From: Chitinophagales bacterium
GTDB lineage: Bacteria > Bacteroidota > Bacteroidia > Chitinophagales > UBA2359
Reading direction: 5' to 3'
NCBI GenBank assembly: GCA_016787295.1
Contig: JAEUUX010000244.1
Coordinates: 1-56,716, forward strand
DNA length: 56,716 nt
Shown: positions 1 through 56,716 of the stretch, in pieces
Position numbering within the stretch: the first letter of the stretch is position 1
Layout of the letters: each line of letters starts with the position of its first letter
The notes under the pieces: generated by a model
What the model was told of the DNA's origin: nothing
Databases searched by the model: none
Seen by the model: the letters and a program-made list of their open reading frames with translations, nothing else
Made by a program: the position numbers and the translations under genes

Positions 1-1
1 T

Positions 2-676
2 AACGAGGGCAACGATTATGTATACGATATGATTTTGGATAGCGAGGGTAGTTTGGTATTTTGTGGTAGAGACGAAGCGATTAATCAGCCTAATGTAATC
101 AATGGAGCCAATCTCTACCTCCTCAAAACCAACTGCATGGGTCTACTCACCGAGCCAGAAGCATCATTTTCCACCACCGCAAGCACCACCGCTCTCACAA
201 CAGCCTTCCAAAACCTCTCCCAGTTCGTCTATCCCGACAGCACCGACGGCGGTCATTTCATCTGGGACTTTGGCGATGGCACTGCTCCGCAAATAAACAA
301 TGCCGCTTTTGTTAGCCACACTTTTCCTGCTTATGGCACCTACCCCGTTCGTTTGACGGCTGTGGTTTGTAGCGATACGAGTGTGGTGGATCAGGTGGTT
401 GGGGTGTTTCCGGTGGGGCTGCCGCAAATGGGAATGGGAGGTTTTTCTGTTTATCCTAATCCCGCGCAGGATCATTTAGTAGTACAAAACCACAACCAAG
501 AGCAAAGCGCTACCTTTGTACTGTATGATGTGCTGGGTAGGCAGGTTTTATCTTTTACCTCTAACAATCAGTCTGTCGTTCCTATTGAGTACCTGCCTTC
601 GGGTGTGTATCTGTATCAGTTTATTAACCCTCAAAACCAAATGTTGACTTATGGAAAAGTTAGTGTTGTGCGGTAG
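2..676 (+). CDS. C-terminal part of a PKD-domain T9SS-secreted protein (5' truncated)
   Basis: The reading frame is open from base 2, so the gene begins outside the window; the first ATG at 29 is internal. The visible N-terminal part has a strand pattern (D.IL.SEG.LVFCG) typical of delta-60/SBBP-like repeats found in secreted Bacteroidota proteins. A PKD domain follows at about 224-410, with the WDFGDG core and the alternating strands up to the Val-rich end. The last ~78 residues (about 437-673) are a T9SS type A sorting domain: YPNPAQD, then LYDVLGRQV, then LPSGVYLYQF, ending in VSVVR. In the family this tail directs outer-membrane export and is usually cleaved when the protein is attached to the surface. 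It is convergent with the 2112-aa gene, with a shared terminator between. The specific function is unknown. Confidence 0.85.
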   Translation, partial: NEGNDYVYDMILDSEGSLVFCGRDEAINQPNVINGANLYLLKTNCMGLLTEPEASFSTTASTTALTTAFQNLSQFVYPDSTDGGHFIWDFGDGTAPQINNAAFVSHTFPAYGTYPVRLTAVVCSDTSVVDQVVGVFPVGLPQMGMGGFSVYPNPAQDHLVVQNHNQEQSATFVLYDVLGRQVLSFTSNNQSVVPIEYLPSGVYLYQFINPQNQMLTYGKVSVVR

Positions 677-739
677 GGGTGTCCTGCATCTGCAAAGATG
701 AATGCGAAAACAGACAAACATGGTGGCTATAAAACACAA

Positions 740-776
740 AAAAGGCTGACAAGATAAGCTATCTTGCCAGCCTTTT
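740..776. terminator. Bidirectional intrinsic terminator
   Basis: An A-rich flank, then the stem AAAGGCTG.CAAGATA paired with TATCTTG.CAGCCTTT across a short AGC loop, then a T-run. It lies between two convergent genes and has A/T tracts on both sides, so it can serve both strands. Confidence 0.8.
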
Positions 777-828
777 TGTTATGATATAACAACACTACAA
801 AGTGCGGCTATGTCAAGGACTATATACG

Positions 829-3800
829 CTATTTCACAAAACGAGTCGTACTGATAGTTTGTCCGTCGTTTAGGGTAATGAAGTATACACCTGTTGGATA
901 TGCTGTAACATTGTGGCTATAAACATTGTTGCCTGCTTGGGCATTGATGTTAATTTGTTCTACCAATTTGCCAGCAGCATCGTGGATAGCGGCTTGTACT
1001 TTACCTACTTGAGCGGCATTAAATTGGATATTAACTTGATGGTTAGCAGGAACAGGATATACACCTGTTACACCAAATTTAACTTCGTTACGAGTAAGGG
1101 CTACCCAACCGCCTTGTGTGCGGCTACCGTCATAATCTACTTGCGAAATGCGGTAGTAGCTGGTGCCTTTGGGGGCATTGCGGTCTAAGTATTCATAGCT
1201 GCTAATGGTGTTGGTAGTACCTTTGCCATCAACTTGCTGAACAGTCACAAAGTTTTGACCATCTGTGGAACGTTCTAAGACGAAATAGTCGTTGTTGACT
1301 TCGCTGGCAGTAATCCAACGCAATAAGTTGCCTTCGGCTTGGACTTCACCTTCAAAGCTCAACCAAGAAACGTTTAAGTTGGTGGTAATGGTGATAGCAA
1401 TGCTACCACTACAGCCCAAGTTGTCGGTAGCAGTGATGGTCATCACAAAAGCAGAGTCGGCTTCTTGGGTAAATGGAATGTTTTGCAAATCCAAGATGTC
1501 GTTAGCAGTGGGATGTTCTCCAGCATAAACAAAACCATTGTCTGTTGTGATGGTAACATTATAGCTACTGCCATCAACACTTGGTAAGCCACCTGAAATT
1601 TGTATCCAAGCATCATAATTGCCACCCAAAGCATTCACTAATACAGAAGGAGCAATGGTAATGGAGTCTAATACGCTACAATCCAATACAACGTTGCTAA
1701 CCAAAATGGTAATAGTGCCGTTAACAGGTGGAGTGTTGCCATCAGATACGGTGAAAGGAATGGTAACAGTACCTACAAAACCATCGGCAACCGTAAAGGT
1801 GAAAGAACCTGTTTGTGGGTTGCCATTGAACGTACCTGCACCAGCAGGAGAAACGGCACCGAAGCTGAAGTTCAGGTTGTCGCCATTGACATCAGCCACA
1901 TAGTTTGACAAGTTGTCAGAAATGTTATTGCTTACAAGAGTAGATAATGTTAAGTTAATGTTCTCTACATCAGGTTGATTGCCACAAGAGTGAGCTGCTT
2001 CGATGGCATAAGAACAACCTGCACCGTCTGTGATGGTATAGGTGGCAGAAGCTCCAAATGCTATTGGGTCTGTAATGAAGGCATTATTGATAATTTGACC
2101 GCCATCGGCAGTATAGTTGCCTGCACCCCCCGAAAGGTTGTAGCTAATAACATAAGTTTCGCTTTGATAGTCACATTGTGGTGTGCCGGGAGCTGCACTC
2201 ATGTCGTTGAAGAACATCAAATCTGTTGGTGCGCTGAAATCAGCACATTCGCCGCTCAAAGTGCTACCAAATGGAGCAGGTAATACTGCTGCTGATACAT
2301 ACAACACTTGACCTACAGGATAGCTGCCATCGTTGATAAATTCGCCTGTGACACTATAGTCATAGATGATAGTACCGGGAGCAGTAAGGTTGCCTGTTGG
2401 GTTGTTGTGTAAGATGAAACCACCTGTATAGCTGGGGTCATTGACGGCTTGTCCTGTCGCAACGGCTTGAACACCATCGTTTTCGCAAACATCAACACGA
2501 CCGTTTACGGGATTTAGGTTTAGATAGGTCAAAGAACAAACACCTGCTTCGTTAGGCGTACAAGTAGGTTCTTCGGGGCAGTTAAGCGAGGCTGTAAGCG
2601 TTGCGTTACTACAAGCCAAAGGTGCTGCGGCATTGCTAATCGTGAAAGTAGCTGTTCCGCTTGTGCCTGCTTCTGCAATTACGGTATTGCCTGTTCCTTG
2701 TTGTCCGTTATATGTCCAAGTAATGTTGAGGTTAGTACAAGAAGTGGTGATACTTGCACTACAGTTACCGCTGTTCAAACTGATAAGGTTGCTCAATTGT
2801 GGATAAACGCTTACTGCAAAAGCCGAGCTTTGGTCTGTACAGTCTGCTACGCCATCTAAACGAGCTTTTAAGAAATAAGTTTGTGGATTACAACCAGTGG
2901 CAGCAGGTAAAGAACCTGTAAATGCTGTTCCTGTGTAGGCATCAAAATCGGGAGTTGTGCCATATACCCAAGTTACAATGCCACCGCTAAAGCTACCATT
3001 GTTCACACCACCGTTAGCAACAGTAATGTTGCCGCCAGAGCAAATGCTGCTTTGTGTAACGTTTTGGTTGCCATCTAAAGTAGAACAAACGATGCTTGGA
3101 CAGTCGTAGGTAGCTGTTACGCTTACTTGTGAGCAAGTACTTGGCGCGCCTGCTAAGTTAGAAACGACGAAGGTAACAGAGCCAGATTGTCCGGGTTGTG
3201 CGGTGAAGCTATTGCCGCTAATACCGTTGTGTGTAACAGCAAAAGAAGGACAGTTGGTAGTGACGCTGGCGCTACAAGTGCCGTTCACTGCTGTTGCATT
3301 GATGCTTGGATAAACACTAACGATAAAGCTATTAGATTGGTCTGAACAACCGCCAACACCATCTAAACGTGCGCGAACATAATAAGTTTGGACACTACAG
3401 CTTGTATTGGCAGGTAAAGCACCCGTGAACACAGTACCTGAATAGGCATTAAAGTTAGAGGTTGTGCCATATACCCAAGTTACACTACCACCGGGGAAGT
3501 CATTGTCAATTACACCACCTGTGGTCAAAGTAAGGCTTTGTCCTGAGCAAATAGCGCTTTCTAATACAGATTGGCTGCCGTCTAATTGCGCACAAACCAA
3601 GTCAGAACAGTTGTAAGAAGCCGTATAAGTAGCCGCTTGGCAACCGCTTGGTGCGGCTGTATTGGTAATGGTAAAGGTAACAGTTCCGATAGCGCCTGTT
3701 TCGGGCAAATAAACGGGACCTGTGCCTACATTGCCATCTGAATCAGCCCAAGTGACCGCAAAACCGCATTCTACAGAAATACCTGTTACAGAAGCAGGAC

Positions 3801-6800
3801 TACAGTCAGAACCGCTATTGCTATTGGCATCAATAGGCGGATATACGCTCACTGCAAAAGTTTCGCTATGGTCGCTGCAAGATTCAACATCAGAAAGGAT
3901 AGCCGCAAAATAATAAACAGTTGGCACACAACCTTCAGCAGTAAGTGCCTGACCTTCATATAGTTCGCCGTCTGTTGCAGGGTCGAAGTCGGCATCGGTG
4001 CTATATACCCAAGTGATACTACCACCACTAAAGTCATTGTTTAACACAGCTCCGTTGGTGATAGCAGGTGAGCTGCCACTACACAAAGGCGTTGTATCTA
4101 CACTTTGGTTGCCGTCCAATGCACTACATACCAAGGCGGGACAAGTTACGCTAACAGGGTCAAGCACCAATTCGCCACAACCATCAGGAGCAGCAGGATT
4201 GGCTACCATGAAAACAACACTTGTATTTTGGGTAGTTAATTGTTGGTCGAGGCTATAGCTACCAGCGCCAGTGTTGCCGCTGTTATCTTCCCAACTTACG
4301 GTATAGTTACAGTTACCATTGATAGATACACTTGCACCACAAGCACTCGCTAATGTAGAGGCTTGGATAGCAGGATATACCATTACAGAAATAGCATCGC
4401 TACTTTCTTCACAACCCGCTGTGCCTGTGATATAGGCTTTGAAATAATAAGTAACAGGGTCGCAACCTGTAGCTGTAATAGCTTGGTTGGTATATGCTGT
4501 GCCTGCTGTATATGGGTCAAAGTTGGGGTTGGTGCTATATTTGTAACTTACTGTGCCAATAGTAGAGGCGGCAGTAAGCGTAATAGACTCTCCTGAACAA
4601 AGTACAGCATCGCTCACCTCAAAACCTGTGATAGGAACAATAGCTGCATGTTCGCATTCGCAAGTAGTGCTATTGTAGGTATCGGCGGTTGCGCAGTTGT
4701 TATCGTCGCAACTTGGCGGTGTAACAGCAACATGTTCACATTGACAAGTACTTGTGTTGTAAGAATCGGTGGTATTACAGTTATTGTCGTCGCAGTTAGG
4801 CGGCGTAATAGGAGTATGTTCGCATTGACAAGTTGCGGTGTTATAGGTATCTGTCGTACCACAGTTACCATCATCGCAAGTAGGTGTTTCGATAGGTGTA
4901 AATACACAAGAACAAGTAGCCGTATCGAAAGTATCTTCGGTCAAACAGTCATTGTCGTTGCACGTAATAGGCGTACAGCAATCAGCAAGCGTGGCTGCTG
5001 CGCTAACAGTACAACCAGAATCGTCGGTAACATTGACAGTATAATCACCATTGGCGCTTAATTCTACAGTGCTGTTAGCATCATCGCCACTTGCAACTAC
5101 TTCGTTATTGCTATTCAATACATTAAAAGTATAGCCATTAGCGGCATCGCCACCAGTCGCTGTTACAGTAATAGAACAACCATCACCTGTAGCTGTAGCG
5201 GTCAATTCGCTTAGGAATGTAACCATCACAGAATTGCCTACTATTGGACAATCGGCATATAAATCACCATCTATCAAAGAGGCGGTCATAGGCGTAAAAT
5301 AGAAAGTACCGGTAGCTTCAGTATCTGTATTGTCGAATGTAAGCACTTCGTTGACATCGTTGGTAACAGCCACCACACCTAAGTAGTTGGCAAATTCGCC
5401 ATTGAGGTCTTGTTCAGATACTAACCAAACAATAACATTGGAAAATAAACTATCCGATGCGCCAAGGCTGGCTCCTGATGTTGAGACATCGACCGAAGCT
5501 CCGAAACATACTGCATCGGTAGAAGCCTCTGCGGTACCGGGCATGTCGGTATTGTCAGGAGAAACGAAAGTCGCTGTTGTTGAGCAACCATTAGCAAGGT
5601 CAGTCACGGCTACGGTATAGGTTGCGTTGGTTGGGAAGCTATTGGATACCAAATAGTCTCCAATGTCAGGGTCGTTTTCAGAGTCGCCCGAGTCTATTAC
5701 TGCACCATTTGAATCGGTAATGGTATAGGTATAAGTACCACTTCCGCCTTCGATGAAGAAAGCTGTATAGCAGGAGGTAAAGGCTTCGGTCAATATGATT
5801 TCGGGTTGGAATGTTACCATCACTGCTGGTCCCACGTTTATACAAGAGCCACCTGCAAAGAATACAGAGTCGATACTTGCATCATCGCCTACCACGCCTA
5901 AGAGTGAATCTGCGGGTGCATATTCTAGGGTGACAGGAGCGAAATAGGTGGGTATGCCATCGCCAAAGGTATTGGTAATGGTTAGGGCTTCATCAACACT
6001 GAAGAAACCGATGAAGTTGGGATCATACAAAGGACTTTCACTTGCCAAAGTAGGGTCGGGTTCGCCTGCATACGCTGCGATAGCCAACGAACCTGCGTCG
6101 CTATTGACAGAGAAAACGGGTGTGCCTGCAAAATCGAGGGTGATGGTTTCACCAAAACAGACATTGCCATCGGCGATAGAAGAACTTAGTGTTCCTGCAT
6201 CAACATCATTACACTCAAAATCAATGCAAATTGTTTCGCCTACTTGGAAACAATCAGGGTCAAGAACAACGGTATTGAAACTTGTTGTGCCTGTTGCATT
6301 AGCCACAACTACGGGTGTAAAACACCAAGTATAGCCTGCGGGCAAGCCGCCATTGTTGATAAAACCCAATACGTCATACGTACCACCATTAAGGTTGGGG
6401 TCGATGGTGAAAGAACCCCAGTAACTTGGATTGTCACGAGGGTCTACATTGCCTGTTGCTAAGGTGTCAAAACTAATCACCCATGCCAAACCTGATACTT
6501 GACCGCTTGGATAAAGCACTGGACCATCTGTTGCGATGAACATCGTATCCAAATAAGGAACAGGATTGACATCGAGGTTAATGGTAGCACCAGGGTCAAG
6601 CGAGGCACAGGAGAGGGCATCTTGTTGGGTTACATTGATACAGAAACGTCCAGCCACAGCATTGTAACCGTCAATCATCAAATAGTAGGTTGTTCCTGCT
6701 ACGGTTTCAAAGGTGAGACCTGCGGGATAGGTGGTGTCGGTAGCGCTGGGTCCATCTTCGTTACAACCATTGGGGTCAGCAACGAGGCTTCCGCAACTAC

Positions 6801-7167
6801 CTGTATAAATCTGGATTTGCGTGTCACCATCTGTAATGTATTGTGCGGCGGTTAAGCCACCATTACAGTCTGATGTTTCGATAAAATAGGTGTTACCATC
6901 ACCTACAAACGTAAACCACAAATCGTTGTCAATGGCGCTGGCAGCGCCTGGTCCATCGGGAAAACAACTGGGATCCGCCAAACCTGCTGTGGGAGTGGCT
7001 AATGTGTTGTTGTAGGGTCCATCAAATTGGAGTGATCCAATAGCTTGCCCAAACAAACCTTGAATGCTTGTTGCACCCGAACAAGCATCGTTTACTGGTT
7101 GAGCCAAAAGCATTGTTCCACACAACCATAACAAACAACTTGTGAATAGTTGGAGTTTTTTTTGCAT
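829..7167 (-). CDS. Large repeat-rich T9SS surface protein (2112 aa)
   Basis: The ATG at 7167 is chosen because it opens a clear signal peptide (MQKKLQLFTSCLLWLCGTML, then LAQ); the frame stays open a further 67 codons upstream, but that stretch looks like untranslated AT-rich DNA. In order: an N-terminal domain resembling pre-peptidase C-terminal domains (ND.CSGA, DLWFTF, YLMIDG); a long Ig/PKD-like region; four Cys-rich units of ~26 aa (about residues 730-842); four ~175-aa repeats (about 842-1545) with the signature LDGNQSV.....CSG and WVY.T..DF; a cadherin-like segment rich in DVNGD and VSDG; a fibronectin-like LRWITASE..N..F.LERS module; and a T9SS type A tail (VYPVPANHQV ... YPTGVYFITL ... 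TTRFVK). It is probably a surface-anchored adhesin or matrix protein. The ligand cannot be told from sequence. It diverges from the MFS gene. Confidence 0.88.
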   Translation of the reverse strand: MQKKLQLFTSCLLWLCGTMLLAQPVNDACSGATSIQGLFGQAIGSLQFDGPYNNTLATPTAGLADPSCFPDGPGAASAIDNDLWFTFVGDGNTYFIETSDCNGGLTAAQYITDGDTQIQIYTGSCGSLVADPNGCNEDGPSATDTTYPAGLTFETVAGTTYYLMIDGYNAVAGRFCINVTQQDALSCASLDPGATINLDVNPVPYLDTMFIATDGPVLYPSGQVSGLAWVISFDTLATGNVDPRDNPSYWGSFTIDPNLNGGTYDVLGFINNGGLPAGYTWCFTPVVVANATGTTSFNTVVLDPDCFQVGETICIDFECNDVDAGTLSSSIADGNVCFGETITLDFAGTPVFSVNSDAGSLAIAAYAGEPDPTLASESPLYDPNFIGFFSVDEALTITNTFGDGIPTYFAPVTLEYAPADSLLGVVGDDASIDSVFFAGGSCINVGPAVMVTFQPEIILTEAFTSCYTAFFIEGGSGTYTYTITDSNGAVIDSGDSENDPDIGDYLVSNSFPTNATYTVAVTDLANGCSTTATFVSPDNTDMPGTAEASTDAVCFGASVDVSTSGASLGASDSLFSNVIVWLVSEQDLNGEFANYLGVVAVTNDVNEVLTFDNTDTEATGTFYFTPMTASLIDGDLYADCPIVGNSVMVTFLSELTATATGDGCSITVTATGGDAANGYTFNVLNSNNEVVASGDDANSTVELSANGDYTVNVTDDSGCTVSAAATLADCCTPITCNDNDCLTEDTFDTATCSCVFTPIETPTCDDGNCGTTDTYNTATCQCEHTPITPPNCDDNNCNTTDSYNTSTCQCEHVAVTPPSCDDNNCATADTYNSTTCECEHAAIVPITGFEVSDAVLCSGESITLTAASTIGTVSYKYSTNPNFDPYTAGTAYTNQAITATGCDPVTYYFKAYITGTAGCEESSDAISVMVYPAIQASTLASACGASVSINGNCNYTVSWEDNSGNTGAGSYSLDQQLTTQNTSVVFMVANPAAPDGCGELVLDPVSVTCPALVCSALDGNQSVDTTPLCSGSSPAITNGAVLNNDFSGGSITWVYSTDADFDPATDGELYEGQALTAEGCVPTVYYFAAILSDVESCSDHSETFAVSVYPPIDANSNSGSDCSPASVTGISVECGFAVTWADSDGNVGTGPVYLPETGAIGTVTFTITNTAAPSGCQAATYTASYNCSDLVCAQLDGSQSVLESAICSGQSLTLTTGGVIDNDFPGGSVTWVYGTTSNFNAYSGTVFTGALPANTSCSVQTYYVRARLDGVGGCSDQSNSFIVSVYPSINATAVNGTCSASVTTNCPSFAVTHNGISGNSFTAQPGQSGSVTFVVSNLAGAPSTCSQVSVTATYDCPSIVCSTLDGNQNVTQSSICSGGNITVANGGVNNGSFSGGIVTWVYGTTPDFDAYTGTAFTGSLPAATGCNPQTYFLKARLDGVADCTDQSSAFAVSVYPQLSNLISLNSGNCSASITTSCTNLNITWTYNGQQGTGNTVIAEAGTSGTATFTISNAAAPLACSNATLTASLNCPEEPTCTPNEAGVCSLTYLNLNPVNGRVDVCENDGVQAVATGQAVNDPSYTGGFILHNNPTGNLTAPGTIIYDYSVTGEFINDGSYPVGQVLYVSAAVLPAPFGSTLSGECADFSAPTDLMFFNDMSAAPGTPQCDYQSETYVISYNLSGGAGNYTADGGQIINNAFITDPIAFGASATYTITDGAGCSYAIEAAHSCGNQPDVENINLTLSTLVSNNISDNLSNYVADVNGDNLNFSFGAVSPAGAGTFNGNPQTGSFTFTVADGFVGTVTIPFTVSDGNTPPVNGTITILVSNVVLDCSVLDSITIAPSVLVNALGGNYDAWIQISGGLPSVDGSSYNVTITTDNGFVYAGEHPTANDILDLQNIPFTQEADSAFVMTITATDNLGCSGSIAITITTNLNVSWLSFEGEVQAEGNLLRWITASEVNNDYFVLERSTDGQNFVTVQQVDGKGTTNTISSYEYLDRNAPKGTSYYRISQVDYDGSRTQGGWVALTRNEVKFGVTGVYPVPANHQVNIQFNAAQVGKVQAAIHDAAGKLVEQININAQAGNNVYSHNVTAYPTGVYFITLNDGQTISTTRFVK
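2560..4620 (-). repeat. Four ~175-aa repeats inside the 2112-aa protein
   Basis: Unit starts recur near 4120, 3590 and 3080 with LDG(N/S)Q(S/N)V followed by C-S-G, then WVYxT..DF.....(G)..F/Y.G and a C-terminal strand ending in VSVYP. A more diverged first copy (FEVSDAVLCSGES) lies at about 4620-4130. Unit length is roughly 510-530 bp. The units share paired Cys residues, likely disulfides in an extracellular Ig-like fold. Confidence 0.75.
4641..4978 (-). repeat. Four tandem Cys-rich ~26-aa units
   Basis: Four successive units follow the pattern C-(D/N)-D-(N/G)-(N/D)-C-x-T-x-D-(T/S)-(Y/F)-(N/D)-x-x-T-C-x-C-x-(H/F), separated by short Pro/Thr/Val linkers such as TPITPP. The spacing resembles the Dictyostelium-type CTDC repeat family (C.DGN.CT.D.C), but with altered Cys positions. 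This is pattern resemblance only. Confidence 0.65.
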
Positions 7168-7321
7168 AAAGGTAATTTTTAAGTAAATTATGATTAAGTT
7201 AATTGTGTTCAACTTGCCTACCAAATAGTGCGCAAGATACGCATAAAATCGCTTTAGTTGTATACCCTTGCCTAAAAAAAGCTGATAATCCGACAAAAAA
7301 TGACGTAAAATAAACATTAAC

Positions 7322-7352
7322 TTGCTATTGTAAAGATTAGGTTGTATTTTTG
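7322..7352 (+). promoter_or_regulatory. Predicted Bacteroidota promoter of the MFS gene
   Basis: TTG at 7322-7324, a 20-bp spacer, then TATTTTTG (7345-7352), which fits TTG-N19/20-TAnnTTTG. The MFS start codon is 94 bp downstream. Confidence 0.5.
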
Positions 7353-7446
7353 TGGCGAAGTTGGACAAATTTAGTCAAGGTCTAAATGGCGGATAAAACG
7401 ACTTATTTCTGTTCATCATTTTAAGCGTTATCATAACAACAATACC

Positions 7447-8685
7447 ATGAAACAGCAAAATCAAAAACTTAGCGACAATTTTTATGTTTTATTGAGTCTT
7501 CCTGCTACGGCAATGGGTTTTGCCCTATCGGTTCAAATTTCGGCACTTAGCTGGATATTATCTACGCAATATGGGCTGAAAATAGATGAGGTGGGCTATG
7601 TTTGGTTGGCGGGTCCTGTAGCGGGCATTATCGGGCAACTCACTATCGGTTTTGTAAGTGACGAAACGTGGTTATGGGGTGGTCGTCGTCGTCCCTACAT
7701 TTTAGTGGGTGGTATTTTGGCAGCGTTGATGCTTTTCTGTCTGCCCAATTTAACGCCTATAGCCAATTTTTTGGGCATTAGCAATATGATGATAGTAGCC
7801 TTGATTGTGGCTTTGAGTTTAGATTTGGCAATTAATATCAGCTTCAACCCAACACGTTCGCTGATTGCTGATGTGACTCCCGAAGGCGAAGCTCGCACGA
7901 AAGGTTATACGTGGATGCAGACGATTTCGGGTGCTTTTGGGGTGTTGGCATACCTCATCACGGTTTGGTATGGCAATTATACGCTCATCTATGTGGGTGT
8001 GGTGTTGGTGTTGGTGTTTTCTATTGTGCCTACTTTGAGCATCAAAGAGCCGCGCCATTTGACCGTTAGTAATGATACTGCCACTACACAAGCCGCTAAT
8101 GCTACTGTTGCCCCCGACCTTTGGCGCATCTATGTTGCTCATGGATTTACATGGCTGGGTGTCCAAACTATGTTTGTCTTTATGTTTGCCTATATCCAAC
8201 AACATTTAACCGCCGATATACAAACGGCAGGTAAAATTATTGCAATGGCTTTTTTGGTTATGAATGTAGTCGGGTTTTTGTTGCCTCGTTTTGTTCTCGA
8301 ACCTATTAGCGAAAAATTGGGACGTGTTCGTACTCATGCCATTGCTATTGCTATCATGGCGTTGGGTTATGCACTTATCTATTATGCTCCGCGAAGCGAA
8401 AGTTTATTGTACGTTTTTATGGCGATTGTAGGAATAGGTTGGGCAGCAACCGTAAGCATTCCTTTTGCTATTGTGACCGAAAAAGTAAGTAGTGCCAAAA
8501 CAGGTTGGTATATGGGAGTGTTTAATTTGTCGGTTGTTATACCACAAATTTTAGTAAGTGCTTTATTGAGCAAATTTATCGAAAAAACACCCGATAAAGC
8601 CATTATTTTTGTTGTTTGTATGGTTTGTTTGGCTATTTCTGCTATTTTGTGGCAGTTTATACAAGAGCCTGAACGCAAAAAATAA
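7447..8685 (+). CDS. MFS transporter, SLC45/GPH (sucrose or maltoside symporter-like) family
   Basis: 412 aa, with about 12 hydrophobic segments. After TM2 comes D-E-T-W-L-W-GGRRRPYI (residues 78-85), the loop characteristic of sugar:cation symporters of the SLC45/plant sucrose transporter group. Another family-like stretch, DLAINISFNPTRSLIADVTP, precedes the sixth helix. In the family these inner-membrane proteins import disaccharides or glycosides with protons or sodium; the substrate is not fixed here. It starts at the only sensible ATG, right before a polar N-terminus and TM1. It stands alone: divergent from the 2112-aa gene and convergent with the Omp28-like gene, so the neighbours give no substrate hint. 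No glycoside hydrolase or SusC/D pair is nearby. Confidence 0.85.
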   Translation: MKQQNQKLSDNFYVLLSLPATAMGFALSVQISALSWILSTQYGLKIDEVGYVWLAGPVAGIIGQLTIGFVSDETWLWGGRRRPYILVGGILAALMLFCLPNLTPIANFLGISNMMIVALIVALSLDLAINISFNPTRSLIADVTPEGEARTKGYTWMQTISGAFGVLAYLITVWYGNYTLIYVGVVLVLVFSIVPTLSIKEPRHLTVSNDTATTQAANATVAPDLWRIYVAHGFTWLGVQTMFVFMFAYIQQHLTADIQTAGKIIAMAFLVMNVVGFLLPRFVLEPISEKLGRVRTHAIAIAIMALGYALIYYAPRSESLLYVFMAIVGIGWAATVSIPFAIVTEKVSSAKTGWYMGVFNLSVVIPQILVSALLSKFIEKTPDKAIIFVVCMVCLAISAILWQFIQEPERKK

Positions 8686-8761
8686 TAAGATGATACACAG
8701 AAAGTATTGTTACACAATAGGGTAGGGGAGAGTCCTATCGCGTGTGCGCTATGGATATGTG

Positions 8762-8806
8762 AAAAAAAAGTGGCTATCTCTTGACAAAGAGATAGCCACT
8801 TTTTTT
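8762..8806. terminator. Bidirectional intrinsic terminator
   Basis: A perfect 14-bp stem AGTGGCTATCTCTT / AAGAGATAGCCACT with a 4-nt loop, flanked by an A-run on the left and a T-run on the right. It lies between the convergent MFS and Omp28-like genes. Confidence 0.88.
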
Positions 8807-8818
8807 ATGGTAGATTTT

Positions 8819-9967
8819 TTATTGTGCTATGTAGATATTGTAATACTGGCTGTGGGTTGGTGTTTGAATACGTAGGTTATACATGCCTGTGGGCAAGGTG
8901 GGTAATTGTAGCTGGAATTGGTGTTTGCCCTTGTCGAGAGGTTCGCTGTAGAAAGTTTTAAGATGTTTGCCAGCGAGGTCATACAAAGCGATTTGTGTTG
9001 GTGTGTTTTCTTTTTGCAACAATTGTAGTACAAGTTGATGTTGGGCAGGATTGGGATATATCTTTTCTATTTGCAAGTTGGCGGGTGTGATAGCGGTTTG
9101 CATAGGATTAGCTTCCATTGTTGCCAAAATTTCTGCTATTGTTATGTCGTCTGCGTTTAGTATTTCGCTGTATCGGAAATCATCAGCATTATAGTTTTGC
9201 ACCAAACCAATGATGTTTATTTGGTCGATATCCCATGTTTCGGAGAGGGTATAGGTGTAGGTATGTGCAAAAGATGTTCCTGCTACAATGTCTTTGGGAA
9301 GACTATTGATGCTACTTGTTGTTCCCCAAGCATTGCCCAAAGCTGCTCTTAAGACATGGCGATGTGGATAATTAATAATAGGATTGCCAGCACCTGTGTA
9401 GAAATAACCGGGTGCCATATTAAAAAAATTGGTTTGGCTATACCCCATAGCTGTGGAATGGACACTATCTTCGGTGATGTATAAATTGAAACGCAAATCT
9501 TGATAATTGCTCACATCTTGCAAGAAAGTTGCGTTGACTCCGATGGTCACTTGGCGAGAGAGAGGGTCATACGTTACATGGTTTAAATGAACACTGCAAA
9601 TAGGAGGAGTTGCAAGGCGTTCTGCAATTTTCTCGGATAGAGGTGTTACTTCAAATGTGAATGGCACAAATTGTTGGTCGGGAAAAAGATAGCGGTCTAA
9701 CAAAAAAGCATTTGCACCGCCTCCTGTATAGTATTCTCCCACTGTGTCGGTAGTGGGTATGGTCATAGGGTCTTCAATATGAATGCCAATAGGTATTATA
9801 TTTGCACCAAAACTTTCTTGAAGTAGACGGGAAGTGTGGTTGCCTTCGGGACAAAGTCCACACCATGCGCCTGTGATGTTTTCGAGAACGACTTTTCGGT
9901 TGTAAGTTTGTGCATACACATTACTATAGCAACAAAATAATAATAAGAAGGAATAATAGTACTTCAT
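8819..9967 (-). CDS. Omp28-like secreted protein with thioredoxin CxxC motif and T9SS tail
   Basis: 382 aa from the ATG at 9967; an in-frame TTG two codons upstream is not needed. The signal peptide MKYYYSFLLLFCCYSNVYAQ is followed by VVLENITGAWCGLCPEG, a thioredoxin-like active-site motif (Cys36, Cys39) as seen in Omp28-related outer-membrane proteins. Next come IGIHIEDPM and a long mixed-strand domain, then a T9SS type A tail (IYPNPAQHQLVLQL ... LYDLAGKHL ... LPTGMYNLRI). The family role is poorly defined; the intact CxxC permits disulfide chemistry outside the cell. No obvious partner gene is adjacent. Confidence 0.82.
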   Translation of the reverse strand: MKYYYSFLLLFCCYSNVYAQTYNRKVVLENITGAWCGLCPEGNHTSRLLQESFGANIIPIGIHIEDPMTIPTTDTVGEYYTGGGANAFLLDRYLFPDQQFVPFTFEVTPLSEKIAERLATPPICSVHLNHVTYDPLSRQVTIGVNATFLQDVSNYQDLRFNLYITEDSVHSTAMGYSQTNFFNMAPGYFYTGAGNPIINYPHRHVLRAALGNAWGTTSSINSLPKDIVAGTSFAHTYTYTLSETWDIDQINIIGLVQNYNADDFRYSEILNADDITIAEILATMEANPMQTAITPANLQIEKIYPNPAQHQLVLQLLQKENTPTQIALYDLAGKHLKTFYSEPLDKGKHQFQLQLPTLPTGMYNLRIQTPTHSQYYNIYIAQ

Positions 9968-10011
9968 AAACAAAAAATTTTGAGTATTGATGGCGAGATG
10001 ACAGTAGGAAC

Positions 10012-10489
10012 TTTAGCTATACTGAATTGAAAATACTTTTCGGATTTGATAATAGACGATGTCATGCACTTGTCCCAAGATGTAACATCAGTTAACAGCA
10101 ATTTACCATTCCTCGAAATACTATTATCGTAAGCATCAAATGGTGATTCTACTTTTTTGGGTGAGCAAAAAAGTAGCAAAAAAAGGTGTTCTTTTTCGAG
10201 TGGATTCGTCCGGCGTGCTGTGGTCTTTGCTTAATTTTGTGGTAGCAAGCAAAATCGCAGGCATTTTGTCTGTTTTTCCACATTAGCTACCACAAAATGT
10301 AGGCAATCGTTGAGGCAATTTATCATTCTTTGTCTGTTTAGCCGTGACTTTCATGCCTCAACGACCGAAACAGCACTATTTCGGGCAGCGAAAATAATGT
10401 AGGCAGATGTGTGTTTTTTGTGACCGCAATTATTCGACTGTCAACATTTTACAAAATCCTAAGACTGTATTCAATTTAGTATAGCTAAA
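10012..10489. repeat. 478-bp non-coding element with 20-bp inverted ends (MITE-like)
   Basis: The left end TTTAGCTATACTGAATTGAA (10012-10031) matches the inverted right end at 10470-10489 at 19 of 20 positions. Inside are two nested inverted repeats: a 13-bp stem ATTTTGTGGTAGC (10234-10246 with 10286-10298) and a 10-bp stem CGTTGAGGCA (10308-10317 with 10354-10363). No convincing gene lies inside and I see no clear target-site duplication. It could be a MITE, the relic of an insertion sequence, or a structured RNA. It fills most of the 690-bp gap between the Omp28-like and first propeller genes. Confidence 0.5.
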
Positions 10490-10508
10490 ATAGTGTTGAA
10501 ATCACACC

Positions 10509-10563
10509 AAAGACCGTCGGTCTAATTTCCTCTTTTTCGCGGGAATTAGACCGACGGTCTTTT
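10509..10563. repeat. Hairpin element, upstream copy (AGACCGTCGGTCTAATT)
   Basis: The arm AAAGACCGTCGGTCTAATT pairs with AATTAGACCGACGGTCTTT around a pyrimidine-rich loop (CTCTTTTTCGCGG). A near-identical hairpin follows the next gene at 14119-14170. Each arm contains the near-palindrome AGACCG-T-CGGTCT, so arms can also self-pair. The following T-rich stretch could terminate transcription. Confidence 0.8.
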
Positions 10564-10611
10564 ATTTTATTTTATTGGGCATAAAATAGCACAACATAAT
10601 AAAAAAACACC

Positions 10612-10619
10612 TACTTTTG
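10612..10619 (+). promoter_or_regulatory. Predicted -7 box (TACTTTTG) for the first propeller gene
   Basis: It matches TAnnTTTG and lies 39 bp before the start codon at 10659. No clear -33 TTTG at the usual spacing. Confidence 0.4.
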
Positions 10620-10658
10620 ACAGCCATAGCGCTATTTTAAACTAAAATCTATTGTATT

Positions 10659-13600
10659 ATGAAAAACCTATTGCTTACATTTATCGTTTTGTTAAGTTGC
10701 TATTATGCCATGCCTACTACAGCACAAGTAGTTTTGGGCGGAGAGCAAGTAGTTAGTGCATATAACCAACAAACTACTCAACTGGCGGATATGAACAATG
10801 ATGGTCGCCAAGATTTGGTTAGTTTTTCGACAACCAGTATGCAAATTATATGCTACCTCAATCAGGGAACATCTTATTGGGACAATATTTACTTTTTAGT
10901 TGACCAACAAGATTTTAGTGAAAAAATTGTTTTAGGAGACGTTAATCAAGATGGTTGGACAGATATAATATGCCAACAAAAACAGGGTTTGTTTTGGTAT
11001 CGCAATATGGGAGCTATGCACTTTGCAGACCTCCAAATACTTTGCGCCAACTGTGTCACGATGAATAATTATTGGACAGTTGAGGATATGAATACGGATA
11101 ACCGATTAGATGTATTAAGTTATGATACAACTGCTGTAAGGATTTGGTATCAAACGATAGATTTTCAATTCAATGAACCAGTGATTCGAACTTTCCAAAC
11201 GGTTCAAAACGAGATTAATGGTGACTTACAAATACGCAATTTGGTAGGCGGTTTTCCCAAAGAACTTATTTTTAGGATTGGAAATAGTTACAAAGTCTTT
11301 AAACAGGTAGGAGCTGTTTATCAAAGTGTATCGTTTAGTTGGATGCTGGGCGAGATAAAGAACATTTATTTTGCTAATTTCAATAATGATGAACAACTTG
11401 ATGTGGTAGTGGAAAGATACTACAGTCCAGAATTACAAGTTTGTTTCAGTTCAGGAAACGGGTTTGAGTGCGATACCTTACTGCAAAACCAAGTTACACA
11501 TAATTTAGCTGTTGGTGACATAAATAACGATAACCAAGACGACTTAGTGGTACTTACAAGTGGTATACGCATGTTTAGCAATAATGGAGATTTGACATTC
11601 ACCAATTCCTTTTGGGGCAATACATTCATTACTTCAGATAAAAACGTTTATTTGATAGACATCAACGACGATAGTTATTTAGATGTTGTTATGATAGAGT
11701 ACAACCTTATTTCGGCATTCCTACTCACTAATAACAATAATCTTTTGCAGATACCAAACCAGCCACTACTCCATAATGACCAGACTAAACTTACTATGGG
11801 AGATTTTGATAATGATGGTAATCAAGATGCTCTTGTTGTCATGTCGCAATATCTATTTGCTTATTACTTTGATGAACAAGATAGGATTCGCCATATTAAA
11901 TACTTACACGTATCACTGCCTGAAAATGTAAATCTTAAGAGTATTACTACAGGAGACATTGACCGAGATGGAGATATAGACATTGTGGTAGGTTATGGCA
12001 GTACTTTTCAATTTGCCCGCAACAATGGAGACGGTACTTTTGCTAATTGGACATTGCTTATGAATTGTTTGAGTTGTGACAATATCGTTATTACAGACCT
12101 TAATCGCGATTCATTGCCCGATATTGTATATACAGAAAATACGGTCGATATGCTACAGTGCAAAGTAAAAGTGGCGCTACAACAAAATAATAATAGTTTT
12201 GCTACTCCAATCGGAATTCTTACCACTTCTTTTGGTAGAATAGACGACTTCCATATATCTGAATCGGAAGCCGATCAAACTATAGATATTGTAGCAACAA
12301 GCTATAATGGTTTATGGTGGGGGCAGGATTTTCAAGGTAACGCCTTTGCCAACACCTCGTATTTTGCAACCCCAGAAAGTGCTTTTATTTTTAATAGTGC
12401 GCCCATTCAACTTTCTGCTTCCGACGAACATGCCTATATTGTTAGCACTAATATAGGAGTGATGTTATATCGCCTCGTTTCTCCCGATTCCTTATATCAT
12501 CAAACCATTTGGGGAACAAATACTATCTATCGCATTACTGTAATGGATATAAATCAAGATGGATTGGGGGATATTGTAGTACAATTGCAATCCATGCCGG
12601 GGGTCGATGTTTTATCATCTGTTGCATGTATATTCAATGTAGGCATGGGCAATTTTTCCGAACCTGTGGCTAACCCCATACATTTAGGTCCGAATATAGA
12701 GTCAATCGTTCGACAAAAGAAAGGGTTATTGTTTAATGCTGTAGGAAGGCTATATTATTGTGCGTTATTCAATGCTCCTTCTTTTGCACCACACGAGATA
12801 GACCTCGCAAACGGAGAAATTTCGTCAATAGCCGCTGTCGATTTAGATAATGATAGTTGGAATGATGTTGTAGTTGCCTCAAAAAGTGATAATACGGTTA
12901 CATGGTACAAAAACTTACAAAATCAAAGTTTTGCTCCACCACAAATTATCGCTACCGAAATCATGGGTGTAACTGATATGGAAGTAACTGATATGAACAA
13001 TGACGGACTTCTTGATATAATAGTTGCAGCGCCTAATGCTGACCAAATTTTGTATTTCGTTAATGAAGGACAAGGGTCTTTCGCTTCACCTATTGTTACA
13101 AATTATCTACCCGAAATAAAAGCCATTGGTGTGGGAGACATAGACAACAATGGCTCACTTGACATCATATCTATACTGCCAGCCGAAGCACAACTATATT
13201 GGCATAAATTTTTAGGGAATGGTCAGTATGAATTAATTCCTATACAAACAGCAAACACTGCCCTATCTTTTCCTAACCAACTTATTGTAGAAGATATAGA
13301 TGCAGACGGCTTTGCTGATATTATTAGTGCTTCTACCATAGAAGGTAAAATTAACTATTCGCGATATGTAGGGAACGACAGTTTTGTAACCTATCGCACA
13401 CAAATTATTAATTTACCACGCTCAATGGGTGTGGGCAATGTCATAGGAAATAGCTTTATAAAGGAAATTTTTATGGTTGCTGCTTCTTCCAATATTTTGT
13501 TTAGCAATGCTTATATAGAGCATGGCGCATTTGTTATGACAGATGAGTTGGGTGTAAAAAGCATCGCAAACGCTGATTTGAACAACGACGGCAACGAAGA

Positions 13601-14093
13601 TATTATCTATGGAATGGACATAGAAGATAAAATAAAATGGGTAGCAGGAAATAAAAAAGGAGAATTTAGTTTGCCCATCGAGATTAGCAGCGATGTTGTA
13701 GGAGGTGTTGTCTTGGCTACGGCAGATTTAGACAACGACGGCGACCAAGACATTGTGTCGGCAGATTTGTTGAGCAATCGGATTATTTGGCATGAAAATA
13801 TGCCCAATGATGTTTTGCACGCTCCCTCTCTCCCACCCTATTCTGCCCAAACCACCAACATAGCGCAAGTATTTCCTAATCCTGCCCAAGACCAACTAAC
13901 CATCGGTTTTGAAAATCCGCTGCACCAACACCACTATAGCTTATCTAATCTATGGGGACAATTGTTGTTGGAAGGGCAAAGCAACGGACAAGCAAGGACA
14001 ACAATAGACCTTAGCCATATAGAGACAGGGCTGTATTTGCTACAAATTGCGCATGACCAGCAACACCAAACTTGGAAAATTGTTAAACAATAG
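10659..14093 (+). CDS. FG-GAP/VCBS-repeat beta-propeller surface protein with T9SS tail (paralog 1 of 3)
   Basis: 1144 aa. The signal peptide MKNLLLTFIVLLSCYYAMPT ends at ...TAQ. About 16 calcium-binding D-x-(D/N)-x-(D/N)-G-like motifs followed by D-(I/V/L) recur every 45-70 residues (e.g. DMNNDGRQDL, DVNQDGWTDI, DIDRDGDIDIVVG, DLDNDGDQDIVSA), the signature of FG-GAP/VCBS blades in integrin-like propellers. The last ~75 residues are a T9SS type A tail (VFPNPAQDQLTI ... LSNLWGQLL ... TGLYLLQIAH ... WKIVKQ). It is probably a calcium-stabilised cell-surface protein; ligand unknown. It shares the LCA(N/D)CV blade motif with the two paralogs at 17642 and 21171. Hairpins of the same sequence lie before and after the gene. 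Confidence 0.88.
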   Translation: MKNLLLTFIVLLSCYYAMPTTAQVVLGGEQVVSAYNQQTTQLADMNNDGRQDLVSFSTTSMQIICYLNQGTSYWDNIYFLVDQQDFSEKIVLGDVNQDGWTDIICQQKQGLFWYRNMGAMHFADLQILCANCVTMNNYWTVEDMNTDNRLDVLSYDTTAVRIWYQTIDFQFNEPVIRTFQTVQNEINGDLQIRNLVGGFPKELIFRIGNSYKVFKQVGAVYQSVSFSWMLGEIKNIYFANFNNDEQLDVVVERYYSPELQVCFSSGNGFECDTLLQNQVTHNLAVGDINNDNQDDLVVLTSGIRMFSNNGDLTFTNSFWGNTFITSDKNVYLIDINDDSYLDVVMIEYNLISAFLLTNNNNLLQIPNQPLLHNDQTKLTMGDFDNDGNQDALVVMSQYLFAYYFDEQDRIRHIKYLHVSLPENVNLKSITTGDIDRDGDIDIVVGYGSTFQFARNNGDGTFANWTLLMNCLSCDNIVITDLNRDSLPDIVYTENTVDMLQCKVKVALQQNNNSFATPIGILTTSFGRIDDFHISESEADQTIDIVATSYNGLWWGQDFQGNAFANTSYFATPESAFIFNSAPIQLSASDEHAYIVSTNIGVMLYRLVSPDSLYHQTIWGTNTIYRITVMDINQDGLGDIVVQLQSMPGVDVLSSVACIFNVGMGNFSEPVANPIHLGPNIESIVRQKKGLLFNAVGRLYYCALFNAPSFAPHEIDLANGEISSIAAVDLDNDSWNDVVVASKSDNTVTWYKNLQNQSFAPPQIIATEIMGVTDMEVTDMNNDGLLDIIVAAPNADQILYFVNEGQGSFASPIVTNYLPEIKAIGVGDIDNNGSLDIISILPAEAQLYWHKFLGNGQYELIPIQTANTALSFPNQLIVEDIDADGFADIISASTIEGKINYSRYVGNDSFVTYRTQIINLPRSMGVGNVIGNSFIKEIFMVAASSNILFSNAYIEHGAFVMTDELGVKSIANADLNNDGNEDIIYGMDIEDKIKWVAGNKKGEFSLPIEISSDVVGGVVLATADLDNDGDQDIVSADLLSNRIIWHENMPNDVLHAPSLPPYSAQTTNIAQVFPNPAQDQLTIGFENPLHQHHYSLSNLWGQLLLEGQSNGQARTTIDLSHIETGLYLLQIAHDQQHQTWKIVKQ

Positions 14094-14118
14094 CGCAAAA
14101 ACAACTTGTTGGTTAACC

Positions 14119-14170
14119 AAAGACCGTCGGTCTAATTCCCCCTTTTTCGAGGGAATTAGACCGACGGTTT
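14119..14170. repeat. Hairpin element, downstream copy, probable terminator
   Basis: The stem AAGACCGTCGGTCTAATTCCC / GGGAATTAGACCGACGG has a CCTTTTTCGA loop. It is almost the same as the element at 10509-10563. It lies between the convergent propeller and subtilisin genes and probably terminates one or both transcripts. Confidence 0.8.
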
Positions 14171-14200
14171 GTTATGCTAAGTTTAATGAAATTTTAAAAA

Positions 14201-15532
14201 TTATCTAATACCAATTCTATCAGCGCTGGAGTCTTTGTCACCACAAATTATACCTCCATTTCGAACAGTTCCACCTGTTGAGAGCAAAATGCCTGCCAAG
14301 TGAGGAGCTGCCATTGATGTGCCGCTCATATAAGCATAACCACCGTTTTTGTAACAAGAATAGTTATCTACGCCGGGTTCTGCATAATCTACGGGCGTGC
14401 CATAGTTAGAGAAATCTGCTAAACAGCCATACCAATTCATCGCCGAAACAGTGTAGATATTAGTGCCGTTGATGCGTGCGGGGGTTTGGTTAGTAGCACT
14501 TTGAGCGTCGTTACCTGCTGCAAGGATATAGCGAATGCCTTTGTTAGCACCTGCGCGGATAGCGTTTTCCATATCTAAACGGTCGTCACCTGTTGCCCAA
14601 TACCAGAACTCGTCCCAGCTTGATGGAGCGCCACCGCCCAGACTCATATTCACTACATCGCCCGACCATGCCACAGAATTGACATACTGAACACCTGCCA
14701 AAATCCAAGACCATTCACCATTACCCGCAGAGTTTAATACTTTTACGGGAACAACAGTAGCTCCAGCCGCAACTCCTTTTACACCAATAGTATTGTTACG
14801 AGCTGCAATGATGCCAGCACAGTGTGAACCGTGTCCATGGTCGTCGTTGGCAGAAGAAGTACCGGGAACGTAGGTGCGATGCCAACCAGAATAAGCAACA
14901 TTCAAATCGGGGTGATCGAGGTCGATGCCTGTGTCAATAACCCATGCCCAATAGTAACCTGTATAATCGGCACTACCCACACGGCTAATACCCCAAGGAG
15001 TAAATTGTGCTTGTGGAGCAGCAGTAACTTCGGTGGCATCTACTACGCTGTTAAGGTTAATTTCAAAATCTTGGCAAATACCTTTCAAATTACTGAAATC
15101 TACATTTTTTGCTTTGGCTTTAGCTACAATATCTTTCACTTTGTCTTCTTTGATATTCACCGCAAAACCCGAAAAAGAACCTACATACACCTGACTGATT
15201 TTGTTTTTGTCAACGCCCATTTTTTCGGCTACTTGCAAAACTTTTTGACTGGCAACTTTCTCAAATTTTTCGTAGGCTTGCATTTTTTCGTCGCGGGTTT
15301 TAAATTCTTTTTTGTTTTTAGTGACGTTTTTGATAAAAGATTCTATTTTATCATCGTCCAACACAAACACATATTGGTCAGCAATTTTCTTTACTTTGTC
15401 TGATTGTTTATGTTGTACTTTGGGGGCGTTTTTATCGTCAATATCTTCTTGTTGTTTTTCTTTCAAGATTTCTTGAGCAAACATTGGGAGAGCAAAAAAC
15501 AAAGTGAGTGCGATAGTTAATAGCTTTTTCAT
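14201..15532 (-). CDS. Subtilisin-like serine protease (S8 family)
   Basis: 443 aa. Signal peptide MKKLLTIALTLFFALPMFAQ. Residues 21-165 are a Lys-rich propeptide with the I9-inhibitor-like pattern (QYVFVLDDD ... VGSFSGFAVNI). The catalytic domain has Asp200 in VIDTGID, His234 in DDHGHGSHCAG, Asn341 in the AAGN oxyanion site and Ser406 in SGTSMAAPH, so the triad is complete. The protein stops ~37 residues after the Ser motif (ends DRIGIR) and has no T9SS sorting domain, unlike most secreted neighbours. It may therefore act in the periplasm, be exported otherwise, or have lost its tail. It is convergent with the first propeller gene. Confidence 0.92.
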   Translation of the reverse strand: MKKLLTIALTLFFALPMFAQEILKEKQQEDIDDKNAPKVQHKQSDKVKKIADQYVFVLDDDKIESFIKNVTKNKKEFKTRDEKMQAYEKFEKVASQKVLQVAEKMGVDKNKISQVYVGSFSGFAVNIKEDKVKDIVAKAKAKNVDFSNLKGICQDFEINLNSVVDATEVTAAPQAQFTPWGISRVGSADYTGYYWAWVIDTGIDLDHPDLNVAYSGWHRTYVPGTSSANDDHGHGSHCAGIIAARNNTIGVKGVAAGATVVPVKVLNSAGNGEWSWILAGVQYVNSVAWSGDVVNMSLGGGAPSSWDEFWYWATGDDRLDMENAIRAGANKGIRYILAAGNDAQSATNQTPARINGTNIYTVSAMNWYGCLADFSNYGTPVDYAEPGVDNYSCYKNGGYAYMSGTSMAAPHLAGILLSTGGTVRNGGIICGDKDSSADRIGIR

Positions 15533-15613
15533 GGTACAATTTTTTTTTAAAGAAGTTTAGAAATGAGGAGTTAAAAATTAAGAAATAAAAACAGATAGTT
15601 TTAGAGAAGAACT

Positions 15614-15749
15614 TTTGATGTTGTGTTAATTCCGTTTTTTGGGGGAATGTTACCCGATGTTTGAATTTTTTTTCTGCAAAAAATGCTTTGGTATTGCGTT
15701 TGATGTTGTGTTAATTCCGTTTTTTGGGGGAATGTTACCCGATGTTTGA
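15614..15749. repeat. 51-bp perfect direct repeat, 85-bp period
   Basis: Copies at 15614-15664 and 15699-15749 are identical (TTTGATGTTGTGTTAATTCC onward through a T6G5 tract to GATGTTTGA) and are separated by 34 bp. They occupy the ~450-bp divergent gap between the subtilisin and peroxidase genes. They could be duplicated regulator sites or a simple local duplication. I see no gene in the gap. Confidence 0.85.
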
Positions 15750-15892
15750 GTTTTTGTATGTTTTTTGAAAATTAATTGCCAAAAATTATTGCTACAAGCA
15801 ACCTTAAGACAGTATTTTTCGTCTTTGGAATAGTTTTAAAGGCAAAAACAATTTTTTTTAAAAAAAAGTATGCTACTATTAATTAAAATGCC

Positions 15893-15900
15893 TATATTTG
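15893..15900 (+). promoter_or_regulatory. Predicted -7 box (TATATTTG) for peroxidase 1
   Basis: An exact TAnnTTTG match 82 bp upstream of the ATG at 15983. The same octamer lies at a similar distance before the paralogous peroxidase at 28034-29566. Confidence 0.5.
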
Positions 15901-15982
15901 TAGCTTCAAAGCAGCTAATTCTTATACTATCCACAAAAACTTTAGCGACTATTTCATCATTTTCTAAAAAATTTCATTGCGC

Positions 15983-17485
15983 ATGAAAAAGAAAGTATTA
16001 TTATCTTTATTAGCTTTACTAAGCATTTTTGCGTTGCAATCCAAAGCCGTTTTAGATGGTATTAGTAAAATGGGCGAATATCATGTTGGTAACACGGTTT
16101 ATGAATTGTTTTTGCCTGACGAACCGTATGTCTATAACAATGTCACAGTGCCAGACTATTATATTTTGTCTGAAAATGGATGGTCTTCTTCCTTTGGAAC
16201 AGGCAATAATGTAGCTCCCGCGCTATTTTCTGAACCTTATTTGCCGCAAGACAACGACATTGTGACTTTGGGGCGTGTATTGTTTTATGACAAAAACTTG
16301 TCTGCCAATCAAAAAACATCTTGTGCCTCTTGCCACAATCAAGGTTTGGGTTTTGCAGACGACAAAGCCAAAAGTAAAGGTTTTTTGGAAGGAGACACAC
16401 GCCGCAACGCACCCAATATTGCCGATATTCCGTTCACTATTCACTGGCGTGGTTTGTTGTGGGATAAGCGTGCCACCGAATTAGAAGAGATGGTACAACT
16501 GCCTATCGAAGACGAAGTAGAGATGGGCATGAACTTCAGTGAGTTGATTACACGTTTAGAAAGTTTGGGATATTATGACGAGTTGTTCCAAAAGGCTTAT
16601 GGTTCGTCGAGCATCACCCAAGCGCGAATTTCCAACGCCATTTCCGATTTTGTGCGGGTATTGCTACCCCTCAACAGCAAATTAGACCAAGGCATAGCGA
16701 CCAACTTTGCCAATTTTACACCGCAAGAGATTCAAGGACGACAACTATTTATGAGTGATTGTTGGCACTGTCACACCTCTGTTCCAGCACGCCAACAAGA
16801 CATCAACTTGACCTCTGCCAAATTGTTTGCAGCCTTCTCCTATCCACAAAACAATGGTTTGGCAATAGACCACACCAGCGACGCAGGCATGGGCGGCTGG
16901 ACCAACGACCCCACCGATGCAGGACGGTTTAGCTCACCTTCGCTCAAAAACGTAGCCCTTACCGCTCCTTATATGCACGATGGCAGTTTGGCTACGCTGG
17001 AGGCAGTTGTCAAATTTTATAGCGAAGAAATAAAACCCGACCCCAATGCGTCCTTTGCTGCCAACAATGTATATGGTTGGAGTTTGCCGGTCTTGCCTTT
17101 CACCGGATTTGACTATACCGCCGAAGAGCAAGCCGCTCTTGTTGCTTTTTTGCGCACCCTCACCGACGAAACCTTTACGCACGACCCGCGCCTAAGCGAC
17201 CCATTTGTGGCGAGCGAGTCGACGGCTGTGGTGCAAAACGACCCCACATTGTTGCAAGGCATCTATCCCAATCCGATGCAAGAGCGCGCCACCATCGCAT
17301 TCGAGAACCCACAACGACAACTCACCCAGATCAGGTTGTATAACCTCCAAGGAGCTGTTTTGCGTGTGGGTGCAACCACCGAACAACAATATGTACTTGA
17401 CCGCAACGAACTGCCAGCAGGACAATATGTAGTGAGTGTGGAACAAGAAAATCGACGTGCCGTCCACAAACTAATTGTACCCTAA
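15983..17485 (+). CDS. Di-heme cytochrome c peroxidase (MauG/CCP family) with T9SS tail
   Basis: 500 aa from the ATG at 15983; a TTG two codons upstream is not preferred. Signal peptide MKKKVLLSLLALLSIFALQS. It has two c-type heme sites: CASCH at 114-118 (high-potential or N-terminal heme) and CWHCH at 260-264. LGRVLFYDKNLS precedes the first, and TAPYMHDGS supplies a likely distal Met/His region, all standard for bacterial CCP/MauG enzymes that reduce peroxide or oxidise a protein partner. After ~residue 425 comes a T9SS type A tail (IYPNPMQERATI ... LYNLQGAVL ... LPAGQYVVSV ... HKLIVP), so the enzyme is predicted to be surface-exposed rather than periplasmic. Its close paralog is at 28034-29566. 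The next gene downstream is a propeller protein, after a terminator. Confidence 0.92.
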   Translation: MKKKVLLSLLALLSIFALQSKAVLDGISKMGEYHVGNTVYELFLPDEPYVYNNVTVPDYYILSENGWSSSFGTGNNVAPALFSEPYLPQDNDIVTLGRVLFYDKNLSANQKTSCASCHNQGLGFADDKAKSKGFLEGDTRRNAPNIADIPFTIHWRGLLWDKRATELEEMVQLPIEDEVEMGMNFSELITRLESLGYYDELFQKAYGSSSITQARISNAISDFVRVLLPLNSKLDQGIATNFANFTPQEIQGRQLFMSDCWHCHTSVPARQQDINLTSAKLFAAFSYPQNNGLAIDHTSDAGMGGWTNDPTDAGRFSSPSLKNVALTAPYMHDGSLATLEAVVKFYSEEIKPDPNASFAANNVYGWSLPVLPFTGFDYTAEEQAALVAFLRTLTDETFTHDPRLSDPFVASESTAVVQNDPTLLQGIYPNPMQERATIAFENPQRQLTQIRLYNLQGAVLRVGATTEQQYVLDRNELPAGQYVVSVEQENRRAVHKLIVP

Positions 17486-17523
17486 ACCCCGATTATTGTA
17501 AACAATAAGCGTCCAAAATCAAA

Positions 17524-17577
17524 TACCAAAGCGAAATAGCAGCCATTCAAAGCTATTACTTTGCTTTGGTGTTTTTT
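17524..17577 (+). terminator. Intrinsic terminator after peroxidase 1
   Basis: An imperfect stem with ACCAAAGC pairing GCTTTGGT and AATAGC pairing GCTATT, followed by a seven-T run. Confidence 0.7.
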
Positions 17578-17590
17578 TCTACCAACAATA

Positions 17591-17626
17591 TAAACGCCAA
17601 AAACCTCATTTCTTCAAACAAAAAAA
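17591..17626 (+). repeat. 36-bp leader repeat, copy 1
   Basis: The 36-bp stretch beginning TAAACGCCAAAAACCTCATT, just before the start codon of the propeller gene at 17642, is identical to 21122-21157, the same place before the next propeller gene. It marks a tandem duplication that included the 5' untranslated leader. Confidence 0.9.
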
Positions 17627-17641
17627 ACTAAAAACAGAACC

Positions 17642-20600
17642 ATGAATAAATTTACTTCGTTGAGTCATGTCCTTCTATTCATGCTAATTTCTCTCCTTTT
17701 TGCGAACAACACCAATGCTCAAAACTATACGCTTAGTGAAGGGACAGAGGTGGGAATAAACGGATACATTATCAATATCGAATTTGTTGATTTGAACCAA
17801 GATGGCAAGTTAGATCAATTGGTGCAAAACGTTGACGGTAAAACATGGTTGAGTTATGGTTTGCGAGGAGGTATTTTCGCAGCACCCACCCTCATTATCA
17901 ATATTGGTCGTCCTGTTGATGATACTATGGTAATTAATGATGTTAATGAAGATGGTTTGCCCGACATAGTGTTTCAAATAGATAGAAATTTATATTGGAT
18001 AGAAAACAAAAAAAACTATTTCCTTGCTCCACAAGTGCTTTGTGCTGATTGTGTGGTAGGATATAGTTCAAAAACTTGGGATATGATAGATATGAATGAT
18101 GACCAAAAAGCAGATATTATTTCGTTAAGCTACAACGAAGCAAATCAGACCATTGAACTATATGTTGCTTATAATTTGGGAGGTATAGCTTTCAGTAATT
18201 TTACTACAACAGGTATAGTAGTAGATAATAGGGGTAGTATAAAAGATATTAACACAAAAGACATAGACCAAAATGGAGTAAAAGAGCTTTTTTTACTATT
18301 CAACAATGAAGATTTTTATTACTACCGAAAAAACGAAACAATAGGAGTATGGGAAAAACAGATGATGCAATTAGCGGACGCTTTTGAATTTATCGATACC
18401 GATGGTAATGGTATCTACGAAATTATGGTCATTTATTCGACAGTCGTTAGCTCATATAATTATCATGGAGAGTTGGTTATTACATCTATGCTAAACATAG
18501 ATTGTGATGAGCATACATGGGATGAAATAGTTATAGCAGACATCAATGGAGATAAACAGCAAGATATTACATTTGGAGATTTCGGTTGTAAAATAATTAC
18601 TTGTTTGAGAGATGGCAATACCTTCACCAATCCCATACAATTGATAGACGTTTATACGAGGAAATTTGAAATAGCAGACATAGATGGAGACCAAGACCAA
18701 GACATCGTATTGGCGGCGGAAGAAATAAAATACTACAAAAACAATGGTACAGCACAATTTGCTTTTTTTGAAACCAATAGTTTTGATATTATTGCACTCA
18801 ATATTGATAATATCTCAAGAACAGACCTGAACAATGACCGACAACAAGATTTTGTTATCAAAAAAAATAATTCGTTTGTCTTTAAGCTTCTACAGCCAAA
18901 TGGAAAACCCGGTAAAACTTATATAAAACAATTTGGAGAAGAAATAGACAGTTATTCTTTTGCAGACATTGACCAAGATGGAGATAATGATATTTTAATT
19001 GCACGCAATGATAGTCTCAAGCTATCTCGCAATCAGGGCAATATGGTTTTTGGAGAATGGGAGCATCTTATTAACAATGATGTATATTTCGAAATCATTG
19101 GAGTAGGTGACCTAAATAATGATAGCAGAATGGACATTGTGTTGGCACATGATAATACAATCCATATCTATTATCAACTTTCTATTGGTGATTTAGCATT
19201 TGAACTCGTTAAAACGCTCGAAAATTCAGGAAAATTAAGCAGAATAGACATTGTAGATATAGACAAAGATGGCATAAACGACCTGCTACTATCCTATTTT
19301 CCTATGCCTTTAAGGTGGCTTAAAAACAGTGAACAAGGAATAGACTCGACTATTCAACCAATACCCTATTTACGAAATACTTGGACAGAAGTGGTATTTC
19401 CTACCGATAGTATGGCTGATGAAATGTTATTTGCTATTATGTGGGACGTTCAAATCATTGCTGTAGAGCGACAAAATGATGCCTTTAAAAGTCATGTTTT
19501 GGTAGAAAACGATGTGAGAATAAGGGATTTTTTGTGGATAGACATGAATCATGATGACAAAAAAGATTTGGTTTTTATTGACATTGATGGAACGATAAAA
19601 GGTAGTTTGGCACAGGCTGATGGCAGTTTCATGTCACCTACAATATGGATGAAAAAACCGTTCAATGCTATATCGTTATATGATATTACCATAGAAGGGC
19701 AAGATGTTTTATTGATACATGATGTTAATGTGCATAATTTATGGCTCCACACCTTAGAAACTTACGAAGCCCCAATGCAAGAAAACATTATCACGAATAG
19801 TGCCGAAAACCTCACCGACTTTTGTACCGCAGATTTAGACCAAGACGGTTGGACAGATATAATAACTGTTTCGCAAACAGACAATACAATTATATGGTAT
19901 AGAAACCAACAAAATGATACCTTTTCTGAAGCTCGAATTACCCATACTGAATCACACAAACTGCAAACCCTCGCACCCATAGACATTGACCAAGACGGTG
20001 ACATAGACATAGCCACAGCTTCGGCGGACGACAATACCATTGCCTATTATCTCAACGACGGACAAGGCAACCTTAGCCCTGCTAGCTTCATTAGCCAACA
20101 AGTGACAGGAGCAAGCAACCTAGCAGCAGGTGATATTGATGGTGATGGAAAGATAGACCTTATCTCTATAGGCACCACAGGCAAAGTGGTTTATTGGCAC
20201 AAAAATTTGGGCGATGGCAATTTTGATAACCGTCTTATAGTAGCTGATACTTTACGTCCAATAGGCATATTTGTTGCTGACCCCGATAAAGATGGCTTAA
20301 TGGATATTATTGTTAGTTCCGAAACACAATCAGTCGTACATTTTGGTGAATATAAAACAGACTATTCGCAAATACGCTTTACCAATATCGCAAGCATAGG
20401 GCAACCGCAAACCATTGCACTAATCAATGCGGGAAACTGTTTTATTGAAGATATAGTTGTTTTGAACGAACAAACAGGAGTAACATCTTGCCTTTTCGAT
20501 GGTTTTCGTTTACCAAGACCTATATTAAGTAACCTTACAAACGCTAAAGCTATGTGTACAGCAGATATAGACCAAGATGGACGAAAAGACATAGTTGTAG

Positions 20601-21079
20601 GTTCTTATAACACAGGTGAAATACTTTGGCAGCGTTGTTTCTCTGCCTTCGGTTTCAACGATACTATTACTATCAGCAAGAATGCCTTGGGCATAAAAGT
20701 GCTAACCGCCGCCGATTTGGACAACGATGGCGACGATGATATAGTTGCGGCATCGGTGTTGGACGGCAAAATACGTTGGTTCAAAAACCAATCGCAAAAG
20801 CACGAACCGCTACTCCCACCCGACAATGCGGACTCTCCTATTGCCTCTTTCTATCCCAATCCCACTCCCCAAAACATTTATATCCAATTCCACGAAACGG
20901 CACTTTTTAGCCAATACCATTGCCAACTTTACACGATTAGCGGACAATTGGTTGATACAAAAGATTTCACCAATACCTATTCCTACTCTTGGTCATTAGA
21001 AAATCTGCCCGCTGGCTTATACTTTCTGCGCATTACTCACAACGACCAATCGCAAGTTTTTCGGATAGTAAAACGGTAA
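17642..21079 (+). CDS. FG-GAP/VCBS-repeat beta-propeller surface protein with T9SS tail (paralog 2 of 3)
   Basis: 1145 aa. Signal peptide MNKFTSLSHVLLFMLISLLF...NAQ. It has many D-x-(N/D)-x-D-G blades (DLNQDGKLDQ, DVNEDGLPDIV, DIDGDQDQDIVLA, DIDQDGDNDILIA, DLDNDGDDDIVAA) and the LCADCV pair in the second blade set. The T9SS type A tail is FYPNPTPQNIYIQF ... LYTISGQLV ... LPAGLYFLRITH ... FRIVKR. It is far closer to the 21171 protein than to the 10659 one. The ends of the two tandem genes are almost the same at DNA level (DLDNDGDDDIVAASVLDGKI), which suggests a recent duplication or gene conversion. The second CxxC seen in both other paralogs is absent here. Probably a surface protein with calcium-bound blades; ligand unknown. 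Confidence 0.88.
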   Translation: MNKFTSLSHVLLFMLISLLFANNTNAQNYTLSEGTEVGINGYIINIEFVDLNQDGKLDQLVQNVDGKTWLSYGLRGGIFAAPTLIINIGRPVDDTMVINDVNEDGLPDIVFQIDRNLYWIENKKNYFLAPQVLCADCVVGYSSKTWDMIDMNDDQKADIISLSYNEANQTIELYVAYNLGGIAFSNFTTTGIVVDNRGSIKDINTKDIDQNGVKELFLLFNNEDFYYYRKNETIGVWEKQMMQLADAFEFIDTDGNGIYEIMVIYSTVVSSYNYHGELVITSMLNIDCDEHTWDEIVIADINGDKQQDITFGDFGCKIITCLRDGNTFTNPIQLIDVYTRKFEIADIDGDQDQDIVLAAEEIKYYKNNGTAQFAFFETNSFDIIALNIDNISRTDLNNDRQQDFVIKKNNSFVFKLLQPNGKPGKTYIKQFGEEIDSYSFADIDQDGDNDILIARNDSLKLSRNQGNMVFGEWEHLINNDVYFEIIGVGDLNNDSRMDIVLAHDNTIHIYYQLSIGDLAFELVKTLENSGKLSRIDIVDIDKDGINDLLLSYFPMPLRWLKNSEQGIDSTIQPIPYLRNTWTEVVFPTDSMADEMLFAIMWDVQIIAVERQNDAFKSHVLVENDVRIRDFLWIDMNHDDKKDLVFIDIDGTIKGSLAQADGSFMSPTIWMKKPFNAISLYDITIEGQDVLLIHDVNVHNLWLHTLETYEAPMQENIITNSAENLTDFCTADLDQDGWTDIITVSQTDNTIIWYRNQQNDTFSEARITHTESHKLQTLAPIDIDQDGDIDIATASADDNTIAYYLNDGQGNLSPASFISQQVTGASNLAAGDIDGDGKIDLISIGTTGKVVYWHKNLGDGNFDNRLIVADTLRPIGIFVADPDKDGLMDIIVSSETQSVVHFGEYKTDYSQIRFTNIASIGQPQTIALINAGNCFIEDIVVLNEQTGVTSCLFDGFRLPRPILSNLTNAKAMCTADIDQDGRKDIVVGSYNTGEILWQRCFSAFGFNDTITISKNALGIKVLTAADLDNDGDDDIVAASVLDGKIRWFKNQSQKHEPLLPPDNADSPIASFYPNPTPQNIYIQFHETALFSQYHCQLYTISGQLVDTKDFTNTYSYSWSLENLPAGLYFLRITHNDQSQVFRIVKR

Positions 21080-21121
21080 AAAACTTGTAACAACTATCCT
21101 TTTTTATCTTTCTGTAAACAA

Positions 21122-21157
21122 TAAACGCCAAAAACCTCATTTCTTCAAACAAAAAAA
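21122..21157 (+). repeat. 36-bp leader repeat, copy 2
   Basis: Identical to 17591-17626. It lies in the 91-bp gap between the two tandem propeller genes, 13 bp before the ATG at 21171. Confidence 0.9.
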
Positions 21158-21170
21158 TAAAACCAAAACC

Positions 21171-24100
21171 ATGAAAAAACACAGTTTATTAGTCCTTTCG
21201 CGCCTTTTCGCACTAATTTCTCTCTTTTTTGCCAGCAACATTAATGCCCAAAACTATAGCCTTAGTGAAGGGAAAGACGTGGGCATTGGGGGGGGGATTA
21301 ACCATATCGAGCTTGTCGATTTGAACCAAGATGGCAAAGCCGACCAAATTGTGCAAAACGATTTGGGTCAGATTTGGGTGAGTTATAGTCTCTTTGATGG
21401 CTATTTTTCCACGCCGCAGATAATATATACTACAGACACCTACACCTATCTATCGCATTTGTCGATAGAAATCCACGACCTCAACCACGACCAACTACCC
21501 GATATTGTGTTTGAAAAATACCAGAATCTTTATTGGTTAGAAAACAAAAAAGACCATTTTCAGACTCCACAACTGCTTTGTGCTGATTGTGTAATGGAAG
21601 TAGCAATTTTTGGAATTGAAAAAGCATGGACACTTGGAGACCTCAACAACGACCAAGAACTTGATGTTGTGACAGTAAAGTACAATACAACTTTGGATGT
21701 AACAGAGTTTTTTTGCTTATATAATGTAGGCAATTTAGTGTTTGACATTTTAGTAAATATCGGGCTACAACCACATGGAAATTGTAATATAAACAATATA
21801 GATAATATAAATATCAAGGATTTTAATCAAGATGGTATACCAGAAATATTTTTTATTGTCTATAATCAGTTATATGCTCGCCAAATAAACCCTAGTACAG
21901 GAACATGGCAAGATATGATGTATTTGCTTGATGTTGTTAGTTACAATTTTGTAGATTATAACAACGATAATATCGACGAAATTACCACCTTATCTTCATC
22001 AGGATTTTTACAAATACGTAACAAAGAAGAGCAAACAATAATGTTTGGACACGCCTATTGTCCTTACTTTGAATGTAGCTATACCTATACAAAAATCTTT
22101 ACTAATGATATCAATGGTGATGAGATTCCCGACATTACACTATTAGACCAATCTAATGCAATTACCTTTCAAAGTTTGTTGTCCAATGGAACAAACTTTG
22201 ATACCTACACAAAAGTAGTGGATATTAACACCAATGTAATTGGTATGGGTGATATAGATGGTGACCATGATATTGACATTATTAATGGGTATGACGGTAT
22301 TAGTTATTACAAAAATGATGGCGAAGGTAAGTTTGAGGTTTTTGAATCAAACAATGCTGATGCAATGATTCCGCAGAATTTCAGATTTTGGGAATATACA
22401 GATATCAACAATGACCAAACGAAAGACATTGTCATACTATACGGAAATGGTATGGACATGAGTATTAAAATGATGGTGAAAACTCTGAAATCTGATGGCA
22501 GTATGGGGAGGGCTTATACAAAAGAATGGGCAACGGGAAATGATGCCATGAACTACAATCTTACCGACATTGACCAAGACGGGGACAAAGACTTGCTAAT
22601 AGTATATTATAACGAAGGCATAAAACTGGCTCGCAATTTGGGTAATATGCAATTTGGGGAGTGGGAAGTATTGGCATTCAACTGCAATGCCTGTGCCACC
22701 ATTGGCGTAGGAGACATCAATGGCGACCAAAGACCAGATATTGTTGTAGGTGGTTATTGGAACATTTATGTATATACACAAACCGATGCGGGTGGCTTTA
22801 GTACGACTCCTCAAACAATTCCTCATACTGCCCAATATCGCCAAATAGACATCATAGACCTTGACCAAGATGGCACCCAAGACGTACTATTAACATACGA
22901 TACAGGTGCTTTTGCTTGGCTCAAAAGCAATGGACAGACAATAGAAGGTAGTATCCGTTCTATCACTGACTATTATTGCAATATGGATGATTTTATTGAC
23001 CTAAAATCCGCTCATTTGGGAGTAAATACTTTGTTTGTTTTTATTTCAGACAACAAAATAATAGCCACAGAACGGCAAAATGGTACATTCCAAAGCCGTA
23101 TTTTATTAGAAAACGAAATTGGTATAGCTCAATTTGTTTGGATAGATGCCAATCAAGATGGCAAAAAAGATATTGTTTTTAGAGACTTTAATAGTAATAT
23201 AAAAATTAGTATAGCACAAACAGATGGTACTTATAACACCTCTAAAACCTTAATTGATCAACAAGTAGTCTTTCTATTTCCTCTCGCCGTCGACCAACAA
23301 GATGCCATCTTATTGTTTTCTCCCCTACAAGGAAAATTGACCTGGCACCGCATCATAACTTATGACGTTCCTTTGCAAGAGAACATTATTGCTACCGATG
23401 CTGAAAACCTCACCGACCTTTGCACGGCTGATTTAAACCACGACGGCTGGAACGACATTGTAGCCGTGTCAAAGTTTAGCAACAGTATTGCCTACTACCA
23501 AAACCAACAAAACGATACTTTTGCCGAAGCCCAAAGCACCAACACCGATTTAGATGACCTACAATCCCTCGCACCCATAGACATTGACCAAGACGGTGAC
23601 ATAGACATAGCCACCGCTGCCGATGATGACAACATCATTGCCTATTATCTCAATGATGGACAAGGCAACCTTAGTTCCGCCAATATTATTAGCCAACAAG
23701 TGACAGGAGCAAAAGACTTGGCAGCAGGTGATGTTGATGGCGATGGCAAAACCGATTTGGTGTCGGTAGGCAATACAGGCAATCTTGTTTATTGGCACAA
23801 AAACTTGGGCAACGGCAATTTTGGCAACCAACTTATTACAGATAGTTTGTTGCGACCCACAGCAGTTACTATTACAGATATGGACAAAGATGGCTTGACC
23901 GATATTGTCATTGCCTCCGAAACGAGTAATATGTTACAAATTTGGGAATATAAACCCACTACTGCTACCATTATGCCAATAAAAAATATCAATGTTGCTC
24001 AACCACAAAATTTTGTCATGGCGGAGTTGGTAAGAGATTTTGTAGAAGAGATATTGGTAGCATCTCCTCAAAGTGGTGATGTGTTCTACTATATAGATAA

Positions 24101-24695
24101 TGCTATACCTAATTCAGACCCCATTCCTATCCAATCGGTATTTAGTACGTTGGCAAATCCCAAGGCTGTTTGTGTGGCAGACCTTGACCAAGACGGGCAA
24201 CAAGATGTGGTTTCGGGTTCGTATGTTGATGGTACTATTGCTTGGCGGCGCAATGCGTGGAAAGGTAGTTTTAATGAATTACACACCATCATGACTGATG
24301 CCTTGGGCATAAAAGTGCTAACAGCTACCGATTTGGACAACGATGGTGACGACGATATAGTTGCAGCTTCGGTGTTGGACGGCAAAATACGTTGGTTCAA
24401 AAACAAATCGCAAAAACCTACACCCTATACGCCTCCGAGCCAGCCCAACCAGCCTTTGGCAACTATTTACCCCAACCCTACTCAAGATGCGGTATTTATC
24501 AATTTTGTAGATGATGACCTCGATAGTCAATATGACTGCCAATTGTTTAACCTTAGCGGACAATTGATAAATGCACAAACACTGTCTAATCTGCCTGTCA
24601 CCTATTGGTCATTAGAAAATCTGCCTGCGGGTTTATACCTCCTGCGCATCACTCATGAAGACCAATCGCAAGTTTTTCGGATAGTAAAATGGTAA
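21171..24695 (+). CDS. FG-GAP/VCBS-repeat beta-propeller surface protein with T9SS tail (paralog 3 of 3)
   Basis: 1174 aa. Signal peptide MKKHSLLVLSRLFALISLFF...NAQ, then NYSLSEGKDVGIGGG as in paralog 2. The blades carry DLNQDGKADQ, DINGDEIPDIT, DIDGDHDIDII, DIDQDGDKDLLIV, DVDGDGKTDLVSV and DLDQDGQQDVVSG. Paired Cys motifs LCADCV and CNAC occur. The T9SS tail is IYPNPTQDAVFINF ... LFNLSGQLI ... LPAGLYLLRITH ... FRIVKW. A run of nine G encodes Gly40-42, near the N-terminus. The gene is 91 bp downstream of its tandem paralog with no strong terminator between, so the two may be co-transcribed. Probably surface-exposed; ligand unknown. Confidence 0.88.
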   Translation: MKKHSLLVLSRLFALISLFFASNINAQNYSLSEGKDVGIGGGINHIELVDLNQDGKADQIVQNDLGQIWVSYSLFDGYFSTPQIIYTTDTYTYLSHLSIEIHDLNHDQLPDIVFEKYQNLYWLENKKDHFQTPQLLCADCVMEVAIFGIEKAWTLGDLNNDQELDVVTVKYNTTLDVTEFFCLYNVGNLVFDILVNIGLQPHGNCNINNIDNINIKDFNQDGIPEIFFIVYNQLYARQINPSTGTWQDMMYLLDVVSYNFVDYNNDNIDEITTLSSSGFLQIRNKEEQTIMFGHAYCPYFECSYTYTKIFTNDINGDEIPDITLLDQSNAITFQSLLSNGTNFDTYTKVVDINTNVIGMGDIDGDHDIDIINGYDGISYYKNDGEGKFEVFESNNADAMIPQNFRFWEYTDINNDQTKDIVILYGNGMDMSIKMMVKTLKSDGSMGRAYTKEWATGNDAMNYNLTDIDQDGDKDLLIVYYNEGIKLARNLGNMQFGEWEVLAFNCNACATIGVGDINGDQRPDIVVGGYWNIYVYTQTDAGGFSTTPQTIPHTAQYRQIDIIDLDQDGTQDVLLTYDTGAFAWLKSNGQTIEGSIRSITDYYCNMDDFIDLKSAHLGVNTLFVFISDNKIIATERQNGTFQSRILLENEIGIAQFVWIDANQDGKKDIVFRDFNSNIKISIAQTDGTYNTSKTLIDQQVVFLFPLAVDQQDAILLFSPLQGKLTWHRIITYDVPLQENIIATDAENLTDLCTADLNHDGWNDIVAVSKFSNSIAYYQNQQNDTFAEAQSTNTDLDDLQSLAPIDIDQDGDIDIATAADDDNIIAYYLNDGQGNLSSANIISQQVTGAKDLAAGDVDGDGKTDLVSVGNTGNLVYWHKNLGNGNFGNQLITDSLLRPTAVTITDMDKDGLTDIVIASETSNMLQIWEYKPTTATIMPIKNINVAQPQNFVMAELVRDFVEEILVASPQSGDVFYYIDNAIPNSDPIPIQSVFSTLANPKAVCVADLDQDGQQDVVSGSYVDGTIAWRRNAWKGSFNELHTIMTDALGIKVLTATDLDNDGDDDIVAASVLDGKIRWFKNKSQKPTPYTPPSQPNQPLATIYPNPTQDAVFINFVDDDLDSQYDCQLFNLSGQLINAQTLSNLPVTYWSLENLPAGLYLLRITHEDQSQVFRIVKW
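21288..21296 (+). repeat. Homopolymeric G9 tract in a surface-protein gene
   Basis: Nine consecutive G residues form three Gly codons (40-42) just after the signal peptide. The tandem paralog has no such tract at this place (reads VGINGYI). Slippage here would shift the frame early. Confidence 0.95.
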
Positions 24696-24708
24696 AACCG
24701 TGAGAGTT

Positions 24709-24759
24709 ACAATATCCCTCCAAACTGACTTCATAGTGAGTGAGTTGGAGGGATATTGT
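24709..24759 (+). terminator. Hairpin after propeller gene 3
   Basis: A perfect 15-bp stem ACAATATCCCTCCAA / TTGGAGGGATATTGT with a 21-nt loop, 13 bp after the stop codon. The T-run is weak (ATTTG), so termination strength is uncertain. Confidence 0.65.
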
Positions 24760-24882
24760 ATTTGCAAATCCACCATAATTGGCAATAACAGAACTAACAT
24801 TTCCTTGTCATTTTAACCCACAAAAAAGCACATTTATCAAACTTTATTCGTTTTCACTATAGATATACCCACTTTGGTCACT

Positions 24883-24890
24883 TATATTTG
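24883..24890 (+). promoter_or_regulatory. Predicted -7 box (TATATTTG) before the broken gene
   Basis: An exact TAnnTTTG match 95 bp before the ATG at 24986. No well-spaced -33 element. Confidence 0.4.
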
Positions 24891-24985
24891 GTTAGTTGGC
24901 AAGTGTAGGAGTAATTTTGTAACAGAAATACAAGCTAAGACACAGCCCAAGTGTTATTTTTTTTTATTCCTTAAACCTCTTTTGT

Positions 24986-25578
24986 ATGAAAAGCAGATAC
25001 TTATTTTTTTTGTTTTGTAGCATCTTTTGTTGGGCACAAACGCCCATTGTTCACCAATATGACAACTATTCTTTTACTGCTCACAAAGTTATTCAAACAC
25101 AAGACAAAGGCTATGTAATGTTATCATTCGATTCCAACCAAAACACTTTGCTCAAAACCAACTGTTTCGGCGAAGAGATGGGTAGTTTTAATTTTTCTGA
25201 TTTGCCTTATAGCGACCTACACATCACCGATTGTCACTACATTAGCAGCAGCAACCGTCTTTGGGTAGCGGCTGTTGGAACACCCGCAGGAGACACTATC
25301 CACCAAATGTTTCTTTTCCCTTTTGATGGTAATTTGCAACTTAATGCAAACGGTATCATTAGCTATTTACCTGATGCAGGAGCCGCAGGATATATCTATC
25401 CTCATAGTTTGTTCATTGTTCCTATCCCAAACAGCAGCGACTATTTTTTAGTGTCAACGGAAACTTATGGCAATCTGTTGTTGAAGGCACTATCCTAAAC
25501 GGACAAGGCACACCCACCATTCAGGTTTTGTGGAATGGCACTAATGGCGGCACAGTAAGCGTTGCTCAAAATGAATAA
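24986..25578 (+). pseudogene. Broken secreted-protein gene with out-of-frame PKD-like tail
   Basis: The first frame (24986-25498) encodes 170 aa: a signal peptide (MKSRYLFFLFCSIFCWAQ), then a VIQTQDKGYVMLSFDS...LLKTNCFGE segment like the delta-60/SBBP-type repeats of T9SS proteins, and then an abrupt stop. In another frame, about 25459-25578, translation continues as WQSVVEGTILNGQGTPTIQV and then LWNGTNGGTVSVAQNE, which looks like the end of a PKD/Ig-like domain of the kind seen in giant surface proteins. The two pieces do not form one normal protein. The simplest reading is a deletion or frameshift joining remnants. The N-terminal piece could still be expressed. A strong hairpin follows. Confidence 0.65.
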
Positions 25579-25613
25579 GTAATAAACATCATGTAATTTT
25601 AAATTAATTTAGT

Positions 25614-25653
25614 TATAGCCTGATAATATTCATAATAATATTATCAGGCTATA
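25614..25653. terminator. Long perfect hairpin between convergent genes
   Basis: A 17-bp perfect stem TATAGCCTGATAATATT / AATATTATCAGGCTATA with a 6-nt loop and a T-run at 25663-25668. It lies downstream of both the broken gene and the convergent response-regulator gene. Confidence 0.75.
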
Positions 25654-25785
25654 GTCGTGGAGTTTTTTAAAAAAATCAAAATACTTTGAAATACAAAGAT
25701 TAATGAAACAAAAAGAAAGTATTTACCCAAAATGCCGCCTTTTGCAGCGGCAGTTTGGGTTGTTTGGTTGTGGTTTTCTTCTCTC

Positions 25786-26604
25786 CTATTTGGGAAGCAT
25801 ATTGAGCCATTGCAAAAATTCGTCTTTATATTTTTCGCCAATAGGAACTTTGGTTTGGTTGTTTAGAACAAGTTCTAAATTGCTCCAAGATTCCACGTAT
25901 TGTCTGTTGACAATATAAGAACGGTGGCACTGTAGGAAATGATAGGTGGGCAATTTTTGTACAAATTCTTTGAGTGTTATGTTTGGGCAATAAGGTTTTT
26001 GGTGGTTATTTTCGGTGTAGATTTCGACAAAATTACCATTCGATTTGACATATTGCACTTCTTTTAACCAGATTCGTTTGGTGAAAGATCCATCACGTCC
26101 CGATAGTTTGATGTCGAGATATTCGTCTTCGAGTTTGGGCATTGTTGTGTTCGCACCTTCACCTTCACTTTTAGCGCGACGTGGAAAGGTCATAGCCTTG
26201 TCAATGGCTTTTTCGAATCGGTCGGGATAGACGGGTTTTGAGATAAAATCTATCACTTCCAAGTCCCATGCCTTGAGCGCCAATTCGGGGTGATGTCCTG
26301 TTATGAAAATAACAGGAGGGACACGCGGGTTGTTTTTGGTGTATAAAACAAAATCAAAACCTTCTTGGTTGTTGGGGTCAGGAACACTAAAATTAATGTC
26401 CATCAATAAAAGGTCGATGTCTTGTGTTTGCAAAATACTCCATGCCTCGCGCGGGTTGTAGCATACAGCTCGGCATACTATTTTGTGCGATAAATTGTTT
26501 ATAAACAATTCAAGTCGTTCAACAGCTAAAGGTTCATCGTCTATAATTAGGCATTGTAGTGGTGTGTGTTCAAGTACAGTTTGGTTAGTTAGTTCTTCGG
26601 TCAT
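25786..26604 (-). CDS. LytTR-family response regulator
   Basis: 272 aa. The receiver domain (about 17-140) has the acidic pair Asp22-Asp23, phosphoacceptor Asp69 in LLLMDINF, the Thr102 site in IFITGHH and Lys123 in ISKP. The C-terminal LytTR DNA-binding domain (about 162-268) has IKLSGRDG, the KEVQYVKSNGNFVEIYT strand pattern and the FLQCHRSYIVNRQYV signature. In the family these bind promoter repeats once phosphorylated by a LytS-type kinase. It starts 32 bp after the kinase gene and forms one operon with it. The target genes are not evident; the adjacent surface peroxidase is one candidate. Confidence 0.93.
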   Translation of the reverse strand: MTEELTNQTVLEHTPLQCLIIDDEPLAVERLELFINNLSHKIVCRAVCYNPREAWSILQTQDIDLLLMDINFSVPDPNNQEGFDFVLYTKNNPRVPPVIFITGHHPELALKAWDLEVIDFISKPVYPDRFEKAIDKAMTFPRRAKSEGEGANTTMPKLEDEYLDIKLSGRDGSFTKRIWLKEVQYVKSNGNFVEIYTENNHQKPYCPNITLKEFVQKLPTYHFLQCHRSYIVNRQYVESWSNLELVLNNQTKVPIGEKYKDEFLQWLNMLPK

Positions 26605-26636
26605 AGTGGTAAAGGATTATGGTTAGGATAAAATAG

Positions 26637-27800
26637 TTATATAGGAATAGTCAATACGACTCCAAAAATAGTAGCATGATTCGTGTTAATTTTGAGCAAA
26701 TTTTGGTATTGAGGATAGAGGTTATGTAAGCGTTCTTCCAAGCGTTTGATTCCCAAACCTCCATAGTCGGTTTTGGCAGTAGTGGTGTGTGGGGTTTGGC
26801 TGTTTTCGATGCTGATACTGATATGATTTAAAAAAATTTCGACATTTATCTGTATCCAACGATTGTTGGGGTCAAAATGTTTGAACGCATTTTCGACCAA
26901 GGGTGTCAACAATAAAGGAGGTATTTGCACTTGGTCGATATTACCACTCACTTTCAAATCAATGCGTGGTGGATTGCGAAAGCGCAGGTTTTCCAATTGT
27001 ATTAGGCTTTCGACATGCTGAATTTCGTCGCGAAGGCTAATGCTTTTTTTGTCGCTATCATATAATAAGTATTTCAAAATTCCGCTCAAATTTTGCAACG
27101 ATTTAGCAGCAGCATCAGTGCGCTGTAGTAGCAACAATGTATCGATGTTGTTGAGGGCGTTGAGCAAAAAATGGGGCTTTAACTGTGCTACACGCAATTT
27201 AATATTGTTCAGTTCCAAATCATTTTTCTCTAATGCCAAACGCATTTTTTGGCGTTCTAATACAATAGTTCGCGCCGATACAGCTAATTCTTCATACATA
27301 TATTGTATTAATCCTGATATAATAAAAACTACAGTAACACTTATTAACTGCACAAGGTATTGCGCTTCCCAACTTTCGGGACTATCTTCTGCTTTGGCTA
27401 AAAAAGTATTGTTGAGAAGTGTGCAGTAAAGAGCAGCAAACAATATAGATATCAGGTAAAAAATGTAGCGTTTTTGTCGCCACAGTTTAGGGATTAGATA
27501 ATATATATTACACAAAATAACAGGGTAATATAAAACATATTTATTGAAAACAGGGCGAATAGCGCTGTCTTGCCACGGGATTGTGACAACATCTAAAAGG
27601 TCTTTCCATGTGAGGGTGCATAGAAAAATAACGCCAAACCACACCAAAGAAGCTATCAAATGTACCAAAATCATCTGGCTCCAAAGCTGTTTAGGCTTGT
27701 TAATACGTTGTTTCAGAAATAAAATGTATTTATCGATGAGGGTGTCGGTGGTGGTAACAACAGTGTCGACCGTTCTGTTAATTAAACTGACTTCGTTCAT
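26637..27800 (-). CDS. LytS/YehU-type sensor histidine kinase
   Basis: 387 aa. Four hydrophobic segments in residues 40-170 form the membrane sensor region. A coiled-coil linker precedes the His_kinase signature LKPHFLLNALNNID, with phosphoacceptor His210. The ATPase domain has the N-box PLVENAFKHF (about 300-309) and the glycine motif YGGLGIKRLEERL (about 346-358). There is no extracellular sensor domain of note, so the stimulus is probably sensed in the membrane or by a partner. It is first gene of the operon with the LytTR regulator and has a well-formed promoter at 27833-27865. Confidence 0.92.
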   Translation of the reverse strand: MNEVSLINRTVDTVVTTTDTLIDKYILFLKQRINKPKQLWSQMILVHLIASLVWFGVIFLCTLTWKDLLDVVTIPWQDSAIRPVFNKYVLYYPVILCNIYYLIPKLWRQKRYIFYLISILFAALYCTLLNNTFLAKAEDSPESWEAQYLVQLISVTVVFIISGLIQYMYEELAVSARTIVLERQKMRLALEKNDLELNNIKLRVAQLKPHFLLNALNNIDTLLLLQRTDAAAKSLQNLSGILKYLLYDSDKKSISLRDEIQHVESLIQLENLRFRNPPRIDLKVSGNIDQVQIPPLLLTPLVENAFKHFDPNNRWIQINVEIFLNHISISIENSQTPHTTTAKTDYGGLGIKRLEERLHNLYPQYQNLLKINTNHATIFGVVLTIPI

Positions 27801-27832
27801 TATTGGGATTTTGATTGGTGGTTACTGCGCCT

Positions 27833-27865
27833 CAAAGTTACGTTATCAGAAGCAATTAAGCCAAA
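27833..27865 (-). promoter_or_regulatory. Predicted promoter of the kinase-regulator operon
   Basis: On the minus strand: TTTG (27862-27865), a 21-bp spacer, then TAACTTTG (27833-27840). It fits the Bacteroidota consensus and places the start of transcription ~25-30 bp before the ATG. Confidence 0.6.
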
Positions 27866-27911
27866 TTTTTTAGATGAACACCCCTTTTTTTGTGGTGAAT
27901 ACCGAAATAGA

Positions 27912-27949
27912 GTCGTTATAGTGGTTTATAGTCGTTATAGTGGTTTATA
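27912..27949. repeat. 19-bp tandem direct repeat (two copies)
   Basis: GTCGTTATAGTGGTTTATA occurs twice in immediate succession (27912-27930, 27931-27949), between the operon promoter and the peroxidase 2 terminator. It could be a regulator site upstream of the operon. Confidence 0.85.
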
Positions 27950-27951
27950 GC

Positions 27952-27996
27952 AACACAAGCGAAATGAAAACAGTACATTTTCATTTCGCTTGTGTT
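27952..27996. terminator. Terminator of peroxidase 2
   Basis: A 19-bp perfect stem AACACAAGCGAAATGAAAA / TTTTCATTTCGCTTGTGTT with a 7-nt loop, 37 bp beyond the stop codon of the minus-strand peroxidase gene. Confidence 0.8.
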
Positions 27997-28033
27997 AGTT
28001 TGTTTTATTTTGCTTTATGTGTTGCTGAAAGCA

Positions 28034-29566
28034 TTATGGAACAATTAATTTATGAACAGCTTGACGGTTAGCTTGTTCTACCGATACCAAATATTGTCCC
28101 GGAGGCAAGTTGTTGCGTTCCAAAGTATATTGGTTTTCAACAGTTGCTCCCACTGTCACCAAACTCCCCGATAGGCTATAGACGCGCAAATGTGTTAGCT
28201 CGCGGCTGCGGTTTTGGAACTGTATGGTAGCTCTTTCTACCATTGGGTTTGGATAAATATTGTCAATCAAAGTGGGGTCATTTTGGAGTACACCGGTCGA
28301 ATGTTCCGTTGCCACAAATGGGTCACTTAGGCGTTGGTCGGTAATGAAACTTGGGTCGGTGAGGGTGCGCAAAAAGGCTACCAAAGCGGCTTTTTCTTCT
28401 ACTGTATAGTCAAAACCTGTAAAAGGTATTGGCAAACTTGAGCCATACATATTGTCGGGCGAAAAAGTAGAATTGGGGTCGGGTTTGATTTCTTTGCTAT
28501 AAAACTCCACCACAGCTTCGAGAGTAGCCATGCTACCATCGTGCATATAAGGTGCAGTAAGTTCTATATTTTTCAAAGAAGGTGCGCTAAATCGTCCTAC
28601 ATCAGTTGGTGCATTGGTCCAAGAGGCAACACCTTGGTCGCTACTGTGGTCAAGCGATAAGCCATTGTTTTGGGGATAGGACATAGAGGCTATCATTTTG
28701 GTGAAATCCATAACGTCGGTTTCTCCTGTTACTGTTGGCACTGCGGTATGACAATGCCAACAATCGCTCATAAATATTTGTCGCCCTTGTATTTCTTGTG
28801 GCGTAAAATTGGCGAAGTTGCTGGCTATGCCTTGGTCTAATTTGGTGTTGAGCGGCATCAAGACGCGCATAAAATCAGCAACGGCATGTGTGATTCGGTC
28901 TTGGGTGATGGTTGATGAGCCGTATGCTTTTTGGAACAATTCGTCATAGTAGCCCAAGTTGTCTAATCGCACCACCAAATCGTCAAAATCCATGCCCATC
29001 TCTACTTCGTCTTGTACAGGTAGTTCCACCATTGCTTCCAATTCCGTAGCACGTCTGTCCCACAATATACCTCTCCAATGGATAGTCAAAGGAATGTCGG
29101 CAATATTGGGTGCGTTGCGGCGGGTGTCACCATCTAAGAAACCTTTACTTTTAGCTTTGTTGTCCGCAAAACCCAAACTTTGGCTATGGCAAGAGGCACA
29201 AGATGTGGACTGGTTGGCAGAAAGGTTTTTGTCATAAAACAATACTCTTCCCAAGGTGACCATGTCATTGTCTTGGGGCAGCGAAGGATATTCGGTCAAT
29301 ACGGGTGCCACAGGGTTAGGTACAGAACCTCCTGTATTAATTGGAAATACACTAGCCACATTCCACGAATCAGGATTGGCAAAATAGTAGTCTGGAATAT
29401 CTATATCGTTGTAGATATAGGGTTCGTCGGGCAGAAACAATTCGTAAAGGGTGCTTCCAACTTGGTATTCACCTACTTTACCAATTCCCTCTATTACTGC
29501 TTTGGTCTGGAACGCCAATACGCCCAATACAGCAGTCAATAACAAAATAATGGTTCGTTTTTTCAT
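28034..29566 (-). CDS. Di-heme cytochrome c peroxidase (MauG/CCP family) with T9SS tail, paralog 2
   Basis: 510 aa. Signal peptide MKKRTIILLLTAVLGVLAFQ. Heme sites CASCH (123-127) and CWHCH (269-273); LGRVLFYDKNLS before the first heme, and TAPYMHDGS (about 337-345) with the usual Met-His pair. The T9SS type A tail starts near 435 (IYPNPMVERATI ... VYSLSGSLV ... LPPGQYLVSVEQ ... HKLIVP). It is highly similar along its length to the 15983-17485 protein, including the N-terminal VGEYQVG...YELFLPDEPY block that ordinary CCPs lack. It is predicted to be exported and surface-held. It lies next to, but is not clearly in an operon with, the LytS/LytTR genes: a terminator and a promoter separate them. 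Confidence 0.92.
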   Translation of the reverse strand: MKKRTIILLLTAVLGVLAFQTKAVIEGIGKVGEYQVGSTLYELFLPDEPYIYNDIDIPDYYFANPDSWNVASVFPINTGGSVPNPVAPVLTEYPSLPQDNDMVTLGRVLFYDKNLSANQSTSCASCHSQSLGFADNKAKSKGFLDGDTRRNAPNIADIPLTIHWRGILWDRRATELEAMVELPVQDEVEMGMDFDDLVVRLDNLGYYDELFQKAYGSSTITQDRITHAVADFMRVLMPLNTKLDQGIASNFANFTPQEIQGRQIFMSDCWHCHTAVPTVTGETDVMDFTKMIASMSYPQNNGLSLDHSSDQGVASWTNAPTDVGRFSAPSLKNIELTAPYMHDGSMATLEAVVEFYSKEIKPDPNSTFSPDNMYGSSLPIPFTGFDYTVEEKAALVAFLRTLTDPSFITDQRLSDPFVATEHSTGVLQNDPTLIDNIYPNPMVERATIQFQNRSRELTHLRVYSLSGSLVTVGATVENQYTLERNNLPPGQYLVSVEQANRQAVHKLIVP

Positions 29567-29639
29567 ACACTTTTTGGTTTTTGGGTTGAAAAATGTTTAT
29601 CTAATGTTGTTTTGATAATATTTTGAATAATTTTCGGCT

Positions 29640-29647
29640 CAAATATA
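29640..29647 (-). promoter_or_regulatory. Predicted -7 box (TATATTTG) for peroxidase 2
   Basis: The minus-strand octamer TATATTTG lies 73 bp before the ATG at 29566, matching the arrangement in front of paralog 1. Confidence 0.5.
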
Positions 29648-29801
29648 GCAAACTTTGTACAGATTTGTATCCTTTTGTCAAAAAAAATATTTTTTTTACT
29701 TCAAAAAGACGTTTTTTATACAAAAACAATGTTTTCTTGTGGTTTTATTGGTTATTGTTCCATTTTGGTTAAATAGTTCAATAAATAATACATTGATTTA
29801 T

Positions 29802-29911
29802 TTGGGCGTTTCCCTGCGGGTCGGGCTGCTACGGGCTTCGCTTCGCTTGGTGCTGCGTTGCTCTCCGCACTGGCTAACGCCACCCTCCGCATCCCTAACG
29901 CGCTTCGCCAT
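29802..29911 (+). repeat. GC-rich ~110-bp dispersed repeat, copy A
   Basis: A segment from GGGCGTTCCCTGCGGGTCGG to ATCCCTAACGCGCTTCGCCA is strikingly GC-rich against AT-rich flanks. Its near-identical inverse is at 33390-33498. No gene is evident inside. It sits in the 415-bp gap between the peroxidase 2 promoter and the TMTC-like gene. Confidence 0.88.
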
Positions 29912-29981
29912 TCGAACAAATATATCGTTATTTTTTTACGGCAAATACAGCTTTTTCCGACAAAATAGATAAAACAGAACT

Positions 29982-31895
29982 CTACTGCCTTTGTATCATG
30001 CCACCCAATTCCTGCAATTTTTGCCCATAGTATTGCGCTTTTTCATTGTTGCCCATACTTTCGTTGGCTTTTTGCAGTTTGTATAGCAGTATTTTGTTTT
30101 GGGGCAATAATGGTAGCATTTGTTCCCAAATCGCAATGGCAGATAGCATATTTTGGTCTAATAAGTAGCTTTGCGCCAAATTTTCTAACAACTCTATATT
30201 GTTGGGTTGCTGTTTTAGGGCAGTGGTGAGCAGTTCTTGGGCAGCTCCGTAACGCTCTTTTTGTAGTAGCCAATCAGACAAAGCAAGATAGGCTTTTTGC
30301 GCTTGTGGGCTTTGGGCATCTATCGCTATTGTTTTTTGATAATAATACAAAGCAGTGTCTTTTTGTCCAATCTTTTGGGCAACATCTGCCAAATTAAAAT
30401 TGGTTTCAACGGCATTTGTATCTATCCGATAGGCTTGTTTATATGCCAACCACGCATCTTCATAATGGTTTTGTTGGGCATACATATATCCCAAATTGTT
30501 CCATGCAATATTATATTGTGGCAAAATTTGTATGGCACGGCGATAGTATTGTTCGGCAAGTGGATATTGTTTTTGGGCTGCCAAAGTTCCTGCATACAAC
30601 ATATTACCCTTGAACGAGGCATCTTGATAGGCAATATCTGTCGCAAATAGGCTCAGGTCGTTTTTCCAAGCGGTGTTGCGGTCTATGGTTTTGGCGATAA
30701 AGGCAATACTAATAAACACCAACAAAAGACTCGCCCAATTAGCATAACGCGCCATTTTCTGGCTCCTCTCCCACCCTACTGCCAGCAAAATACAAAAACC
30801 CAAAGACCCCATAAACAGCAAACGTTCGGCAATAATGCCGGGAGCTACTTTAAATATATTGCTATAGGTCAGCAAGTTGATGCTCCACCAAAGCAGTGCA
30901 AATAAAGCAATTCGCTGTTTTCGTAGTAACACCATAGCTGCTAACAATAGCGCCGCCACCGCCAAAGCTATCCAAAAGTTGACAGATGCCCAGCCCAAAA
31001 CAGGAATCTGGTTATAGCCATAATAACTCAATAATGGGTGCGGAACGAGGTGCAGGGCAAGGTATTTGGCAATGCAATACACGCCTGTTGGTATGCGTTC
31101 GAGGAATGATAGGTCTTGCATTGGGTTTTCAAAAAAACTGTAAAGGCGTTTATTCAATACGTTTGTTTGTGATTGTTCTATGCTTTTGGTAATCAATGGC
31201 ACTACCACAAATGGCAACAGCAACGCACCAGCAATACTAAAAGTTTGTTTTATGTCAGTTTTTTTGAACCAATAAAAGGCAAAAGGCAACAAAAACAACA
31301 GAGGAATGGCTGTGGGTTTTGATAAGCATGCCAATAAAAACAAACAACTGCCCAGCAAAAGTCCCCACCAACTGCCCGCCACAAAACGGGCAAAACCACC
31401 AACTGCCAAACCCGACAGGAGCATTGCTAAGAGTTCGTCGCGCGATTTTAGGCTCGCCACTACTTCGGTGTGCAAAGGGTGAATGGCAAACAACAAACTC
31501 GCCACCAACGCCAACAAACGGTGTTCGACCCCAAAAAAATAAATACCCCCAAAGTACACTCCTATTGCCAAAAGGCTAAACAAAGCAACATTAATGGCAT
31601 GGCTAAAAGCTGCATTTTTGCCCACCAAAGCCGCCTCCACTGCAAAGCTACTTAGCACCACAGGACGGTAGCCATAACTGCTCGCTTGTTTTTGGCGCAC
31701 GATATATTTGCTACTAAAAATTTGGGGTATGGCAGAAAAACCTTGTTCGGTTTGTTCATTCACCACCATGTCGTCGTCGAGCGTATAGTCGTTCCACAAC
31801 GTATTGCCGTAGGATAAAAATACTACCGCCAACAAAAAAATCACGACCCAACTGTTTTTGGCGCTAAGTTGGTTCATTATATTTGCAATGTTCAT
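29982..31895 (-). CDS. TMTC-like GT-C membrane glycosyltransferase with TPR repeats
   Basis: 637 aa. An N-terminal polytopic half (about 10 hydrophobic segments, residues ~15-395) is followed by 5-6 TPRs (~400-637; e.g. NIAWNNLGYMYAQQNHYEDA). Diagnostic stretches match the TMTC/O-mannosyltransferase-like family: a first-loop acidic motif LDDDMVV, SYGYRPVV before a helix, and HPLHTEVVASLKSRDELLA after TM3. In eukaryotes TMTC proteins O-mannosylate cadherins; bacterial members are assumed to glycosylate exported proteins from a lipid-linked donor, which would fit a window full of adhesins. Two starts are possible (31895 or ATG at 31877); the first is given. The repeat cluster at 31898-31946 lies directly upstream. 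Confidence 0.75.
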   Translation of the reverse strand: MNIANIMNQLSAKNSWVVIFLLAVVFLSYGNTLWNDYTLDDDMVVNEQTEQGFSAIPQIFSSKYIVRQKQASSYGYRPVVLSSFAVEAALVGKNAAFSHAINVALFSLLAIGVYFGGIYFFGVEHRLLALVASLLFAIHPLHTEVVASLKSRDELLAMLLSGLAVGGFARFVAGSWWGLLLGSCLFLLACLSKPTAIPLLFLLPFAFYWFKKTDIKQTFSIAGALLLPFVVVPLITKSIEQSQTNVLNKRLYSFFENPMQDLSFLERIPTGVYCIAKYLALHLVPHPLLSYYGYNQIPVLGWASVNFWIALAVAALLLAAMVLLRKQRIALFALLWWSINLLTYSNIFKVAPGIIAERLLFMGSLGFCILLAVGWERSQKMARYANWASLLLVFISIAFIAKTIDRNTAWKNDLSLFATDIAYQDASFKGNMLYAGTLAAQKQYPLAEQYYRRAIQILPQYNIAWNNLGYMYAQQNHYEDAWLAYKQAYRIDTNAVETNFNLADVAQKIGQKDTALYYYQKTIAIDAQSPQAQKAYLALSDWLLQKERYGAAQELLTTALKQQPNNIELLENLAQSYLLDQNMLSAIAIWEQMLPLLPQNKILLYKLQKANESMGNNEKAQYYGQKLQELGGMIQRQ

Positions 31896-31897
31896 TT

Positions 31898-31946
31898 GCG
31901 TAAATACTTTTTTACTTATTTACTGTTTTGAGTAAATACTTAAAAC
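31898..31946. repeat. GTAAATA repeat cluster 1
   Basis: Three copies of the heptamer GTAAATA: GTAAATACTT (31900), the inverse in TTTACTTATTTAC (31911-31923), and AGTAAATACTTAA (31931-31943). It lies directly upstream of the TMTC-like gene and is the left-most of six clusters. Confidence 0.8.
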
Positions 31947-32031
31947 AAAACACGGCTTCTCTCCTACCCTATTCATTCGATGACGTTGAAAAAAGCTATT
32001 AGGTTGCATCGTTGTAAAAAAAAAAATTTGA

Positions 32032-32111
32032 AAGTTAATGCTGTCAGATTACGGTACTATAATGTTGCCTGCGTTTCAGTATCCAAAAAATTTACCCGAC
32101 ACCATTAACTT
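32032..32111. repeat. Spaced 14-bp inverted repeat
   Basis: AAGTTAATGCTGTC (32032-32045) faces GACACCATTAACTT (32098-32111), 13 of 14 positions complementary, 52 bp apart. It lies in the ~365-bp gap between the TMTC-like and KilA-N genes. It could be a weak terminator or a protein-binding or recombination site. Confidence 0.5.
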
Positions 32112-32174
32112 GAAGAACTACTAATCAATCGAGCACAAAGTTTTTTGCTCAAATCACAGAAGAATCGTTTTTGC

Positions 32175-32250
32175 AATACTTATTTACTTATTTACTCAAA
32201 AAAGTAATTACTTAAATACTTTTTTAATTTTTTACGTAATTACTGAATAC
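32175..32250. repeat. GTAAATA repeat cluster 2
   Basis: AATACTTATTTACTTATTTA carries two inverse GTAAATA cores, followed by the degenerate AGTAATTACTTAAATACTT and ACGTAATTACTGAATAC. It lies immediately downstream of the KilA-N gene stop codon. Confidence 0.75.
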
Positions 32251-32260
32251 GGATTATGGT

Positions 32261-33124
32261 CTATTTTTCTTCTTCCAAGCGTTTTTGGTTGGGGCTTTTT
32301 AGTTTGTCTAAGGTATAGTTTTTCATGGCTTCGAGGGTTTTGAGCTGTTCTATTGCCATTTTGCGCAGTTCTTGGAGGCGCTGTTCGGGCGGCAATTGGT
32401 TTTGGATCATAATGGCGTTGTAGCTTTCCAAGTTGGACAGGACGGTAAGTTGGTGGAGGTCGGCTATATCACGAAGATTGAAGCCTTTTTGGTGTAGTTG
32501 TGGGTTTCGTTCGCGCCATTGTTTTGCCGATATGCCAAACAATGCCACGTTGAGCAATTCGGCTTCGGTGGCATAGATATAGGGTTCTTGGCGGTTTTCG
32601 ATGTGTGGTAGCAGGTAGTTTTTGATGGCATCGGTATGAATGCGGTAATTGACTTTTGACAATACGCGTTTTAAGTCCCACTCTTGGTTGAGGATTTCGG
32701 CTTCGCGCGCTTTGAGGCGCTGAAATTCTTTGATGAGCAGCAATTTAAACTCGGGGCTTAACCAGGAACAAAACTCCAAAGCAATGTCTTTGTGTGCAAA
32801 TGTACCACCATAACGCCCTGTATTGGCATTGATGCCTGTGGCATTGGTTTTTTGTATCCATTGTTTAACCGACATCACAAAACGATTGGAGCCTGCCTCT
32901 GCCCTAATTCCCTCGTATTCGGTGGAATTAAATTGTTCGTTGTTGAGCTGCTCCCAAACTGCCAAAAATTCTATGGTGTTTTTGTTGCGCAACCATTTTT
33001 CAATTAAGACAGTGCCTCCTTCAAAACCTTTGGCGATGTCGGATAGCGAAATAAAATCTTCTTGGTCTTTTTGGGTGATGGTGATGCTCACACCTTTTAC
33101 GTCGATGGTTTGTTTTTTTGCCAT
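32261..33124 (-). CDS. KilA-N domain protein
   Basis: 287 aa. The KilA-N domain covers about residues 8-140: FISLSDIAKGF, LIEKWLRNKNTIEFLAVWEQ, the F-x-S-T-E-Y-E-G-I block, then GRYGGTFAHKDIALEFCSWL and FKLLLIKEFQRLK. The C-terminal half is helical and charged (LRKMAIEQLKTLEAMKNYTL). KilA-N proteins are found on plasmids, phages and other mobile elements and are thought to bind DNA; their exact role is rarely known. Here the gene lies in the partition/replication module, reads the same way as the RHH and parA genes, and has GTAAATA clusters at both ends. No toxin features are evident. It could be a regulator of the module. Confidence 0.9.
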   Translation of the reverse strand: MAKKQTIDVKGVSITITQKDQEDFISLSDIAKGFEGGTVLIEKWLRNKNTIEFLAVWEQLNNEQFNSTEYEGIRAEAGSNRFVMSVKQWIQKTNATGINANTGRYGGTFAHKDIALEFCSWLSPEFKLLLIKEFQRLKAREAEILNQEWDLKRVLSKVNYRIHTDAIKNYLLPHIENRQEPYIYATEAELLNVALFGISAKQWRERNPQLHQKGFNLRDIADLHQLTVLSNLESYNAIMIQNQLPPEQRLQELRKMAIEQLKTLEAMKNYTLDKLKSPNQKRLEEEK

Positions 33125-33174
33125 TTTTGGGGATTATTGGTTTTGGTGAACAAAAATGTTGGGGATTAGCGTTG

Positions 33175-33182
33175 CAAAGGTA
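33175..33182 (-). promoter_or_regulatory. Predicted -7 box (TACCTTTG) for the KilA-N gene
   Basis: The minus-strand TAnnTTTG match is 50 bp before the ATG at 33124. The same octamer serves parA. Confidence 0.45.
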
Positions 33183-33236
33183 CAAAATTTATGGCTAATT
33201 TCGTACTATGTAGGGATAAAATTATTTGAAGTTCTG

Positions 33237-33286
33237 TTTTACTTAAAAAAGTATTTACGTAAATAAGTTTTTGAGTATTTACTGTT
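33237..33286. repeat. GTAAATA repeat cluster 3
   Basis: Three cores: the overlapping pair in AGTATTTACGTAAATAAG (an almost perfect palindrome) and the inverse in GAGTATTTACTG. It lies upstream of the KilA-N promoter. Confidence 0.8.
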
Positions 33287-33389
33287 GCAAAAAACGCTTT
33301 TGTAGGACATAAAAATATTCTTTGATGCACCTTGTCAGTGTGTTTGAAACATTGGCAGGGTTTTAGTTAAAAACCGACACTTGTTTGGG

Positions 33390-33498
33390 TGGCGAAGCGC
33401 GTTAGGGATGCGGAGGGTGGCGTTAGCCAGTGCGGAGAGCAACGTAGCACCAAGCGTAGCGAAGCCCGTAGCAGCCCGCCCGCCAGGGAACGCCCAAA
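33390..33498 (-). repeat. GC-rich ~110-bp dispersed repeat, copy B (inverted)
   Basis: The reverse complement of 29802-29911 with a few changes (GGCGTTCCCTGGCGGGCGGG start). With copy A it brackets the TMTC-like and KilA-N genes in inverted orientation. It lies in the 490-bp gap that also holds clusters 3 and 4; no gene is seen there. Confidence 0.88.
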
Positions 33499-33571
33499 AA
33501 ATAAGGCATAAAAAAACCCAAACAACCAACATAAGTTTTTGGTTGTTTGGGGGCTGTGGGTTGCAAGGAAA

Positions 33572-33613
33572 TGCGTAAATACGTAAAAAAGTATTTACTT
33601 ATTTACGTATTTC
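33572..33613. repeat. GTAAATA repeat cluster 4
   Basis: GCGTAAATACGTAAAAAAG, then AGTATTTACTTATTTACG: three cores in both orientations. It ends just before the stop codon of the RHH gene. Confidence 0.8.
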
Positions 33614-33614
33614 C

Positions 33615-33974
33615 TTATGAAGAAAGGTCTTTATTTATCAATTCCAACAGATAGTCGCGGATAGAAAGCCCTTGTTGAATGGCTTTGACTTTGAGTTGTC
33701 GGTGGAGGGCGGCGGGGGTGTCGAGCGAAATGCGTACAAGGCGAATTTTTTCGGCATCTACAACCATCTCAGGTTTTTCTTCTGGGGTGGGTGGGGAGGA
33801 AAAAGGCACGATGGGTTCTTCGATTTGGTGGATTTCATTGACTTTTTCGAGAACCTTTTCGGTGTTTTTTTCGTTTTTGCGGAGCGGAATCTTATCGGCT
33901 AACTCAACAATAGGATTTTGTGGAGTTTGGTTGCGCATGAGTGTATCTCGCAAATTGTTTTTAAGTTTCGACAT
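33615..33974 (-). CDS. Ribbon-helix-helix protein, likely ParA partner
   Basis: 119 aa. Residues 1-75 are polar and low in order (Pro/Glu-rich SPPTPEEKPE). Residues ~76-119 match a ribbon-helix-helix fold: a strand IRLVRISLDTP followed by two helices (ALHRQLKVKAIQQG and IRDYLLELINKDL). Such small RHH proteins encoded after parA act as centromere-binding proteins and autorepressors in many plasmids (type Ib/III-like par loci). It lies 72 bp downstream of parA on the same strand, so one operon is likely. The gene is bordered downstream by cluster 4. Its DNA target might be the GTAAATA clusters, which is inference. Confidence 0.75.
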   Translation of the reverse strand: MSKLKNNLRDTLMRNQTPQNPIVELADKIPLRKNEKNTEKVLEKVNEIHQIEEPIVPFSSPPTPEEKPEMVVDAEKIRLVRISLDTPAALHRQLKVKAIQQGLSIRDYLLELINKDLSS

Positions 33975-34046
33975 ACTTAGTAGTTTTTTTTGATCAATGA
34001 AAGAAAGACCATTAGGAAGTAGAGTAGGGTAGGAGAGGAGAGGGGT

Positions 34047-34676
34047 TTAGGGAAATAGCGTCACAATTTCGTTGCACAAAGCTGCCATTTCGTCACGGGC
34101 TTTTTTGTCTTTGTACTCATATACGCCCAAGCCTTGTACTACTGCCTCCACATAAGCTACGCGTGTTTTGAGGGTGCTTTTGAGAATAGGGATATTCAAA
34201 TCGCTCAGAACTTCTTTGCTGTCACGATTGAAACTCAAATTGGCATCGTATTGATTGAGGATAAAATAGGCTTTGACATCTTTTATGACACTTGCTTGGT
34301 CATATTTTTCGATAAATTTTTCGGTTGCCCACACATCTAAAGCACTTGGTTTGATGGGAATGAGTACCATGTCGCCCAATAAAATGATGGTACTGACCAA
34401 ACGGGATAAAGAAGGGGTGCCGTCAATCAACACAATGTCGTAGTCTTGTACCAATTTTTTAGCATTCTTGCTCAACGCCTCGCTGTCTGAAATGCCAAAT
34501 ACTGCCACCGAAGGCAAATTGTCGGGACGTAAACCCGACCAATGTACCGAACTTGCATTCGTATCGGTGTCTATAATGGCTACTTTATAGCCAATGTGTG
34601 CCAAACAAACGGCTAAGTTTTGAGAAAGGGTGGATTTGCCCACACCTCCCTTTAGGCTCGTAATGGAAATTATCAT
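34047..34676 (-). CDS. parA: ParA-type partition ATPase
   Basis: 209 aa from the ATG at 34676; the 19 upstream in-frame codons begin with TTG, lie over the promoter and are excluded. Deviant Walker A KGGVGKST at residues 9-16, Walker A' IIDTDTNASS, Walker B DIVLIDGTPS, then LIPIKPSALDVWA as in small ParA/Soj-like plasmid ATPases without an N-terminal HTH. In the family ParA forms ATP-dependent gradients on the nucleoid that move plasmid copies bound by a partner at parS. It is followed by the RHH gene and diverges from the replication origin and rep. Confidence 0.93.
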   Translation of the reverse strand: MIISITSLKGGVGKSTLSQNLAVCLAHIGYKVAIIDTDTNASSVHWSGLRPDNLPSVAVFGISDSEALSKNAKKLVQDYDIVLIDGTPSLSRLVSTIILLGDMVLIPIKPSALDVWATEKFIEKYDQASVIKDVKAYFILNQYDANLSFNRDSKEVLSDLNIPILKSTLKTRVAYVEAVVQGLGVYEYKDKKARDEMAALCNEIVTLFP

Positions 34677-34730
34677 ATATAAAAAAACAGTAGAAATATA
34701 AAAAATAAAGCTGAATGGGTGCTTCTGCCG

Positions 34731-34762
34731 CAAAGGTACGTCGATTTAAGGAATTACGCAAA
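34731..34762 (-). promoter_or_regulatory. Predicted parA promoter overlapping a repeat
   Basis: On the minus strand: TTTG (34759-34762), exactly 20 bp, then TACCTTTG (34731-34738), 54 bp before the parA ATG. The -33 TTTG lies inside ACGCAAATACT, a one-base variant of the GTAAATA repeat in cluster 5, so a protein bound there could block the promoter. Confidence 0.65.
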
Positions 34763-34843
34763 TACTGTTTTACTTAAATGAGTATTTTTTTTAAAAAAAA
34801 ATCCAACCAAATACTTATTTAAGTAAATACTTAAATAAGTAAG
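34752..34843. repeat. GTAAATA repeat cluster 5 with perfect 12-bp inverted repeat
   Basis: It contains ACGCAAATACTGTTTTAC and GAGTATT at 34755-34786, and CTTATTTAAGTA-AA-TACTTAAATAAG at 34814-34839, a perfect 12-bp inverted repeat with an AA centre over one GTAAATA core. It lies between the parA promoter and the iterons. Confidence 0.85.
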
Positions 34844-35020
34844 CCTTTTTTATAAATCTTCCAATAACAAAAGATAAGGCGATTTGAAAAAAATAAAAAA
34901 AATTTAAAAAAACAAAAACGGCTTTAGTGATTTAATACTAAAGATTTTTACTAAAGATTTCTTGAGGGTGTACACTGTCTTGTATACTTAAAATATTTAT
35001 TCCTTATATACAGCCGAAAA

Positions 35021-35106
35021 CCGTACAAAAAATTCCGAAAAAACCGTACAAAAAATTCCGAAAAAACCGTACAAAAAATTCCGAAAACCGTACAAAAAAT
35101 TCCGAA
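35021..35106 (+). repeat. Four replication iterons
   Basis: CCGTACAAAAAATTCCGAA occurs at 35021-35039, 35044-35062, 35067-35085 and 35088-35106. Start spacing is 23, 23 and 21 bp, i.e. about two helical turns, so the bound initiator would lie on one face of the DNA. All are direct and perfect. Confidence 0.92.
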
Positions 35107-35244
35107 GTCTTATTTGTCAGGGAAAAACAATTGGTTGTTAGCTTCTATTGGTACTTTTTTTATGTATAACTTAGTGATTTTCAGTAGTATAAACAATAAA
35201 ATAAAGGCTATTAAAAATAATTGCAATGTTATAGCAGGTTTTTT

Positions 35245-35404
35245 TTGTGGATAAAATTGTGGACAAAACTTGCCAAAATGTGAATAACTTTATTTTTACA
35301 ATTTTGTGACAAAATGCCAAAATGTGATTTTTGAATTTGTATAAAAAATGACAATTTTGTGACAAAAAATGATATATTTTGCCATTTTTTACAATTTTGT
35401 GACA
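35245..35404. repeat. DnaA boxes and second repeat family of the origin
   Basis: DnaA-type sites on the minus strand: TTATCCACAA (35245-35254), the near-match TTGTCCACAA (35258-35267) and TTATTCACA (35279-35287). Next come ACAATTTTGTGAC at 35298-35310, 35351-35363 and 35391-35403, and TGCCAAAATGTGA at 35271-35283 and 35315-35327. The last two families may be extra initiator or host-factor sites. Confidence 0.75.
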
Positions 35405-35476
35405 TTTTTTGAAGTTTTTGCAAAACGTCGTTCACACTAATTTTTTGCTTTGGCAAACGATATATCAAAAAATGAG

Positions 35477-35484
35477 TAACTTTG
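35477..35484 (+). promoter_or_regulatory. Predicted -7 box (TAACTTTG) of rep
   Basis: A TAnnTTTG match 24 bp before the ATG at 35509. A TTTG at 35449-35452 is a possible -33 element but has a long, 24-bp spacer. The box overlaps the TTG codon that would otherwise extend the Rep frame, which supports the ATG at 35509 as the start. Confidence 0.55.
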
Positions 35485-35508
35485 AGCCAAAATTCCAATA
35501 AAATACCT

Positions 35509-36975
35509 ATGTCAGTCATTAAAGCAAACAAACTCATCGAGGCAAGTTACAAACTAACCTCTCGCGAACAGTGTTTTATTATCTATTTGGTGTCGCTGAT
35601 TTCGAGCGAAGATACAAGTTTTCAAGAATACACGATGAGCATTCACCAAATCAAAGCAGTTTTGAATTTTGATGGACAAAAACGCGTGGCAAATCATGAA
35701 GACGTTTTTTCGATGATAAAAAAACTCAACTCTGTTGCCATTCGCTACGAAGACAGCGTAAAGGCAGTTGAAGTACCATGGATTATCAAAACCGAATTGG
35801 ACAAAACCACCGACACCTTCACCTTTCAGTTTTCGCCCGAGCTAAAAGGTTTTTTACTCCAACTCAAAGAACATTTTACCAAATACCACATCGAAAACAT
35901 CATGCACCTTAACGGACACGCCATTAGGTTGTATGAAGTATTGAAGCGCTATCAATTTCAGAAACAATGTACTTTAACAGTCAGACAATTAAAATTCTTT
36001 TTGGGCATTGAAGACCTTTATCCTGAATACTACGAATTTAAGCGACGAGTTTTGGTGTTTGGTCAGCAGGAATTAAAAAAATATACCGATATTTGTTTTG
36101 ATTTTGAACCTGCCGAAAAAGAAGGCAAACAAGTCATAAGTCTGTTGTTTACTATCCATGAAAACACCCCCAACATCAAAACAGAACCACAGTTGCCTAC
36201 GCTTGGTGAGGTAACTACAGTTGCTCCGAGAAGCATCATTGCCAGCACCTTGGAAGAAATTGCCAAAAAATATACGAAACCACAATACGAAGCCATCATG
36301 CAGTTACAAGACTTGGGCATAAGTCTGTCATTTATCCAAAACACCATTATTCCCAACATCAAGAGTAGCGAATTGATGGGCTACGAAGATTGGTACGTGT
36401 CAGAAATGTTGCAATACTTTCTCAAACACTCCCACGTGAAAAATGAAAAAGGCAGAGCCGCAGTATTCGTTAATTGGTATAAACAAGGCATTTTTACGAC
36501 CGATACCATTGCCGCCTCACTCTTGGAAAAAACTTTGGCAAGAAAAAAAACAATTAGCGACCAGTGGCGCAATTTGAGACAAAGCGCCACCAATATGAGC
36601 GCAGCAGCTTTTGATGCCCTGCAAATTTTGCAATTCGAATATGACGATAAAAATAAAACCCGCCCAGAAGCACAAAAACAGCCCACAACAAACGATAAAC
36701 CTAAAAATAGCATAGGAAGTAGTAAAAAAACAAAACCCGCTCAGAGCAGCCAAAAAGGGCTTTTTAGCAAAGACACATCTAAAGGAACTTTTTCTGTTGA
36801 GCAATTTCAGCTACAATATCCTATGACATATACCGAAATCGTGCAACAGCAAGAACAACTCTATCAAACCTATTTCAATATCTCCAAAAAAGAACTCTAT
36901 GAGCAATATGAACGACACATCACCAATAGCATACACCAACATTGCTTAAAATGGTGGCAAGAAAAACAACAGTAA
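35509..36975 (+). CDS. Rep_3-type (RepB family) replication initiator
   Basis: 488 aa from the ATG at 35509. Residues ~1-230 have the double winged-helix pattern of plasmid initiators: VIKANKLIEASYKLTSREQC at the start, then FSMIKKLNS, then the second-domain signature INGHA-like LNGHAIRLYEVLKRYQF and LRQLKFFLGIE-like RQLKFFLGIEDLYPEYYEFKRRVL. In the family such proteins bind iterons, melt the origin and autoregulate. The C-terminal 250 residues are a long, Lys/Gln-rich extension (GSSKKTKPAQSSQKGLFSKD) ending in a helical segment, common in Bacteroidota initiators. It is divergent from parA across the origin and downstream of the iterons. Confidence 0.93.
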   Translation: MSVIKANKLIEASYKLTSREQCFIIYLVSLISSEDTSFQEYTMSIHQIKAVLNFDGQKRVANHEDVFSMIKKLNSVAIRYEDSVKAVEVPWIIKTELDKTTDTFTFQFSPELKGFLLQLKEHFTKYHIENIMHLNGHAIRLYEVLKRYQFQKQCTLTVRQLKFFLGIEDLYPEYYEFKRRVLVFGQQELKKYTDICFDFEPAEKEGKQVISLLFTIHENTPNIKTEPQLPTLGEVTTVAPRSIIASTLEEIAKKYTKPQYEAIMQLQDLGISLSFIQNTIIPNIKSSELMGYEDWYVSEMLQYFLKHSHVKNEKGRAAVFVNWYKQGIFTTDTIAASLLEKTLARKKTISDQWRNLRQSATNMSAAAFDALQILQFEYDDKNKTRPEAQKQPTTNDKPKNSIGSSKKTKPAQSSQKGLFSKDTSKGTFSVEQFQLQYPMTYTEIVQQQEQLYQTYFNISKKELYEQYERHITNSIHQHCLKWWQEKQQ

Positions 36976-37031
36976 ATAAGGAAAAGCGTATTTACGTAAA
37001 TAAGTATTTCATTGTTTAAGTAAATACGTAT
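36970..37031. repeat. GTAAATA repeat cluster 6
   Basis: Four cores: AGTAAATAAG, the overlapping pair in CGTATTTACGTAAATAAG, and AAGTAAATACGTA. It starts at the rep stop codon and is the right-most cluster; beyond it the next ~450 bp is plain AT-rich DNA. Confidence 0.85.
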
Positions 37032-37237
37032 GTCTTGGAGATTTGCAAATAACACAACATCTTTTTTAATGATTTTCTGAAACATGGACAACGTCAAAGG
37101 TATCTATAAGCAAAATTAACCAAATATATAAAAGGTTTTTTGTGTAGAAAATGGTTTTATTTGATGAACTGATTATATCAGTGTAAAAAAAATTTAAAAA
37201 AATTAAGAAAAAATAACACTTTTTCTGAAATCCTTTT

Positions 37238-37245
37238 TAACTTTG
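37238..37245 (+). promoter_or_regulatory. Possible -7 box (TAACTTTG) for the peroxidase 3 operon
   Basis: A TAnnTTTG match in the 506-bp gap before the ATG at 37482, 236 bp away, so the leader would be long. No clear -33 partner. The rest of the gap after cluster 6 is AT-rich with no gene seen. Confidence 0.3.
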
Positions 37246-37481
37246 CATAAAAAAAAATCATGTTTGTTAGGTATAGAGCCTATTAGCATTTTTTTTATAC
37301 TAAAAATCGTTTTGTAATAAGCCTTAATGCCATATAAAAGCTTTGATATGATTTTCGGTGTGCAAGCTCCAATAATTAAGATATATTATTTATTTTGACA
37401 AACAAAAAAAAGGAATTATAATACAAACCAAATAGTTCTTTATTTTGTATTAACTATTATTGCTATATTATACTTAGAGTT

Positions 37482-38576
37482 ATGAAACCTTGGATATTTT
37501 TGTTTTGCTTGGCTTTGCCTTTGTTGGTGAGTTTTGTGAATTCCCACTCCCATAATCCGCATCCTTACACCTTGTTGTATGACACTCTTACCTTAGAAAA
37601 ACCATATTTGCCTGCTAATAATCCGCTAACCATAGAAGGTATTCAATTAGGCAGACTTTTGTTTTATGACCCTATCTTATCAGGTAATAATCAGCAATCA
37701 TGTGGCTCATGTCATCAACAACAATATGCTTTTACAGATGGACAACGACTGGCTATTGGAGCAAAAGGAGATACTCTTTCACGCAATAGTATTGCCCTCA
37801 TGAACTTGGCTTGGGATAAGGAGTATTTCTGGGATGGGCGCGAAAAATCATTGGAAAAAGCTGTCAGAATTCCTATCACTTATCCAACCGAAATGGGACA
37901 AGATACCATAGAGTTAATAAAAGAACTACAGCAGCACGCACATTACCCACATTTGTTTGAACAAGCATTTGGTACTTCTGCTATTAGTATGGACAAAACA
38001 GCCAAAGCACTTGCGCAATTTCTTCGTACTATTGTGACCAATGGCGTACATCTACCTGACTCCCTGCTCGCACAGCCACCCGAAGGACAAACAGAACAAG
38101 AATTTGTGATGCAACAACTCCACAAACCCACACTAAGAGGACTTTACTTCAGATTGGCTGACCGATGTAGTGGTTGTCATCAAGACCGACTCTATGCAGG
38201 AACCTTTATGGGCAACAACAAAACCACTCCTAAAGGCACAAAAATGAAAATACCACCACTTATTAATACCGCTTATACCGCACCTTATATGCACGATGGA
38301 AGATTCGCTACAATAAGAGATGTAATGAAACACTACCAAAAACACATAGACGAATTTGCAACTGTTAATGATTTTCAAAGCCTATCTCCCAAATATCGCG
38401 AATCTTTAGACCCTCAAAGCGGAAAATCTGTAATTCAGCTCTCAAATTACGATGTGGAAAATGTAGAAAAACTACTACATATCTTAAGCGATACCACCAT
38501 CATTACCAACAAAGCGTATAGCAACCCATTTAATCAACCAAATTTTGATTGGACTAAATTCTATAACATCCCATGA
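37482..38576 (+). CDS. Di-heme cytochrome c peroxidase (MauG/CCP family), third paralog, no T9SS tail
   Basis: 364 aa. Signal peptide MKPWIFLFCLALPLLVSFVN. Heme sites CGSCH (74-78) and CSGCH (229-233). LGRLLFYDPILS precedes the first heme, FWDGREKSLEKAV follows it, and TAPYMHDGRF (about 266-275) is the distal-ligand region. It has the usual CCP/MauG length and no sorting domain, so it probably stays periplasmic. It is more distant from the two surface paralogs than they are from each other. Its stop overlaps the start of the small lipocalin-like gene (ATGA), so the two are translationally coupled. It is first gene of the right-hand array. Confidence 0.92.
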   Translation: MKPWIFLFCLALPLLVSFVNSHSHNPHPYTLLYDTLTLEKPYLPANNPLTIEGIQLGRLLFYDPILSGNNQQSCGSCHQQQYAFTDGQRLAIGAKGDTLSRNSIALMNLAWDKEYFWDGREKSLEKAVRIPITYPTEMGQDTIELIKELQQHAHYPHLFEQAFGTSAISMDKTAKALAQFLRTIVTNGVHLPDSLLAQPPEGQTEQEFVMQQLHKPTLRGLYFRLADRCSGCHQDRLYAGTFMGNNKTTPKGTKMKIPPLINTAYTAPYMHDGRFATIRDVMKHYQKHIDEFATVNDFQSLSPKYRESLDPQSGKSVIQLSNYDVENVEKLLHILSDTTIITNKAYSNPFNQPNFDWTKFYNIP

Positions 38577-39004
38577 AAAAAATAATACTACGCTACTATA
38601 GTATACCATTACTTGTGTTGTTTAATACAATAGTAACTTTTGCACAAACAACCCAACAACAACTATTACAAGGTAATTGGCAATGTATAGAAAGAACATT
38701 GGTAGACGATAAACAACAACCAATCGAACAACAAATGAACTTCGAAAATGCCGAACTACCTATGTTCCCAGATAATATGAAGATTGAAAAACAAACCATC
38801 AATTTGTTTCGCCTTCAAAACACGCTTGAGGCAACATGGCAAATAGATTCGTCCACACTCAAGGTCAATACAACAGATAGTAATCAAACAATAGCGCAAT
38901 TTGATATTATCAATATCTCGGAAGAGCAACTTATTTTGGCACTTCCCAAAAAAGACTCAGGCGATGCTTATTCTTTGCATATTGTTTTTAAAAAGAAAAA
39001 ATGA
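38573..39004 (+). CDS. Small secreted protein, lipocalin-like
   Basis: 143 aa. Signal peptide MKKIILRYYSIPLLVLFNTI...FAQ. After it, LLQGNWQCIERTLVDD and the alternating strands (INLFRLQNTLEATWQID, QFDIINISEEQLILAL) resemble the lipocalin-like family of small Bacteroidota exported proteins; the identification rests on pattern only. The start overlaps the peroxidase stop by 4 bp (ATGA), so it is likely made in step with that enzyme and may assist it or bind a product. No lipobox Cys is seen. Confidence 0.7.
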   Translation: MKKIILRYYSIPLLVLFNTIVTFAQTTQQQLLQGNWQCIERTLVDDKQQPIEQQMNFENAELPMFPDNMKIEKQTINLFRLQNTLEATWQIDSSTLKVNTTDSNQTIAQFDIINISEEQLILALPKKDSGDAYSLHIVFKKKK

Positions 39005-39044
39005 CACAACACCAGCAATCTAATTACCAATAACCCTAATAAAT

Positions 39045-39947
39045 ATGAAATATATTATTACCTATATTATAGTTTTGCTAATGCTTGGTTATACCTGCCA
39101 ATTGAAAGCCCAAGCCGATATGAGCCATAGCAAAACCCAACAAACACCCCAACAGCCCGCTAATAAAAACACAACCCAAATACTCACCAACTTAGACGAA
39201 AGTATTACCTATAATAAAATACAAAAAGCTGATCTCAAATACCAGCATCTTAAACAATTCCCGCGCCAATTGCTACAATGTGTCAATATCGAAGAAATAG
39301 ATTTGGCATACAACGAAATCACCGAAATTCCTGAACAAATTGCACAACTCAAATACTTGCGCCGCATATACCTCAACAATAACCAACTTCAAACACTCCC
39401 CGAATCGATATTCGAACTCAAAAACTTAGAAATACTATTTATCCAAAATAATAAAAAGGGATTTCGGTTATCTCCCAAAATCGCACAATTCCAACAACTT
39501 ACCTATCTTTTTGCCTCCGATTTAGAAGAACTACCTAATGCGGTTTGGCAACTTAACCATCTACAAAAATTACGGATATGGCGCTCCAACGTCCTCCAAA
39601 TTCCTGATGAAATAGCCAACCTAAGCCAATTAGAAGAAATTTGTTTTCGCGAAAACCATATCACGCAAATTTCCCCCAAAATATACCAACTCCAGCAACT
39701 CAATTATTTCTCCTTTGGTGATAATCATCTCACCCAAATTCTACCAGATATTAACCAACTCCACAACCTTAATTACATAGCTATTTTTGGTAATGATATT
39801 CAACAACTACTCATAGACCCCCAGCAACTCACAAAGTTAGACATTTTAAGTTGTTGGAACACAAAATTAGATTCGAACCAGTTGAATCAAATAAACACAA
39901 GATTTCCTAAGTTGAAAGTTTATACATCAAACGAAACATTACATTAG
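39045..39947 (+). CDS. Secreted leucine-rich repeat protein
   Basis: 300 aa. Signal peptide MKYIITYIIVLLMLGYTCQL...KAQ, then a low-complexity Gln/Pro/Thr stretch (residues ~30-55), then 8-9 leucine-rich repeats of ~22-24 aa (e.g. LRRIYLNNNQLQTLPESIFEL, LQKLRIWRSNVLQIPDEIANL). The repeats are of the bacterial/plant-like IP..I..L type, which form a curved binding surface. It has no sorting domain. It lies 40 bp after the lipocalin-like gene and 84 bp before the giant adhesin, co-directional, so a single operon is likely. Binding partner unknown. Confidence 0.85.
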   Translation: MKYIITYIIVLLMLGYTCQLKAQADMSHSKTQQTPQQPANKNTTQILTNLDESITYNKIQKADLKYQHLKQFPRQLLQCVNIEEIDLAYNEITEIPEQIAQLKYLRRIYLNNNQLQTLPESIFELKNLEILFIQNNKKGFRLSPKIAQFQQLTYLFASDLEELPNAVWQLNHLQKLRIWRSNVLQIPDEIANLSQLEEICFRENHITQISPKIYQLQQLNYFSFGDNHLTQILPDINQLHNLNYIAIFGNDIQQLLIDPQQLTKLDILSCWNTKLDSNQLNQINTRFPKLKVYTSNETLH

Positions 39948-40031
39948 TAATGATGAGTGAAGATGCAAAATCTAATAACACATTCAAATTATCAGCAGAC
40001 ATTCCCTAATTTGGCGAACAACCAAGAGTCT

Positions 40032-43000
40032 ATGAAAAATAACTACTTATTACATACAATAGTCATATTTTTACTGTCTTGCGCAGCAACTTCATGGGTT
40101 GTTGGGCAAAATATATCTTTGGAAATAGACGGTGATAATTTATATTATGATGAGAGCGGCTGTTCTGATTGTTATTCGACACCCGACCCCGATTGGTATG
40201 TCCGTCTTCAGGTCAATGCTGTTAACTATGACTGGAATGTGCATCGTGAAGATACTAATTGTGGCTGGCAAGGAACTACTAATTATTCCTATTATGGTCC
40301 CAATACTGTTACATATAGTACATCAGCTACCATGCAGCTCAATGGTGCTGAAATTGATGGCGGACTTTGTGGAGGTGATGACAATGTTTGCGGTGGTTAT
40401 AGTACCGTAAATACTGTCACACCATCTGCCTCACCTCCTTGTCAATGGAACTATTACACAGGCACACGTACTTGTGGTGGTGGTGATTATAGAATCTATT
40501 GGTCTGCCTATTGGCAATATCTATTCAGCCCAACCCTATCAGGAGAATCACCCACTAACCAGCTTCGTTGTCAGGGTTCTTCACCCGCAACTCTAAATGC
40601 TACTGTTAATACAGATGCCAATGGTCGTCCCTTAGCCCGTTGGTACAAGTGGCAAATTGCCAACACTCCAACAGGTGTATGGCAAGATATTCCCGGTACA
40701 CAAAATGCCACTGCCAATACCTCCTTCACCAATTTTACTTATACTCCCTACCAAATATCAGGCACACGTTACTATCGTTTTGTAGCCACTTCTAACTGTT
40801 CTGCCGATTTTTCTTCCTATACCACAGTGTCAGCCACCTATACAGTCACCTATGCCTTTGTGGCAGCAGGTGCTTATACTACCGCGCCCGGAGGTTTTCC
40901 TTACGGCACTGGCGATGGCGCACCCGCTATTATTAGTGGTGTTTGTGGTGGTACTGTTTTACCAAGCCAAAGTGTGACATTCAATACCCTACAATCTCCT
41001 AATGCAGGAGCAGTAGTGAATGCCACAGGCTATGCGTGGTCAGCATCGGGCGGAACACCTACCACAGGAACAGGTAGCAGTTTTGCTTGGACAGCACCCG
41101 CCACACCCGGTAGCTACGCCACCAGCGTAACCTACAACTTTGGTTGCTCAACACCTGCCACTGTAGCTTGCGCCGTAACAGTTGGTTCTCCCAATTGTAG
41201 TTTTGCGTATGTTGCACCCGGTGGTAGCAATACTATTACATCGGGCGGTCCCAATAACCCTTATGCAACTATTAGTTATGCCATTAGTCAATTAGCAGGT
41301 AGAACACATATCAAAGTTGCCAGCGGCACTATTACAGAAACAGCCATTATCGATATTCCAAATGCCGTGATTATTGAAGGTGGATATAGTGTAAGTGGTG
41401 GTGTTTGGACAAAGAGTTCTGCCGTGACAACTACTGTTAGCTGTAGTGGTACTCAAGTAGTCAACACTGATGTAGAACACGTTATGGGTTTTCGTTCCAA
41501 TAATACCAGCAACTGGACTTTGCAAGATTTGACTATAACCACTGTTGCTGCATCAGGCTTTACAGGTTCCGGCAATGGTAAATCTAATTATGGTGTATAT
41601 ATTGCCAATGGGTCAGCCAACTATGAAATCATTCGTTGTAATATCACAAGTGGAGCGGGTAGTACTGGTAATACAGGAGCAAATGGTAGTACTGGCGGTA
41701 ATGGTAGTACTGGTAATTTGGGGTCTAATGGTAATTGTGATTGTTATTCAGGTTGTACTCCGTGCGCAGGAGGTTCAGGTGGCGGGTCGCAAACCTCTGT
41801 AGGTGCTGGTGGTGCTGGTGCTAATGCTGGCGGTGCTGGCGGTGCTGGCGGTGCTGGCGGTGCTGGTTCTGCTGGTCAATGTAGTGGTACCAATACAGGA
41901 TCAGGTGGTGATGGTGCTACTGGTGTCAACGGAGCAAATGGTGTTGCCTCTGGTGCCAATGGAGCAACCACAGGTGGTGCCGGTGGAGCAGGTAACTCAG
42001 GTGTTTCGTCAGGTTGTAGCAATGGTAACAATGGTTTTTCAGGAGCTGTAGGTGCTAATGGTGGAGTAGGTACTGCGGGTACAACACCAGGTACGGATAC
42101 CTATACTAGTGGCTATTTAGTACCTACTGCTGGAACAGGCGGTGGCGGCGGCGGCGGCGGTAAAGGCGGTGGCGGCGGCGAAGGTGGTTCTGGTTCAACA
42201 GACAGTTTTACTTGCGACCGTGATGGCGGACAAGGTGGTTCATCGGGCGGTAGTGGCGGCGGCGGCGGCGGCGGCGGCTATGGCGGTCGCGGCGGCGGCG
42301 GCTCGTATGGTGTATTTGTTTGGGCAGGTGGAACAGGCGGAGTCATTACCAATAGCGCTGTCAATTCAGGAACAGTAGGTTCAGGTGGTACTGGTGGTTC
42401 TGGCGGAACAGGCGGAACTGGTGGTTCAGGACGTGGTGTAGGAACAGGTAACTGTGGTAGTAGTGACTCGGGCGAAGGCGGGGCATCAGGAGCAGGCGGT
42501 GCAGGTGGCACAGGTGGTGCTGGCGGAACAGGACGAGCAGGTTCACAATTCGCCGTAGCCAACCAAGGAGCAGGAACAGCCCCAACTGTTCCCGCAGGCA
42601 TTACTGTCAATACAAGCACATCAGGCGGCTCTGTACCCAATCCCGTAACTGTAACAATTCCATACAACAATACACGTCCATGTCCATATTCTCAAATACA
42701 ACTAACCAAATCATCAGGCACTTGGACGTTCCCCGCAGGTTTAACCTTAGTCAATAATTTAACTAGCTCAACAACCTCCTACACAACAGCATCTTCTCCC
42801 GTTAGTGTATATTCTACAAGCACATCGGCTGTTTATAGCCCATCTGTGGGCGGAGCTACTTATGACGAATACATAAGAATGACCAATGTAGCCCGCACCG
42901 CACCAACAATATCCCTCAACTACAACACCATTTGCGTAGGCGGTTCAATCAACGCAACTTTCAACGAAGCAGCCTATTCGCAAACCAATGTAGCTTATTT

Positions 43001-46000
43001 GTGGGAAGTATTTAGTGGTGCCTCTGCCACAGGTACACCCGTATTCACCTATACAACAGCCGCTGCAACCCTCGGAGCATTTACCACAGCAGGCACCTAT
43101 ACCGTTCGCTTCCAAGTGCAAGAGCAATGTTGTGGCTGGTCTATTCCCGTTTTCGCAACCATCACAGTCAACGCCGACCCAACAGCGCCAACAGACATAT
43201 TACCATATAATAATAGTTCTGTTTGTGTGGGAGCAAACATCGCACCAACGAGTGCTACAGGCGGATCAGGTGGAGTCACACCCTATACTTATGAATGGGA
43301 TTATAACAACGGCGCACATAGCTTTGGTACTTATGGAACTATTCCTTCTTTTGCAGCAACCAGCGGTGCCAACATTTTGCAAGTACGCATAGCTGCCAAT
43401 GCTGCGCTCGGATGCGATGCTTCTCCTCCCTATCAAGAGACCGTAACTGGTATTGACCTTCCCATAGGCGTAGCAAATCCCGCTACTCAAAACGTATGTA
43501 GTGGTGTAGCATTTACCACACCATTAACCACTTCTAACAACATCGTAGGAACAACCTATAGTATAGTAAGTCAATCTTCTAATCCGAACATTACAGGAAC
43601 AGGGACTATCTCTGGCTCCAATCTAATAGGTACGCTCACCAATATAAGCACATCTAACCAAACTGTCGTATTTACTTTGCGTCCAACAAGTCCCGCACCT
43701 GCCAGTTGTGTAGGAGCAGATTTTACAGCTACCATTGTCGTCTATCCGCCCAACATCGGTACAGGCGTTAGTGTAGGCAACAATGCACCATTCTGTTCAG
43801 GTGGAACATTGAATTTGACCGCATCAGGAGGCAGTAGTTATAGCTGGACAGGTCCCAACAGTTTTACATCATCAACACAAAATCCTACTATTAACTCCGC
43901 AACAACTACCAATAATGGTACTTATACCGTTAGTGTATCCGATGCCAATGGTTGTATTTTCACAGCTACCACACAAGTGAGCATTACTGCATTACCAACA
44001 CCAACCCTATCGTCTTCTGATGCTGATAATACCATTTGTGCAGGTCAATCTGTAACTTTCACAGGTGGCGGCGGAACGCATTACCAATTCTATGTCAACG
44101 GAACGCCACAAGGTACTTATTCTACAACCAATACCTTTACAACCACTTCGCTTACCAATGGACAAAGTGTTACCGTCCAAACCTGCAATGATGTGATTTT
44201 TGATGGAACAATCAACGAAACAGCTTGGGGAAGTCCAATTGCTACTTCGGCAGGAGGCCCCGCGCCAAGCACAGGTTTTGGTACTGGTCACGAAACCAAT
44301 GCGCTATATGTAGCTGGTGGAAACAACAATGATATTTATCTTGGTTTGGCGGGTAATGTACAAAATGGCAACCGCATTCTCGTTTTCATAGACTCCAAAT
44401 CAGGTGGTTACAATACTGCCAACTTCGGACGGTCAGGCGCTCCTGGTGGTATTAATACTTTCAATAGCGGAACAACTTTCGATACAGGATTCAATGCCGA
44501 TTATTGTTTGGTTATTGGAACAAATAGCACACACGATAACTATTTTTACGATTTATTTGCTTTAACCGTTAGTGGTTCAAACACCTATTTGGGAGACAAT
44601 AGCAATGCTAAATTAGAAGGACACCTTAGCCCAACAAGTGGTAGCAACACTCAAGGTTTTGAAGTAGCAATTCCCAAAGCATCTTTGGGCTATACAAGCG
44701 GACAAATCAAATTCTTTGTAGCCTATATTTCCGATGGTGGTTTTCTCAATAATAAATTTTTGACACCCGCTGGTAGTGGTGATGGCAATTATGGTTCAGG
44801 AGCCCTTACCTTTGGTTCAGCCGCACCCAATCCAATTACAGTTAACAATATCGACGCAGTATGCTGCAATACTTCATCTGGTATTGCCACAACTGTCAAT
44901 CCATTACCTGTTGCCACAGCAAGCAGCAATAGTCCTGTTTGTGCAGGTAGCACTATCAACCTGAGTAGCGGTCCCAATGGTATGGGCAACTATAGTTGGT
45001 CAGGACCAAGTAGCTATAGTCTTAACAGTATTAGTTATACCCAAAATTTCAATAGTTTCGGTACAACCAATGTCACTTGGACGGATAACAGCACCCTCGC
45101 AGGTTGGTATGCCGAAAAAGGTACAGGTACAGCCAACTTTACCGCTGGCGCTGCTGGCACCTTTACCGCAGGTACAGGAACCGGTACAGGGGGATCTTAT
45201 TACAACTTTGGAGCATCAGGCGGAGCAGATAGAACACTTGGCTCTCTCGCCACCAACACGATTACAGGCAATACAGGCACAGCAGCTACTAATACAGCCT
45301 TTAGATATGGTGTGAAAATCACCAATACCAATAGCTTCCCGCTCAATGCAGCTACTATTACCTATACAGGCGAGCAATGGCGCGATAATGGTAACACCAC
45401 ACCACAATATTTAGATGTAGAATATTCTACCGATGCCACTACGAACTTAAGTACAGGTACATGGACTGCCGTATCTGCATTGAGATTCACTGGTCCCATT
45501 GCTTCTGCTACAGCAACAGCTTTGGACGGTAATTTACCTGCTAATAGAACAACCATCACTTATGCTTTGACAGGTATAAACATACCCGCAGGCGGAAGTT
45601 TTTGGATACGTTGGATAGATTACAATGAAGTAGGCAATGACCATGCTTTGGGTATAGATGATTTAAGTGTATTCCTTAGCGCCCAAAATCCCTCCATACC
45701 CAACGCTACAACCGCTATGACTGGAACATATACCGTTACGGTCACTGATGGCGCGGGCTGTAGCAGTACGGCTACTACCACAGTAGTTGTCAACCCATTA
45801 CCAACTATCACCACTGCTGCAAGTGCTACTGCTGTATGTTTTAGCTCAAGTAGTCAAACAACTACCTTGGCATACAGCGCCACCACCAACTCTCCCACAA
45901 CCTATAGTATAACTTGGAATGCCTCGCCCGCTAATAGTTTTGCAACAGTCACTGATGCAACATTGCCTGCAAGTCCCATTACCATTACGGTTCCTGCCAG

Positions 46001-49000
46001 CACAGCAGCAGGAACATATACAGGCAATATTACGGTCAAAAACGCCAATGGTTGTGTAAGCACAAGCACAGCTTTCACCCTTACCGTCAACCCAACACCA
46101 ACAGCCACAGCACCAAGCAACCAAACTTATTGCGCAGGCGTAGCAACCACTGCTATCAGTTTAACAGGAACCCCTGTGGGCGTAGTCTTTGACGTAACAG
46201 GTGGTGCAGCTATTGGTCTTGCCAACCAAACCAACGTCACAAGCATTCCAGTTTTTACACCCATAGCAGGTTCTGCCACCATTAGCATTACTCCCAAAGC
46301 CAATGGTTGTACAGGTACTCCAGTTACCTATAATATAACAGTCAATGCCCTACCTGCCGCTACTGTGACCTATACAAGCTCACCGGTTTGTGTCAATGGT
46401 AGCACTATTAGTCCAACTGTCACAGGCACAACAGGCGGCACCTATTCAGCCTCGCCTGCAGGTTTGAGCATCAATAGTTCAACAGGAGTCATTACTCCCG
46501 CAAGTAGCACCGTCGGTACATATACTGTTACGTATACTATAGCTGCAAGTGGAGGATGCCCTGTTGTCACCACCACAACAACAGTCGTCATTAAACCAAT
46601 CCCATCAGCCACTATTACTTCGTCCGATGCAGATAACTCCATTTGCGTAGGCGAGTCCATCACATTCACCGCGGGCGGCGGCACACACTATCAATTCTCC
46701 GTTGCTGGAACGCCACAAGGCACTTATGGTACCACCAATACCTTTACAACAAGTTCGCTTACCAACGGACAAAGTGTATCGGTACAGGTTTGCAACGATG
46801 TTATTTTTGATGGCAATTTAACCGAAACCACTTGGGGAACAGCTTACAGTACTTCAGCAGGCGGTCCCGCATCAGGTTTTGCTAACAACCGTATTAATGC
46901 CTTATATTTAGCAAGCAATAGCACCCAATTTAATTTTGGTATAGCAGGCAATGTAGATAATAATTCAGGCAACAAAGTATTGTTATTTATCGATAGCCAA
47001 GCAGGTGGATACAACGACCTAAGTACTTGGACTAATAGAAGTGGATCCCCTTATTATTCTGTCCAAAATCTTAATAACGGTATTGTTTTCGATTCTGGTT
47101 TTGCTCCTGATTATGTAGTGGGTATTAACCAAGCCTCGGGTCAAGTATATTTTGACTTATATAATATGCAAGCCAATACCAATACTTTCCTTGGAACAGC
47201 AGGCTCAACAGGATTAGCATTTACTGCTAATACAAGTGCTACTGACTATACCAAAGGTTTTGAATTTGCCATTAATCGTACCGCATTAGGCAGTCCGACA
47301 GGCAACATTCGCGTATTTGCAATGGTAGTCAATGACCCAGGCTGTTGCGCTTCCACCACCTTGAGTAACCAATTCCTAAGCCCTGCTGCAAGTGGCGATG
47401 GAAACTATGGTAACGGAGCCGTTAACTTTGGTAGTGCAGCTCCTAATCCAGTAACCTTATCTACCTCTACCAATGTCTGTTGTTCGACCGCATCGCTTAC
47501 GATCGTCGTATCTACACCACCAACAACTACAGGTACTACCATTTGTCAAGGTGGAAGTGGCACAATTGCAGCAACTTCTACTTGTGGTGGAGCTGCAAGC
47601 ATGACTCTCAATGGAGCATGGAACGCCGCTACTGATCCTGTAGCAGACCGACCCGTATTAGGCACTAATTCTGGTGCTTGCGCTTTTCTTTCTCCCGGAG
47701 CAGTACGAAACTATGTAACTATGCCTTTCCAAGTAACCGTGACAGGTAACTATATTTTTGAAATGGCAAACAATGCTTCGTATGACGGAGAAGGATATAT
47801 CGTATCCGCAGACTTTACACCCGGACAGTGTCCCGGTACAGGCGGAACAGGAACGTGGTATCGCAATGACTCTGACAGTAGTCCTTCGGGTGACGAACCA
47901 CGCATGGGTAACGCCGCCGATGGTGGAGCAGGAGTTCTCACCCTTACAGCGGGCGTTAGCTATATGTTAGTCTCCACTACTTATGGCTCAACAGGAGGAG
48001 TAACCGCACCCTTTACTTGGAATGTTACAGGACCAGCGGGAGCAGGCATTGTTACCGATGTAATACAATGGTATACTGCTGCTTCGGGCGGAAGCCCTAT
48101 TGGCACAGGCAGTCCGTTTAATCCTGTAGGTGTAAGTGGTTCAGGTTTGCCCAATACCAATACACCCGGAACATACACCTACTACGCAGCATGTTCTTCT
48201 GCACCAAGTTGTCGTACAGCAACAACTTTTGTTATTAATCCTGCTGCCACAGCTAACGCAGGCACCGCCCAAAGTGTGTGTGCGGGTAGTACCGTAACTT
48301 TGGCAGGCAGTATAGGCGGTAGTGCAACAAGTGCAACATGGAGCGCACCAAGCGGCACATTCTCCGATGTCAATTCTTTGACTTCTACCTATACGCCAAG
48401 TATTACATCAGGAACTGTTACCTTGACATTGACGACTAATGACCCCGACGGAGCAGGACCTTGTACAGGAGTTATTTCCACTGTGGATATTACAGTCAAC
48501 GCAGTACCAACTACCACAGGTGTAACTATCTGTCAAGGAGGTAGTGGTACAATTAGCTCATCTACTACTTGCCCACCATCTTTCGCCAACGCAGGAACAA
48601 CTATAACAGGCACATGGAATGCTGCCACCGATCCCACAGCCAAACGAATTACTTCAAATATAATAAATACAAATACTTGTTCATTTGACGCTTCCATTAC
48701 CCGTAATTATGTAGCCACCTCTTTCCAAGTAAGCACAACAGGTAACTATGTTTTTGAGATGAATAACGACTCAAATTTTGATGGCATGGGTTATATCGTA
48801 ACAGGGGCTTTTGTTCCGGGAACTTGTCCAGGAGCAGGAACTTGGGTGCGTGGAGATGATGATAGCGGCTCAAGCGCCAGCGAACCCAAATTGGGTGGCA
48901 CAGGCGGTTCTGGTGCTATGCCTCTTACTGCGGGCGTAACCTATACACTTATCTCTACTACATGGGCAGCAAGTAGCGGTACATATAGTGGTAATTTCAC

Positions 49001-50048
49001 TTGGACTATTACTCCACCCGTAGGTGGACAAATTATGCTTCAAAGTTCGGGACAAATACAATGGTATACTGCTGCTTCGGGCGGAAGTCCTATTGGCACA
49101 GGCAGTCCGTTTAATCCTGTAGGTGTAAGTGGTTCAGGTTTGCCCAATACCAATACACCCGGAACATACACCTACTACGCAGCATGTTCTTCTGCACCAA
49201 GTTGTCGTACAGCAACAACCTTTGTCATTAATCCTGCTGCTACCGCAAATGCAGGTTCTGTCCAAACCGTTTGTGCAGGCGGTACCGTAACTTTGGCAGG
49301 CAGTATAGGTGGCAGTGCAACAAGTGCAACATGGAGTGCGCCAAGCGGCACATTCTCCGATGTCAATTCTTTGACTTCTACCTATACGCCAAGCATTACA
49401 TCAGGAACTGTTACCTTGACATTGACGACTAATGACCCCGACGGAGCAGGACCTTGTAGTGCTGCGACCTCGACTGTGGTCATTACTGTAAATCCAATTC
49501 CTACTGCCACAGCCAGCAACGACAGTCCTGTATGTGTAGGAGGAACAGTTAATCTAACGTCAAGTGGAGGAACAAGTTACAGTTGGACAGGACCAAATAC
49601 CTTTAGTAGTGCTACTCAAAATCCAACCATTACCAACATTCCCTTGACAGGAGCAGGTGTATATACCGTTACCGTAACGGCCGCAGGTTGTTCTTCAACA
49701 GCTACCACCACAGTAGACGTGGTAGCAGACCCGACCATTACTGTACAACCACTTGGACAAACGGTTTGTCTCAATGCAAGCACCAATTTGACAACCAGCG
49801 TTACAGGCGGAACAGGAACAACAACTTATCAATGGCAGTCCGCTACTGATTGTAACAGTACCTTTAGCAATATAACAGGAGCTAATACCAATACTTATGT
49901 ACCTCCAACCGCCACCGCAGGCACAACTGCCTATCAATGTGTAATAACCATAAGCGGTTCGGGCTGTGATACACAAATAACGAACTGCGTATTGGTGACA
50001 GTTACACCACAAGGAACAATTTCTGTTACGGTTCAGCCAGGCAACTAA
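40032..50048 (+). CDS. Giant mosaic adhesin (3338 aa)
   Basis: The ATG at 40032 opens a clear signal peptide (MKNNYLLHTIVIFLLSCAAT...GQ); the frame extends 25 codons upstream from a GTG, without signal-like sequence. In order: a Cys-containing N-terminal region; Ig-like strands; a right-handed beta-helix start (PYATISYAI, IIEGGYSV, YGVYIANGSANYEIIRCNI); a glycine-rich insert (about residues 542-837); Ig/PKD-like domains; two CBM9/DOMON-like domains beginning DVIFDGT (about 1385-1610 and 2254-2487); a jelly-roll-like module (about 1668-1883); two ~331-aa tandem modules; and final Ig-like domains. It ends VTPQGTISVTVQPGN, with no canonical T9SS tail. It is probably a surface filament or adhesin. 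Its neighbours are a 157-aa protein (23 bp on) and a similar adhesin. Confidence 0.85.
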   Translation: MKNNYLLHTIVIFLLSCAATSWVVGQNISLEIDGDNLYYDESGCSDCYSTPDPDWYVRLQVNAVNYDWNVHREDTNCGWQGTTNYSYYGPNTVTYSTSATMQLNGAEIDGGLCGGDDNVCGGYSTVNTVTPSASPPCQWNYYTGTRTCGGGDYRIYWSAYWQYLFSPTLSGESPTNQLRCQGSSPATLNATVNTDANGRPLARWYKWQIANTPTGVWQDIPGTQNATANTSFTNFTYTPYQISGTRYYRFVATSNCSADFSSYTTVSATYTVTYAFVAAGAYTTAPGGFPYGTGDGAPAIISGVCGGTVLPSQSVTFNTLQSPNAGAVVNATGYAWSASGGTPTTGTGSSFAWTAPATPGSYATSVTYNFGCSTPATVACAVTVGSPNCSFAYVAPGGSNTITSGGPNNPYATISYAISQLAGRTHIKVASGTITETAIIDIPNAVIIEGGYSVSGGVWTKSSAVTTTVSCSGTQVVNTDVEHVMGFRSNNTSNWTLQDLTITTVAASGFTGSGNGKSNYGVYIANGSANYEIIRCNITSGAGSTGNTGANGSTGGNGSTGNLGSNGNCDCYSGCTPCAGGSGGGSQTSVGAGGAGANAGGAGGAGGAGGAGSAGQCSGTNTGSGGDGATGVNGANGVASGANGATTGGAGGAGNSGVSSGCSNGNNGFSGAVGANGGVGTAGTTPGTDTYTSGYLVPTAGTGGGGGGGGKGGGGGEGGSGSTDSFTCDRDGGQGGSSGGSGGGGGGGGYGGRGGGGSYGVFVWAGGTGGVITNSAVNSGTVGSGGTGGSGGTGGTGGSGRGVGTGNCGSSDSGEGGASGAGGAGGTGGAGGTGRAGSQFAVANQGAGTAPTVPAGITVNTSTSGGSVPNPVTVTIPYNNTRPCPYSQIQLTKSSGTWTFPAGLTLVNNLTSSTTSYTTASSPVSVYSTSTSAVYSPSVGGATYDEYIRMTNVARTAPTISLNYNTICVGGSINATFNEAAYSQTNVAYLWEVFSGASATGTPVFTYTTAAATLGAFTTAGTYTVRFQVQEQCCGWSIPVFATITVNADPTAPTDILPYNNSSVCVGANIAPTSATGGSGGVTPYTYEWDYNNGAHSFGTYGTIPSFAATSGANILQVRIAANAALGCDASPPYQETVTGIDLPIGVANPATQNVCSGVAFTTPLTTSNNIVGTTYSIVSQSSNPNITGTGTISGSNLIGTLTNISTSNQTVVFTLRPTSPAPASCVGADFTATIVVYPPNIGTGVSVGNNAPFCSGGTLNLTASGGSSYSWTGPNSFTSSTQNPTINSATTTNNGTYTVSVSDANGCIFTATTQVSITALPTPTLSSSDADNTICAGQSVTFTGGGGTHYQFYVNGTPQGTYSTTNTFTTTSLTNGQSVTVQTCNDVIFDGTINETAWGSPIATSAGGPAPSTGFGTGHETNALYVAGGNNNDIYLGLAGNVQNGNRILVFIDSKSGGYNTANFGRSGAPGGINTFNSGTTFDTGFNADYCLVIGTNSTHDNYFYDLFALTVSGSNTYLGDNSNAKLEGHLSPTSGSNTQGFEVAIPKASLGYTSGQIKFFVAYISDGGFLNNKFLTPAGSGDGNYGSGALTFGSAAPNPITVNNIDAVCCNTSSGIATTVNPLPVATASSNSPVCAGSTINLSSGPNGMGNYSWSGPSSYSLNSISYTQNFNSFGTTNVTWTDNSTLAGWYAEKGTGTANFTAGAAGTFTAGTGTGTGGSYYNFGASGGADRTLGSLATNTITGNTGTAATNTAFRYGVKITNTNSFPLNAATITYTGEQWRDNGNTTPQYLDVEYSTDATTNLSTGTWTAVSALRFTGPIASATATALDGNLPANRTTITYALTGINIPAGGSFWIRWIDYNEVGNDHALGIDDLSVFLSAQNPSIPNATTAMTGTYTVTVTDGAGCSSTATTTVVVNPLPTITTAASATAVCFSSSSQTTTLAYSATTNSPTTYSITWNASPANSFATVTDATLPASPITITVPASTAAGTYTGNITVKNANGCVSTSTAFTLTVNPTPTATAPSNQTYCAGVATTAISLTGTPVGVVFDVTGGAAIGLANQTNVTSIPVFTPIAGSATISITPKANGCTGTPVTYNITVNALPAATVTYTSSPVCVNGSTISPTVTGTTGGTYSASPAGLSINSSTGVITPASSTVGTYTVTYTIAASGGCPVVTTTTTVVIKPIPSATITSSDADNSICVGESITFTAGGGTHYQFSVAGTPQGTYGTTNTFTTSSLTNGQSVSVQVCNDVIFDGNLTETTWGTAYSTSAGGPASGFANNRINALYLASNSTQFNFGIAGNVDNNSGNKVLLFIDSQAGGYNDLSTWTNRSGSPYYSVQNLNNGIVFDSGFAPDYVVGINQASGQVYFDLYNMQANTNTFLGTAGSTGLAFTANTSATDYTKGFEFAINRTALGSPTGNIRVFAMVVNDPGCCASTTLSNQFLSPAASGDGNYGNGAVNFGSAAPNPVTLSTSTNVCCSTASLTIVVSTPPTTTGTTICQGGSGTIAATSTCGGAASMTLNGAWNAATDPVADRPVLGTNSGACAFLSPGAVRNYVTMPFQVTVTGNYIFEMANNASYDGEGYIVSADFTPGQCPGTGGTGTWYRNDSDSSPSGDEPRMGNAADGGAGVLTLTAGVSYMLVSTTYGSTGGVTAPFTWNVTGPAGAGIVTDVIQWYTAASGGSPIGTGSPFNPVGVSGSGLPNTNTPGTYTYYAACSSAPSCRTATTFVINPAATANAGTAQSVCAGSTVTLAGSIGGSATSATWSAPSGTFSDVNSLTSTYTPSITSGTVTLTLTTNDPDGAGPCTGVISTVDITVNAVPTTTGVTICQGGSGTISSSTTCPPSFANAGTTITGTWNAATDPTAKRITSNIINTNTCSFDASITRNYVATSFQVSTTGNYVFEMNNDSNFDGMGYIVTGAFVPGTCPGAGTWVRGDDDSGSSASEPKLGGTGGSGAMPLTAGVTYTLISTTWAASSGTYSGNFTWTITPPVGGQIMLQSSGQIQWYTAASGGSPIGTGSPFNPVGVSGSGLPNTNTPGTYTYYAACSSAPSCRTATTFVINPAATANAGSVQTVCAGGTVTLAGSIGGSATSATWSAPSGTFSDVNSLTSTYTPSITSGTVTLTLTTNDPDGAGPCSAATSTVVITVNPIPTATASNDSPVCVGGTVNLTSSGGTSYSWTGPNTFSSATQNPTITNIPLTGAGVYTVTVTAAGCSSTATTTVDVVADPTITVQPLGQTVCLNASTNLTTSVTGGTGTTTYQWQSATDCNSTFSNITGANTNTYVPPTATAGTTAYQCVITISGSGCDTQITNCVLVTVTPQGTISVTVQPGN
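41655..42545 (+). repeat. Glycine-rich low-complexity insert with GGC microsatellites
   Basis: Encodes (GGX)n sequence such as GGAGGAGGAGGAGSAG. At DNA level: 9-bp GGCGGTGCT tandem copies near 41830-41868, and GGC trinucleotide runs near 42139-42161 and 42254-42277. It interrupts the beta-helix: strands continue after it (YGVFVWAGGTGGVITNSAVN). Confidence 0.85.
48063..49457 (+). repeat. Near-identical 402-bp duplication within the giant adhesin
   Basis: Copies at 48063-48464 and 49056-49457 (993 bp apart) share almost all bases, differing mainly at silent positions and in one short stretch (GTAQSVCAGST against GSVQTVCAGGT). They are the second halves of two tandem ~331-aa modules whose first halves have diverged (VTICQGGSGTI start). 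Confidence 0.85.
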
Positions 50049-50071
50049 TTGGCACAAAAAATTAACCAACT

Positions 50072-50545
50072 ATGAAACAAGTATTCTTTTTCTTATTAGG
50101 TATTATAAGCATTATTGGAAATAATGTTGTGGCGCAAAACACAGCTTTGCCTCCTGATTTTCCTACTTATCAAGACACAGGAAATCCTGATAAAGACATA
50201 AATGCCTATAACCAAGACAAAGATGTTTGGGTAAAAACTCATCAACAACAATACCTAAACTTGCAACAACAGGAAGCACAAATAAAACTTATCGATGAAA
50301 AAGAATTAGCTGCAATGCCAATTGATAAGCAAAAACAGATTCTTAGCAATCCTGATAAATACAAGGTGGTAAATATAGGTACTACTTCTCCCAATAAAGA
50401 GCAAGAGTTGATAACTAATACCGATGTAAAGCAATCTGGTCAACTGATGAAACACCAATTGACAAAAAATCAGTTGCAAAAAGCCTCGCCAGAAAAGCAA
50501 ACTTTTATTAAAAACCACCCAGAATGGTATGAAATAGTGGAATAA
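50072..50545 (+). CDS. Small secreted protein of unknown function, between two adhesins
   Basis: 157 aa. Signal peptide MKQVFFFLLGIISIIGNNVV...AQ. The rest is polar with two helical stretches (VWVKTHQQQYLNLQQQEAQI, EQELITNTDVKQSGQL) and ends SPEKQTFIKNHPEWYEIVE. I recognise no family. It is 23 bp after the giant adhesin and 28 bp before the next one, so it is co-transcribed. The position suggests a chaperone, export partner or subunit for the adhesins, but no sequence feature shows it. Confidence 0.75.
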   Translation: MKQVFFFLLGIISIIGNNVVAQNTALPPDFPTYQDTGNPDKDINAYNQDKDVWVKTHQQQYLNLQQQEAQIKLIDEKELAAMPIDKQKQILSNPDKYKVVNIGTTSPNKEQELITNTDVKQSGQLMKHQLTKNQLQKASPEKQTFIKNHPEWYEIVE

Positions 50546-50573
50546 CAATTACTTCCCTTCAAAATCATTCGTT

Positions 50574-53500
50574 ATGAAAAAATTAATGCTTTTTAAGTAT
50601 ACCATATTACTTTTTGTGGTGATATCTCTTTTTTTCTATTCCAACAATATCTTTGCACAATGTACTTGTGCAGGGACTGACTATGGTAGTATTAATGTAG
50701 CAGGTTGGACAGTTGGGCAAAGTGGTACTATCACTACTTGTCAATATGGTGGTGAGCGTTCTACTATATTTAATACTGTAGCAGGTGCTGTATATAGAGT
50801 ATCTACTTGTGGTGCTGGCTATGATACACAACTATCCATCTATACAACAGCTTGTGCATATATCGCCTATAATGATGATAATGGTCCAGCTTGTACAGGT
50901 ACTGCTGCTTCAGTGCAATTTACATCTCCTGGCGGCAATTTATACGCTAAAATGAATCAGTATAACTGTATAACAAATACAACTTGTACAACAGTTACTA
51001 TTCAGTTGATTAGTTTGCCAACTATTCCTTTTTCAGGAAATAATTCCTACACTTATTGTAGTACAACTTTGTATGAACATGGAGCAACAGGAAATTATTC
51101 AGACAATGCCAATGGATATACAGTGCTTTATCCCACAGGAAGCAATTTTATCAATATATCAGGAACTACATCGGGCGAATCTTGTTGCGATTATGTAAGA
51201 GTATATAATGGTGTGGGTACGGGCGGAACAATTTTAGGTACTTATTACATGAATACCGCTATCCCAACTCTCGCCTCTACTGATGCTACAGGTGCTTTAA
51301 CCGTACAGTTTGTTTCAGATATTTCTATAGTAGGAGCAGGTCCTGTTATCAATGTATCTTGTTGTACTCCATTAGGCAATCCCGCAGTTTTTGGTAGTAA
51401 TCAATGGAATGTATATGCTTACAATGGAGCTGGTTTGAACCTAACTGGACGCTATGCAGGGACTTATACTGAAACTGCTTTGAGCTATGATTCAGGAACA
51501 AGGTGGACAACAACAGGCACTCCTTCGAGCGCATCAGGCTACACAGGTTGTACAGTGGGCATAGACAATCATGCTGTAGTATACAAAAGACAAGGTTTTC
51601 CAGCAGGTAATTATGCTTTAAGTATTCCTACTCATGATGATGATATTAGAGTATACATTAATGGTAGCCAAGTCTTTGAACATATAGGTTGTTGCGATGC
51701 ACACAATAATTTTTGGTGTGGTTATTTAGATGGAACCTCTACCATAGAAGTGCGCCATTCTGAAGGCTCTGGAGGGTCACAACAAGCCCTTACATTTACT
51801 TCCACAGGCGACCCTACTGTATATGGTACTAATCAATGGAATATCTATAATTATGCAGGTAGCAATTTCAATACCTATTATGGCTATGCCACTAATACTA
51901 CCACTTCAGAATTTAACTTAGGAGCATTTGGCATGGGAGCTACCACCAATCCAAGTGTCTTAAGTGGTTATGTTGGTTGTAATCCGGGTAATGACAACTG
52001 GAGCATGAGAGCCAGACGACAAGGATTTCCTTGCGGTGTATACAATATTAATTTGGTAGGACATGATGACGGTTATACCATAAACATAGATTACGATGGT
52101 AATGGAACAGTAGATAATACCTATACTGCGACTTGTTGTAACATAGGTTTAGGGACAAAATGGACAGGTGTTCTAAATGCTGCCTCAAGAGTGGAAATTT
52201 TACTTTCTGAAGGAAGCGGAGATGCTTACATAGACATAGATTTTGTAAACATAACGCCAGCCGTCAATGGTGGCACTATTGCAGGTATAACCAACGGTGT
52301 AACTATCTGTACAGGAGGAGATCCAGGTGTATTTACTAATGGCAGTAGTGCAAGTGGCGGAACAGTAGGCTACCTCAACGGAGGCAGTTTTGCCTACCAA
52401 TGGGAACTTAGCGTGAATGCCGGAGCATACAGCAACATAGGTGGGGCAACAGGAGCAACTTATGACCCCACAGCATTAACCACAGGTACTTATATCTACC
52501 GCCGCCGAGCAACCGATATGTGTGGCAATAATAATGTGGCTAATACCATTCAAGTCAATGTAGTAGCGGATCCAACCATTACCACACAACCCCTAACCAC
52601 ACAAACCTTATGTGTTGGTGGCACACCTACCAATCTCACTACCGCAGCCACAGGAGGTTCAGGAACATTTACTTATCAATGGTATTCCAACACTATCAAT
52701 AGCAATAGCGGCGGCACCAACTTGGGTAGTGCCAATGGCGCACAAACAGCTACATATACTCCACCAACAAATACAGTAGGAACACTATACTATTACTGTG
52801 TTATTAGCCAAACGGGTACGGGTTGCGACCCACTGACCACCAATACCGCAGCAGTTCTCATAATAGCAGATCCCGCCTTAACCACACCTACGCTCACCAA
52901 TGCCAATATTTGCATAGGTGGTTCAACTACTATCAGTACAACTGCTTCGGGTGGTACTGGTACTTTCTCCTATCAATGGCAGTATTCTGCCGACGGAATA
53001 AGCGGCTGGGCAAATGTTACCAACGGAACGCCCACTGGCTACACCTACACCAATGCAACAACCGCTACCTTAAATATCGCCACAACTAATACTTCACCCA
53101 CAGGAAACGCATACTACCAATGTGTCCTAACACCCAACACTCCTGCAACAAGTGGTTGTAATGCCACCTCAACCGTAGCCACTTTAACTATTGTGGCAGA
53201 TCCAACCTCGCCTACTACTGCTACCAAAACACCCAATGCTACTTCTGTTTGTGAAGGCTCAACCCTAACAATTGGCACACCAACAGGTGGTAATGCAGGC
53301 ATTGGCTGTACACTAGAATATAGGTATACACAAGACGGTGGGTTAAGTTATTCTACTGTATCTACTACAATCCCAACTTTAACTGCCAATTTAGGTGGTT
53401 ACGATGCTATTCAAGTACGACGCAATAACTGTTTATCAGGTTGTGACCAACCTACAGCATGGCAAACTATCGCTCAATGGACAGTTATAGCAGACCCCAC

Positions 53501-54728
53501 CATAACAGGCACTTCACAACCACCAAATCCTATTTGTCCAGGTGGTAATGGAACAGTGTCCGTAACTGCCGCAGGCGGAACAGACGGAACAGGAGCCACC
53601 GTACAAACATATCAATGGCAATACTCAGCCGATGGAGTAGGAGGGTGGGCAAACGTAGTTAATGGCACTCCCACAGGTATCAGTTATACAGGTGCAACAA
53701 CTGCCAATCTATTAGCCTCAACCACCAATGGTACAACACCCGCAGGAATATACTACTATAGATGTATTGTTGGAGCAACAGGCGATAATTGTGCAACAGT
53801 CACTTCTGCTGTTTTATCCATTACAGTAGTAGCAGAAGCTACTGCCCCAACAGCTACCATGTCTCCCGCCGCTACTACCGTTTGCGTAGGTACAGCCCTG
53901 ACGCTCACCAATCCAGTATTAGGTACAGGAGGAGCTGGCTCACAAGTATTTGAATATAGTATAGTTAGTAGTTCATCTGGTTTTAGTACTACACTACCCA
54001 CTATCAATACAAGTACAGCAGGCAGTTATAGCATCTGGATAAGAACAAATCCAACAGGCTCGGGTTGCAATATTTCACCTACTACCCAATATACATGGAC
54101 CGTCGTAGCAGACCCCATAGCACCTACCCTCAATACAGCCACACCTACCAACAACTCCAATGTATGTGTGGGAAGTACAGTAGCTGCTACTTTTAATGCT
54201 GGAAGTCAAGGGACAGGTTGTACAGACGAATACCAATATTCAACTGATAGCGGAACAACATGGACTACATACACGCCAGGTTCAAACATAACAGCCCTAA
54301 CAGCAGGACAGACAATCCTAATACAAGGACGACGAAATTGTACAGGCAATAGTTGCGATGGAGTAGCAGAAACCTTTGCTACGCTCGCCCAGTGGACAAT
54401 CGTACCACAACTATCCATATCTGCTCAAACCAATAACCAAGCCCTTTGTATTAATGGAACAGCCACACTAAGCGTTACAGCTACAGGCGGTTCAGGAACA
54501 TACAACTACCAATGGCAATCAGCCTCAACTTGTAGCGGACCATTCACCAATATAATAGGTACCAATAGTGCTACATATACACCACCTACCACTAGTGTAG
54601 GAAGTATAGCCTATCAATGTATCATAACAACAACGGCTAATGGATGTAATACGCTTACCACTAATTGCATAGTAGTTACTGTCACATCACAAGGAACAAT
54701 TGCCATCAATGTGCAAGCAGGTCCGTAA
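50574..54728 (+). CDS. Adhesin with CUB-like, two PA14-like and Ig-like domains (1384 aa)
   Basis: Signal peptide MKKLMLFKYTILLFVVISLF...AQ. Next comes a Cys-rich pre-peptidase-like domain (YRVSTCGAGYDTQLSIY, about residues 30-140), then a CUB-like segment (CCDYVRVYNGVGTGG, about 145-265). Two related ~145-aa domains follow (about 270-560), each with NQWN(V/I)Y.Y, a RQGFP.G.Y.(L/I)......DD block, a CC pair and a final (R/V)....SEGSG signature. Six to seven Ig/PKD-like domains rich in TVVADP linkers fill the rest. It ends VTSQGTIAINVQAGP, close to the end of the giant adhesin, and lacks a canonical T9SS tail. Probably a sugar- or protein-binding surface protein. It lies 28 bp after the small 157-aa gene. 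Confidence 0.85.
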   Translation: MKKLMLFKYTILLFVVISLFFYSNNIFAQCTCAGTDYGSINVAGWTVGQSGTITTCQYGGERSTIFNTVAGAVYRVSTCGAGYDTQLSIYTTACAYIAYNDDNGPACTGTAASVQFTSPGGNLYAKMNQYNCITNTTCTTVTIQLISLPTIPFSGNNSYTYCSTTLYEHGATGNYSDNANGYTVLYPTGSNFINISGTTSGESCCDYVRVYNGVGTGGTILGTYYMNTAIPTLASTDATGALTVQFVSDISIVGAGPVINVSCCTPLGNPAVFGSNQWNVYAYNGAGLNLTGRYAGTYTETALSYDSGTRWTTTGTPSSASGYTGCTVGIDNHAVVYKRQGFPAGNYALSIPTHDDDIRVYINGSQVFEHIGCCDAHNNFWCGYLDGTSTIEVRHSEGSGGSQQALTFTSTGDPTVYGTNQWNIYNYAGSNFNTYYGYATNTTTSEFNLGAFGMGATTNPSVLSGYVGCNPGNDNWSMRARRQGFPCGVYNINLVGHDDGYTINIDYDGNGTVDNTYTATCCNIGLGTKWTGVLNAASRVEILLSEGSGDAYIDIDFVNITPAVNGGTIAGITNGVTICTGGDPGVFTNGSSASGGTVGYLNGGSFAYQWELSVNAGAYSNIGGATGATYDPTALTTGTYIYRRRATDMCGNNNVANTIQVNVVADPTITTQPLTTQTLCVGGTPTNLTTAATGGSGTFTYQWYSNTINSNSGGTNLGSANGAQTATYTPPTNTVGTLYYYCVISQTGTGCDPLTTNTAAVLIIADPALTTPTLTNANICIGGSTTISTTASGGTGTFSYQWQYSADGISGWANVTNGTPTGYTYTNATTATLNIATTNTSPTGNAYYQCVLTPNTPATSGCNATSTVATLTIVADPTSPTTATKTPNATSVCEGSTLTIGTPTGGNAGIGCTLEYRYTQDGGLSYSTVSTTIPTLTANLGGYDAIQVRRNNCLSGCDQPTAWQTIAQWTVIADPTITGTSQPPNPICPGGNGTVSVTAAGGTDGTGATVQTYQWQYSADGVGGWANVVNGTPTGISYTGATTANLLASTTNGTTPAGIYYYRCIVGATGDNCATVTSAVLSITVVAEATAPTATMSPAATTVCVGTALTLTNPVLGTGGAGSQVFEYSIVSSSSGFSTTLPTINTSTAGSYSIWIRTNPTGSGCNISPTTQYTWTVVADPIAPTLNTATPTNNSNVCVGSTVAATFNAGSQGTGCTDEYQYSTDSGTTWTTYTPGSNITALTAGQTILIQGRRNCTGNSCDGVAETFATLAQWTIVPQLSISAQTNNQALCINGTATLSVTATGGSGTYNYQWQSASTCSGPFTNIIGTNSATYTPPTTSVGSIAYQCIITTTANGCNTLTTNCIVVTVTSQGTIAINVQAGP

Positions 54729-54818
54729 AAATAAGCAAAGATAAAATAACCATATCCTTTTATTATATTACCACTCTACTCCTATTTAACAAAATAAGAG
54801 CTATTAAAAGAAGTTAAT

Positions 54819-56716
54819 ATGAAACACGTTTACCTAAGTATTATTACTGTATTGGTATCTTGGTGTTGTATGCAGAACACACAAGCTCAAAGTACAACTA
54901 CAATTTGTACGGGAGGGACAGCTGTACTTACAGCTACATTAAGTGGAGGAACGGATTGTACAGTGTTGTGGGAGCAAAGTAGTTCCGCGACAGGTCCTTG
55001 GACTGCCACGACCCTTACAGAAAGCCCTACAAATGTGTTTACTACACCCCCCCTAACGGTTACTACCTACTATCGCGCACAGTATTTCTGTACAGGTAAT
55101 GGCTGCGACGACCCCTACGCATCGCCAGTTACCGAAGTAATTGTTGTTCCTGATCCAGTAATAACAGTTACAAGCCCACTAACCGTATGCTCTTTAACCG
55201 ATCTTACTGTGACTACTTCAGGTGGAGCAGGAACTTGTACTATTCAATGGCAATCATCTACCACAGGCACAGGTGGTTGGACTGATATTAGTGGAGCCAA
55301 TACAAGTACCTATAATGCTCCCGCCGAAGATATAGTCATGTACTATAGAGCTACTTATACTTGTGTGGGTAGTAGCAATTGTAACCCTGCCACTTCAGCT
55401 ACCATTACGGTCAATCCAAGACCTATTGTTAGCAATCAAACTGCAACAATATGTTCTGATGTGGTAAATGGTGTAACGCTTAATAGCGCAACAAATAGTG
55501 TACCTATTAGTGGGTATAATATAACTTCTATTAATGCAAATGGCTTAACAGCAAGTGCAGGTAGTCCTGTCACAGGCACTAATTTTACTAATGCTGAAAT
55601 TAGTAACGATGCTTGGACAAATACAACAGGCGCTCCCGTTAACGTCATATATACTATCGTGCCAGTAAGTGATGCTTCGTGTACCGGAGATCCGTTTACT
55701 GTTACAATCACCGTTAATCCCGAACCCGTTGGCGTAGCAACACCAGCTTCACAAACCGTATGTTCCGATGTAGCGATTACGACCATAGCCTTGACAACTT
55801 CAAATAGTTTAACAGGCACAACTTTCGCATGGACACGTGACAATACGACCAATATCACGAACCTATCGGCTAGTGGCAGTGGCGACATCAGCGGCACACC
55901 AAACAACGTGACAGGTAGCAGCCAAACCACGACTTACACCATCACCCCAACGAATGGTGGTTGTGTGGGCAACGACTTTACAGCCACTGTAACTGTTAAT
56001 CCCGAACCCGTTGGCGTAGCAACACCAGCTTCACAAACCGTATGTTCCGATGTAGCGATTACAACTATAGCATTAAGCACAAGCAACAGCTTGACAGGCA
56101 CAACTTTCGCATGGACACGCGACAATACGACCAATATCACGAACCTATCAGGTAGCGGCAGTGGCGACATCAGCGGCACACCAAACAATGTGACAGGCAG
56201 CAGCCAAACCACGACTTACACCATCACGCCAACGAATGGTGGTTGTGTGGGCAATGACTTTACCGCCACAGTTACCGTTAATCCCGAACCCGTTGGCGTA
56301 GCAACACCAGCTTCACAAACGGTATGTTCCGATGTAGCGATTACGACCATAGCCTTGACAACTTCAAATAGTTTAACAGGCACAACTTTCGCATGGACAC
56401 GCGACAATACGACCAATATCACGAACCTATCAGGTAGCGGCAGTGGCGACATCAGCGGCACACCAAACAATGTGACAGGCAGCAGCCAAACCACAACTTA
56501 CACCATCACCCCAACAAGTACAGATGGTTGTGTGGGCAACGACTTTACAGCTACTGTAACCGTTAATCCCGAGCCAGTGGGCGTAGCAACACCAGCTTCA
56601 CAAACCGTATGTTCCGATGTAGCGATTACGACCATAGCCTTGACAACTTCAAATAGTTTAACAGGCACAACTTTCGCATGGACACGTGACAATACGACCA
56701 ATATCACGAACCTATC
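54819..56716 (+). CDS. Adhesin of tandem PKD-like domains (3' truncated by window edge)
   Basis: The frame runs from the ATG at 54819 to the edge without a stop (632 codons seen). Signal peptide MKHVYLSIITVLVSWCCMQN...AQ. Ig-like domains follow (CTVLWEQSSSATGPW, CTIQWQSSTTGTGGW), then a diverged PKD-like domain (about 55418-55715). From 55716 there are near-identical 94-aa PKD-like units (NPEPVGVATPASQTVCSDVA ... TFAWTRDNTTNITNL ... CVGNDFTATVTV). Such units occur in giant surface proteins of the phylum, often of thousands of residues, so much more probably lies to the right. A C7 run near 55047 is noted. It starts 90 bp after the 1384-aa gene, co-directional. Confidence 0.88.
   Translation, partial: MKHVYLSIITVLVSWCCMQNTQAQSTTTICTGGTAVLTATLSGGTDCTVLWEQSSSATGPWTATTLTESPTNVFTTPPLTVTTYYRAQYFCTGNGCDDPYASPVTEVIVVPDPVITVTSPLTVCSLTDLTVTTSGGAGTCTIQWQSSTTGTGGWTDISGANTSTYNAPAEDIVMYYRATYTCVGSSNCNPATSATITVNPRPIVSNQTATICSDVVNGVTLNSATNSVPISGYNITSINANGLTASAGSPVTGTNFTNAEISNDAWTNTTGAPVNVIYTIVPVSDASCTGDPFTVTITVNPEPVGVATPASQTVCSDVAITTIALTTSNSLTGTTFAWTRDNTTNITNLSASGSGDISGTPNNVTGSSQTTTYTITPTNGGCVGNDFTATVTVNPEPVGVATPASQTVCSDVAITTIALSTSNSLTGTTFAWTRDNTTNITNLSGSGSGDISGTPNNVTGSSQTTTYTITPTNGGCVGNDFTATVTVNPEPVGVATPASQTVCSDVAITTIALTTSNSLTGTTFAWTRDNTTNITNLSGSGSGDISGTPNNVTGSSQTTTYTITPTSTDGCVGNDFTATVTVNPEPVGVATPASQTVCSDVAITTIALTTSNSLTGTTFAWTRDNTTNITNL
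55716..56716 (+). repeat. 282-bp tandem repeats encoding 94-aa PKD-like domains
   Basis: Units begin at 55716, 55998, 56280 and 56565 (periods 282, 282, 285; the third has one extra codon, TSTDG in place of TNG). The units are nearly identical at DNA level, which points to recent expansion. The fourth is cut by the edge. Confidence 0.95.

Follow-up and report, generated by a model that had tools for sequence, protein, structure and literature searches.

The window analyzed here is a contig of 56,716 nucleotides from a Chitinophagales bacterium, and the locus under study lies at its 3' end. It consists of four genes in the same direction, separated by 23, 28, and 90 nt, which encode a giant adhesin (ORF1), a small secreted protein (p157), a second large adhesin (ORF2), and a third adhesin (ORF3) that is incomplete on the contig (Table 1). 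The open reading frames (ORFs) of 3,338, 157, and 1,384 amino acids (aa) described in the first-pass annotation were recovered with the same lengths and stops. The start of ORF1 was placed at an ATG, and its reading frame is open already from a GTG at position 39957. ORF1 and ORF2 have clear N-terminal Sec signal peptides, as judged by eye, followed by tandem Ig-like or PKD-like repeats, the organization of Bacteroidota Ig-like repeat adhesins. The N-terminal part of ORF2 is also present in other large ORFs of the order. Within the signal peptide of ORF1 (positions 40032 to 40110), the residues LLSC are readable as a lipobox, and this putative motif could provide ORF1 with a lipid anchor. For the comparisons below, the genomes searched were samples with one genome per species, and gene models outside the window were the longest ORFs from the first ATG.

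Table 1. Features of the adhesin locus (positions in the window)
Feature	Position	Strand	Remarks
ORF1, 3,338-aa adhesin	40032-50048	+	Signal peptide, Gly-rich part, PKD-like and Ig-like repeats
ORF1 last Ig-like domain	49716-50006	+	48-50% identical to ORF2 counterpart
ORF1 tail	50007-50045	+	PQGTISVTVQPGN; putative A-strand register of next repeat
p157, 157-aa small secreted protein	50072-50545	+	Likely partner of ORF2
ORF2, 1,384-aa adhesin	50574-54728	+	Signal peptide; no sorting domain
ORF2 last Ig-like domain	54390-54686	+	Seven strands predicted by AlphaFold2
ORF2 tail	54687-54725	+	SQGTIAINVQAGP; predicted coil
ORF3, third adhesin	54819-56716	+	Cut by contig end within PKD_5 repeats

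Large secreted adhesins of this genome carry C-terminal T9SS sorting domains of type A, B, or C (TIGR04183, TIGR04131, and NF033708). These types have been described previously (PMC10202324), and those of type B function together with specific shuttle proteins (PMC12618676). Across the genome, type A domains number at least 150 and type B domains about 40. Neither ORF1 nor ORF2 has a domain of any of the three types at its C-terminus, and searches with NCBIfam and Pfam models found no sorting domain in either protein. A genome-wide search with TIGR04131 gave no match on this contig, and among the matches listed for TIGR04183 there were exactly eight type A domains on the contig, none of them in ORF1 or ORF2. 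Both the missing T9SS tail and the eight other sorting domains of the window, as claimed in the first-pass annotation, were thus borne out. We also considered a sorting domain hidden past either stop codon. Past both stops, the intergenic DNA is unrelated and leads into new genes that begin with signal peptides; therefore, no sorting domain is hidden in another frame, and this possibility was rejected. The literature searched contained no account of adhesins that end like ORF1 and ORF2 and none of atypical T9SS domains.

The remainder of the contig provides some context. A gene for a Rep3-type replication initiator adjoins a ParA-like gene at positions 34047 to 36975, a pairing that points to either a plasmid contig or an integrated plasmid within it. 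The ORF at the very start of the contig (positions 2 to 676) is open at its 5' end and has a type A sorting domain at its end after a PKD-like stretch. A circular contig in which this ORF would form the end of ORF3 was rejected, as no terminal overlap was found and the first ORF contains no PKD_5 repeat. No continuation of ORF3 was found on another contig.

Up to their stop codons, the C-termini of ORF1 and ORF2 read TPQGTISVTVQPGN and TSQGTIAINVQAGP, respectively. In both proteins, an Ig-like domain is directly followed by a tail of 13 residues with the pattern QGTI-x3-VQ-x-G, which confirms the shared Ig-like end and closing motif noted earlier, at about 50% identity. When the last 110 aa of ORF2 were used as the query, the best match was the end of ORF1 (E = 3.4e-28, 50% identity). 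The next copy of the end domain in the genome is internal to ORF2 (E = 3.5e-15) and stops short of the tail. Among the grounds that would refute a distinct terminal signal, the first-pass annotation had specified that the domain be common at internal positions. This applies to the Ig domain, which has many internal copies, but not to the tail, which is specific to protein ends; among the three adhesins, QGTI is present at the ends of ORF1 and ORF2 only. Homologs ending in the motif, which the earlier annotation had proposed to collect, amounted to none besides ORF1 and ORF2 when queries of 110 and 39 aa were run against the genomes of 60 relatives and in a contig scan.

The two end domains have diverged with a dS of about 1.3 and a dN of 0.38. 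Because this synonymous divergence is high, the common end is old, and, as judged from these substitution rates, the end domains of ORF1 and ORF2 are old paralogs. The dN/dS ratio is 0.27 in the domain and about 0.33 over the 13 tail codons, the latter value being based on few sites. Ratios near 0.3 in both parts, maintained over an old divergence, argue against recent decay.

AlphaFold2 predicted a confident seven-strand Ig domain at the end of ORF2 (mean pLDDT, 90.5) and modeled the tail as coil (pLDDT, 74 to 79). T9SS domains are also small beta domains, and the T9SS is present in this genome, so the last Ig domain could itself be a strongly diverged T9SS sorting domain. We consider this explanation highly improbable: the ORF2 end domain shares 48% identity with a repeat inside ORF2 itself, its 50 best matches among solved structures are mostly Ig domains and include no T9SS domain, and no T9SS model matches it. 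In contrast to the T9SS sorting domains, then, ORF1 and ORF2 end in an Ig fold.

Our reading of the tail itself comes from a profile in which 86 internal Ig repeats of many Bacteroidota were each continued into the repeat that follows. The profile runs through both tails to position 103-104, which corresponds to the first strand of the next repeat, before its cysteine. Against this profile, whose repeats were gathered with a query containing the ORF2 tail, shuffled tails matched the real score in 3 of 500 cases for ORF1 and in 13 of 500 for ORF2. Direct alignment of the tails with the junctions within ORF1, ORF2, and ORF3 was no better than that of shuffles; the weight therefore rests on the profile test. 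Moderate evidence thus suggests that the tail may represent the A strand of one more Ig repeat that breaks off before the conserved cysteine. The repeats are the same as those in the Ig_7/PKD_5 arrays of Bacteroidota adhesins, and the tail aligns in register with the beginning of one more repeat. The difference is that the arrays of ORF1 and ORF2 end one strand into that repeat, with no sorting domain following.

Plain truncation would leave just such an end, one strand into a further repeat. The 3' part might have been lost by repeat recombination, in both genes or in one ancestor whose end was then copied, and the start of the next repeat would be an accidental end without function; the proteins may then stay in the periplasm or be released. 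Consistent with this, the tail is conserved no better than the domain before it, although the comparison involves few sites. It is harder to reconcile truncation with the fact that both proteins stop at the same place despite long divergence, and that their long reading frames and intact signal peptides persist. On balance, truncation is a possible but tentative explanation, to which we return below.

The same genome encodes several further proteins without a T9SS domain, whose C-termini read CPPAKCIPITVTKQ, CPPPKCITIGITKH, or similar. An NCBIfam model for such tails exists (NF058574, CVP-CTERM putative sorting domain); in this genome and its family, these short, strand-like tails come right after the final domain of adhesins that have no T9SS domain. 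No paper naming CVP-CTERM was found in the literature searched. NF058574 exceeded its cutoff in 6 of 298 genomes of the order. A search profile that we built from nine of the tails gave 12 matches in the same genome and 18, 11, 9, and 5 in four further genera of its family; two genomes from another family of the order had a single weak match each, of which the one in genome G124 is a genuine protein C-terminus, CSPCPTTRCLPITISKH. The CVP-type module lies at the stop codon in the loci that were read. Strictly C-terminal Cys-Pro tails were seen at loci L125, L126, L127, L130, L132, L135, and L136 of the same genome, with three CVP-tail genes in a row at L130, and at L168 to L187 of relatives. 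Next to CVP-CTERM genes of several relatives (L176, L177, L178, L180, L181, and L182) lies a gene whose product, about 490 aa long, has an EKRFF-like motif close to its N-terminus; the gene varies in orientation, and its product has no convincing Pfam match.

The ORF1 and ORF2 tails might be cysteine-less relatives of these tags with the same putative sorting function. Such tags occur at 12 places in the genome, in genome G002 a CVP-type tail of comparable length comes immediately after an Ig domain like that of ORF1 and ORF2, and ISVTVQPGN resembles ISVSITPNN of genome G017 by eye. However, the class is marked by conserved cysteines and a proline, and the ORF1 and ORF2 tails, though C-terminal, lack all the defining cysteines and the C-x-P core. 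NF058574 does not match them at its cutoff or even at an E value of 10, and in a profile of 46 CVP-type tails, 69 of 500 shuffled ORF1 tails and 246 of 500 shuffled ORF2 tails scored equally. We therefore regard a relationship with CVP-CTERM as unlikely. The suggestion of a dedicated new export signal in the first-pass annotation was likewise not upheld, since the tail was found in no other protein of the genomes searched and matches the opening strand of a further repeat better than a CVP-type tag.

The start of ORF3 offers another possible role for the tails. Mature ORF3 begins with QSTTTIC, at the strand that precedes the conserved cysteine, and the predicted fold of its first Ig domain lacks the first (A) strand. 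In a comparison of N-terminal Ig domains covering only six proteins, the five others keep the A strand. Because this domain of ORF3 lacks its A strand, we considered donor-strand docking, in which a tail would complete the domain. ORF1 and ORF2 would then hang noncovalently on ORF3 as the sole carrier of an export or anchor domain, with p157 as a dedicated secreted helper. Type V pili provide a parallel: a C-terminal strand is proposed to fill the groove of the next subunit, which is opened by removal of an N-terminal strand (PMC5954841). The likeness of FimA and Mfa1 to the ORF1 and ORF2 tails and the first domain of ORF3 lies in this filling by a terminal strand, and we claim no sequence relation. 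The looseness of the tail in the AlphaFold2 model would be in keeping with docking. However, joining the tails to the first domain of ORF3 raised the profile score of that domain no more than random C-termini or shuffles did, and the comparison of N-terminal Ig domains comprises six proteins. Docking of this kind, with ORF3 as the only carrier, is very doubtful.

The small protein p157 has no match to any family. In the 298-genome sample of the order, no homologs were found in other genomes at an E value of 1e-4; at 0.01, homologs were found in 22 other genomes of a 395-genome sample of the class. We read the surroundings of 14 matches, and 12 of them lie directly before a giant adhesin-like ORF, as p157 does before ORF2. 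The homolog in L248 is broken by a stop and still precedes an adhesin, that in L249 comes after the adhesin, and in genome G018, from the window's own family, a diverged relative of p157 (pairwise E = 4e-12) precedes one. ORF1 has no p157-like gene of its own. The earlier idea that the small protein assists the adhesins on either side of it therefore stands in part: its homologs recur beside giant adhesins, but the pairing is with the downstream adhesin rather than between two. Some of these adhesins have a T9SS domain of their own, of type B in L245 (45 bits) and of type A, just under the cutoff, in two proteins of L247. The missing domain is therefore no rule of the pair, a point that favors truncation.

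One p157 cluster is informative with regard to export. In genome G412, a p157-like gene is followed by genes for a 2,606-aa adhesin, a 258-aa secreted protein, and a 591-aa protein; the last of these has a type A domain (49.2 bits), and the adhesin and the 258-aa protein have no sorting domain. Secreted proteins of 258 to 333 aa with a TFTITDxNGC-like end and no sorting domain also lie near adhesin genes in three genomes (L254:8403-9179, L281:9656-10657, and L284:4180-5121), twice in p157 clusters.

The recurrence of p157 homologs beside giant adhesins in distant relatives suggests a multiprotein complex. Together with the gene order, the 12 of 14 loci in which the homolog precedes an adhesin and the G412 cluster with a T9SS domain on its last gene only lead us to favor an operon in which one member has the sorting domain. 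We propose, with a probability of roughly one in three, that ORF1, p157, ORF2, and ORF3 form a multisubunit adhesin operon in which export or anchoring is by way of a partner; functionless truncation is almost equally probable. In the proposed model, the four genes would be cotranscribed and their products would form one surface adhesin. ORF1 and ORF2 would enter the periplasm by ordinary signal peptides, with no outer membrane sorting domain of their own. Their shared end would consist of a final full Ig repeat and the A strand of one more, absent repeat, rather than a dedicated sorting tag. Binding to a partner with a T9SS domain, possibly the truncated ORF3, would bring them to the surface or keep them there. 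ORF3 would carry this domain at an end that lies beyond the assembly. In this scheme, p157 would be secreted and would assist ORF2.

Inventories of Bacteroidota surface proteins usually go by the presence of a T9SS domain. If adhesins without this domain ride to the surface on operon partners, these inventories miss some members. The recurring p157-adhesin pair offers a direct handle on partner export, and the CVP-CTERM tails, for which a model exists but no published account in the literature searched, offer a second handle on export without a T9SS domain.
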